From: Neckera pumila
Taxonomy: Eukaryota; Streptophyta; Bryopsida; Hypnales; Neckeraceae
Assembly: GCA_963969595.1 (NCBI GenBank)
Contig: OZ018410.1
Location: 32,678,913-32,742,912, forward strand
Length of the DNA stretch: 64,000 nucleotides
Reading direction: 5' to 3'
Numbering within the stretch: position 1 is the stretch's first letter; the number at the start of each line of letters is the position of its first letter. The translations under genes and the position numbers were made by a program. Below the pieces are notes generated by a model that saw nothing but the letters and a program-made list of their open reading frames with translations, ran no database searches and was not told where the DNA came from. Below are positions 1-64,000 of this stretch, one piece after another.

Positions 1-1080
1 CTCCAAATAAATTTCTCACAAATTTATTTATTACAATTAGAAATCTTTTAGTTCAATAAAGTGCTAACATTTATCTATATCTTTGTATATGTATCATACC
101 TTTTTTTTCGTAATTCTGTGAGCAAACTGTAATGATGAACTCCCCATGTTGGTTTGCATAGGTTCCACTGCTGCAAGAAATGACCATTGCTTGGGAACGG
201 CGTCCACGATGGGAGAATATGGGACACAATAGAGAAACGAGGGGCACGACAAGATAACAGGATTCCCATTTAGGGGGACCTCCTGCAAGCACGGCCGGCT
301 GGCAGTGGAGACCAACTACCGTGCCACTGCTAGCCGCGAAAGTGGCCGGACCAGGCGCCTACTAACCGGGCTTGGCGCTCAACCTGCCGGCTCTGCCTCA
401 GCCCTGGGTGGAGCAGGCGCTGTGGCAGCTAGGCCCTCTACATGGCATGGGAGGCTGGAAGGGACCCGGCTTGCCACAGGCCATCCCTTTTTTGGAAGGC
501 AGACCATGGCTAATGTAGCTAAGGCAAAAAATTTGTTCTTATTAAGTGTAAATTGTTTTTTTTTTTTTTTTTTTGGGATCCACCGTATAAAGCACTCACA
601 TCTCTTACTATTAATTGTTGAGATTACAGAAATTTCATTTTCTCTAATGTCCATATTTTTTCAGAATTTGCCTAATGTTTAGGCTTTTTCCAATACCTCC
701 TCACATTGCAATAATTTTTTCAATATATTGCACAATTCTAATTCTTCTGGAAATTGTCCCACATGTTTCTAACATGTTCTATTATATAAAAGTATAAAAG
801 CTCAACTTCATATAGACCGAGTCTTTTCCTCCAAGAGTGGTCAAAGTAAACTTTCAATTCCGGTCATGAAGGAAAAAAAAATTTCCCCTACTTTGAATGC
901 TCACATCTTTCAATCCGTACGGTCAAATTTCATGAAAATTTTACCACATCATTTTAAAAAAGTAAAGAACAAGATTCTACACTTACATTATCAAAAGTTG
1001 AATTTTTTAGGTTTTCTAACTAAATGCAACAGTTATGGCAGTTTTTAGTGATTTTGGGCAGAAAAATAGCCTTGAAACTT
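1..1080. other. Non-coding stretch with GC-rich island
   Basis: I see no gene here. Most of it is AT-rich, with a poly-T run near 549-574. About 283-515 is clearly GC-richer and low in stop codons on both strands, which creates short overlapping open frames. They lack similarity to anything I know and lack splice or start context, so I do not call them genes. The island could be a fragment of a GC-rich retroelement, but no terminal repeat is visible. Confidence 0.5.
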
Positions 1081-1429
1081 TAAAGATTAACAAAGATTCA
1101 GGCTACCATGTGCTTCTTGGATATGGCTCTTTGGGATTTCTGCTCAAAAAGCTTCCATCTAAGATTAGGAGAATATGTATCACGATTGCAAAATTCAGCG
1201 TTCTAGGTTAGGAATAGACCTAAAAGAAGCTCTGTAGTTCTATCGTTTGTTTATTGAGGCCATTTGTGCCATTTTGGAGGCTAGATTTTGTGACAATGAT
1301 TTGATTTCGTGATTTAAAATACTTAATCCTTCTAATATGCCGTCTAAGCAAGTTGGACTGCAGAGCTGGGGTGTCATCGAATCAAACTATTTACTTTAGC
1401 TTTGTGGAACAAATCGGTCTCATTCAGGT

Positions 1430-1750
1430 TTTTTCTTCTCCTCCTTCTTGATGTGCAGGCTTGTAAGCAGGAGTTTTTGTCCTTCAAATTGCATTGTACA
1501 ATTGAATGGAGGGACAAAATCTTCCGAGATTTGTGGGGTATAATTATTTGGAATTATACCCTACAAATACGGTACCCAAATTTGCTTATTCTTGCTGAAA
1601 TTGCTAGAGTGCAGTGCGTTTCCACTGCTACTTGTGAGAGAGAGCTTTTAGCATTTAGAATTTGATTAAAACTTGTGCAAAGAATAGATTGAGAAGCAAA
1701 AAATCTGGAAGCTTTGCTTAGAGTTGTTTTAGAGGGACCGGATTAAAGAG
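1430..1750 (+). pseudogene. hAT transposase C-terminal relic
   Basis: This is the remnant of the C-terminal dimerisation region of a hAT-superfamily transposase. Read across frames, the sequence gives YPNLLILAEIARVQCVSTAT, then CER-AFSI, NLIKTCAKNRL and NLEALLRVVLEGP in order. This is the usual run of the hAT C-terminus, in which a PNL..LA segment precedes a VSTA..ER.FS..N.IKT..RNRL block. The frame is broken by at least one indel and by in-frame stops (for example a TAG where hAT proteins usually have Gln before NLIKT). Only the C-terminal part is recognisable, and I find no terminal inverted repeats. The family call is by remembered motif similarity; a profile search would confirm it. Confidence 0.7.
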
Positions 1751-2494
1751 AAGTCTGATGTTATTTTTATGGATGCCATACCTATGTAGAAGCATGAAAC
1801 AAAATACAAGTTTCTTAATGCTGACCCGACTACTTATTTGTCTAACTCAGCCATGGGTCCTATTGCTAGCAATTCATCTTTTTTGTTTGGCCTTGAATTG
1901 TCTTGACAGCTTGTGCTTGATTGTATTCTACTCTCCCCATTTTTTTCCACGTATTGTGATGTTGATCATGCTTGGTTAAACTTTAATTCTTAACCATTTT
2001 TTTCCCACATGTTGTAATGTTGATCATGCTTAGTTGAATCCTACTCTCCCCATTTTTTTTCCAATATATTTTGACATTGATCATGGTGCTTGTATCCTAT
2101 TCTTCTTATTGAATTGAATTAATTTTCCTACATGTTTTGATTTTTATAAGTATTGGATTGTATGTTCTTCTCCCCATTTTTTGCAAATGCTTTGATTTTT
2201 GTAAATGTTGAATGTTATGTGATCATGTTGTACTAATCAGCCTCCTGAAAATGCATGGACCTTTTTTTAGATCTGTGCATTTTCGGAAGACTAAATCCCT
2301 GGCTCTAAATTGGTAGAGGCAATGCCTGGTTTAAATCCTGCCAAGGATATGGCTACTCCTTGTCTACTTCAGATGTTGATACAAACATGCTCTTTTCCAA
2401 ATGACATTGTTATGGATTGCATAGCTGCAACAAATAATAACATATTTCATTATTAACTATTCATTTCTTTGTAACCTTTATTTCCATATTCTCT

Positions 2495-3160
2495 GTGATT
2501 CTTACCAACGCCTTTGTTGTAACTGAATTTGTGACGTTTTTAGAGTTAGGAGCCTCCATCCACGCTTGCAAGAATTTGAGCATGCACATAGTTGCACTTG
2601 AGGAAGACAAAGCCATCTTTGATGCAATTGTGGCTCCAATGATTTGTACAGTTCCTGAAGTTCCAAAATTGGTTGCAACAATCCTTTTGCATGATGACAA
2701 TGAGGACGCTTTGAAGGTTAAAGTTTCCCACGTCGTTAAAAAATCTTGTTTCAATAAATAAATCTACCTACAGCTAGTATTGTTTTCCTATTTATATGTA
2801 TAATTCTATTATTCTGAAGTCTTTTTTATATTACATTCACGTTTATGTTGCACGTGTGCTTCATCATCAATGTGATTTTCATATCAATTACAATACATTG
2901 TTTTTGATTTGCAGCATAACTTCTAGTGAAGCAGTCCATCGACCTTTTTTCACTTTACTTGATTTTTTCCCAAGCCCAGAGAAGTCTTATATATTGTCGT
3001 CATATGCGTAGGCTTTAGCTTCGACATTAGCATCTCAGCGGAATTTTCCTCTACGAAAAAAATCTACTTCTTTAGATCCAAGAGTTTTGCAATTTGTAGA
3101 TGTGATAGCCTTAGAATCAAAAAAGGAGACATCATCGACTAATAGTAGTGCTCACTCTTA
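2495..3160 (+). pseudogene. Methyltransferase-like transposon gene relic
   Basis: An 88-codon open stretch (2495-2761) reads VVTEFVTFLELGASIHAC, followed by a segment ending HIVALEEDKAIFDAI. The spacing of a glycine-containing loop, a helix with Ala-Cys, and HxVALExD resembles the C-terminal SAM-binding portion of DNA N6/N4-type methyltransferase-like proteins that I associate with plant transposable elements. The catalytic motif is not visible. A second open segment at about 3012-3160, ending in a stop, reads like the low-complexity Ser/Lys-rich tail of the same protein, separated by a possible intron or by decay. It follows the hAT relic on the same strand, so both could come from one element. 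Assignment is tentative. Confidence 0.35.
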
Positions 3161-3169
3161 GTCTATGTC

Positions 3170-5144
3170 TACATCTTCTATGTGAATGTTTTGTTTGTTT
3201 CTTTGCACTTGTTGGATTTTAGTTTATTGATTATTATACAATATTTTTATACTTTAATCATGAGTATTCTATGTATCTGAAATTGTTATGTTCTAAGCTT
3301 CTTTTTATTGTTGAAATTTAGGAGTTACAAATGAGAATACAATCATAATATTGTAGTGTTGCTTAAATGTGAAGTTCATTTAGTTTTTATCTGTAGCAGG
3401 TGGAGACTATGACCATTAATTCAAAGGCTAGCAAATCATCACTTTATTTGTGGCCATTTCACAATATAGAGCAATGTTGACTTGTCAATCTACAAATCCA
3501 AATACAATAAAATGATTATAGGTTCAACTTTATATTATTTAGAGTGATATAAATTTCAAATCTCATTTTATAAGCTACAATTCATTAGGTGGACAAATGT
3601 TTGGAAGGCATCATTTTAATGGATGAAATGATTGAACATCATTAGTATATAGCAAAAAATGGCCAAAATGCACTACAAAAGTGATTCATGAATTAAACAA
3701 TTTTTCCTTGAAACCTTGAATCCTAACTATATCAAGGGAATTTGCAATTAATATCACTATAAATGATTTGAATTACCTTTAAAGAACAAAACTAAATGAC
3801 CATTTCTTTTTTCCATCCTACATTGTGAGGTGAAGACATAATTCAAAACTCCACGGTTATAGATATAGAATTGTTCATTCGGTTCCAAAAAATAAAAATA
3901 AAAATCCACGGTCATAGGTACCTCATTAGTTTCTAGCCTTCAAAAATGTACACTCACACGTTCACAGGCTCACAGATCCACGCTCACAGACTCTCAAGCT
4001 CACGCTCACAGGCTCACAAAATAGCAACCCTGGTGTAGTTTATTAGAACCAAATATCAGTTTCCATTATTTTTTTGACCTCCTCACTACAAGAGTACAAG
4101 TGACAATGCTTGTGTGATTACAAGATTATAAAATACAAAGGATATAGTCTAGAACAAGTCCAATCAACCGAAGAATAGAAAAAGGAATAGATTGTCAAAC
4201 AATAAAGGTGAACTAAGTTGAAAAAAAGATTGCATGCTCAATTTTTTTGAAACAATATCATTTGTGGCCTTCAAATCCTCAAATCACATACTACAATGAG
4301 AAATGCACTAACAAGTATGGCATGCCTTGCCATGATCTTACTAACCCTACATCTATTAAAGAAAAGTCCCACTACAAACTAAGGATTTCAAATCACTTAA
4401 AGAGATGGATTAAGAAGAGTTGGCTTGAAGACTTAGACCGTTAGACCCCAACAAATTTTGGCAAAACACTTTAAGATGGTCAAAGAAAAAATGAGAGAGA
4501 AGGTGAAGAGCACATGATTTGTGGTGATTGCTTGAAGATAAAGGACATTTTAAATATTTCTAGCAAATGATACAAGAAAAATACCAACAAGATACATGTG
4601 ACACTATTAATATTGATATGTAGATTCAAAAACACTGAGATCCTATTTTTGTAGCTACTTCTGATAGATGTTATATTTTAGACTTTTCAATTATATTGAC
4701 AATTATAATAGAAGAAGATGTTTGAACAAGATAGCCATTGTTGCTGGTGATGCAGCATTTGGCACCGACAAGTATAAAGTAAGTATATTTTAATATTAAT
4801 TTTTTAATGTATAATTCAATATATTGAATTGTCATGCTTATAAAGGATTATACATTTACTTGGTATAGACATGTATAGAATATTCTTTATTTATTCAAAC
4901 GGAATAGTGGAATACTATTTGTTCAATTCATTAAGAATGGTGTTCAATTCATTTTTCAACAGCATTCCCGTAGCATGAATAATCACTAGTAGTACAAAAG
5001 CATTTGACATTGCAGTTTGTTATTTGCCCTTAACACAAAGATGATGAGAATTGAAAGTAAATAGAAATTTATTTCTTTTATAGTGAACAATGTGGATGCA
5101 AGGCTTAATGCAATTCAATAAGTTTTTATTACTTTACATATACA
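3170..5144. other. AT-rich intergenic DNA
   Basis: No gene is recognised. A short imperfect tandem array of CTCACAG-type units lies at about 3945-4020 and is listed separately. A 65-codon open frame at 4247-4444 has no recognisable content. Confidence 0.5.
3945..4020. repeat. Short CTCACAG-type tandem repeat
   Basis: Several imperfect copies of a CTCACAGGCTCACAG-like unit follow each other. It looks like a minisatellite with no coding potential. Confidence 0.7.
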
Positions 5145-6076
5145 TTAACCCCTAAAGGACCAACATGCGTTTTTTGGCCATATAGAATTTTTGGGTAGAT
5201 ACGTACAACTAGAGATTTCCATATTTTGGGCTGAAATTTTAATAGAAGGTGGGCGCAAGGAATATCTTTCATATGCACCAAATTTCATGAGATTTGGAAA
5301 TACGATTAAAAAATTATGGCCTAATATGTTACTTTTTTTCGTAACTGGGCAGTCCGGGCAGATCAGAAAAAATCACTTTTTTCAAAAATAAAAATTTGAA
5401 ATTCGTTTTTCAGAGTCTTATGTAGGTAAAAAGCTTTGAATCATCCCATTTTGATCAATGAGTCAAAAGTTAATGAAGATTTTAAATTTGCAGGCAATTA
5501 TAGATTCTATACTCTAAAATAAAATTTGAAGTCCTTTATCTTACTCAATTTTCAATATGTTTTGAAAGGTTAAAGTCCTAGGATGTAGATTATTTATTAC
5601 AACATTGCCACCATTGGGATTAGCGATTTTCAATTCCATAATTAAATTCTTGACAATTTTGTATTTTGAATCATTCTCTACTACTACGTACTTACTATTT
5701 TTTCTTATATGTTGTACAATTCCAAATGAAGTGAAAATTTTCAAGCATGTAGCCAACTTGTCTAAGAAAAAGAATCCAAAGAAGCACAATAATTTTGGAC
5801 ATTCTTTCATCAAAAAGTGAGCTTGTGAAGTGCTGCTGCCCAGTTTTCCGCAGGGCCAAAAAAATGGTTTTAGTGAATTTGAATGCTTATATCTTGCAAT
5901 CCACGTGGTAGAAATTCTTGAAATTTTTATCATATGTTCTTGAGTCACCATAATACAAGATCCTATGGTTACATGTGTCAAAAAAATTTATTTTTGAAAA
6001 ATTGGGTACTTATATTAAATATGGCAATTTTTGAGCATTTTCGGTGAGAACATAGTCATGGAACTTTAGGAGTTAA
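5145..6076 (+). mobile_element. TTAA-ended MITE family A, copy 1
   Basis: The element is 932 bp with its flanking TTAA repeats. The left end reads TTAACCCCTAAAGGACC and the right end reads CTTTAGGAGTTAA, giving short terminal inverted repeats bounded by TTAA at both sides. Copies at 6398, 8866 and (inverted) 23044 align along their whole length. Shared internal landmarks include a GGCCA..TAGAATTTTTGGG segment near the left end, a TTTGATCAATGAGTCAAAA block in the middle and a TATCTTGCAATCCACG block near the right. No intact transposase is encoded; open frames on both strands are short and not conserved. TTAA targets are typical of piggyBac- or Kolobok-type elements, but with no transposase seen the superfamily is open. 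Confidence 0.85.
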
Positions 6077-6397
6077 AGAAAATGTTAATTTATTTATTTA
6101 TTTGCATTTCTAGGTAAACCAATAGCACATATTAAATCATTTTTTTACATAGTGAAATTGTGATACCTTCTAAAATGCAATATAGTATAGGGAGCATCAA
6201 CATCCATTATATTGTATTTATGATACGTGCAATTGTATTGGTTTAATCACCTATTCTAAAGGTATCATGAAATGAGACATCATGGGAAGACTTGGAAAAG
6301 TGATGTACATAGGGATACTTTAGAAAATTAGTGATTGAGGCTTTTGAAGATGCGAAATCCAAACTCATACAAACATTCCTTGATTATGTTGGAGAAG

Positions 6398-7320
6398 TTA
6401 ACTCTAAAGAACCAACATGTGTTTTTTTGGCTATATAGAATTTTTGGGTAGGTACATTTGATTAGAGATTTTCATATTTTTGGCCCAAATTTTAATGGAA
6501 GGTGGGAACAAGGAGTATCTTTCATATGCACCAAATTTCATGACATTTGGAAATATGAGTAAAATGTTATGGCATAATATGTTACTTTTTTTTGTAAATG
6601 GACAATCCGAGATTCCAAGCAAATTAGAGAAAATCACTTTTTTCAAAAATAAAAATTTGAAATTGGTTTCTAGAGTTATATACACATGGAAAGCTTTGTA
6701 GAATTCCATTTTGATCAATGAGTCAAAATTATGAGGATTTTTTGTTGGCGGATAGTTATGAATTCTCTACTCTAAAATAAACTTTGAAGTCCATTATCTT
6801 TTTTAATTTTCAATATTTTTTGAAAAAAAATAAATCATAGGGGGTATATTGTTTATTACAACATTGAAACCATTGGGATTGGCATTTTTCAATTCTATAA
6901 TTATAATCTTAACAATTTAGTACTTTGAATCATTCTCTACTTCCTTCTACTTACTATTTTTTTCCTATATGTTGCACAATTCCAAATGATCTAAAATATT
7001 TCAAGTGTATGGGCAACTTGTCTAGGAAAAAGAAACCAAAGAAGCACCACCAGTTTGGACATTTTTTCATAGAAAAGTGAGCTTGTGAAGTGTAGTTGCT
7101 CTGTTTTTTGGAGGGCCATAAAACGATTCTAGTGAATTTGAATGCTTATATCTTGCAATTCGCGGGGTGGAAATTTCTGAATTTTTTATCACATGTTCTC
7201 AAGTCAGCATACTAAAAGATCTTACAATAACATGTGTCAAAAAAGTTTTTTTTCAAAAATTTGGTACTTGTTCTAAAAATGGTTTTCGGTGAAAACATAG
7301 TCACGAACTTTAGGGGTTAA
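6398..7320 (+). mobile_element. TTAA-ended MITE family A, copy 2
   Basis: This 923-bp copy is in the same orientation as copy 1, 321 bp downstream. The ends are TTAACTCTAAAGAACC on the left and ACTTTAGGGGTTAA on the right. The internal blocks match copy 1 in order, including the GATCAATGAGTCAAAA segment. The spacer from copy 1 (6077-6397) has no recognisable feature. Confidence 0.85.
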
Positions 7321-8865
7321 GTTCATTCAATACTTCATGATTACTGGGATGAATAAACTTGGTATGAACGAATTTTTTCATCTTCCACTGTGACAGTTGT
7401 TGTTGAATACTTACATTATTTTCCAAATTTGTTAGTTTGATTTTCTCCAAGTATAATTTACAAACTTTATTAAGAATTAGGATTCCTCTTGAACTCTGTG
7501 GTATTAAAATCCGTTTTTTGAATTTTTGCTTTTGTCCTTGTACAAATATGTTATGTACTCAATTTCATAAAAGACATTGTAAAAAAGCTTCTCTCTTTGA
7601 CTTCAAAAATTGTTTTAGAAGAATGAGAATTGATATGAATAGAATATGACCTTAAGTGATGAGTATTCAAAAAGACGTTACATTGGATGTTATTATTGAT
7701 ATAAAAACAAAAGTTGTTTTATTGGATGTTTACTAAAATCCGTTTCCTAAATCATGAAAATGTTACATAAAATACAAATTTCTTATAGTGTGAGGATAAA
7801 TGAAAGTACTTCTAAACAATATTATTTTCACTTGGATCAAAATTGGTACATATTTCTTGCACCAAACCTTGTACTCTTCTAGATATGTATTTTCATGTCA
7901 TCCATCTCAAAAAAACATTTGCTGGGAGGACCAGGGTTTGTAGCCTATACAAAAGCGAACATGATTAGCAATCTTTTAGTCCCTATTATAAGCTCCATTT
8001 AGCACTAGGAAGTTAAATTAGGTATTTAATTGTTTATCACCTTCATCTACATTTTGCCTAGAACTTCAAATATTGTGAAGATCCCACTCAAAGGTTGAAA
8101 ACTTTGGATGAATAACTTGAATTTGGTGACCGAAGGCATACAAGCCCCTCTTAAGAGTTTAACATTAGGAGCTAACTCCCCCTATCTTCTTGATTAGGAT
8201 AACATTCTTGAACATAAAAACTTGAAATCCTTCAACAATATTATTCTTGGCTCTAGGGGAATTGTTCTTCAACAATATCACTATCAATTGAAAGACACTA
8301 AGCTTCAAGTTCACAAACTTTATAATATAGTTGAATGTATTCAAATGTAACAATCCTAGAAGGATGCGACTCTAAGATAGAGGTGCAATTATTAGATTCT
8401 TCCATAAATAAGTGCAATTTTTGGTTTTTACAATTTTTTGGAATACTTTTAGTCTTCTTAGTCCTTACTTTTAATCTAGTAAAGACATTGGAATAAAATT
8501 GTTGTCAATGGATGATTTTCAAGGTTATTGCAAAATTGAAGAATGCAACTCTTGATTCAACCAAAAATGGGATCATATTCAGCTAACTACCTTGGTAATA
8601 AGTCTTGTCCATTCAGAGTTAAGTAACATGGAATATAGAAATGGACAATGCAAAGTCCTATAGAGATAAAACCACACTGTGGATTGTGACAAGTTTTCTA
8701 GATTATTGCCCACAAAGTAGACAAAATGAAGTTGATTTCAAGGTTGCTTTGTTCCAAAAAGATGTGTTTGAAAAACACTTAAATTTCTAGCTCAGCTTTG
8801 AATCAAATGTTCTTCAAAGTTATTCAATCATAGCAAAGACATTATAGCTCAATAACACATCATTT
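7321..8865. other. AT-rich intergenic DNA
   Basis: I see no gene, RNA or repeat with clear boundaries here. Open frames are short and lack recognisable motifs. Confidence 0.5.
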
Positions 8866-9794
8866 TTAATCCCTAAAGGACCAATATGCAATTTTTTGGC
8901 TACATAGCAATTTTGGGCAGGTTGACGTGAATGGGAATTGCATATTTTTTATTCAAATTTTAATGTAAAGTTGCGACAAGGAATATCTTTTATATAAACT
9001 AAATTTCATGACATTTGGAAATATGTGTAAAAAATTATAGCCTAATATATTACTTTTTTTTGTAAATCGGTAGTCTAGACAGATTAGAAAAAATCATTTT
9101 TTTCAGAAATAAAAATTTGAAATTAGTTTTCAAGAGTTGTATACATGTAGAAAGCTTTGAATCATTTCATTTTGATCAATGAGTCAAAAGTTATGAGGAG
9201 CTTTTGTTTGCAAGCAAGTATGGATTCTCTATTAAAAAATTAACATTGAAATTCTTTTTTTTACTCAATTTTCAATATTTTTTTCAAAAAATAAAATCAT
9301 AGGATGTAGATTGTTTATTACAATATTGCAACCATTGAGATTAGCATTTCTCAATTCTATAATTAAACTCTTACCAGTTTAGTATCTTAAATTATTCTCT
9401 ACTTCTTTCTACTAACTATTTTTTCCTATATGTTATACAATTCCAAATGATCTGAAATTTTTCAAACATGTAGCCAACTTGTATAGGAAAGGGAATTCAA
9501 AGAAGCACCACCATTTTGAACATTTTTATATAGAAAAGTGAGCTTGTGAAGTGCAGCTGCCGAATTTTTCACAAGGCTAAAAAAATGATTTCAGTAAACT
9601 TCAATGTTTATATCTTGCAATCCACGTGGTGGAAATTCTGAAATTATTACCACATGTTCTCAAGTCAACATACAACAAGATTGTATAGTTACATGTGTCA
9701 AAAAAAGTTTAAGAAAAAATATTTAGTATTTGTACTAAAAATGAATTTTTGAACGCTTTCAATGAAAACATAGTCATGGAACTTTAGAGGTTAA
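8866..9794 (+). mobile_element. TTAA-ended MITE family A, copy 3
   Basis: This 929-bp copy is in direct orientation. The left end is TTAATCCCTAAAGGACC, one base off the consensus, and the right end is ACTTTAGAGGTTAA. Internal blocks match copies 1 and 2. It is the most diverged of the three direct copies at its left end. Confidence 0.82.
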
Positions 9795-10813
9795 AACAAA
9801 TGACGCATGTCCAACCAAAATCATTAGATTATCCAAATTGAGACACATACATTTGGATTACAAAGCATCACAAAAATCTAGATATTGCTTACACAAGATG
9901 TACTTCATCAAAACAAAAAAGTTTGATGAGAGTCTAGTGGTAGTTTTTGGTACACCTAGTGATGGTACTTTAAAAATTCATAACTTATTCATATGGTGTC
10001 TAAATAATGCTTGCTACAATGTAATGGAAATGTTCTTTTAGTCTCCAATAAGATTGAACAAAAATAACTTATAATTGACAACAGTAACTATTCTCAGTTG
10101 TAATTTGTGACGAAAATAAATGCTCATACCTTATATCAAAACACAAATCAAACCAGAAAAAAATCCGCACTTCAAAAACTTCAATCTAGGATGGTGCATG
10201 AACATCACCAAGGTGCGCTGAGATGTTTCTACACTCGTTCCTCCATAAGCAAGGAACGGCAAATCGAAGCTCCGCACGATGTTACAACAACTGGAGTGGA
10301 TGATTTGGATTGGTCTGATCACAAAGTTTGAATGGAAACGGAGTTGTCTACAACCTCTTAGTTTGAAAGTGCATAAGACTCCAATGATAAAATTTTGACC
10401 TCAACGGATTTGGCTCTCGTACCCAAAGTGACCTCTAAGCTGCACAACTCACTACTGTACCATACTCCCCACATCAGCCCGACACACAAAAATGAATGCC
10501 TAAGGCGGCGAAAAAGTAAACTGTGCTTTATCCCAAGTGTGACTGAACAATTTGCTTCATGTAAATGCAACAAAACAAAGTATTTCATTGCACAAAGATC
10601 ATTTACAAAGTGTAGATGTAACAGAAAACGAACTAAACAGTCTACACATAAAAGTTGCACGTTTCTCATTGGAGTCAACACATTATTGCTTACGGTCTCT
10701 ACAGGAAACAAGTGCAAGAATACTAGCGAATGTGCTGCATCTCTGATAAAGTTAAATCAGCAACTTATGCCTTTACAATCCCCAAGGAAAAAAGATCCAC
10801 ACCTCTAAATAAA
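9795..10813. other. Intergenic DNA and probable 3' UTR of the LEA-like gene
   Basis: Open frames on both strands between about 10107 and 10808 look like chance frames: no known motif, no splice support. On the minus strand this lies directly 3' of the LEA-like stop codon at 10814, so part is probably its 3' UTR. The base composition is more balanced than the MITE-rich DNA to the left, as expected for transcribed DNA. Confidence 0.45.
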
Positions 10814-12188
10814 TTACTCCGGAGCTCTACGAGGAACATCCTGAGGCATGTCCGTGTTCATGTTATTCAACCCTGGCTGTGTCCCGGGAACCGTCTGCCG
10901 AGGGGTAAAAGCGTTCTTGACAGCATCCGTGATAACAGCGGCTGTCTGGCCGATGCTCTGGGTAACAGACTGCGCTGGCTGGCCAGGAGCGGAGTCTGAC
11001 ACGTTGGGTGCGCTAGTTGCGTTTGTCGTGCCTGAGTTCTTGGTGGAAGTAAATGCGCCCTTCACCTGGTTCACCACGTTGGTCACTTGGTTAACTGCTG
11101 TGTTGTAGCTGCTAGCAGCGTCTTTGGCCGTCGTGTCCACATCTTGCTTCAGCTTCTCATCAGACGCCCTGCAAGAGTGAATTCACGTGAATCTTAAACC
11201 CTGCGGTAGGGAACCGTTTGCGTACTTTTCAGCTGCTGAGGGTTAATGATCCAATTATAATATGTGAGCCTATACTTTTGAGGATCTCGTCCCAGTTTGA
11301 AGGTGATTTGTAGTGCACCAAAAAATACATTATACAAAAACCATATGTACAGCTTATGAATTTTTGAATTTTTGCTCCCTGAGTATGTTAACTTGTAGGA
11401 AGACCTCGACTCTTCAGGTACTACTGGTAAAGATGGTTATAATCATTGGATGGTGTATGTGCATTGTAAGTTACATTTACTCAAAACAAGCCTATTTATG
11501 CCCACCCACGACAACGGAAACTCAAGGAAATTGCTAAGGTTGACAAATGTCGGACAACTACATCCCGTCCATCTTCTCATACGACATCAGCTTCCAAAAA
11601 GCTCATTTGTACAGGTCACATATTATAGCACATCAGTACTGTCCAAAGAAATCAAACAATCTCTACAAACGAGTCATAGACTTTGGACAGATGCTCACTT
11701 GTTGGAAGGATCGTTCTTGGCATTCTCGAAATTTATATTCGCTTGATCCACGAACTCATTAACCTTTCCCTTTGTCGCCTCTTTAACTTGCCCTAGTTGC
11801 TCCCCGATCGGCATCTCCCGCTGCCAAAAAGAATCCCCCTAAATATTAGGTCACGCTCGCCATAGCCAAGCAAAAAACAACAAACAACCTCCAAAACATC
11901 CATCTCCCAATCACAAAACACGATTCCAGAACATTTACCATCAATACACTTTGAACCTTAATAACTTCTACATAAATAGTACCCAAACAACCCAGTCTTG
12001 GGTACGCTCGAATCCTCGTTTCATTTACCAACAAGAATACATCAAAATTTCACCATTCAAATTTGAGAACAGCAGAACCATGCTCAACCCAGCTGCCGTT
12101 TCATGATGCGAGCTCGCACCTGAACATTCTCGGGCGCTTTCACGTAATCGCCTGTGCCTGTATTCTGCGGCGCCCCCCCTGTGGCCAT
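10814..12188 (-). CDS. Small hydrophilic LEA-like protein, 3 exons, 181 aa
   Basis: My model has exon 1 at 12188-12120 (MATGGAPQNTGTG start, 23 codons), exon 2 at 11820-11699 and exon 3 at 11168-10814. All junctions have GT donors and AG acceptors, and the phases join cleanly (0, then 2). The product is rich in Ala, Asn, Gln, Thr and Ser. It has almost no hydrophobic core, no membrane segment and no signal peptide. Short amphipathic stretches such as QLGQVKEATKGKVNEFVDQA and NQVTNVVNQVKGAF resemble the Lys/Ala/Thr-rich 11-mer-like helices of LEA-type stress proteins. I do not recognise a precise family and base the LEA label on composition and pattern only. A CACGTG box lies about 220 bp upstream of the ATG, compatible with stress or ABA control. 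The gene has no disabling change. Confidence 0.75.
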
Positions 12189-12404
12189 GATGGTGCTCTG
12201 ATATCTCGTGCAAAGGGAGGCAAGCCCAAATGCGAAACAAGTGTGGTTGTGAAAGACTAACGTTCGCTGAGATTGAAGGAGGAATCAGAGGAAACAAGCG
12301 ATTGCGAAAGGAGAAGATGGAAATGAAAGAGGCGGTGAGAGACGGGGCTTATCAAAGAGACTCGGACTTGCTGGCGTCTGACTCCCGGTGTGCAGGTATG
12401 GTGA

Positions 12405-12410
12405 CACGTG
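12405..12410. promoter_or_regulatory. G-box / ABRE-like CACGTG
   Basis: A perfect CACGTG palindrome sits within GACACGTGCC, about 217 bp upstream of the LEA-like start codon at 12188. An ACGTG core in this context is the known binding site of bZIP ABA-response factors and of bHLH proteins. Its function here is inferred from position only. Confidence 0.45.
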
Positions 12411-12589
12411 CCAGATTAAGATAGACTTACAATCGTCCTTCTGCCTCGTGTCGTTTGCTCCCTCATATCAGATTCTAATGTTGCACTAATTTATCATAAT
12501 TTCACTGTTTAACCCGGAACCCCTGGGGAGGATAAAAAGTGTTCAATGAATGCCTTTCAAGGGTTTGGAAAGTAAATAAAAGCATTTGC

Positions 12590-13230
12590 TTAACCCCTAA
12601 ATGCCCAAGGCTTGTATTGAGTTTCTTGGAATTTGCTCTTACTTGAACAAAATGCCAACATTTTGATAAGTTGTATCAGTTTTATTTGAATTGTAACCGT
12701 ACAAATTCAAACTAGACATGTAAGAAAACACAACAATAGGAAAACATAACAATATCACTTATGGAGCAAAAGATTATAATGATTGACCATGAGGATGTTA
12801 AAACTGCAAAAGTGATGTAAAGTCTTTCAACCCTCTTTTAACAAGTCAAATCTAAAAAGCTGGTGACCAAAAAATTGAGGTTAAAGAGCCTAACTTGTAT
12901 AACCCCAATCAATTTATGGCTTCTTAAAATCTGCTCTATAATTTTTTTAAATGAATTTTGAATGCGAATTTTCTTCCAAGTTCTATAGTATTTGAGGCTC
13001 ATTTCTGAGAGCTTTCAACACTACGGGAAGTCAAGATTGCACTGGGTACCCTTGTACAAAATCATGAAAAGAAAAATCACTATCATTTATTTTCAAAATC
13101 AGATTTTTGATGCTAAACTAGACTTCTTCTAAAAATATAACCTACTAAAAATAGAAGCTTGGTTAGGTTTTATTTAACTTTAAAGTTTTGCAAGCACCAC
13201 ATTTGGGTGCCTCGGGCATTTAGGGGTTAA
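12590..13230 (+). mobile_element. TTAA-ended MITE family B, copy 1
   Basis: The element is 641 bp including both TTAA copies. The left end TTAACCCCTAAATGCCCAAG and the inverted right end TTAACCCCTAAATGCCCGAG are near-identical over about 22 bases. There is no coding content. A second copy lies inverted at 49986-50644. The ends resemble family A (TTAACCCCTAAA) but the internal sequence differs. Confidence 0.88.
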
Positions 13231-14200
13231 CCCCTAAAAGCCCATTGTCCCTTCAGGGGACAAATGTGTTTTCAGGCAGTTACAGGCTGAAGTTTTCTCT
13301 TGATTTTTTGAAAATTTTCTAGAAGGTAGAAAAACTGATTAGCTTCACGGGAATATAATTTTTTTCACAATTGGTGCCCGGGAACAAAAGTTATGACCAA
13401 ATAACCTCAAAACAGGGGACAGCGGGCAGCAAAAAAAATTTGCACTTTTGTTTTGTTTTTGTTTTTAGTATTTTTTCTCATATGTTATATTTTCTTCTAT
13501 CTAAAAAGCTTTGATTCATTTCATTTGGATTTGTTATGAGAAAGTTATGGACATTCTTGTTTTTCGGGCAGTTAGAGTATTCTTTTGAAAAAAATAACTT
13601 GTAGGATTCATTTCTGAATGCAATTTTTCAATTTTTTCAATTTTCTTTATTTGCATGGTTAACTTTACTTGCTAAAACAATCTGACCACTGGGATTAGTG
13701 CATTTTAATTCCATCTAAAATATATGAATATTTTAGATTTTCCTTCTATCTCGTACCTATAGTGACTGACGAAATTGAGTACTTTTGTGAAACATTTTCA
13801 TTCAAACAACCATACCATAAGCATCAATGGATAAAACCCAAAAGTGTACACATGAAAGTTGTAGAGCACAACATACAACACATTACCATGGAAGTTTGAA
13901 GAAAAAATTAGTTGTAATTTGAAAGAAAATTAATTCCAAAGTTTGCTATGTCAAAAACTCAGTTTTGTTCAACATAGTTTGGCTTTACTTTATCTTTTGT
14001 CAATTTTTTCTTAAAACTCCTAAAAAACTTTTTGTACCTTAGCATGTTGGTATACATCAATTTTGATTGTTGTATACAAAAATTGAAGGAAATTCACATT
14101 TATAGAGTTAAAAATATTAACAATTTAACAAACATGCAAATGATGTTGGTTCTCACAAAATTTGAGTTTTTTTGTGGAATTGAGAGCATGGGTTTTCATT
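13227..14200 (+). mobile_element. TTAA-ended element family C, left end abutting family B
   Basis: A new left terminus, TTAACCCCTAAAAGCCCATT, starts at the very TTAA that ends the family B copy. Internal sequence (for example AAAAGCTTTGATTCATTTCA near 13510) is distantly like family A. I did not find a convincing matching right end; a candidate decayed end lies near 14195-14230. The right coordinate is therefore approximate. Confidence 0.5.
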
Positions 14201-16004
14201 AGCCCTGGCAAAGAAAGTATAGGTTGAAAGTAAGACCACTTTTATATCTAAATGCCCTTGTATATGAAATATTTGTTGAATTGGGCAATGCGTACAATTT
14301 ATATTTTACAATTGTATAATGCATTTTTAAATTCAACTTTTGTGTTCAAAGACTAGAGTTCATGTTACATATAATTCATCCAAAGAATTCCAAAAAAATC
14401 CATCATCATTGCCTGTATTGTCTAAAAATTGCTAATTTTCTGAATGTCAACCATTGTTTTGTTTTTTCTTGTTTATTTGAGGTTGATGTTTATTGGCTTT
14501 AGATTGAAGGGGAAGATGCTTTATAGAATTCACATACACTAATGATAGATTCTGACAAATAACAATAGATAACAAAATCCAAAAATACCAACCATTAATC
14601 AATAACATCATGGCCCAAAGATGGAATGTGGACCCACTTCTTGTCATTACCGCACGAGGTAGAGGAACAACACATGCTCCATCAATGAAACTTCTTGACA
14701 ACAAACTCAACCTACCCGCAGCTGCTTCGAAATATACTTTTAAAAGAATCACCATCGCCATACAATATGCTGGATCAATCATCTTATATAAAAGAAAAAT
14801 AGAAAACAACCAACAACTCCCAATTGAATAAGAAATATTTTTAACATCCATCTCCATTGCACATATAATACAAATCCACATACTCGTTAATCTTGGTTAC
14901 TTGTAACTAGTGTCTATTCTCAAAAGGACACTTTATTTACGCCAACCTTCTTTGAAGACCGGAGTCCTTATCTATCTATTTATCTATGTTTTAAGAGACA
15001 ACTTCTTCATAGTGCTGACTAGGTGGCTATAAGGTAGACCAGCCTAATTCCATCTCCAACCCATTTCTACCACCCTGTTTTTGGCCCCATTTCCACCCAT
15101 TCCACCATCCAAATCTATCCAGAAGTGAGCCAATTCTATCTAGAAATCTAACAAAATCAATGCATTTATGTCATTTAGGATAATGTGGCAATAGCTGATT
15201 GGTGAATACCTAGATGCTTATAGGGACATAAGAAGGTGGTTATGGATTGTTATTAGGACATTTATGACCCTAGTCACGGGCGCTTTAGTAAAACACTTCA
15301 AAAATTCACAGAAATTACAATTTTGATCAGAAAATTATAATTTCACTTGGGTTTGATTCATGAAACATGCGCACACCTCTGAAAAATATATGTCTCTCAT
15401 GGAATTAGCCTTAAGATAGTCAAATTGCAAATCAGGGTGGTAATAGGTTGATCTACCTTATTTAGATTGTTGTCAGTAAAAAATCGGCAGTTTCTATCAG
15501 TGGTTGGCAATCAAGGACGAAACATCAAAGTGAGTCAATATACACAAAATCTTGAATAAATATCGGTGCTTCAAAGAACCCCTCATTGAATAAATATTGT
15601 AATAAAATGTGGACAGTAATAATAATTTAATGAGAATTCCAACAAAAGAAACTACTATGATCTCTCTCAAACCCAAACAGCACAGAAGACTTGAATGCAA
15701 TAGTGTATGCCAAGCTACATTGCTACCTCTTGCAGTATTTTCCAGTTAACTTTTCACAACTTGGAGGACGAGCTCATTTCAAGGTTGCAAACGATCGTCA
15801 AGAAAATCATACGATGCTTGTCAAATGTTTATCAAGCTGGCGCATAAAGCCTAAAATACTCTAGAAGTGCAAAGGAGACTCACACCAGGTGGCCCAGGGA
15901 GGGAGCACAATCATCTGTTTTAGTGGTCAATGGGAAACAATGACCAACGAACTTCAAAACATGCGATGGGAGGAGATGCGCCCAAAGTTACTGATGATAA
16001 TCAG
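14201..16004. other. Intergenic DNA and probable 3' UTR of the DCD-kelch gene
   Basis: At 14447-14881 there are overlapping open frames on both strands (144 codons minus, 73 codons plus) that I cannot assign. The plus frame contains a compositionally protein-like stretch (RWNVDPLLVITARGRGTTH) but has no start context or partner exon. DNA next to 16004 is probably the 3' UTR of the gene that follows on the minus strand. Confidence 0.4.
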
Positions 16005-19000
16005 TTATATAACTGCGGCCGCAACAAAGTTTCTGTTGATCATGTTACCCATTGGTATAGATAGCCATCCTGTTGCTTCACTGAAAGCCTCCATCTGCCA
16101 GTGAAATCAAACAACCAAACACCCATGAACCTGTGGACTAGAGAACATCACGCTAACAAAGCTGAAAATGTTTTCTTCAGATTGAAGATGTGTAAAGTTC
16201 ACTCGTAAGTGCTCAAATGGACAAAAAAAAATCGTTTGCATACCTGTCTAAGTAGGGAAAGCCTAAAATTGCCACTTTTTCTACTGTGAATAGTTTCTAT
16301 TTTAGATTAGTGAAGATTTTATATTTTCTGGTTTAGAAGCATTGGAAGCGATAGGACACGGATATCAATGCGTTTGGATCCCGTAAGGGTCAAAAGTCTC
16401 TTTGGTAGATGTTCTAAACTCGTTTCTTCAAGAATAGGTAACATATTGACTTAGGAGATATACTCACTGTCATCATGTGATTAAGTGGCGCTTTTAGGCA
16501 CGGGGGTGTCCCTACCATGTAGGAGTTGCAATAAATCATTTAGGATGCCTCAAGAAGTAATAAAAAAAATGTACAAATAGAAAGAAGAAATCGTAACCTA
16601 AAATTTCGATCAATAAAAATGAGTTACAGTAATCAGCTCTTCGCTTCCAAAGTGAACTCTCTATTATTAGCTTGGGCATGTAATTGTTCAGAGGTTTAAT
16701 GGAGATTATTGAATAAAGAAGAGAACTCCGTAAGAGTTTACCTGCATTTTACTTGTTTGGAAAGACTGTTTCATAAATTCCATTCCACCCAGCGTGTAGA
16801 TTGCATCACCGAAACTCACAGATGCCCCATAAGCGCGAGCACTAATCATAGGAGGTCCCTGGATGGTCACAAAACAAGCGTCAGTGACTGGAAGCTGCAT
16901 CTAAATATTTTCTATAATTGATCCAAGCTTCAGAAATAATAAGACGATTCCTCTGAAGCTCCGTCGTGATGGAGCTACAACCAACCGTAACTGCCCAAAT
17001 GGGTAAAAGTAAAGGCTTCCACATCCATGGGAGTTGCAATAAATCGTTTAGGAAGCTTCAAGGAAGGTAACAAAATGTACCAATAGAAAGAAGAAAACAT
17101 ACATCAGCTAATGATATGTGTCTTCTTCTTGTCAACTGTTAGCATCCCAAGTGGACTTGGGCACTAAGGGGTTATTGTCTTACCAAGAAATGAATCAATA
17201 TTTCATTTGCAGAAATCACCTATTTTGTGCTACAAGGCTATCTGAGTACTAGTGTTGCGGATCTTACCGGCATCCACCTATTAGCACGTGGGTCGTAGAC
17301 TTCTACCGAGTTCAGGAAACCTAAACCGCCATCAAAGCCTCCAAGCGCATACCTGTGCAACGATGTTCACACCTTTTCATACACAAGTATATTGCATAAA
17401 AATTTACATCATATTGTCCTATAGCATTAGAGAGATTCTGGTAGGATGAGCCCTGCAGGCATATTTGACTAAACATAGATGATTCCTCTTACAGATTGTC
17501 GCTGAGGCAAGCTGCTGTCAAACTCCCTCGTCGAACGCTCATGGGCGAAATTGCTGTCCAAATACCTTCTCTAGGATCAAACCTTTCCGCACTCCTGCAT
17601 TTACAATGCGAAACACGTAAATACAAACCCCGAAGACGTATACAAAATGGGTATGCAAAAGGGAAACTATGTGATCATCTTAGGATATATGCAACTTGCA
17701 ACGAGAAAGACTGGGGAATGCGCAGGGTTGAAAAGGTCATAAACATACGCCAGATAATTTACTCCATCGAAACCACCGAGTGCATAGATGGCCCCATTGA
17801 GCTCCGTTGACGCGACACAAAAACGCTGATCCAAAGGAGGAGCAAGTGCAAGAGTCAAAAATTAGAAATAGCGAATGAGGTACGTAATGTAATCAAACAT
17901 CTGCCTACAAATACTTTGAGGTATAAGTTCCTATGCAGTTCAGTTCAAGCATATCCAAAAGATCATTCAAGAATAAATGCCTACAAAACCCGTTAATGGC
18001 ATCAAAACGTAACATCTAAAATGATCCACCTCCAAAAAACAGTTCAAGAACATCTGAAGTGATTTGTTCTAGTCAAAAAGAGAAACCGTTCTCTAGTAAC
18101 AGATAACACCGTCATGGATTAGAAAAGTACTCTTTCAAGCATCTTTGTTGAGGCAGTCCAAGTACCAACAATCGGATCCAAGCATTCTGTATCATTAAAA
18201 GATGTGGAACCATTTCCCCCTCCAAGGGCATAAATCTTGTCACGAACAGTTGCCCCTCCTAAGCTCCCACGCTTTATAGCCATGCTCGGACATGTCTCCC
18301 ACTTATCACTCACAGTACTGTAACGCTCAACTGCAAATACATTCAAGAGTTCCAAGTGAGGCGCAAATTTTGGGTAGGCCTACCAAGTTAACGGATACAA
18401 AATCAACGAATCATGCCAGCGTGTCATGCACACCATGAAGTCAGAAGGTGAAGATACATACCACAATCAGACCAGGATGTACCATCCCCACCTCCATATA
18501 AATAAATACAGCCATGGCAGATACTTGTGGCTGCGTAGGCCCGACATCCAAGTAAAGGTGCAACATTCCTTAATTGATTTGTCAGTGGCGAATATGCCAC
18601 AACGGTATCAAGCCAAACATCAGCCAAACCACCCAATATGAACAATTCTTGTGGTTGCGGAACCCGTTGCGCTGTTGAGATAGGGTACTTGTCTGCATAC
18701 GGCCCTGAAGTTGAAAGGTACAACAGCTTGTTGCTGTGCTCCTGTCCTTGCGAATTTAGTGTGTTAACTTGCAGTCTTAGTTCACTCATCTCTGATCTCA
18801 GTTTCGAAAGTTCGGCAGCCATGTCCAGCTAAACCAAATCACCCAGCCACAAGTGAGAAGCAGTGCAATAAATATTGTCAGTACCATTCCCTGATGAAAA
18901 CCAGTGATCCACACTCAATTTACCTTCAGCATATCCCGCTAGAATAAATGAAAATAGCAATGTCGGCGCAATAAAATACTCTCCAAGTAATAACAAGAAC

Positions 19001-21984
19001 AGTACGGTAACAAGGATACTAAACCTCTTCAAGTAGCACCACTGCGTAAGCAAAAACTGATAGAAACTCTATATTATAAAAATCCAAAACACCTACTTGT
19101 GATTGTTCTAGCAGAGAATTGGTGGATTGTAGCTTCTCAACAATCTTCTGTTGTTCAAGTTGCTGATCAGTGCGTGCCCGCAACTCAAGCATTAACTTGC
19201 GTAAGTCAATCGATTCTTGTCGCATCTGTCCAGCAACAAGATCATTCAGAATGAGTAATACTGACTCAAGGAAAAGAACTACGAAATAGAACATACATGT
19301 CACAAAAGGATACTCATAAATAGGTAGGTACTTCAACCATATAAAAGGATAACAAACTTTAAATTCGAGCAGCACAAATAAAAAAGACTTCGGAAGCTTT
19401 GAAGAAGTAAACAAAGGTACCAATAGAGAGAAGCAATCATACCCTACGTTGTTGGACGCTTGAAAGATGTTTGGACAATGTTCTAAAAGTTACTATACTC
19501 AACCTACTACACTGACACTGATTTGTCCTATTAGTGTGTGTTACGAAATAAACTTACATGTGTTGAAGAGTCTTCACAAATACCATTGGTAAGAATATTC
19601 CTCTCATTTCGCAACAAACACTACTAGGACAAATCAGTGTAGCTTTCAAAGTGGATTTTTCTACATTTAGCTTGGGCACAATCAACCGCTACCAGAAGTG
19701 AGTGACAGCTCTACCTGAGCAATGGTACCAGCGGAGGCTTCCAAATTTCGCTTGAAAGCTGTAGCTGTATTCATATCTACTGCGCTAGTTGTGACCCAAA
19801 GCCTCTCACGGTCTTCTTTAAGCAAGGCTTGCTCCATGGCGGCGCTTTCTTTGGCTTGGCGCTCCCAATCAGCAGCAGGCAATCTCATAGAGGTAAGAGC
19901 CACAGCCATTCCACCGCTAGATTCAACGTCATTCTGAGGATTGTATTGAAATCCACCTTGCGAACTATCTCTCTGCTGAGAATTAACACTAGAGATGTCG
20001 AGTCCTTGAAATTTATCTAACACCAGGGAGGACTGTTCCTGCTGCGCCTCAGCCCGAGAAGGGGCAAGCCTCTGCAACTTCTCTAACACTTGGCGCTTCC
20101 GATCAGCTTTATCCAATTCTTGCCTATCACTGGAATAAACGTTGCCAGATTCATTATTCTTTACATCAGACGTTTGGCCTTGGGTGCCTGTTGTGACCCC
20201 CAAACCGGGAAAGTCCGCCTCTTGACTAAGTATAAGTTCTGGGTATTCATTATCGTCACTCGGTCCGTCAGAGACCTGTTTTGAGGCATTAAAAAGATTT
20301 TCAGGGCTATTTCCAGAAGTTTCCTGCTTGGCTTTACCAGGAAGATGGAAACTAATAGATTTCACATCATCCGCAGTTCCTTTCCTTGTGTCTAAAGATC
20401 CAACCTTTTGCCAAGCATTACCTATAGCTGGAGTAAATATCTTAGGCTTTCCCCAGGCGTCCCCCTCACTCTCTCCGGCTTTCTTCCATCCTTTCACTGA
20501 AACTCCAGCTTTTTGTTGGTAAGAGACAGTGCTAATTGAGATAGACTTATTAGGGCCTTGCATATTTTTCGTGAAAAGTGCTACCAAATGATCTTTCTGA
20601 GAGATTGTCAACTCAAAAGTAAACTTCACCTCAGCAAAGTAATTATCCAAAATAGCTTCTTTGAAAACTGATTCTGGAAGTGGACTACAACTTTGTCGAA
20701 TCTTGAATTTAACCTGCCATCAGGAAAAAAAGGTGGTCACTTATATAATCGAAAAGCTCCTGGAGCAGTCTCACAGATACAAACACTACAAAGATTACTA
20801 AGAGAATAAAAGGTGCATCACGTATTAATTAATATGCTTAAGGTTCAGTAGCAGCTTGAAGAGGTCACATTCGTCTCTACAAAAAAGTCGCAATAACTAC
20901 AAACTGAAGAGAGAGACTTTAGCCAATCAGACCGAAACTCACGACTCTGTTGGAAAAGTTCTCGACATGAAACATTTGGGCTGAAGAGGATACCTTCACA
21001 TCAATGACCACTATATCTCCTACAATACACAGCACAGTAAAAAAAGGTTGGAGGAAACAATCACCTGAGCTGGAAAATTGGTTTTGCCTTTACCCTCAGT
21101 CCAGGCACTGGGATCTATGTTGAGAGCACCCTCTCCAACCGCCTCATAGATTCCATGAAGTAAGCGTCCAGAGTAATTGAACAAGAATAAGCACATTCCA
21201 GGTCGAATATGTTGCACATACTTAATATGCTGCATAGGCAACCCTGCAAACAAAAGTACGATAAACACCTAAGCAGACTTAAATCTTAATTTCTAATTAA
21301 TTCAATAGACAAACAATTCTAGAGTAAGTCACGTATTCATGAGTTATTAGAACGACATAAAGCAAAGAACTCTCAAAACAGTCCAAAACTAACTACATTT
21401 TAAGCCCTAAAGCACAAAAAGATTAATAATAATGAAAAGACCAAAGCAATTAGTTACATTATGAAAATATATAATTTCAGATGGGGATAATTTTCTATCA
21501 GCAGAATCAGCAAAGAACATGCATATGACGGTCAGAAATATTCAAAATTAGACTAAAGATAGCCCCTATATGAGCAAGTCAAATTGGGCGGGTTTAGGAT
21601 CATCATAATGATCCTAACCGAAACAATTGCTCGGGTAACTAAAACAGGCTAAGCATTAAGGATCATACTGATGTTATAAAACATCTCAAGCACAGAACCC
21701 TCAAGCCAGTCGAAACTAACCCAAGCCACAACACTGTTTCCAGCCATTGAGGTTGCCCACTACTAATTCTTGTAGAAATCTTAAACCCTAGAAATGAGAG
21801 AAGGGTTACCGAAGAGACTCTTGGTCAAGCATTCGTTCATGGTGACATGAGTGCACCCAAAGATGACACCTCCCAGTTCCGATTTCCCCAACATCCGCTG
21901 CGGTGGGGGGCCCAGAGCTGCACCTCCACTCGGTCCAGCGCTTGCAGGAGTGAGGAACGTTTGGGTTTGCCTCCCCGCCCCCAT
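16005..21984 (-). CDS. DCD-domain / coiled-coil / kelch-repeat protein, 11 exons, 839 aa
   Basis: Exons (5' to 3'): 21984-21810, 21243-21065, 20713-19715, 19225-19097, 18828-18462, 18330-18131, 17825-17749, 17594-17493, 17352-17268, 16858-16742, 16094-16005. Every junction has GT and AG and all phases agree. The start MGAGRQTQTF matches the N-terminus I know from plant DCD-kelch proteins (Arabidopsis AT5G01660 type), and an in-frame TGA lies upstream. Residues ~35-165 are a DCD domain (GGVIFGCT, YVQHIRPGMCLFLFNY, LHGIYEA, NIDPSAW, FPAQV). A long acidic/Ser-rich linker lies in exon 3. A coiled coil (~452-540) precedes about six kelch repeats with GG and Y/W signatures, for example IYALGGG and IYALGGFDG. 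DCD proteins are linked to stress, hormone and cell-death responses; the molecular role of this subgroup is unknown. The acceptor of exon 10 has an alternative about 40 bases upstream. No lesions are seen. Confidence 0.92.
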
Positions 21985-22690
21985 TGCACTGGATTCAAAT
22001 GTCGCAAGTCAGTCTACAACACTGCCTCCTCCGACTCGGTATCCAGCACTACCTCATTGCTTTTCTCGCCTGCAAAAAATGAATCATGTAGAGTAGAATC
22101 AAGTACAGTAAGATCCCGGTACATGCCACCTACTTCCTCAATTCGATCAGTGATCCTAATTGCGCAACTCACCTTTAAAATCTCTTCGCTCAAGTTTCTG
22201 TCACGTATCTCCGACAAAAGAAGCAATCCCTAACCCCAGAGACAGGGACTGCAATATCTCTCAATTCCAGAAACCCAGAACCGCAGCGAAACAATCCACC
22301 ACTCTCAACAATATCAACAACCTCAACAACAGAAATAACTCCAAACACGAAGGTCGGATTTCTAAACCGTCACGAGGTGTGCACCATGAGTACGGAGCAA
22401 GGCATGCAACAGGAACAACCGGGATCAAAGGCTTCGTCTGAAGTTGAAAGGAAATCGCACCAAAAGCGGTTTCTGCAGAAATGGTGAAGGAAAATGGTGG
22501 ATCCTTGGAATCGTGTGACGATAACGATGCAGCAATGACTGACCTTCACAGCTCCAAACTCAGAGAAGAAGAAGAGGAGCGCGAACTGGGAAGGACGTTT
22601 TGCTGTCCACAGAGAACAGGAGAAACGGAAGAGATGGCGATGTGTCACACGCTTTCCATTAAGAAAGTCCCAAGTGAGTTAAGGTGAAAA
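21985..22690 (-). other. Probable 5' leader and promoter of the DCD-kelch gene
   Basis: The DNA upstream of the DCD-kelch ATG is more balanced in base composition than the AT-rich DNA beyond 22690, and it has open frames on both strands. A 70-codon minus frame (22014-22226) ends in a stop before the start codon and is out of phase with a clean join, so I treat it as leader sequence, possibly a 5' UTR with an upstream ORF. No TATA box was identified with confidence. Confidence 0.4.
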
Positions 22691-23043
22691 TACCCAAAAA
22701 TTTCGAAATAAGGAATTCAGCATAGTTGGCTTCAAGGGGAAAATAAATTTAAATTAAATTAAATTAATTAAAAGTGTAGTACAAGCAATTGGAAATCATG
22801 AATTTAATAAAATAAAATGGATAAGCTATGTAATTACTATGAATTTTCAAAGTTGAAGCTCCCAAAACCATCTCTTAACTTAGGCATAAAACCAAAATCT
22901 TGGGAATTAATAGTCAACCAATGATAATTAAGTAATAGAATAGTTTAATCACTTTAATGGCACTTCAAGGTGCACTTTCAATGGAAGACTATTTATTAAG
23001 AATGGGTATACAAATGATTTTGAGTGGATTAGGTCACTATACC

Positions 23044-23975
23044 TTAATCCCTAAAGTTCTATGACTATGTTTTTACCAAAAACACTTGAAAACTGCCATT
23101 TTAGTACAAGTACCCAATTTTAAAAAAAAAATCTTTTTTGGACACATGTAACCATAGGACCTTGTAGTATGCTGCCTTGAGAACATGTGGTAAAATTTCA
23201 GAAATTTCCGCCACGTGGATTGCAAGATATAAGCATTGAAATTCACTGAAATTATTTTTTGGGCCTTGCAAAAAATAGGATAGCCGCACTTCACAAGCTC
23301 ACTTTTTGATGAAAAAATGTCCAAAATGGTGGTGCTTGTATAGATTCTTTTTTCTAGACAAGTTGGCTATATGCTTGAAAATTTTCAAATCATTTGAAAT
23401 TGTACAGCATACAGGAAAAAGATAATAAGTTGACAGCAATAGAAAATGATTCAAAATACTAAATTGTCAAGAATTTAATTATGGAATTGAAAAATGCCAA
23501 TTCCAATGGTTGCAATGTTGTAATAAACAATCTACATCCTAAGATATTATTTTTTTCCAAAAATATTGAAAATTTAGTATAATAAAGGACTTCAAAATTT
23601 ATTTTAGAGTAGAAAATTCATAACTGACCGCAAACTAGAAATCTTCATAACTTTTTACTCATTGATCAAAATGGGATGATTCAAAGCTTTCCATGTATAC
23701 ATAACTCTAGAAAACCAATATCAAATTTTTGTTTTTGAAAAAAGTGGTTTTTTTTTAGTTGCCCGGACTGCCTAGTTATAAAAAAAAGTAATATATTAGA
23801 CCATAACTTTTGACTCACATTTCCAAATGTCATGAAATTTAGTGCATATGAAAGATATTCCTTGTCCCCACCTTCTATTAATATTTGGGCCAGAAATATG
23901 GAAATTCCTAGTTACACATACCTACCCAAAATTTCTATGTAGCCAAAAAACGCATGTTGGTCCATTAGGGGTTAA
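23044..23975 (-). mobile_element. TTAA-ended MITE family A, copy 4 (inverted)
   Basis: The 932-bp copy is in reverse orientation. Read on the minus strand it starts TTAACCCCTAATGGACC and ends AACTTTAGGGATTAA. All internal blocks of copies 1-3 are present in reverse, including the reverse of GATCAATGAGTCAAAA near 23660. There is no transposase. Confidence 0.85.
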
Positions 23976-26006
23976 AGCATCTAAATAAACAATTCAACAT
24001 TGTTTGTATTATTAAGTAATTGAATTTTCAATTGGACTTGTTGGAAGTCAAAAAAATATTGTAGATTCTCTTCTTGTGTATTTATTGAATATTGGATGAA
24101 TAAACTATGAATTTTCATTTTCAAAGTGTTGAAAATGGGTGCTTTTAAAACCAACGTCCCCTAGACACTCATAAATAGTGAGATTATATATTCGGCAAGA
24201 ATCTATAGGGATCAATTTTAAAAAGGGATGACAATTAGGTGTAGTTATCCAAATATGGCATCTAATCTAAAGTCAAATTTGAGCCATCATAACATATATT
24301 TATCTAATCATTATGTACAAAGTAGGGGCACCTACAAATGTTATTTTATTTGTTATGCATAGTTTTTATTATTGATAAAAAACGTATGTATTGTAATAGG
24401 TAAATGAAGGAGATTTCAATGCATTGAAGAATACATCATTTAAATACCTAATACAAAAGCTTTGAAGGACCAAAAAAATTGGTAGATATTCTAAAATTAT
24501 TTCTTCAACAATAGGTACATATTGATTTAGGAGTTGCACACTCTAAGAACATTTGTTTGTAAAGGACTTGAGGACACCTAGCACATTTTAGATGTCCTTA
24601 TCTATATATTAGACCCACTATATATTTCAATTGAGATACCTTGGAGAAAGCCTCTTGAAATTCATGGTTTGTCTTTGAAAGGGTGCTTAGAAACTTTGAG
24701 CTTTATAGATGGTACAAAATCATGCGTACCTTGGTCATCAATTTATAGAAGGAAAGACATACATCTAATTGACAAAATCTAATCGCATAAACATATATAG
24801 ATTATTTTTAAATATCCTAAAATAAAAAAGTTATAAATATAAATAAAGCTTTTTTTAAATCCACTTGATTGTGCTTTGCTTGCTTGATTACTTTTAAAAA
24901 AATTATCACTCGTCAATTAAGATAAAAGGAGCATAAAAAATTGATGTTCTATTTGCTAAGTGTGCCTTTAATGTATGTATCTTTAAAACCAAGTAAATTT
25001 GTCTAACATCAATGACTTTTGGTTGAATTGGTTGGATTTTTAATCATTTATATATAAACATTAGAAAGAATTCGGGCCCTCTAAAGGGCCACGAGTTCCC
25101 ATGAGTTCTCCACAAGTTTTGAATAGTCCCCAACTGTTGAAACTACGCCACTACAGCAAGGTGACATGGCCAAACTTCGGCCACATCAAATTTTCCAAAA
25201 AAATAAATTGAAAATATACTTTTTGGATAGATTATACCACTGTTCACAGCATGGGAACAAATTGGAGAATGGGCTTGAAACCGCCCTTTTTTGGCCCCAA
25301 ATCCCTTCTAATGTTAGTGCTAAATTTAGCTAAAGTCCAAAAATAAAGATTGAATTTTATATACAAAAGTTCTTCAAGGTTTGAATGGAATTAGTAGCTT
25401 CTTTTAGATTCATAACATCTTTGAGTGCCTTTTCTTTGGACATTGTGCAACATAGATCTGCTTCTTTTTTCAAATTATTAGAGTTTTCTTTTGTGTACAC
25501 ACTTGAAACTGAGCCATTATGCTTCAATGTGAAGCAAAAGGATACCACCAAGTGTTTTATGTGTAGTTTTAGTATATTTTCTAATGGAACCAATTCATAA
25601 TGTAATTTATCTTGAAATGATTGGCGATGAGCATTTTAGCCAAAAGATACCTAAAATTTATGCCAAGCCCATTTTTAGATGAATCAAACATTATTCACCA
25701 ATTGTAAGGAGCTCCCTTTTAAATTATAGAAAGTCCAGATATAAAAAAAAGCATATTCTTCCCCAAGATGATGTGTGCTAACTTTTTTTGGCACATAGAG
25801 GGATTCTTCTTATATTTTGGGTCTTGTAAGGTTTTTAGGAACCAGAGCTACATTCTAAACAATGTTATAAATTCAAGGAAATTCTAAGAGACTTAAATGT
25901 TGTGCACTTTTATAGCCATAGTAGATGTAAATATTGTCCATATAACTCTTTTTTTTGGATTGAATATAATATTGACTTACATTCTTTAGTTTTTCAATTT
26001 TGAAGC
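23976..26006. other. AT-rich intergenic DNA
   Basis: I see no gene. Overlapping short frames at 25357-25600 on both strands have no recognisable motif. This is the DNA into which the LINE inserted. Confidence 0.5.
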
Positions 26007-28263
26007 TTTTTTTTTTTTTTTTTTTTGAACAAATGGGAGACCCATAGCATTAAAAAAAAAACCCACCAAGTACAAAACGGCTAAGCCAGAAGGCTGGACA
26101 ATGAAGAGAGAATGAGCAAAAAAACAGGAAAGAAAATAGAGAAAGACTACGCAAAAAGGCAAGGAAGGGGGCCCTCCTTAATTCAACTAATCTGATTGCC
26201 AAAACGAGTAGCAAGCACTAGAGATTGCACCCAAACTAAGTCGAAACTGAGCCAAATGGACTCAGATTGAAGCGGTCAAAGCTTGGCAGTACTATGCGCC
26301 TTAAGGAAAGCAGCCCGCCCAGAATCAAGAAGTGCATTCCAAAGGGCCTGTTGAATGAAGTCTGGAAGCCACTAGATTTGTGAGAACACCTCATTGTTGC
26401 GAGCAATCCATAACAGCCACAGGAATGAACCTCAAAGGAGAAACCAAATAACTTTGATGTTGTGGAACCTTCGGGGGAGCGTCGATTCAAAATTGCATTG
26501 GATAGGTCTAAAGCGGGAATGTGGTCCCATCACTGGTTGAGTGCCACAAATGTGATGGATGATGGATTGTGCATACTTCCATATAACTTGGGGTCTTCGA
26601 CACTCATAAAATGTATGTATGGGAGTTTTGTCCATATCCGTTGAGCAGCAATTTCATCTAATGTCAATATCGGGATTAATACAAATTTGCCAAGAATAGA
26701 CTGCAACGGCATTATGGTACACATGCCACATGAAAGCTGCTTCTTTTTGAGATTGGATTTTGTGCCAGACTTCCTTCCAATTGGGTGAGAATGAGGGATG
26801 AAGTGTACCTTCCCATTTTAAGGGAATGTTGCGTTTAAGTTGGCAATGTTTCGTCAGTAGCTGTCGTCCATTAGTAGTTGAATAAGACCAAATGGGCTTG
26901 CTAGAGCTCTAATGCCATCTACTAGGATCGAAGGTTAGTGTCTGAGTTGCGCCATAGTAGAACAGGTCTGGGCCTCCAGTATGATTCTTCTGAATCTCCA
27001 GAATCCTTACACGTCGGATGAAGCCCCCATAAGTATCAACCTTGAAGGAGATTAGGAGAGGGGATAGTCTTTGTGAGACGGCTCCAATAGTTGCTCTAAC
27101 TATGTGGCTAGGTAAAGTAAGGTACTGGAAGTTAGGCCTTAGTATCCCAAGGTCGGCGCCCTTATATTGCCACGATATTAGTGGTATTGGGTTTTCTAGT
27201 CTAGCAAAGATTCCGAACCACTCTCCATCTTGAGTAAGGTTGTATTGTCTAGTAAGCATTACCATCCAAGCATTGGGTATATTGGCTATAAGAAAAGTCC
27301 ATTTGAGTCACTTGTTGTCTTGTAGTAAGAATGATGTCAAGACCTCTTCCCACGGTTTGAAGTCACAAGTCCTTGTGTTCCAAAGGTCTGCGATAGTTCT
27401 CAAGCCGTTCCTTGCTAATTCTTTGGCTCTATCTATTGAAAAGTTGAAGTTAGATCCTATGTAGGTGGTGGACCACCAAAGGCTGGTGGTGAGCACTTTG
27501 CTTGAATTAGAAGGTGGAGAAGGCTCAATGTAAACAGAAAGTCTCCTCCATGCCGCCGTAACTCTATTCCAGATTTTGGAACCACGAGTAACCGATGGAT
27601 TTTTAACCATGAGCCAAGCTTCCAATGGAAACCAGTAGCCACATCTTGGATTAGACTTCATTTTATGAATCCTATATCTAAGAAGAGTCTTCAAGCTTGA
27701 TATGCCAGGTTCAATTGCATATACTATCCACTTGGCTAATAAGGCCGAAAGGGAAATCTCGAGGTCAAGAAGCTTGAGTCCACCAATCTCTTTGGGCAAG
27801 CAACAGTCATCCCAACTAACTCTAATACGGGATGTGTGTTCTGTCCTGCTCCATAGGTAATTACGGAGATTCCCTCAAATTGACCAAATAGCTTGGAGTG
27901 AACCGCTCCAAATGGCAATGAAGTAATATAGTGTAGATAATAAGATGACATTGACCTCTGTAGCACAGCCTGCAAGGGAGAGTCGTTGGGTAGTCCAGTA
28001 GGTCAGTTTCTTGGTTATCTTTTGTTGAAGAAAGCCATCTACATTTGATGTTTCTAATGTAATTCCAAACGGGGCGCCTAATGGTTTTGAGAAGGAATCA
28101 GGTGGAGCCCAGGTTAAGCCAAAATGATTTGACTATGCTGGTAAAAGTGTCTTTGAAAACCTATAAGCAACACTCTTGGTCCAGTTAATGATCAGTCCAG
28201 AGGCAGATCCAAAACATTGTAGAAGGGTGATGGTATTTCATAAGTCCTCTTGCTGTCCTCTAG
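26007..28263 (-). mobile_element. LINE (non-LTR retrotransposon), 3' half with poly(A) tail
   Basis: On the minus strand this encodes the reverse transcriptase from just after the YxDD motif to the C-terminus. Landmarks in order are QQEDL, LLQCFGSASGLIINWTKS, GCATEVNVILLSTLYYF, CLPKEIGGLKLLDLEISLSA, a long connector, and a zf-RVT-like end (HTFYECRRPQVIWKYAQ). A 20-base T run at 26007-26026 on the plus strand is the poly(A) tail. Only a few stops and small frame breaks interrupt the frame. The 5' half lies at 44570-46050 on the same strand; the two halves were separated by the transposon at 28264-44569. Family features fit a plant L1-type LINE. Confidence 0.9.
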
Positions 28264-28277
28264 GGTAGTTGCATGAA
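28258..28277. repeat. Left target duplication and terminal inverted repeat of the giant transposon
   Basis: CTCTAG (28258-28263) is the target duplication. It is followed by the terminal sequence GGTAGTTGCATGAA (28264-28277), which matches the inverted right terminus GGTGATTGCATGAA at 12 of 14 positions. Confidence 0.85.
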
Positions 28278-29807
28278 TGACTTCATGTTTTTGTTCCGTT
28301 TTGGCTGAAATTGGCATTCTGGCGGACAATACTCGGCAGTACTAGGAGTACTATCTGTACTACCTGTCAAAATAGGGACACAATTCTAACCGTCGATGGC
28401 AATACAGATCTTCTGCGCTTTGGACAAGTGTCGCATGGTGGTGGCTCGTGGAATAAATGTGGCCGTCATTCAAGGCTGTGGAAACTGACATGTCTGCAGG
28501 ATGTGAACACGTGTCATGCGGCTGTAGCTTTGCCATTCGAACAATTGGATGGGGCGGGAGTCGTTGAAGGCACAATGATATTCATTGACTTCTGGAGGGA
28601 AGGATTCAATCGCCGACTTTCATCCGGCCTTCTTCACTTCGTCTCTCTTGAATTGCTCAATGTTGTTGTCGTTGAAGTGGGGAGACTAGGGTTTCGGACA
28701 TTGGAGAGGTTTGCAGTGTTGAGCGTGAGAGGGCATGGTCTGTAGTTTCTTGACACGCGGTTGATTGTTGGAAGATCTTGCACTTCATGCTTGAGTGCGC
28801 GCGCGTGGCAATGTAGTTCCACTATGGGACGACAGCACAGTGATATGGGTAGAAGCGCTCTTACTATCGTGGGTTAGGGCTTAGGCTTTCCTTGCTTCAG
28901 AGTTCAGGACTGAGGGCGGTAGGGCGGGTGCGGCGTTGGAGGAAGGGACGTGCTTCATGGAGTAAGGGAGGGCAGACCTTTCAGGCGTCGACGACGCTGG
29001 AGCTGTGGTCGCCCGCGCTGTGAGAGAGTGACTTCGAAGGACAAGGCATTAGGTAAGTTCTGCCAAACTTCTCTCCCTTTTTTGGGGGGATTTCCTTCTT
29101 GGCCAGATAGGTACATGTTTAGATGCACAAAGGAATGGCCTTCCCGTGCAACTGTTAGTGGTAGAAGGTTCAACAACACCCCATGTGGTGGTCTTTTGAG
29201 TTCGTTCTGTCGTTTTACCCTTCCTCAGAGGCGTAACCGCACCTAGTCAGCTTCGAAGAGCTTGTATGTTGTCATGTGGTGATGTAGCGCCGTCGAGATT
29301 GTCCATTGTTTTTCCTGTTTTAGTGTTTCCACCCAATGTTAGTCTGGAGGTCGACCAACTGCAGGTCTGTTGTACGCCGTGGTGACACTGTTTTCGAGCA
29401 TAGTGTTGTTGTGAGTGGGAAGACTGGACGACAATGTAGGACTTCAGAACTACTATGCAAAGGTCCCTTGTTGTGCTCTTGAACGAAAAGTGCTTCTTAG
29501 TTATTTTGTAAGTTAGGATTTTCAGTGCATACATGATGCACAAAGTACTAAGAAGTACTAGGGGTAGGTCCGCTGCAGTACTACTTAGTACTTTCAATCC
29601 TACTGCCACTGCCATTCCATAGTCACTCAACCTTCATTATTCCTCACATGTCAGCGGTTTTGGTAACCTACAGTGATTACAATTTTCCTCTATTTTTTTA
29701 ATTGTTCATGCAATTCATAGTGACATGGTTCTCCTCTGCCAATCATGTCAGCCGCTCATGTCTTGCTTGTCATTTGAAAGATAGACAGAAGCAACGAAGG
29801 ATTTGAT
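28278..29807. other. Left subterminal region of the giant transposon
   Basis: I see no convincing coding exon. AGTACT motifs cluster at 28338-28352 and again around 29547-29594. A strong donor-like site (TTAG|GTAAGT near 29051) on the plus strand, before the SET gene, could end a 5' untranslated exon, which would make this region its promoter and leader. Antisense frames here are unsupported. Confidence 0.45.
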
Positions 29808-32800
29808 ATGGGAAAAATGAAGAGAACTCCAATCCGGCAACAACTAGCTGTGGAAGAAGTGCTGTCGAAGGATGAGAGATCAGATGATAGCGGAGAGTCG
29901 GAGGAAGCCATTGTATATGCAAAAAAGAAACTTCCAAAGAAAGATGCTACAGTGAAGGCGAAGTCAACTACACTGCCTCCATCAAAATCAGGTCATGCAG
30001 GCGAGAAGAGGAAAAGACAGTCTGGGCAGTCTACGGTCTCGGCTGTCACTGCTCGGACCACTTCCACGAAGGACAAGGCCACTGCTCCGAGAAGGAAGAA
30101 GGTCACCTTTGTGGCACGTAGCAACAGCACTTCTTCAGGCTCATCAGATGGTGATCAGGGTGCTCCCGGTGGTCAGGCAGAGGGCAAAGAAGATGTGCAC
30201 AGCAAGGACAATGTTGTCATCACAAGGGCGACTGCTGCACCTGCACGGAGAACCAAGAAAAGAGAGGAGGACTACTCCGAATATGACTGCCGCAAGGAGT
30301 TGGCGTCATTGGCCGCCAACAACAAAAGGCCCCCTCCAGCAATGACTTCCACACATTTTGCATCAGCATTTGGCCTTCACAATGAAGGAACAAACACCCA
30401 CAAATTGAAGATTGGAAAGAACATCACCTTAGAGGAGGTAGAAGATGTTTTTGGTCCAGAGAAATCCAGAAATGGGTTCTCTCTGATTGAGAAACTGTCT
30501 CAATCTCACTTGAAAGAGGTAGAGGAACTTTATTGCAAGTGCTACCAGAAGACGCAGCCATCCACTCTTGTGGCAAAGGAGTTCGCCCTTGGATTCGTTC
30601 TGGAGAAGGTGAAAGAAGAGAAGGTCAATTGGGCGGAGTTTGCAGCAGAGACAAATTCACTCCAGCGAAAGTCCTACTGCAGAAGACTGAAGGCCTGCAT
30701 GCAGCGATTGGCCAAAGTCCTTGACGTGCCAGTACGTGATCTTTACGCTACAAAGGGGTTGATGGAGTATGCGGATGGTGTTGGTGAGAAAGTTCAAGTG
30801 CTAGACGTGTCTGCAGGAGTGACTACAGAGGGCGCAGCAACTGCCGATAAGAAGCCTTCTTTTTTCCTACGACATGATGCCAACACCCACAGTGAGGAGG
30901 TCACAACCAGGTACTACTCTCTCCTGATTTTGACTTCTCTCCTATGAAGCATGCGTGCGCACCACTTGTGAGCAGAGAGTTTGCGTTGTACCTATAAATG
31001 AAATGACATGCCTGTTTCTTGTACAGAACATTTCCTCTTAGTTGTACGTAAGCATCGCTAGCAGTACTGTCCAGTAGGGAATTCAGTAAAACGAGTGCGT
31101 AAAAATTTAGTGGATGTTGCCTACTTGCTGCATGTTTAGTCGCCGGTACTTTGCCCAGTACTTTTAGCATGCACGTACTCCTGGTGCTCACATTTGCAGT
31201 CACTGCTGGTCTGCACTGGTACACTGTGTAGTAAGTGCTTCAAATTGTCATGTGTACAATATAGAGCAGTAACAGTAGAGTAGAATAACTTTAGTGCGGG
31301 TCTTCATAGCAAATATGCCCTCTCCTTGTCAGTACTCCCTTGTCCGTTGTGGTACACGACGCAGCCACTGTAGTGCACGACATGCTCAAATAATGCTAAA
31401 ATGGACCTTCACATTACGACATATACAGGCTCCATGTCCTTCGCCAACTACATCGTAGCACTTCCATTCTTCCTCAGTACTGACCTTCACCCTTACGCAC
31501 TGCTCTTCTGTAGCCGATTCAGTCCTTCAGTGCACTAGGAGTACACTAGGCCGCAGTAGCCGTTCTGAACATTGTACTTGAAGTACTTGTGGTGTGTCCT
31601 TTCATGTACTTGTCCAGTCCTCCAGAGTACCACAAGTACGCGGTCGCGGATTCCCAATTGTCATGCACCCTATACACTTTTCTCCTGGTCTGCACTTATA
31701 TGTTAATGTCACCTGGCAAACGTGTTTGTACTATTCTTCTATCGTTGTGGTCAATGAAGAGTCCTATGGTCTTCTGTCATTGTGCTCATTCTGTGTGCCA
31801 TGTCTTTGTTATGCAGAAAAGGGAAAATAATAGAACTTGTCCACATGGTGGAGGCTGAGGTGGAGCGCTTATAGCAGGAAGTGAACAACGTCAAGGCCAA
31901 GGCTGCTCAAGCTGCTGTGCAGTGGGAGGCTTCCTTCTACCTTGTGGAGCAGTTCAAGTCATTGTTGACGGAGGTGGGAGAGGATTGCAGCATTGTCCTT
32001 GCTGGAGATGACAGCTGTCCTCCTCCAAATGAAGCAAGCATGGTGCCCATTATGAAGATGTTCTATTCAAATGTCAAGAAATTGTCTACATTCAAAGCAT
32101 CTAAGAATGCATTGGAGAGTCAATTGCGTGAAGCCTCTACTGCATTGAAGGGCAACATCACTAGCCTAGGCACTCTGAAAACATATTTGATGGACCTCAC
32201 TCTAGGGAAGGATACATATGTGATGCATCCTTGGCCATCCAGCAGCAGTGAAGATGTTCTGGTTCCCACTAATGCTGAACCTGTGCTGCCGCCTATTCTG
32301 GAGTATTGCCTTTGCTTCCAAGGTTTCCCACTCTGGGACATCATTCTTTGCCCTTGCACCCATGTTTACCATCCATGGTGTGCATGTCATTGGTTCAGGA
32401 GCACTGTAGAATGTGCTGTGCCCGATTGTGGTCTTGTTCCCCCTACATGGTACAGTAGTTGGGGTTTCGGGCAATATGACAAACTTCGTGCTGGCCATGC
32501 AGACGATGTGCAACAAGGAACTCCCGCGGGTGCAGCCTGGGATACACAAATTTGCGGGTAGCGGAAGGCACTTGTAGGTAATGACAACTTCTAGTCCCTT
32601 CAGTGATGATCACTGCCCTCCAGTTTGCACAGGTGGAAGGCTACTTTCATTTTTGTGATACTCTTTCAATCATTGTGAAGCATGTTAAGAACTATTGTGG
32701 TCTACATTTTGAAACACTATACAAGGCAATAGTATAGTCTGCCCGCAATCGCAACACACAGAGTCCATAGTATCTGCAATTCAAATATTGCAACGGTGTC

Positions 32801-35800
32801 TGACTTGTACTCGGTGCACCATAAACGCATTGTGCACTTTGTTGTCTTCTATTTCATGACATGACAAATTGTCTCCTCCGTGCTCCTGAAGTACTTGTTC
32901 TTGTACCTATCTTCACCACCGTCAGTACGGTGAGCACTATGCATTGCATAAACCATCTTGTAAATACCATTAATACTAATGTAAGCAAGTATGGGTTGTT
33001 CCTCTCACTTCATATGAATTTTTGTTGGTGTTGCTTTGTCTAATTTACTGAATTCCATAGTCATGGCATGACTCACTCCATTGTGTCTTACTTCTGTAGG
33101 TTGCTCTCGAGGACGTGATGGCGCTCCAAGTACATCTGCTACAGATAGCACAGTGTCAAAATGCTTTCCAAAAGGCACCAAGGTCATCATCCCGAAGATC
33201 ATGAAGTTTGGCCATGAAGGATCTAACTTCAGTCCAGCTTGTGTACAGCCAAACATTGATGGCTCCTGTAATGCCTTTGCGTCCCAGCTCCCGACGCCAT
33301 CAACGAATTTCAAGCGGACCTGCACTGACACGTCGCCATTGGACATGTCAGCTACACAGGAGGGCACGCCAAAGACATGTGCAAATGCTGATGTCCTTGG
33401 GAAAAGCAACTACCCTTTCTCCAGCATTGTTAACAACACTGGAGTTCAGTCAACCAGTCTTGTTGTCCACACCGTGAAGAGCAGAGCAAGCACTTGGACA
33501 TGCAAACTCAAGATGAATGCTTCGCGGATGCTGAACCTGTGGAGGATGAGGCCCATGCTATGGATACTGAAAATGCAAGTCCTGAAGTCAATGTTCCGGT
33601 GCCAGTAAGTGCAAATTCAATCATTACTTCTGCTTACTGTTTCCTTCCATTTCAAATTTAGCCCCATGCCCTACGTTGACATCAGATCAAATATTTGATT
33701 TGCCATCACAACGTCAGATGATGCAATTTTTTCATTTCAAGTCCTCGGGGTTCATCCTACGTCCGGTCCTCTTATAAATGTTTTCCTATGAAATGAACAG
33801 GAAACAAATGCATCAGATTGTGAGGAAGACTCGTACGCTATCACGTATGACCGGACATCAAAATGCCCAAAGAAAAATGTGGAAAACAATGCTGTAGTCC
33901 CATCTCCTACATCAGCGACGAAGGTGGTCAGTGTGCCCACCACCTCAACCGCGTGCCTACAACCAACGGGTAAGAAAAGTCAGCAATAAATAGTACTGTC
34001 TGTCAGTACTATGTACTGCTTCGCGTTACGAACATGCTGCCACAAACGACTTGCAGTACTGCAGCAGTACTAGAATGCATTGTGCTGTTATGCTTCATAG
34101 TATTGTCATTACATGTTGCTTCCCTACTCTGTCTTATATAGTAAATGCATGTGCAGTGAACGAAGCAGAGGTCAAGGATGCAGCTGAGGTTGCTTCCCCA
34201 ACTAGAGTCCTTTGAGGTCAACATCATGCAGTAAAAGCAACAGCTCAGATGTCATCACCTACTCGTCATGCTAGTTCAATGAACAGAAATAGTAAGGTGG
34301 GTTCTAAAAAATAAGTTAACTATGCTTCAGTAAGATGACTTTGCCATCAATCCTCCAAAGAGTCTACCTCTGGAATGTTCATGTTCATCTTTGTCAATTG
34401 GACAGTGAATATGTTATTGTATATTGTACTTGGGGCGTATGTAGTGGCCGAGGTCCCACAGGAGTCCCGTGGGACTCAGCCAGTGTCATTGGCCTCCTCC
34501 ACTGCGGTTGCCCCACTATGCTTTCACAGCTACCTCAGGGAATAACCTTCCTTTTCACTTCACGTAGTGCTCCAAGGCCCACCGGACAGTTGTGGGCCTC
34601 CTACAGGAGTCTGTTGACTGGAGGCATGTCGGCCAAAGATTACGGACTGTAACTTGGGGCCGACAGAAGGGGTCCGGAATAGGAACCCGATGATGGAAAC
34701 ACGAGTATCCGTGTTTTCACATGTCAATTTTGGCAAATGGTATGTGGATCCTACCTCATACAACGAGTATTCTGAACTGACCTCCATGGCGGTGCACAAG
34801 AACATGCACGCATATCACCATCTGTACTTTGTTTTCTGTAATGAAAGTATCTGTATCGAACTCCTGTGGACCACTTTGTGTATGATGACCGCATTTGAAC
34901 AAGAAGCTACGGACTCCATTGAGTATGACGTGTCTAAAGCTCTAGAAAGAGTCCCCGTTGGCCTCGACAAGGGCAATGATGGGAAGTCATACGCTGTGCT
35001 GGACAAATTGTACACGTATGTGCGATCCCCTGGAATTCATTCCTCTTTCATAGCGCATGACCTACCTGTGGAGCACCTGTGCATGGCCGAACACTATGCC
35101 ATTGGTAAGCACGGCTGCCTTACCAATGCTGGAGACTGTTGTTGCGACATTGGCAAAACGCAGTGTGCATACATTCGGGGAGGTTTGCTGCATCCGCGAC
35201 TAGTCCTTGAGGTATGTTTTCTTTGGGCCAACCTCATGCTGAAAGTGGGTTTCTTGAGTAATATTCCATTGTACCTTGTGCAAGAAAAATCCACAATGAA
35301 GGGCTACGCACATGCCTAGGAGTTTCCAGTGGCTCCGTGAAGGCATCCTTTAGGCTTAATGACATTTTCTTTTCCGCTGCTGGTTGCCAGAGAGGGCACT
35401 GATTTTTTCCCAAAAAATAGGGAAACACCGGAATTGCATGCTGACATTTAGTGCTGACGTTCCATTCTATTCTGCAAATTCTTGAAAGACGACGCGGTTG
35501 TAGAAGAGGAATTCTATATTGCAATGACTAGCCCCAAACTCTGAGCTCAGAAACGGACAGTGTGATGGACATGTTCCTTTGCTTTACATTTGAGAGTGTG
35601 ACTGCAGCTGTACTTGCCCTCCGTCTTGTTTGAATCGAGTAGTTCAGAAAGGACTCAGTGTGAAGTTGCAGGTGAAAGCAACAGTGTCTTTCTTTTTTCT
35701 TGCACCACTGAGGCACATGAGTTCCATGACTAATCACTGCTGCCCTCCTTTCTTCTTTAGGTGTTTCATGTGAATGACTCCAAAGGTTGGGGAATTTGCA

Positions 35801-36407
35801 GCGTGGAGACTATGCTGCCGGGAACCTTCCTCTTTGAATATGTTGGGGAAGTGGTTACCAACGCTGAGTTGCTGAGAAGAGGAGACCGCACGAAGTTTGT
35901 CCTCGCTCTAGATGTTGACTGGCAGTCCGAGCTTCTGCAGGATGACAGCTGCCTTCACTCCATTGATACATCTGTCATGACCAACGTGGCGAGGTGGTTG
36001 AATCATAGGAAGGGGAATTGAACTGTTACTTTTGAATGTCATGCAGTTGAGAACGTCATTGATAATTGTTTCCCTTATTTATTATTGAGACTTTGTTGTT
36101 GTCTATGACAGATGTGGAGATGCCAATCTAATGGACATGCCCATTTGGGTCGACATGCGAAGTCCAACCCTATATCATGCAAGTGTTCGCATGGTAGTAC
36201 ATTTTCTCTCTTTGTTGACCATTTTATGTGAATCAAGAAAGTCTTATGTACTAATTCCTGTACACGGTTGTCCTACAGGTAGCTTTTTTTGCGAACCGCA
36301 CTATACAAGCTGGGGAGGAGCTGACCTGGGATTATGGCATTGTCTTTGATGAAGAGACACCCGCACTTGTCTGCCACTGTGGTAGCTCGCTCTATAGAGG
36401 AAGATGA
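29808..36407 (+). pseudogene. Transposon-borne coiled-coil / RING-like / SUV-type SET methyltransferase gene, decayed
   Basis: Model exons: 29808-30910, 31817-32577, 33100-33604, 33801-33969, 34142-34296, ~34650-35211, 35597-35671, 35761-36008, 36112-36178, 36279-36407. Phases agree across junctions except for one indel inside exon 3 (about 33440-33500) and the uncertain start of exon 6. The N-terminal ~370 residues are basic/acidic and Ser-rich (nuclear-type), followed by a coiled coil. A Cys/His cluster near 32300-32430 (CLCFQGF, CPCTHVYHPWC, CAVPDCG) is RING-like. Exons 6-10 give a SUV39/SUVR-type module: DVSKALERVPV, a Cys-rich pre-SET ending CPPSCLNRVVQKG, GWGICSVE, FEYVGEVVTNAEL, NHRCGDAN, EELTWDYG and post-SET CHCGSSLYRGR. 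Such domains methylate histone lysines in the nucleus. Lesions: TAG at 31872 and 32559, TGA at 34213, NHSC changed to NHRC, a lost post-SET Cys, and a GA donor after exon 8. Reading it as two genes is possible, but the phase match at 32577/33100 favours one. Confidence 0.75.
36179..36278 (+). other. GC-AG intron in the SET gene
   Basis: The intron starts GCAAGT directly after the codons for SPTLYH and ends CCTACAG before VAFFANR. GCAAGT is the usual context of the rare GC-AG class of U2 introns, and the SET reading frame continues exactly across it. Confidence 0.7.
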
Positions 36408-37068
36408 GTGCCAGCAAAGTTGTGAAGTTCAGATTTCAATTATAAAGTACAGAGAAACCGAAGTAGGCATATACAACTCCATGTACATAGATGTAATGGG
36501 AGGTCCTTCCTTCGGCCCAAACAGTGACATGTCTGTCCATATTGTATTAATGCCATGCACAATTGTGTTCATATTGTGAATTAAAAAAATGAGTGGTCAG
36601 CCTTGCTCCTTTTGTAATAACAACCATGCGTTCATCAAATTTTGTTATGTACTGGCACTGCCTAGTAACTGTGAAATAGTAAGTAGACAGTGTTATTGTA
36701 TAAGAAGGACTGCTTGAGACCACATTTGAAATGAACGACGCAGTCAGTACACGCTAATCCTTACAATTTTCTTCAATTCCTACTACTGTCTTTGCTAAAT
36801 GTTGATAAAGGTGTGCAGAACTAAGTATTTACTAGACTCGAAAGTACTTTGCAGTCCTCGTGAGTACTGCAAAGTACTCTTCATGACTGAGTAGTATGCA
36901 TTGCTTCTGTCATGGTGTTGCACAGCATTGAAGTTAGTACCAGGAATCACTACCACAGGATTACTATTTCTTGAAAGCAATATTGGGCACTGTACTAGTA
37001 GTGGCACTTCATTTTCTCAGGCTAAAACTTTACATGATCAGTAAATCGTCATGTAGTGACAATGGCAG
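36408..37068. other. Convergent 3' region between the two transposon genes
   Basis: This separates the stop codons of the SET gene and the transposase, which face each other. It holds probable 3' UTRs and an AGTACT cluster at about 36840-36890. No gene is seen. Confidence 0.5.
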
Positions 37069-39239
37069 TCATAGGCAATTGAGTGCACTGTGGATGACGT
37101 CCACAGTTTCATTGGGTAAACTGTAGACTCGTTGACCACCTTTAACCCTGTGTTCTCTTGGAATCATCTGAAATTTGCATGCAAGGACTATGCTGGCATC
37201 CACATGCGCAACTTGTGAGTTCGCCAAGTACATGTAATTATGAAGGTCACGTCGACCCCATTTCTGGTAGTAAGTCCCGAAAATGACAAAGTCTCCCGCT
37301 TCAGAGTGCCCTCCTCAAGTGCAATCAAAGCTTTCACGCACAATGGACTTAGGCATTTGGCACTGCAATACATAGAATGAAACCCCCTCATCATTGTCCG
37401 GAGCGGCAGGGACGGCAAAATTATCTCTAGGCTGCACTAAATCAGACATGCCTTCCCTCGTGTAGTCCCACTCCCAAGGGTCCTCTCCATCGCCTTGCAT
37501 GTCCTACAACTGGGAAGAGCTCAAATGTCGGGGTTCAATCTTCAGTACCTTCCAAGGTTTGACATATGCCTTGTTCTCGCAGTCACTGAAATGTTCTTCC
37601 AAGCACGGACCATAGAAGCAAGACAAGTCTCTCACAAAAAGCTTTGTTGGATCATGTTCATCTCCAGCAAAAACGGAGTGGAATGTGGACAAACCTGGTG
37701 TAGGATCACAAGCATGAGGGGTGCTGCGCAAGACATCTTCAATGCCTACATAGTGGAAAATCCTGTATGACCTGACGATGTGAAATACAAATACAAGTAA
37801 AGTATATTTTACCGTGTAAGAGCAGAAGAGATGTTCAAATGCAGAAGGCTTTATTTTTAAAAACAGTGTGCGTAATGCTAACCTAAGAAGGTGGGAACTT
37901 GTACAGAAAGAAAGTGCTTTCATGCTACTTGAGTTGATCACGTCCATTGGAAACTTGGCCATCCAATGACGCATTCAAGAAAGTGACACAGTTCGCTGCA
38001 TTTTGCAGAGTGCGATCAGCATGATGAAGTTGCTCAGAGCGTAGCTTGCGCTTCACCACCACTCTAGCACCATCCCATTCACCTTTTCCATGTCCAGAGC
38101 CAAAGAAATTCCAAACCATTTTACACCCACCAATCAATGATGGGTACCTGCAGTAGTGAAGGAGTGAAAGCCGCATGCACAGTTAGTCATTTGAGGACAG
38201 GAAATGTTAGTTTGCAGTACTGTGAAGTACTGCATGGTAGAATCATTGAAGCTACACGTGTGACACAGTAACTATTACACAGTACATTCAAAATGAAATG
38301 GTTTGAGAGTTAGTTGTGAAAAATATCACCTTGCAGCAAAGTACAGGGCTCTAGCCCCTTTGAATTGGCTTGAGCACCCATTGCTGAAGACGATGTGCGT
38401 ATGAGGTGAGAAGTGATTTGAGGAGAACCACTGCCAATGCTGTTGTAAGCAATGCTGCACAAATAGAGTGTCATGAGTCCTGTCATTGGAGATGTAGTAG
38501 TGAGTTTCTCTTGTAAGGGAAGGTTGTCGTTCACCGTCTATTTCAACAGTGGCAATGTAGTAGGTCACATGAACCAGAATGGTAATTTGAATGGAGTTGT
38601 AATACATCGATTGAATCTCGTTTTGCACCTGAAAGGTGTATTTTTCAGCAAAGTCTATGTGGTTGAGGACCGTTGTCGCGTAGAGAGAGTTTGCCTCGGA
38701 AAATCGCAAAGATTTTGGCTGCAATTTGAAATGGTTTAGGACTAGGGTGTGTAACGATTGCGTCAAATCTTGTACCTCAAACCTTGAATCTTCTACTTAG
38801 AACGTCAAATCTTCAACTTCACCTTGAACCTGCTCCTTGTTGGCCTATCTTGAGGCTGGCTCTAAACGGGTCAGGGTTCAGTTAGGTAGGTGATAAGAAA
38901 CCACAGTCCTCGGACAAGTAAAATGGGACAGCATAACACGAGATGCCGTTCGGAGGATGGGCTCCTAAACTTTCAAACTCCCAGTGACCAGCTTTAAGAA
39001 CCAAGCTTCACCGTGAGAACAAGCAAGTCTCGACCATGTGGGCAATTAACCCCACTTCGTCACCCACGACACAAAATGAGGCTAGCAATGGTGTAAACCA
39101 AGCCGCCCGCAACAACAAAGTTTACAAAGCCACAAGCCACACACACACACACACACAAGTCTTCAATACTTCCTCCAATCTCCAACTTCAACCTCCAATT
39201 CGTAACCTGAACTTTGGGTGAGTGCCTCCAACGCTCTAC

Positions 39240-39910
39240 AGCTTCAAATGAGATGAGTAATAGCTCTTTGGAAAGTTAGCACAAACTCCTACTTCTCCTC
39301 TAAGTTTCAAACAATTCTAAAACTCTGTCCAACATCTATGGAAATCCAAAGTTTCGGCCTTGAAAAATAAGGGCAGCAGACCCTCTTTCACTTATTCACT
39401 CAAAACTCATTCATGCAAACTCCAAATAGAACGAATGATAGCTTCATGAATAGCTAACACAACTTTCTACATTTTCTCCAAATCTCAAATAATTCTAAAA
39501 CTCTGTCCAATATCTATGGCCATCCAAAGTTTCGGCCTTGAGAGAAAAAGGGCAATAGACTCTCCTTCATTTCCACACTCACAACTCACTCATAAGAACT
39601 CCAAATGGAACAAATGATAGCTTTATAGAAAACTAACACAATTTTCTACACTCCCTCCAAATTTCATTGTAAATCAAGAACCTATCCGTCTTTTATGGCT
39701 GATCAAAATCTTTGCCTATTAGTTTCAAAGGCAACAAAACCCTCTCCACTCAAACTAGCACAACTTTTGATTCACAACTCCAAATCAAGAAAATAAGATC
39801 AATTTAAAAAAATACACACCATGATACACAACTTCTCCAAATTTCATTTCAAAACTCTTCAAACTCCCAATACAATAGCCCTCCAAACATTTTGGGCCCT
39901 CTCTAAACTC
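39240..39910. repeat. ~180-bp tandem repeat, about four copies
   Basis: Blocks such as CTCTGTCCAACATCTATGG and CCAAAGTTTCGGCCTTGA recur at a spacing of 178-180 bp (for example 39323, 39501 and a diverged copy at 39681). A fourth, more diverged copy follows. The array lies 3' of the 154-aa ORF on its strand. Confidence 0.75.
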
Positions 39911-40238
39911 ACAATGAGAGAGAAGATCCATAGTGTCCCTTTTTTCCTCACCCTATCTTCATTCTAACCACACAAACAAGTGAGGTCAGCCCCTAACTCA
40001 CTCTCCAAGGCTACAACAACAATAATTGAGCACTCATTTGGCCCACAACTATTTCTTTGTCTTTAACTTAGAAAGAAATTCATTCAAGTTCACCGAGAAA
40101 ACAAACTATTTGAATAATTTCTGCATACTACTTTACAAATACAAAACTAATGCAAGAAATTACTCCAACTATGGAATGAAGAACTCAAACTCAATACACG
40201 TCTAGTAGAGGTAAAAAACTAGAGTTTCAATCAAAATA

Positions 40239-40703
40239 TCACTCCATCTGCAAGAATTTGAGGATGCGTTTGACGGTAGCAGCAACATAATCAGCACGAT
40301 CCGCCTTAGTTAAAGGATTGACTGGTCCTTCCAAGCATCGTTGATGACCACGACTTCCCTCGATAGGCTTGACCATGCAATAATATTGATCTTCGTTCAA
40401 ACCTTCAAAACATCCTTCAAATGTCACTTCACAGCTGCCGGGCTCAACGCATCCAACTTGTGACAAGATCACTAATGCCCGAGCGTCACGCTGAAGATTC
40501 CCATGCCATCGTTTCTCCACAGTCCACACGAGGTTGTCTTGGTGGTCGAGATGGCCCGGCTTCATCTTGTGATTGCTCATGCGGTAATGGAAGACCCAGC
40601 GATAGTTGAGGTTGATCCGGCAATTGCGATAGAGAAATTCAAACTCACGCTCCGGTTGAGATTCTTCATCTTGAGACTCAGAAAAAACCCTCCAGTTCGA
40701 CAT
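40239..40703 (-). CDS. Intact ORF of unknown function, 154 aa
   Basis: The ORF starts MSNWRVFSESQDEE and runs without interruption to a stop at 40239. It is hydrophilic, with Cys residues spaced through the middle (CVEPGSCEV, EGCFEGL, YYCMV, QRCLEG) and a Lys-rich C-terminus (TVKRILKFLQME). I recognise no family and see no signal peptide or membrane segment. It sits within the 2-kb interruption of the transposase, on the same strand. Its intactness contrasts with the stop-laden transposase around it. It may be a gene of a younger nested element or a captured gene; expression is unknown. Confidence 0.5.
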   Translation of the reverse strand: MSNWRVFSESQDEESQPEREFEFLYRNCRINLNYRWVFHYRMSNHKMKPGHLDHQDNLVWTVEKRWHGNLQRDARALVILSQVGCVEPGSCEVTFEGCFEGLNEDQYYCMVKPIEGSRGHQRCLEGPVNPLTKADRADYVAATVKRILKFLQME

Positions 40704-43648
40704 TCTAAACCTAAAGTAGAAAACAACTACCACTTATGGAATTTGATGAAGCGCTTAGGCATATCCGTCTTCTTATATTGATGTCATGCACCTCAACAAG
40801 AAGGTGTCACCTTGAAGCTACTCAATAAAACATATAATATATATTTTTACACTATGTACAAATGTACAACACGATACCGTGCCTTCTTGCAAGCATTGCC
40901 AAAGTATCTTAGCTTGTTCAGTTTGCCCACGAGCTTCAAAATTGTGCCAAATGAAGCGCTGAACAGTTGGTTCGAAGAATTCCAGAACCTCGGAGAACAG
41001 AGTAGTGCGTAGGACCTCCTTGATCCGTTTTTTGGGCCTATCATCTGCTCCGAAGCCAACTACTTCATACTAGAATTGCTTCCAGTTATGGTCAATGTAG
41101 GAACGTCCAACGTTTCATGTGGACAAAGTTTGAAGGAATTGACGCCACACATGCTGCATGTTCCCAGCAGACATTCAAGTCGATGGAATTCTAAGTCATC
41201 CAACTTAGGACATAGCAAGGACTCCCACAATGCCGTGACCCCCACAAAGTGATGGTCACCAGCCTTACAGACACCGTCGTTGCTGTCTCCATAGACAATG
41301 CATTCACAGTTGCATTGCATAAGGAAGTGTGCACCGGTTTGTAGGTGCCTAAATGCATTGAGGGCCTCCAGGAGGAAAAGAACCTGAACATGGTATCGAC
41401 AACAGCACACATTACATTTGTTGCACTTGATGATGAAGTAAGGACGCAAGTAAACAAAAGCTCGTTGCATAATGACACACTCTGGATGAATAGCAACGAA
41501 GCGGTTGTACAATTCCTTCTGCACAGTAATGGTAAAAAAATTTAGTGAAATGGAAGATGGTGAATTATGAAAGATGCATACAAGTAATCGTGTATGAATT
41601 TCACTGTGAAAGCAGGTTCTATGGCGTGCAAAGTGGATACTCGAATTCTTCAACAACAAGTGAATACACATTTGTACTGATCTAGTAAGTATTCCTAGCA
41701 CTCTTGAGTACTAACTAAGACTAACTAGGACTCGAGAGTACTAATGAGTACTAATAAGTACTAGAGGTATACGAAGTACTCATGTCAGTGGTAGACATGT
41801 ACAAAAGTACAGAAGACAGAAGTGAGGACTATACTTATACTACTGAACTTTACGAAGGAAAATGTAGTACACGATTGTCAATGATAGTCTTCACAGTGTA
41901 CTCCGATACCGGCATAATAGTACTATGAATATGTTCTTGCGTCCTAATGTAGTTTTGTAGTAAGATCAGTGCTTACCAATACTAACAATATTGAAAGTGT
42001 GTGCCATTTCAACTGCAGTCATGGTAGTCTTCAATAGCACACAGTAGTGACCAGTGCTTGTATTAGTACAGCACGCCGAACTTTTATGACGACGGGAGTC
42101 AAACCTCCATGAAAAGATGTAACTTCTAATACATTGGGGACGGACGATAAACGTTGAGACGGAATTCTAAGTTTAGTGCCACGGCAATGTACAGATGGTA
42201 CAAAGTGTTCATACAGTTCATTCACAACTGGACTAACAGTATTGCATGACAGAATACGGGAAGCAGATGCTGATACAGAGCAACTGCATACAGTCATACT
42301 TATGCACGTGTTATGCTGCAAGTATGGTTCTTAAACCAGTACGCTGTGAGAAGTTGTACTGGAAATCCGACAGAGTACACCGAAGTGGAATACAACGGCA
42401 CAGGAGCGGCAGCCACCAGTACTGTTCTTCACCTATTCTATGCACATGTAATACTAATGGGCGTTGTTCAGTGCGTTGTTGTACATCGACATTGAAGGAA
42501 CAATGAATCCAATACTGCAATTGCACTCTGTAACGACTTTGCCGTATGTGTGGCAGAATGATAGACATTATCTTCTAAAACGGTCAATGCTGGACATGGA
42601 CAATCTTGGCAGTGGTATTTTGTGGTATGAGGGGTGATCTTCTAAGACATACGCTATACTGACGAAAAAATCTACTTGGGATGCACAAGACATACACCAA
42701 AGTGCTTAGCAAGGAGGGCATATTGGGATACTATGTACTATTGGCATACACGTGACGGACGAAGTGGAGAAACGAGAAGTGCATAAATCGAAACGGCCGT
42801 GGACTTGTACATGCGACATGGCAGACTAAGTGCACGCATGAAAGGACGACTGAGAGGTATGCTTGAGCTTGGGTTTCCAATAGAAGATGAGCCGCATGAG
42901 TGTCGTACAAGTTTCGGCCTAGTTGCTTCCTCCGAATGTCCTTTCGATTTGGACTAACACGGGTCTCCTTGATCCACCAACTCGTCACTGCAGACTTGAC
43001 GGCATCTGGAATTCCTCTTCCACGTTTTCTTCGGCGGGGCACCAATAATCTGTCACCGCTGTTGCTTGAAGTTGAACGCAGGCCCTCAACTGCTCCAGTC
43101 AAGTTGCTCTTGCGCGTACCAAGAATGTGATGAAAACTACTAATGTCGGCATTTGCTTCGGAAACAACAGCTTCAAGAATGGAGCGCTTACGTGCCAATT
43201 TACCAGCGGAATTTGGGATCTTCAGGAGGTCCAGTTGAGCACGAATATTCTTCAAAATTTCTTGCTGCACTTTCACATCTTCTGGACTCGGATAATCAGC
43301 GGGAAGCAGTTCGCGGACCCGGTCGTAACGGAAGACCCTTTTCAAAATCGCAGCACGAAGTCGTGGGCACTCAAGGTCCTCCAGAAGCTCCATTAAGGTG
43401 ACGGAGACTCGGTCCGCATGCCGCTTCACTGTGGTACAAAATGAAGATCAATCACATGGAGGTGCAGTGCCGTCTTCTTTATTTGGACCAACAGCACTCC
43501 GAGAAGCACAACTACGCTGCTGCCGCACTGCATTGCGCCGTCGTTCTTCTTGCTGCCGAACCTCTACTGCAGCTTGTCTTGTACGTGAATCTGCACGTGA
43601 AGGGGTCGGTCATCTTCCATGCAACGCAGACACACTCGTTGTCTGCAT

Positions 43649-44569
43649 TTGAAGAGATTTTAAGAGCGATCATGTAACCACCGCCTGACCTTCAAGTGCA
43701 ACACGATGCTCCAAAGTACCCACTTTCGGACAATGCTACTCCTTGCACAGGCAAACGATTCCCTCATCTTCCCTCTCTCTGAATTGTAGATGACACGCCG
43801 TAGAACCCTAGGCCGCCTGCACGACAACTTCGGCTAATTGAGAATCTACCGTCTATACTATGCCTTGTGCATGACTTGCTGTCAATTAAGGCACAATGAA
43901 ATTGGAGGCGGTGGCGGCTACAGAGATGTCAACATGCCATGTTGACATGGGCCAGGGTCTGTGGGTCCCGCTTTGAGTATTAGGGAGTACTAATTAATAT
44001 CCAGCAATACTAGGCAAATCCAGGGTCCAGTTTTCTACACCAAAAATGATACATTGACATTTTAATTTGTAGTTAATGTACAATACCTTGGAAAAAAAAA
44101 ATGAAAAATGCCATTTCCAGGGACTTCCTTCTGATCACATTCCACTCATTTTATGCAACGAAGACCATCGTCATTGCCCAGAAATTTGCGCGCAACGGAG
44201 CCCTAATCCGACAAGCGTAGAAGACATAAAATAAAGTATTTTCAAGCGCCCCTTTGTAGAGGGGTGCCCTCCTATTGTGGGAAGAAAGTACCAAAAATTC
44301 AAGTCTTAATCTTCTAATTTGGGTACTTCTTAGTACTGAAAACTCCAAAACTCAAAACGTGACAAATTATTGAAATTACGTAGAAAAAAATTTGTAATTT
44401 TCTAGAAATATGAAAAATATGCATCACAATAGTACTAAACAGAGCTACGTTCACCAAAGATTTCATCTTCTAACTCTTCCCTGTGAAAAAGTTACAACAA
44501 GACAACAAGTAATACGTCGACAACACTTTTTGTGACAATGTTTCAGTACTGGTGTTTCATGCAATCACC
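43649..44569. other. Right subterminal region of the giant transposon
   Basis: This contains the probable promoter of the transposase and AGTACT motifs, including one at 44545-44550 only five bases inside the right terminal repeat. No exon is recognised. Confidence 0.5.
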
Positions 44570-44575
44570 CTCTAG
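44556..44575. repeat. Right terminal inverted repeat and target duplication
   Basis: TTCATGCAATCACC (44556-44569) is the inverted match of the left end. It is followed directly by CTCTAG (44570-44575), the second copy of the target duplication. Confidence 0.85.
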
Positions 44576-46050
44576 CTGATATGTTAGTGTCATCAGTATA
44601 TTGTGACAACAGTTGCTGAGATTGGTATTAGGTAATTGGATACCATGATCCTCCCAAGACGTTGTTCTTCAGCAGCGGCCATACTGAGGGCTTCATCAAT
44701 ACGTAAAAAAAGGTATGGTACTAGTGGACAGCCTTGTCACACACCATGCTGGATAGGGAAGGAGGAGGTGGCTTTTCCGCATTGAGCATCACTATTGCAG
44801 ATGCATCTTGTAGTAATATAAAGACTAAATTGGAGAATAAGTCTGAAATCCCTATTTTGAGGTCTTGCTTCGATTCTTGTGCCTATTCCACGATTTCATA
44901 TTGGAGGAGGATGTTGTTAAGAATATACCTGGATGGAAGAAAGGCTGACTGCTCCGAACTAATGACTTCTCTAAGTAGGTTTTGAAGACGGATCTGAAGG
45001 GCTTTTGCAACTATTTTGTAAGATACGTTTAGTAAGGTAATGGGTCTCCAATTTGAGAGATCTATAGCATCACCATCTTTGAAAATGAGTGCAATGGTTC
45101 CAAAAATCATACCAGGGGGTAGGCAGCCTTGGGCAACAGAATTTGTTACCATATCAGTGAAATCTTGGCCGATTATTTGATTAAGTCCCAAAATTTGCAG
45201 TAAAATTCTGTCGTTATTCCATCAAGGCCTGGAGAGCGACCTGTTGCCATTAGCTGCAATGCTTTGTGTAGCTCCTTGTGTGTCAAAGGAGCGTTGAGTT
45301 GTTGTGCCATTGCTATGGAGAATTTATTTTGGACACATGAGAGAATGTCTTCACTTGCATTTATTGCGTCTGGACTTCTACCCTCTTGAAAGTAAGTTTG
45401 GTGTAAAACTCAGAGCAAATATGGTTGAGTTTGTCTCTATTACACTGAAGTTGGCCTTGTTCATCCTTGAGTTCGGTGATTGATGTTGTGGCTGGAGATT
45501 CTCGGACTAATTTGAAGAACTCCGTTGATAGTCTATCCCCATATAGTCTCCAACTTGCATGGGATCGAACCTTGCGCCCTTCAATTTTGTTATCTTCAAG
45601 GTCAGCAAGCTTGGACCGCATGGATTTGACTTCTTCTTGTAGCTGCGACAAGTGAGATTGATCTTGGAGTTGACTTATTTTGTTCTCAAGATCTGAACAT
45701 AAGGTTTGTTCATATTCTTTACTGGATTTTGCCCTCCTGATGTAGTAACCTCTATAAAAGCAAGTAACTCGCTTAAGCTTGGTAAAGAATGTTGTTACAT
45801 TTGGGGCATCCGCCCATATGCCACGAATAACAAGATCGGCGTCATCAAAGTGCACTAATGACATTACCCATTTGCTTAGGCAGGGGAGGGGTTTACCTAA
45901 CTCTATCACTAGAGAAACCGGATTGTGGTCGGATCTAGTATGGTCCCCTCTTATTCTATATTCTAGGATTCTCTTTTGGTTAGTTGGAGTGTCTGAAAAT
46001 ACATAGTATCTATCTAGACGGGCCATAATTTGGGTGTTGTCATTTCTTGA
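44570..46050 (-). mobile_element. LINE 5' half: endonuclease C-terminus and reverse-transcriptase core
   Basis: On the minus strand this encodes SRNDNTQIMARLDRYYVF and SDHNPVSLVI (endonuclease end), a coiled linker, and then RT motifs: GRSPGLDGITTEFY, NWRPITLLNVSYKI, FLPSRYILNN, GV-QGCPL-PYLFL, LGRI and SQYTDDTNISARG with the catalytic YxDD pair. It stops at the transposon's target duplication and continues at 28263. A TGA at 44737-44739 stands where the GVRQGCPL motif has Arg. Coding similarity ends near 46050 within the endonuclease, so the copy is 5'-truncated or further disrupted there. Confidence 0.9.
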
Positions 46051-47034
46051 TCAATTAGGTATTTAATGCAAATTTCCTAATTCTTTCCTACTTCCTTTTT
46101 TTTCTTTCTATTGCTTCTCTTTTCTTTTGGTACTATCCTACTTCAATTATTTTTAATACCCCAAAGGTTGACTAGTCTTGGGATAAAATAATTGAAGTCA
46201 ACTTCTAACAATAATTGACTCTTCAACATCTTGGTCAGTTATTATCCTATTTAAGTTTTGATGGTTCTAATTGTTCTTCCTAGATTTCCACTTAATCCTA
46301 TCTCTTCCTAAATTCTCTTCAAATCCTAAATTGTCACTTCATCTCTCTCAATTTTCAAGTTCCAAGTGTTCTACTTCCTATGGGTTTTGAGCCTCTTTTT
46401 GCAATGGAAACGTTGCAACTTGAGATTCTTTAGCCCCCTACCTTCTTAATTTCCTTCCTACTAATCCTACTTCTATTTTCCTCTATCTCCCTAAACTACT
46501 TAAATTTTTAGTTCCAAGAGGCAAGATTATGTGGGTGACAAAGTGGCAATTACTTTATTTTTTTGTTTTGATTTTCAAAAAGAAGAGTTTTTTTTTATAA
46601 GAAAGTTTTGGAATCAATTCGGGCAGTGTTGAAACCAGTTCGGAGTGATCTAGGCACCCATTCGGGGTGGTCTAGGCACTCAGTCAGCAGCCCAGAACCC
46701 ACGTCGGGCAGTCCAAAGCCTCCCGAGAGAAGCACAGAGCCCCCGAAAGCAACACAGACCCTTGGTTGGGCACGGTCACAGGCCTCGCTTCCTGCAGCTT
46801 TGGGCTAGCTGCGTGGCGACTGCCGGTTGGCTTGCAGCCCCTCGCACGTCCGTCCTTTTGCCCAGTCTGGCCTTCACAGCACTTCCCTGGCCCAGTTCGG
46901 GTTTTGCACAGTTCGGATTTTGGTTGAATTTTTGGACTTTGGGTGTTCTAAGAACAAAGACTAATTTGTCTAATACACTTAGCTAAGGGGGAAAGGGAAA
47001 CAACTCTTGGTATTCTAATTTTTTGGAGGTTTCT

Positions 47035-47260
47035 TTTTAACAAAGTAAAGTCAAAGCTTCGCCGTATTCTAGAAAATCTCTAAATTCCTAAACAATTTGA
47101 ACAAAACAAAGTCAAAGCTTCGCCATATTCTAGAAAATCTCCAAACTTCTAAACAATTTGGACAAAGCAAAGTCAAAGCTTTGCCGTATTCTAGAAAATT
47201 TCCAAACTTCTAAACAATTTGGACAAAACAAAGTCAAAGCTTCGCCGTATGCAAAGGCTT
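47035..47260. repeat. 61-bp tandem repeat, about 3.5 copies
   Basis: The unit contains AAAGTCAAAGCTTCGCCGTA, TTCTAGAAAATCT and TAAACAATTTGGACAAA. The TCAAAGCTT word starts at 47051, 47112, 47173 and 47234, a strict 61-bp period. Copies are very similar, which suggests recent expansion. Confidence 0.9.
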
Positions 47261-47911
47261 GCAAGAAACTTAGAACAACTTTATACAAAGGTAGGTTAGT
47301 ATGACTTGGTTAGTACATCTCTAAAACACAAATACACGTTAGTGGAGAGTAATTAAAACACAAAGACCTTCAAGGAAACACTAGATGCCTCCCAAAGTGG
47401 CATACGCCGGGGACAAAGGGGGGGAACTAGGATTAGTACACAGATTAGTAGAAAATAACTTCAAATTGCTACAACAAACGGCCAAGTTAGTATGTTAGTC
47501 AAAAACTCAAAGACAAAGATAATCTTTGAAGGGACCCTAATGTCCTTCAAGGAAAGCTTGACAATTAGCAACAACGGAGCTTTAAATGCTCCAAAAAACA
47601 CACGTTTACAACTTTTGGCTCAAAAATGGCCAAAAAAGTTCAAACAAATGGACCAACGTGTTTTGAAAGCCAAAATAATGGCCCAAGGGGTGTTTGTGAG
47701 AGAAAAGTGAGCCCCTTATATACATTTCCAAGGGTGCTCACCCCCCTCTCTTTTCCTACTAGTAATCTTATCACTTGAAATTTTCATCCTAATCTTCTAG
47801 TTTTTGACTTTCTACGCTGGTCCAAACTTTCTAACTTTTGGAGAACAATTCCAAATCACAAACGAACTGCACCATTGGCTTCAGAAGGCCATTTTTCGTC
47901 CAAAAATCCCT

Positions 47912-48219
47912 CATTAGATGATATTTGGGGGTCTTGGAGGACCTTTCAGGCCTATTCCCTAATCTGCCCAGATTCAATGAACGCCAGTACAGGTGTGTCA
48001 ATTTATTTATTTTTCAAAAAGAAAAAAAGAATTTTTTTTTTTTACCAAAATATCATTTTAAGCAAAAAATTTATTTTATTTTATTTTATTTCAAAAAATG
48101 ACATGGCAGTTGCTTGACCACGTCAGCCAGCTGTTGCTACTCGCGTTCCCGCAGTTTGGGAACGCAGTGGACAGCAAGGGAACTCGGAGCCCTCCAAGAC
48201 CCCCAAATCTCATCTAATG
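47912..48219. repeat. Foldback / MITE-like inverted repeat
   Basis: The left arm starting CATTAGATGATATTTGGGGG at 47912 is matched by the reverse complement of the right arm ending at 48219 (CATTAGATGAGATTTGGGGG) over about 29 bases. The ~300-bp interior is A/T-rich with homopolymer runs. No clear target duplication was found. Confidence 0.65.
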
Positions 48220-49260
48220 CTACTCCCTAATTTGACCTCAAAAACGCAACAATATTTAGCGCTAACTGAACACCAAAAAGGGGTAAAAATCCAGATTCTG
48301 GAGTTTGACTATTCTGAGAAAAGTAACTAGCCTAAGTTCTTAAGAAGGTCTAAAGGAGTAAGAAAAGACCAAACTTTGACCCCATTCCGATTCTGTGTGC
48401 CCCTGGGGCACCGGTCAACTCCACTGGATTCTTCAAATTTTGCAATTGTCAAGGAATCTTGCCGGTTGGAGCACTTCTGACTATCAAAATGTCTTGAAAC
48501 TTGTTGGAGTATTTTATTACCGTAAAACAAGCTAGTCTAATTTTTAGTGAGATTTTACTGCAATCTAGATGATTTACAAGAAATTCCCGTCCAGGATTTT
48601 GGCGGTTGACCATTTGGAAAGGCACTTTCTGTAAGTCAGAAAATTCTGAATCTTTTTATGGAACCTCTCATGGTATTCCAAAAAACATGTGCAAGCTCAT
48701 ATTCTTACTTTGCACAAAGGTCATAGGAGAATCAAAACTTGTCTTCTCCTTGTGAAATCGGTTACTAGGGAATCTTCTGCATATGGGGGAATTTTGGCAA
48801 GCCAATTTCGCCGTTGGCCTCCAAATGTGAATTCACCCAAGAACAACATACAGCATCTTTAGATTTCCCCCAGGTGTCCGTCTTGCAATTGTAACTCCTA
48901 CAGGCCTAACAATTGGGGGTTCTTCTATTTCTTTAATAAAATGGGGAAAGTGAAACCTATCATCGAGAATTGACATAAGACCTCAACGGTATTCCCCCAG
49001 ACCAAATCTAGACCTAGAAAATCACCTACACCGTGGTTTTGGCGATTCTAGCCCTATTTACTATAAATCCATTTATTCACGTGAAATCCCAGTTTTATAC
49101 CTATTTACAAATGGAAATTGGGTTTAGTTGAGGGCAACTTACTGATCAGGGACCAAATGCTATATTAGTATGTGACACACCTATTTTAGTCTTACACTCT
49201 TTTTTGGGCTTTTTGCAACTAAAAGTACACTCAAACTTAGTATAAACGAAAAAAAGAAAA

Positions 49261-49600
49261 CAGTGAGTCCCGAGTGACGAATCGGGACCTCATAGGAGTT
49301 CACGAATCATTGTCTTCCATAATATGCATCTTGTCTAAGGTTCATTTGGTGCATATACATTGGCAAAGCCTGGGAATCTCTTTGCAGTCAAAGGAAAGAA
49401 TCGTCCTATAACCCCGTGTCCAATGCAGGAACAGTAGAAGCTACATTTACATGCACTTGAGGGGGTGGTAAATGGGTACCTCGGATTTTCTTTGCCAAAG
49501 CCTTGATGTTTCACATGGATAGGTCGCCAGCTAGTGGAGGTGTAGAACATTTTTCTCCATTAGGAGGCCACCGTGGAGGCAAACCAACAATGTGATTGTA
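49261..49600 (-). pseudogene. LINE endonuclease fragment
   Basis: On the minus strand a 71-codon frame reads GVIGRFFPLTAKRFPGFANV, then YAPNEP, a stop, and TRCILWKTMI. The NVYAPN...R..LW pattern is the AP-endonuclease signature of plant L1-type LINEs. The central GDFN region is not found. It shares strand and order with the LINE half at 44570-46050 and may be the 5' part of the same copy, but the missing middle leaves this open. Confidence 0.65.
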
Positions 49601-49985
49601 GACTCTAGTTGCCAAAGATGTGTTGTTGTCCACTATCGGGGAGGTTGATTGGGACAAGTCATTTCCAAGGGGTGAATAGATGAAAACTTGCTACCAAGAG
49701 CTTTTTTCCTCTAGTGGAAAAAGGGCCTAACTGCATTAGTGTTAAATGTTAAATAACCTATAAATAAATACAAAACTTATAAAATTTAGTATAATATAGT
49801 GATATTCTAATTTTTGCTAATATAAAATAGTTTGGCTTTGGTAAATTAGAGGTAGAAACATAAATTCATGGATTTGTCATTTATTTACCAGTAATTATAA
49901 GGCTCTTTACTTTGGTTATAAAAAAGTAGAGACAACAGATATATCAATGAACTTTAATCTGTAAGAAACCAAGGTGTTAATTATA

Positions 49986-50644
49986 TTAATTCCTAAATGC
50001 ATAAGGCACCAAATTTTGGAGTCGTTAGGAATTTTGAAGTTAAATAGTACCTAATCAAATTATTACTTTTTGAAATTTATATTATTGAAAAGTTATTTTT
50101 GAAGTCTAATTCTAGCATCAAAAATTCAATTTTGAAATGAATGACTATGATTTTTCTATTCAAATTTTGTTCAAGGGTGTCCATTGCAAACCTTGATTTT
50201 CTAGTGTTGAAGGCTCTTAGAAATGAGCCTCAAGTAGATCTTGGAGGAAAAATCATGTTAGAAATTCATTTAAAAAATTTATAAAGTAGGTTTTGAAAAG
50301 CTACAAATTATGGAGTTATGTGTGCATGCGATGCCCTTTAAACTCATATTTATTTGGTGACCAATTTACTAGATTTGAAACGTGAAAAGAGGATTGAAAG
50401 ACCTCAATGCCCTTTCAATGTTTTAACACCCTCATGATCAAACATTGTAATCTTTAATTTCTATCCATAAGTGAAATTGTTGTGTTTAAATTTTCCCATG
50501 TAATCTCTAACATGTCTAGTTTGAATTTGTACAATTCCCACTAATAAAAATTTGTCAAATAATGCTTGTCAAAATGTTGACTTTTTTTCAATTTTGAGCA
50601 AATTCTAAGAAGCCCAAAAAAGGCATTGGACATTCAGGGGTTAA
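49986..50644 (-). mobile_element. TTAA-ended MITE family B, copy 2 (inverted)
   Basis: Read on the minus strand it begins TTAACCCCTGAATGTCCAAT and continues GAATTTGCTC, as does the copy at 12590. The other end reads TTAATTCCTAAATGC. The length is 659 bp including both TTAA. The AACATTTTGACAAG block matches copy 1 (AACATTTTGATAAG). It is more diverged than copy 1. Confidence 0.8.
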
Positions 50645-51807
50645 GAGGAGATGCACAAAGACTTAGCTTAAATTGATTTGTTAAATATTGAATTTATAAA
50701 TTTTAAGGCATTATTAAACTCTAGTACTAGGAACTTTTTCAATGTGTTCATTGATCTTTTGTTCCATGGTCCTCTTTGCATTCACAATTTGGATGAGTCA
50801 TGATCAAACTTGATTATAACATTCAAAATATCCCTTACCAGTTTAACAGAGGTAGACTAGCATTACAAAATAGATGGGCCTTGAAAGGGTTGTTAACTTG
50901 ATTGATTATTATGGTGTTTGGTAGCTTTGATTGGAACTTTTCCCCTGTAGCCGTGCGGAGCATTCATGATGCTCAGCTGCCCTTGCAGAGATTGATTGGT
51001 CAAGAGAACTTTTTCCTTCCCACCTGCCCACTGAAGACGTCATATTCTTGGCATTGCTATTTCACGTAACTTGCCACATTAGTAAACTTCATCCATTCTA
51101 GATTTGTCACCAAGCACTCATGATTTCTTGCCAGACATTCTTGCATTGCCGCCTTGGCATTAAATCTATGCTTTTTCCATTGCTTCATTAGTAAACAAGT
51201 ATTTCAGTGACCTAATGCAAACAAGGAGGGGAAATTTTCACTTGTAAATCAAGCTCGACTTAGTTTTAGATCAACAATGAGTGCATGTTTCATCTCAAGG
51301 TGTGCCTGAGGGATTATAGCCTTATCAAGTTTGTCAATTCAACTGGAGGGCATCAAACAAGTTACAATCATGAGTTCTCCATTACTAGGCGCAATTGCAC
51401 TCGTCATTTTGTAGAAGTACTATCCGAGGCAGCACTTGTTTCATATACTTGTACTATGACGTTGATAAGACTGAAGTAAAGGTCTTAATAGAATTTGAAA
51501 AGATTGAATGTCAACACATCCTGCTTCAACCTAGCTTTGCTTCAAATTTTGAGAGTTGTCAACACTTCCTGCTTCAGCTTCTGGGCTGGTCAGTACTTCT
51601 TGCTTCAGCTTGTGCTCCAATTAAGGCACGTCTTCCAAAGCTTTTCTTAACACTATCTATCCGTTTGTCTATATGTGCCACGGTACTTGCAATTGTAGCT
51701 TTCCTGATATACATGATTTAGAACTTAAATGTGTTAGACCTCAATTGGATTAGATTTTTAACAAGAATTGTAGCATGCATAGGTGACCGTATCGTTTGTC
51801 TGCAGTT
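50645..51807. other. Intergenic DNA upstream of the second transposon gene
   Basis: No gene is recognised. Open frames at 51285-51721 have no motif. This may include the left end of the second transposon, but no terminal repeat could be identified. Confidence 0.4.
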
Positions 51808-54800
51808 ATGGAAAACATTGTAAATATGGAGGTAGACAATTCAGTGCCTTACAAAGTGCAAGTGTCAATTAGTGGGAAATATCGACTGTTGATTCTCCAT
51901 GACTGCATGATTCACGAGCAGACACTAAAGTCTGAATTTCCAGCAAAAAGAAGAGCTTGTAACACAAATCTTGACTTGTGGTTAGATGGTAATTTATACC
52001 CTGCAAATTTGTCTGGGAAGCGCCCAAAATTTGTAGACATCAGAAGTGTGTTAGAGTTTATTGGAAAGGGGGAGAACAAACTGCTAGGTTACACTAAGAG
52101 TTTATTGAATTTAAGAGATTCGCGTCATTTGCTAAGACAAGGTTCTGTAGAAGTTGACTGGCAAAGTATCAAGGAGTTGAGTTCTTTGATGTTGCAACAA
52201 GGTGATTGCAAGAAAGACCGGTACTGAAACATTTTCACAAAAGCAGTGTCGAAGCTTCCTTTTGCAATAACTTTTGAAGCATGACTTGCATGAGTTTGGG
52301 ATTTTTATTGGAGATTTTTCTTATGAGTTTAATCATATCTCATGTTTTTCAAAAAATTTCAAAAATCATTTTATATTTAAAAATCATGTAAACTAGTATA
52401 TCACGTTTTGAGTTTTAGGGGGTTTTACTATGTAAGGAGTCTACAAATTTAATGATATGGAGCTGAAATTTCTATAGCCTGTTCCCATAGTAGGAAGTCA
52501 TGTTTCTACCAAGGGGCATTAAAAAATATTTTATTTTATATCCTCTATGTCCATGCAAAGAGGGCTCCCTTGCGCACGCAATTCTGAGCATTGAAGATGG
52601 TTTCAACATTGTTTTTTTGGTGAAATCTCATTATCATGAAGTCTTCCCAAATGACATTTTTTAGTATTTTTAAAAATGATTTTCCCTATTTTTTACAAAT
52701 TAAAAGGTCAAAGTATGTATTTTCTTCAAATTTTCAGCTCATCTTTTTTGTGAACAACTTTTGACCTAGATTTTTTTTAGGTCTGAAATTTTAGTGATAT
52801 GCTAATTTTAGTGTCATACTAATATTCCATATTTTTTTTATTTTTAAGAATTTGTATGCAAAAGCTCGTAGTATTGAGAGTACTAGCCAAAATGGAACAA
52901 AAACAAAAGGTCATTCTTGCAACAACCCAACAACAAAGACAGCTTCATATAGTACGTGAATCAGAGAGTGCACTTAGACAAGAATGTAAAGCATATCGAA
53001 GAGAAGTAGAGCAGCTACAAATTGAGATTCTTTTAGTCCAAAATAATTTGAACTCCGTAAAAACTATTCACATCGATGAGTTAGCTGATCTACAAAAGGA
53101 GCTTGACAACAGTATACAAGTGGAGGTCATGCTTGAAACAAACATGGAAACGATGGTAAGAGAGCATGCCAACAAATTCCAAGCATTAGAACAAAGTCAG
53201 GCACTTGAACTTAAAACAGTCAAATTAGAACGTGAGAATGAGTTCAAATCTCTAGCACAGTTGCAAAGAAGATGGGTTGGTTTCAGTCAACACCATACGG
53301 TTTTGGAAAGCAAGTACGAAAGCATAAAGACATTGGCAACTTGTCGCAAAGAAGAGGTCATGCAAAGAGATTGCATACACTTGCTCGTTCAATTGTAGCA
53401 CCAACCACTGTTCGTGACATTCGAGCAAGAAATGCGTTGAACCATACAAATCAACGACTTCATGGCAGTAACCAACAACAAATTGACTCCGGGAAAGTTT
53501 TTGCCAGCATCTTGTCAAAAAATGAAGTTAAATCAATGCTTCAGTCCCCTAACTTAAAACCAATTAGTATAGATGTGACAAACCAATATCTAGATAAGAT
53601 TGGAAAGGCTGTTGGTGTTCCTCAAATTCTTGGAACTTGCGATAGGAGTGGTATAATTCAGGACGGATATGCAGCAATGTATAAGCAATTGAGATATGGT
53701 GCAAAATCAACAGGGCAAGGTTTACATATCGATCTCCCAAAGCCATACCATGTCTCTTTATTTCATAGAGAATTCCATGCCAAGTTACCAGACTATATTG
53801 GAGACTACTACTCTTTGAATTTTGAGGTTCAATTTTTGTCAAAGAAAGGACTGACAAAAAAAGATCATGTTCATGTCAAGCTGACAGAACAAAACTCTTT
53901 TTTTGCTGATATAGAGCAAGTTCAGCGGACCATGGTGCAGCTCTACCAAATTACTCCAACAGGTATGCTTAGTGCTACACCTTCTCACATCAATTTTTCA
54001 AGCCTTTTTCTATACAATTCTTGACTATATCAATAGTTATGATGATCATACTTCAAAATCTTCAATGAATGCACGCCACAATAATTTGAAAAATAATGTG
54101 CTCGAGGTACTATAAAACTTGTACTTTAAGAGATGTAAGCATTGTAGCAATAGACACAGTATAAGCAGTCAACATAACTTCACCTTCCTATGACAAAGAT
54201 TGTCCAATGTGGAAGTTGATTATTGTTCTAGGGATGCAACTAGGATTTTGCAGGAAATTTACTGGAACTGTCTGCATTCAGTTCAGATTTTGGGACCTGT
54301 AAAAGCACATTCAGCAGTATCTATTAGAAACAATTATAAACTTAGTAATAGTTAAAAACTTGAGAACTATTCAATAATGCAATTGAAAAGGGAAGATTCA
54401 CAACAAAAGCCTCATTGAATGAGCAAGAACTTTGTTGCATTATATAATAAATTCATATAATCACCCTCTCCTCTACTTAAATGGAGCAAATTAGAAAGTA
54501 CCTTCAAAAGACTAGTTGAGGACAATGTCTACCACTATTAAATCACCTTACTATTTGAATTGTCTGTTCTAGAGTTGGCAGGAGATCCTCTCAAATTCTG
54601 TATAAAATTAGATGAGGCTGAAATTGTTCATGCACAAAAACTTGAAAGAGTAAGCATAACATTGATGAATAGGGCACTGAACACTGACATCTCAGTAAAG
54701 AGCCCTCAATACATTGCTCTGCAATCCGAAAGGGAAATCTGACCCGTGGGATGCTTTCAAATTCTCAAAGAGACCTATGAAATATTAGCTTGGGTGTTCA

Positions 54801-55779
54801 ATCAAACACAAATTCCTGCATTGATAGCTACACAAGAAGGAGGACAAAAGCTCAAAGTACCTGGAATTGGAGAATTTCAAGTGGAGTGGCATCTTTCTGC
54901 TGACATGAAGTCCGTCATGTGCATGTATGGTTTACCATATGGTGCTTCAGCTTGCCAAAGATGCGTATATTGTCAGCAAGAACAAACAAAGACTATCACT
55001 GGAATAGCTGAAGAAGCTGTAGCTGCATTTGCAGAACAACCTCAAAATTGGGCAGGTGGTCTATTTTTGACTCGACATGAAGCTAAAACTATTACAAGAG
55101 TCGCAGCTGCAGGGCGCTGGAAGCCAATCCTAAAACTATCTATGGATAGAGTACACATGTATACATTGCATGCATTCACTACAAGAAAACAGTTTCCGAA
55201 TTGACACGTCCTAATTGACTAAAATGTCCAAATTGACAGAATCCTGTCAAAAAAATGTCCGAATTGACAAAAAATTGACAAAAAAATGTCCGAATTGACA
55301 CTGCTCCCTTGTAGTGATTCAACCGGATTGTCGAAAAAATTGTCCATTTGCATTTCCAATTTGTTTGGACTACCCACGATCCAAAACTGAAAGAAGCATC
55401 TACTTATGAAATGCAAAAAGTAATTTTGGCAATGGGTGCCCATGGCGGTAACATCATCATCTTCAAAGATGCTCAATTGTCCGATAAATAGAACAATGTT
55501 CTAAGTAAGCCTTCTTTCAACAGCACACAGGCTAAACGCTTACAACCTTCAAGACTTCCACTAAGTCCATGTACAGCTTTGAAAGAAAAAATTTTCATTA
55601 ATTATGGAGAGAATAGAAGAGTGAAACTTGATGTCTAGCAAGGTCTAGACAAGTTGGGGCCTTACTTTCATGGAACACATCTTGATGAATCAGAAAAATG
55701 GGAATTCAAGCAATTGGTTCATAAATGGGGCAACGATTACATAAAAGCTTTTGGCGAACATCAAGTCACCTGTTATATT
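51808..55779 (+). pseudogene. Second transposase-like gene, decayed, interrupted by a CACTA MITE
   Basis: Visible exons: 51808 to ~52221 (MENIVNMEVDNS start; a TGCAG lies just upstream so it may be internal), ~52856-53300 (coiled coil rich in Glu/Gln), ~53290-53962 in a shifted frame, and 54573-55779. The join 53962/54573 is phase-consistent. The last exon has GEFQVEWHLSADMKSVMCMY, a CQRCVYCQQ Cys cluster and, once the MITE is discounted, DRVHMYTLHAF continuing to NRIVEKIVHLHF. This pattern matches an uncharacterised transposon protein family I recall from non-seed plants. It is not the same family as the giant transposon's transposase. Lesions: TGA 54740, TAG 55489, TAG 55636 and a frame change near 53300. 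The C-terminal exons beyond 55779 are not identified. Confidence 0.6.
55177..55316. mobile_element. 140-bp CACTA-type MITE
   Basis: The termini CACTACAAG (55177-55185) and CTTGTAGTG (55308-55316) form a perfect 9-bp inverted repeat. The flanks are ATT at 55174-55176 and ATT at 55317-55319, the 3-bp duplication typical of CACTA/EnSpm elements. The interior is made of repeated ATTGACA and ATGTCCGAATTGAC words. Removing the element and one ATT restores the host transposase frame. Confidence 0.9.
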
Positions 55780-57312
55780 GTAAGTTCGTTCTAACTTCTT
55801 CCTCTATTTTCTACAAAATGTAAGTTGTGTTCACCAAAATTGACTTGTTGTTAACTGAATGAAGAAATTTTGCATAGACATGCGCCTTCTGTACATGTAC
55901 CCATGAGCCAGTCTTCTCTATAATGCCATTCAGGGCAGAAGCAAGATCATCCTAGGTGACCTTGTATAATTAACTCAGGGACAAGGCTACCAACCTACTG
56001 TATTTAACAGTATTGGAAGTGTTACAGATATCGGGAGTTTATAAATTTCTAAGCTTTCTTATAAGTTTCAAGTTCTACTACAGTGAGAGATTTGATTCTA
56101 TGAGCTTGTCTTAGACCACCGTTTCTGACATGACAAAATTCACGAAGAAACACAATTGAAGAAATTCATACAGCAAAGGCACCACTGTTGCTTTCCCTCA
56201 CTGCAACTTTTTAGCAAGAAAGTTATGCAAGTACCATGATCCATTTGTAGGTTTCAATTTCTTTTATTAGTAACTAACGCCTTATTTAGTACATACAAAG
56301 GAATTGGTAGGTGAAATTTGATTCAGTCAGAGGTCTCACCCATTGCAGTTGTTTTTGAAGGCTTCACAATGGACACATGTCACTATCATTATTCACAGCA
56401 TTTGGAATAAGTTGAAGTTGATGCGGATGTAACACTTCTCTAGCTATTTGTCTTTTTTCATTCCTTTTGTTCACATGAAAACAAAGAATGTAGTTCAATT
56501 TAGTAGTTTAAGAAACGACTTCAAACATGAATAAACTAATACTAAGCAATGACTCTAAATGAAATCATTGATAAGTTGGTGACTCAAAATCAATTCATAT
56601 GCTAGTAACTCTAAATACAAAGTACACCATATCAAATGTAATCCGACTTATAAATATCGTAGTTACTGTGTAATTGTACCTCAGCTAGACATTTTTGATC
56701 TATTTATACATCTTGTTGAGGCACCAACATCACTGTCTAGAGTGATTGACTCCTATTATTTTGAAATGTGCAGCACCACTTAAACTATAATGTAAGACTA
56801 TATAGTGCAACTAGTGAAGAGCTCCGACACTGGCTTGCAAAGCTCTGTGCTCAAAATTCAGCTTCAATTTAGAGACACTCTTGAGATTGGCCAAATTTGT
56901 TGGCTCGCTAAATTAACCTAGCTCCAATGAATGGGAGCTATTGCAGTTTGAAAGCAATTGGCGGCTGCAGGTGTCTGACATCTAGAATCTGGGGTTGCTT
57001 TCAGTTGTGTAAAGTACATAGAAGTTCTGGGTTGTGGGATGCTTTTAGTCTAAGCCAATAGCTTCATTGCAGATACTGGTGATTGTCTTGTGTTCAAGAC
57101 ATTGTGAAGGTTTGAAACATGTTAGATCAATGCTGGTTGCTGAGGTGCGGCAGGAACTATTAAAATCCCCATTATAGAATTAGACCCAGTTTCAATCTTC
57201 ACACAGAAACCCTAGATGTACACCAAATGTTCATGTATCCTTCACTAATCTCTTTCTGGAGGTAGGTTCAGTGAAATGATTACATACCATACTTTTTATG
57301 TTTGAATACAAG
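55780..57312. other. Non-coding DNA between the two genes of the second transposon
   Basis: A donor-like GTAAGT follows 55779, so further exons of the plus-strand gene are expected here, but I could not identify any with confidence. No other feature is seen. Confidence 0.4.
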
Positions 57313-58573
57313 CTAGTTAAAAAGTAAACAAATGAAAAGGATGGTGGTATGTAGTACCTTTTCAGGTGGATATCCATCTCGCAATATGAACATAGTGAAG
57401 TCAAGTATGTCTGGTGCTAGCATTAAAATCTCACTCCAAATAGATTCAAAATTCCAAGTATATCCTACTTCAGGCTCATGTTTCCATTCCCCCATCTCAC
57501 AGTGGATTGATACAACTTGAACAGCTTCACTTTGATCGATTTGTTGCCAATTCCCTTCAATAAGTCTCCATATGTTATACTGAAAGTTGACATAAAAGGT
57601 CGACCTGCCAATATGACACTTGAATTGTAATGTCTTTGAATCCACTCGGCATTTGATGTGATCAGAGTTCCATGATCCTTTTTCATTCCGCCCTTGGTCC
57701 ATTAGTGATTTAAGTAGTTCCTGTGACATTTCTTTGAAGAAGAAAAACGTGCGTGTTTTGTGAATGCATGGGGCACATGCAAATAAATTGACCATAACTC
57801 TAATGGGCATAAACCAGCTCATGTGCGTTGCTCTACTCCCAATATTTGATTTCATGGACATTCAAAAATCATCTCGAAGATGAGCTCTAAAAGCTTCACT
57901 AGTAGCCATGTTTGATAAAGGCCATTGTGGATCATTGAAATTTGGCAATGGTATAGCTTCCACATGGCCATATCTCCCTTGAACAGGATAGTATTTTGCA
58001 TTGTAGAAAAAGACTGAATCATCCTGTAGGTCTTTGTGACTTTGATCACCTTGAATAGCTTCTCCAATTTCAGCATGGACAACGCATATTGGTTCCATAA
58101 TACTGAGTGGGTCAATCCAATTTTCATGTATTGTTGGATACAAATCTGAATTACAAGTGAAGTTTATACTGAGTAGTAAGCACTTCTTATAACAACGTCA
58201 ACATTCAATTTTTTCACAATTAGCATTCACAAATGAAATCAAATAAATTGAAAGGTGTGACACACTTACAATTGCAAGCTCCATGTAATGTTGAGGTAGT
58301 AGGGTTGAGCTGTAATTGTTGATGCATATAGGCATGAGTAACCTTTACAGTGGAAACCACTGCGCCTTTCATTCCAAATTCCAATACTTTGGCTTTGTAC
58401 GTGCCTACAATGGTAGTGATACCGTACTTTTTGAAATCTTTTGCATGGCCACCTCTCTTTCCCGAATATAAAGCAACCCATGAACTTAATTCAATCTTTC
58501 TAGGAATGAACTCACTGTATTCTGTGGTTTGGGTATACAGAATGATACTTTGAATTTCACTCATAGGTCTCAT
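57313..58573 (-). pseudogene. Unknown transposon-associated gene, two exons, ~377 codons
   Basis: Exon 1 runs from ATG 58573 (MRPMSEIQS) to 58270. After a short intron with a GTAAGT donor and CAG acceptor, exon 2 resumes near 58153 in phase (YPTIHENWIDPLSIMEP) and runs to about 57313, interrupted by one in-frame TGA at 57862-57864. The protein is rich in Trp, His and aromatic residues and has no Cys cluster, membrane segment or signal peptide. I recognise no family. It points away from the transposase-like gene at 51808-55779 on the other strand, so the two could be the tail-to-tail genes of one element. If the TGA is the true end, the product is ~198 aa. Confidence 0.5.
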
Positions 58574-59815
58574 TTTTCCTCATCCTAGCAAACCCTAAGT
58601 TACTTGCTAAGTCACGGCTCTTCACTCGCAAAATCACACGCACGAATTAACAGTCCTTGGTCGTTGCAAAGCTTGAAAATGTACTTACAGAAGTGCCTTC
58701 AAAACCCTCAGCAAATTTAAAGGCGTAATTGAATGGAAAGAAAATATTTGAATTTGGCACAAACTTCTATCGTAAATGCTGCAACCTGGAGAGAATAAAA
58801 GGAGATTCCTCTGCTTACAATCGAATAGTGGGTTATATAGTCTATGTGAAGCTCAATGAGTACCACAACTTCTACTTATAATTGTACTCTTTAAATCCAA
58901 AACTCAGTTTGCCTTCAGTACCACAGAAATTGAGTCACGTTTTGTAACAAAACCTCACCCTCAAAACACAGAAATCCTCGCCGAAATCCTGAAACCCTAA
59001 GCAAAATCCCTTCGTATAGGGCAATGCCCGATGATAAGGGTATTGCCCGACGTAAAGCACAAACAAAATTCAATGAAAATCCAAATGATAAATTGGAGCC
59101 GGATGAAAAATCCGTAATCCTTGATTACGTAGGTTTGCTCGCGTAATTGGGCATTACGGCGCAAAAACTTCCCCACAGAATGAACGGGAGAAGTCCTGCA
59201 AGTGGTTTACGTTTATAGAAACCCTCAGTAGAGTCCCTCGACAAAAACTCTCAGCATCTTTCAGAAACACTCGACAAAGTTAAACACAGTTCATTCGTTG
59301 AATGAGCAACAAAAAAAATGACTGTACATACTCCGTCCTACTTTGATATTAAAGGCAGCAATTCCCGCGCTTCCTACGGCATCTGAGATGTGTTCCCACT
59401 CCCACACTGGCACTAATGATGCCAAAGCAGGACACGTAGGGTTTATTGTCGGGCAACCCTCACAACTATGTCAGGCTTCTTCAAATTCGCGGCCCACTTT
59501 TGGCCTGGTTATTTTTCTAATGTTGAAGTTTAATAAAATTTTGGTTTCTACTCTGTTTTAAGAATTTGAAAGTATCCCAAATTTAATGAACTGTTGCAAT
59601 TGCAAGCTCTTTGTCTTTGTATACATGATCCTAAATATCTCTAAAATAATTCTTAGAGACAAATTGATATAATTTAACTTATTCACTACATTTTGAATAT
59701 CTTGATAATTATATTTTTAACCAAATTTTGAAAAAAATAAATACCTATTGAAATAATGTTTTTCCACAACTCAAAATTACCAAAATTTTATCAATCAATA
59801 ATAAGAAGGGAATCT
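58574..59815. other. Region upstream of the unknown minus-strand gene
   Basis: No gene is recognised. It contains repeated GGGCAATGCCCGA / GGGTATTGCCCGA words near 59020-59055 that could form a small hairpin. It probably includes the promoter of the unknown gene and the right end of the second transposon, whose terminus I could not define. Confidence 0.35.
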
Positions 59816-60952
59816 CTAACTCCTCAAGGACCAACTCTGCCAAAAAACACTCAAAGTTGTCATTTCTATAGCAAAGAGTGAAAAACTTTGAAAATTGATT
59901 TTTTTTACACATATAACTACAAGATCTTACACCTAACTTGTATGAAAATGTGTGGAAAAAATTTCGAAAATTTCGACCTCATAGTTTGCAAGATATCTAC
60001 GTTTAAAGTTGAAAAAATAAGCTTTTCAGCACATTGCGGGACTAAATTATTTGACTTTCAACCTTCTTCACTTTAAGTTTTTGCACTATTGAATTTTGAG
60101 CTTTAAATCTTAGTTTATGGTGGAGAACTGACTTGAGAGTGTAGGAAAAAAATAATTCAAAAAAAATAATCTTTATACTTTAAAAATTTAATAAATAGAA
60201 GTAGGTACAAGATAGAAGTAAAGATCTAAATTATTAATATATCTAAGATGGAATTAAAATGCACTTGGGTTTTTAATTTTAATTAAAATTAGTTGGATTT
60301 TTAGATTATAACAACTTTGGATGATCAACTTCATTGGCAAAAACACAATTTTTTGGAAAAAAAAATTATATAAAAATGAGAAACAAAAACTCTTCCAATT
60401 TTTTGCACATTTTCAAACAAAAGGACTAGAAAGCCAAACTGACTAGATTGGATCCTACAAAAATTTAAAAATTTGTATATACATCAATTTTTGAAATTTA
60501 ATAATTTACATTATTAGCATACTATTTGGAACATCTTCCAGAAATTTGGAATCATCCTGATTATTTTGTTTTCTTACTCACACCAGATTGAACATTGTAT
60601 TTTTTTTAAATTAAAAAAAAAAACTGAAATTCTTTTCTTTAGTTTGTTTATTTGTGCAGACCAAAGACTAGAAATGTTCAAGAATTTTATTTTTCCATCC
60701 CCACAATTCCTTTCATTGTAAAAGAATTATATTTTTTCCTTTTTTTTTCTACAAGACTACATTTCCTAAATAATTTTTAAACTAATCCTCACATTGAAAT
60801 TTTGAAAATTAAAAAATGCAACAAGTATGTCAATTTGTTACTCTATAAGATCCTAGTTTATAAAATATTGAAATCTGTTTTACTCTAGTGAGAATTTGCC
60901 ATTGCAATTTTGAAGAAGACACATGATTTCTTCTTGGTACTTGAGGGATTAA
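59816..60952 (+). mobile_element. Diverged TTAA-ended element (family E)
   Basis: The left end CTAACTCCTCAAGGACC and the inverted right end TTAATCCCTCAAGTACC match at 14 of 17 positions and resemble the family A terminus. The interior is AT-rich. Landmarks such as a TTTGCAAGATATC block recall family A's TATCTTGCAAT. An additional right-type end (CCTTTAGGGGTTAA) at 61486-61499 has no left partner and may be from another copy. Confidence 0.55.
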
Positions 60953-63470
60953 GGATCAAGGAGCAGTCTAGATTTTCAAAATTGTGATGATGTATTGTAA
61001 AATATAATTTAGAAGGATAATTTAATGATGACTCTCAAATAATAGTTGTAAAATATGATTCATAGATCATATCCATATAGTTAGATCAACCAATATACAA
61101 ACCAATATTTTCCAATAAAATTTGAAGCCAAAAATTAAAAATTCTTTCTAAAATCAATTGCAAATTGAATATTTGTGATTTTCACAAGATTTTATTTTTT
61201 TTGAAGTTTAAAATATTCAATTCTAATCATAGAATTTTTGAAGATTTTTATTTTCTATTTTTTTATTCAAGTCATTTTTGAAGGTTTATTTTTTGAGGTT
61301 GAACATGTACCAATATCTTTTGAATAATAGAATCTTTTCAAAGCAAAGTCTTTAGAATCTATATTATAAAAGGTTTAAAGAATTGACACAAGAGTCTTTC
61401 AAAAATCAGTTGATGAAAAAATGCATTTTGGTGTATTTGTAATGTATTTTGTGTTTGTTCATTGCCCAAAATTTGAATGCTTAGTCCTTTAGGGGTTAAA
61501 TCTTGAAAGGATATTACAAATGTAAAAGTATATATCTAATTCACGAAAAAGTATGGAAAATTTTAATTCCAAAAGAATCTTACTTCATAAATATTTCAAT
61601 TAGGAAAATTTCATGGTCAGCATTTCTATATTTTAGAAGTTCCAACTTCCAAGCAACTAAGATTTTTAAATGAATAGAATATGTATCTTAAAGTTTTAAC
61701 CTATGTTGCATCAACTTTTTGTCACAATGCATTACATTGCACTATTTTAAAAACTTTGAGAATTCCTACCGCAAACTGTGAATTGGTTTAGGATGGAAGA
61801 TAGTTTTTTACAAAATAAGTTAATTCTTAGTCCATTTCTATGTCAAAATAAATCCAAGAAGAAATCCCTACTAACTTAGTTCTATTAAGAATTATAGTAT
61901 TTCATTTAAATTAATATATTATTAATTAAAATAGTTGATTTTTATATTCTATAGAATAGGCGTAGATTTTTACATCTATCAAATAGAAGTATCCAAAATC
62001 AATTGTAGGCTTTCAAGAATAAAAGATGTGCGAGTTAGACAAGAATTTGAAGGGTTTGGTTTATAATTAGGTTTACACAAATTTGTACAATTAGTTAGGG
62101 TGAGAAATTAGCTTCACCTACAAAATCAGTGTTGCCACAATATTTTTAGTTTGTAGAAATTGGTGCAACAGTATTTTAGCCTATCCTAATATTTATTCAA
62201 TTCCTCGGAAATTGTCCTATCAATGAGGTACGAGTGCGGCACATTTTAATTGCCTTCCATCCCAACACATTTGAGGAAGGAGGAGGAGGGAAGAAATGTA
62301 GAAATCTATGGCAAATACAAGTAGTGTTGGAATTTGACAAGTCATGTTGAGTTTCTAGTGGTATTCTTGTTAATATTCTCCTTTCAAGTAATGTTTTATA
62401 TAAAAACTATTGTATTTCAAATAATGCATAGATATTTAAGTTGACATTGCAAAACATGTCAGCTGAGGGAACCCAAGGTTGAGTTGTGAAATAAGGTAAA
62501 AGATTGACTTTTTTGCATTCTCACCAGCATGTGAGTGTGCATTCATTGGGGGATGGTTTTGTGGACAGATCACTTTGCGGAGAACCCTGTAAGACAAATT
62601 GATTTTATCTCCGTGTATGATTATTTCTTATGTAATCAGGCAAACATTGGGAGATTGTAGACCACAATTGAAGATTTTCTAGACTCGAGCCCCATGGTTT
62701 CCATTCACAGGTACCGGTAGTGGCCTCGCACCAACTCAGCCAAGTCATTTGTTGATTATAGCCAAGTTGCTAGTTGGTGGCCAACCAAGTGTGCGCTTAT
62801 TAGAACTGAATGGCTACGGGTTAACAAATTTATTGAAGCTCTTTATGGTGGCTTTTTCGTTAGATATTGCACTCATTACAGCAAATCGTTTTCCATATTC
62901 TGAAATCTGCGCTTTCCATTTTGTTCTGTTGGTTTGCTCTTCAAAATGGTATGGTTGCTTGTTTGTAGCGTACCCCTTTGACGAACTCAGATTGTGCTCC
63001 AATCTGAGCAGACTGTTTCGTATATTCTGTTAGCTGCCTGAAAACCACGGATTCTATTAGACTTGAATTGTTGTACGGGTAATAGTGGCGGTACATTTAC
63101 TATGAAAGACAACTTCCAGCACTCCTGCAGCATACTTATGACTACCAGAGATATCACAAATCAGCAACATTTTTCGCAACTGTTAACTGGGCAATTTAAT
63201 CCATCCAAATGAGTGCTGTGTGCAACATCCGCTCGCAGCATTTTACAATTTTACAAATACTCTACAATTTCTGATAGAAGATTCATCTATCAAGCTTGAC
63301 ACTCCCAAAGACATAAAAGATAAACCTCGTGATCAGGCCAAATTCTCATATTGGTGATAACGCTGCCTTTTGGCAAAATGAATTTAAATTACACAAGTAA
63401 AAAGGGGCAAAAATTGTTCCAAACTACTGTTACCTACGGCAACTAGACAGAGGGCCCTCCACACCAGCAA
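60953..63470. other. AT-rich DNA and probable 3' UTR of the solanesyl diphosphate synthase gene
   Basis: No gene is recognised. A 94-codon plus frame at 62749-63033 is hydrophobic in parts but has no family match or splice support. The part next to 63470 is probably the 3' UTR of the minus-strand gene at the edge. Confidence 0.45.
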
Positions 63471-64000
63471 TCAGTGTATACGTTCCAGGACGTAGTCCAC
63501 CATCTTCTCTAACGAATTCCTTGTATCCCCTGGAGGCAAGCACGCCAATGCTTTTTTCGCCATGTCACCCTTCTCTTGGGCCAGCGCTCGGGCTCTGTCT
63601 ATGCCGCCCCCGCGGTGCACGAGAGCAATAGCCGATTTCAAGGACCCCAGTTCTATGAACTCGGCGTCTATGAGCTCACGAAGCTCGGGCTCGTTCTCCA
63701 ACGCAAACAAAACTGGCGCTGTGAGGTTCCCCTTCGACAGGTCACTTCCCGCAGGCTTCCCAAGCTGCTCAGAGGTCTGGGTGAAGTCCAAGATGTCGTC
63801 TACCACTTGGAAGGCCAGGCCGAGGTACATCCCATACTCGAACATTTGCTTGGATACACTCGGGCTGCAGCCGCTAAAAATGGCAGCCGACTTCGTACTG
63901 GAGGCTATCAATGATGCAGTCTTGTAATAACTCTTATCCAAGTAATCTTGCAGCGTCACCTCCGTGTCAAACAAGTTTTGAGCTTGCTTAATTTCTCCAC
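63471..64000 (-). CDS. SPS: Solanesyl diphosphate synthase (plastid type), 3' part
   Basis: The enzyme condenses isopentenyl diphosphate units onto an allylic starter to make the C45 side chain of plastoquinone. The visible 176 codons run from [14 protein letters not shown] at the window edge to a stop at 63471. They contain [19 protein letters not shown], the second Asp-rich motif in [11 protein letters not shown] (DDxxD, binds Mg-diphosphate), [16 protein letters not shown], and a HRGGGI segment typical of the plant plastid SPS C-terminus, ending YVLERIH. The first Asp-rich motif and transit peptide lie outside the window. The part seen is one open exon with no lesions. The plant GEIKQA..LFD and [12 protein letters not shown] wording favours the plastid paralogue over the mitochondrial/ER type. 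Confidence 0.93.

Follow-up and report, generated by a model that had tools for sequence, protein, structure and literature searches.

Results

Gene content of the locus

The analysed window is a stretch of 64,000 nucleotides from the moss Neckera pumila, and it contains a 16,308 bp DNA transposon whose extent was established by comparing ends across sibling copies (Table 1). The minus strand of the element holds a broken transposase gene, the core of whose product is integrase-like, and the plus strand carries a predicted H3K9-type SET methyltransferase gene, composed of pre-SET and SET parts, together with a conserved protein-coding gene, here called gene A. As the first-pass annotation had recognised, this is a large, gene-bearing DNA transposon with ends that can be fixed, and it is younger than the LINE in which it sits.

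Table 1. Positions of the features of the element and of its short relative in the window
Feature	Positions	Strand	Remarks
Whole element	28263..44570	- (that of the transposase gene)	Ends common to siblings; 4-bp duplications
Left target duplication TCTA	28259..28262	.	Comparison of scored copies
Right target duplication TCTA	44571..44574	.	Comparison of scored copies
Left terminal inverted repeat GGGTAGTTGCATGAA	28263..28277	+	Comparison of scored copies
Right terminal inverted repeat GGGTGATTGCATGAA (read inwards)	44556..44570	-	2 mismatches to left repeat
Gene A exon 1	29808..30900	+	3' edge approximate; 5 homologs at 54-56% identity
Gene A second exon, Cys/His-rich end	31878..32540	+	Assignment to gene A inferred
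SET gene, pre-SET exon	35530..35673	+	Edges approximate
SET exon	35761..36012	+	Pfam SET E 1.8e-5, above cut-off
SET exon	36110..36180	+	Edges approximate
SET exon, C-terminal part	36279..36404	+	Edges approximate
Last transposase exon	37069..37503	-	In-frame TGA
Transposase exon, Cys-rich	37549..37771	-	
Transposase exon	37929..38147	-	HGKGEWDG motif
Remainder of transposase exon 2, past nested insertion	38330..38673	-	DFAE(N/K)Y and S(D/N)G motifs
Nested insertion, 2,202 bp, in transposase exon	38674..40875	.	ACCGT at 38669-38673 and 40876-40880
Transposase exon 2	40876..41518	-	Frame change
Transposase exon 1	42851..43393	-	Edges predicted
AGTACT cluster, 4 sites	29544..29592	.	
AGTACT pair	34055..34071	.	
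AGTACT cluster, 3 sites	36843..36878	.	Between SET and transposase 3' ends
AGTACT pair	38216..38231	.	Transposase intron
AGTACT cluster, 5 sites	41707..41780	.	Transposase intron
Non-autonomous relative, 729 bp	52200..52928	-	Duplication TGTT (+ strand AACA, 52196-52199 and 52929-52932)

The three D residues of the transposase are invariant in all seven relatives compared, with an invariant E after the third D. Pfam transposase families matched neither the exons in the window nor two of the relatives, a Foldseek search of the PDB gave no matches at E <= 0.001, and a scan of viral contigs with the transposase alignment returned 70 stretches fitting a pattern and no relatives. An Rfam scan likewise gave no matches at gathering scores.

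The closest solved structures to the predicted SET product are EHMT1 (E 1e-27) and SUV39H2 (6e-27), and nine proteins match it at E <= 1e-20. The form GEVVTNAELLxR...NVARWLN is found in six of the eight matches examined, and F replaces W in two of the eight, one of them from the alga Closterium. For gene A, no Pfam family scored above cut-off in the window exons or in the two of its five homologs that were scanned, and the predicted structure, with a mean pLDDT of 38.3, is of too low quality for a structural search.

When the flanks of the transposon are joined, the LINE reverse-transcriptase motifs QYTDDTNISARGQQEDL and SGLIINWTKS fall into one frame across the junction; an RVT_1 match in the flank (E 1.3e-6, 28.8 bits) is slightly below the cut-off of 29.6. 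The earlier claim that the LINE reads through the junction in a single frame thus holds for these two motifs, but one in-frame stop lies between QYTDDTNI and SGLIINWTKS and the frame changes upstream, so the interrupted LINE is itself decayed. Elsewhere in the window, a 61-bp tandem repeat in 3.5 copies occupies 47035-47250 of the right flank, and host gene fragments at 18424-20719 include a Kelch motif and a Development and Cell Death domain, which is not known outside plants.

Ends, target duplication and copies

Searching the genome (339.5 Mb, 18 contigs) with the 100 bases of the left end returned at least 14 matches, of which seven, among them the window copy itself, span 98-101 bases and the others 43-44; as the search relied on the left end, copy numbers are lower bounds. 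Further copies of the element exist, which served to check the first-pass annotation: both bare ends are common to five large siblings of 13.5-14.4 kb. Where they align, these five and the window copy are 92-95% identical to one another. A sixth sibling, on C9, has the same ends with substitutions at the outermost bases and an identity of 80-92%, depending on the segment. The C9 copy holds an 8.3-kb insertion at about 6968-15307 (reverse complement of L027+L019+L020), in which self-comparison revealed no long terminal direct repeats.

Fourteen copies were scored, namely the seven large ones and seven of about 730 bp with ends of the same kind, one of which lies in the window; an eighth short locus (L025), one of the seven with short matches in the left-end search, was left out for its two candidate right ends. 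The short relative in the window is placed in reverse orientation to the element, inside an open reading frame region.

An exact 4-bp duplication is present outside the GGGT...ACCC ends in 12 of the 14 scored copies, with one mismatch in the other two, while none of 182 mismatched flank pairs used as a control was identical over 4 bp. The base preceding the bare left end is G in every scored copy, and the bare right end is followed by C in ten, T in three and G in one. With the outer G and C counted as element and the duplication as 4 bp, each end falls one base further out; the terminal inverted repeats are 15 bp long. The first-pass annotation had correctly placed both end sequences as well as the CTCTAG copy on either side; its 6-bp duplication, which fits 3/14 copies, gives way to TCTA, and its ends at 28264 and 44569 shift accordingly. 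The duplication had been read off one copy, where six bases matched by chance; such a reading misplaces both ends and leads towards the wrong superfamilies. The first-pass annotation itself named no superfamily.

The size of 16.3 kb is right for the window copy but not for the family, and 2.2 kb of that length represents a later insertion: the segment 38674-40875 is missing from all five aligned siblings and from the C9 copy. The same comparison led to the rejection of this segment as an intron. It begins with TGTCGCG, ends with ACACGAT, is flanked by a 5-bp duplication (ACCGT) and includes a 179-bp tandem repeat. Another stretch, of 376 bases at 42281-42656, is common to C1, C10 and the window copy but missing in C3, C5 and C2, a shared insertion or deletion which splits the family.

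AGTACT arrays

In its 14.1-kb core the element has 32 copies of the hexamer AGTACT, against 3.4 expected from a first-order simulation (largest of 100: 12), and the 47.7 kb of flanks have 12, against 10 expected. A second-order model, itself inflated by the arrays, predicts 9.5 in the core, and the next commonest palindromic 6-mer has 13 occurrences. In the window copy, all 32 sites lie outside the predicted coding sequence, which totals 4,751 bases (p 2e-6 when sites are counted, 6e-4 for the 18 clusters), and in six copies taken together one of 46 aligned sites is coding, in a single sibling. Moreover, the spacing between neighbouring sites is exactly 10 bp in six of the 31 gaps, and AGTACT reappears in the surrounding base counts at +/-10. 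The siblings carry 25-36 sites each and the C9 copy 22. A hairpin with perfect arms, TACTTTGCAGT...ACTGCAAAGTA, is located at 36845-36876, where the SET and transposase genes face each other with their 3' ends, and includes AGTACT.

Substitution patterns between copies

Substitutions were counted between the majority state of six copies and the C9 copy. The resulting pN/pS was 0.16 for SET (10 nonsynonymous and 17 synonymous changes), 0.39 and 0.29 for the gene A exons, 0.47 for the transposase, and 0.45 and 0.73 for two noncoding controls. Compared with the pooled controls by Fisher's test, SET (p 0.002) and gene A (p 0.006) look constrained between copies, a test which the transposase fails (p 0.19); taken by itself, the smaller control (20 to 14) would make the contrast with SET weaker.

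Discussion

The locus is best explained, with a probability of roughly 70%, as a decayed member of a family of large cut-and-paste transposons, most likely Sola, which features SET and gene A as working cargo together with AGTACT arrays. The transposase, with its retroviral-integrase-like core, would bind the GGGT...ACCC ends, excise the element and join it to a target site opened by a staggered cut of 4 bp. The H3K9-type methyltransferase and gene A would alter the chromatin of the element, and the noncoding arrays, with their 10-bp spacing, may be binding sites of a protein which the element encodes.

Sola is suggested by the 4-bp duplication and the short inverted repeats. This superfamily is described as having a 4-bp duplication, inverted repeats of 11-1124 bp and a transposase with a DDD triad (PMC10741241), and the duplication, the 15-bp repeats and the size of the present element agree with published features; its three conserved D residues may correspond to the triad, although an invariant E follows the third. 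Sola, represented by Physcomitrella Sola1 and the giant Sola-1 of Ectocarpus, has elements which may exceed 10-15 kb and is known from a moss, and Sola2 of amoebae carries cargo of its own (Fanzor1). The SET and gene A cargo and the AGTACT arrays, in contrast, are absent from the descriptions of Sola consulted, and among the literature matches listed, judged by title and opening of the abstract, neither a SET-carrying Sola element nor AGTACT arrays in a transposon are described. A separate, unnamed superfamily of other ancestry which shares the 4-bp duplication would agree with the lack of Pfam transposase matches and with the GGGT...ACCC termini; nevertheless, it appears unlikely, given that the element agrees with published Sola features in the lengths of its duplication and inverted repeats, in its range of sizes and in its occurrence in a moss. 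The 6-bp-duplication element of the first-pass annotation has practically no probability: CTCTAG does flank the window copy and three copies match over 6 bp, but 11/14 do not, and the 14-copy scoring rules out the candidates that depend on it. These are IS3EU/GingerRoot, DNA transposons with an epigenetic enzyme (TET/JBP) in fungal members, which have 6-bp duplications and TA..TA (or TG..CA) ends instead of GGGT...ACCC, Dada, with 6-7 bp (PMC3706591), and Polinton/Maverick, with 6 bp.

The cargo and the motif raise two further questions. Host genes are frequently captured by transposons, and SET and gene A could likewise have been picked up passively, or be fragments of host genes, without contributing to the element, their substitution patterns being due to chance; the small SET counts and the control stretch at pN/pS 0.45 are in keeping with this. 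Such a reading is rather doubtful, since the SET exons (35594-36404) and gene A are within the aligned part of 5/5 siblings and of the C9 copy, both contrast with the pooled controls, and gene A has homologs elsewhere. Regarding the arrays, subterminal repeats are bound by the transposase in other transposon families, and we give even odds to AGTACT being a set of transposase-binding or host-factor sites unrelated to silencing. Sites near both ends (28338, 28347 and 44545) speak for this, whereas the majority are intronic or intergenic and distant from the ends, and the seven scored short relatives have just 0-2 each.

For a working cargo with arrays, there are partial parallels. SET cargo in DNA transposons is already known, because HarbingerS and MuDR transposons of Phytophthora are described as having acquired a SET histone methyltransferase gene (PMC12730594), although their superfamilies and hosts are not those of the present element. 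In VANDAL21 (MuDR) of Arabidopsis, the additional element-encoded protein VANC21, an anti-silencing protein, is described as binding YAGTATTAY in noncoding parts, often in tandem repeats (PMC5735166). The AGTA-type short motif and its noncoding tandem arrangement are shared, but the motif here is AGTACT. A bolder extension, speculative and on balance improbable, is a Sola-like plant family with its own chromatin kit, composed of the H3K9-type methyltransferase, the gene A protein and, as targets of the latter, (AGTACTNNNN)n arrays, in which a VANDAL/VANC-like, sequence-specific anti-silencing would have had a separate origin in another superfamily.

Conclusions

The SET gene and the repeated motif may help this element family to cope with the silencing machinery of the plant. 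Should SET and gene A prove to be functional cargo, the family would be a test case for how plant transposons handle silencing by histone marks, and would add one more superfamily with VANC-like motif arrays.
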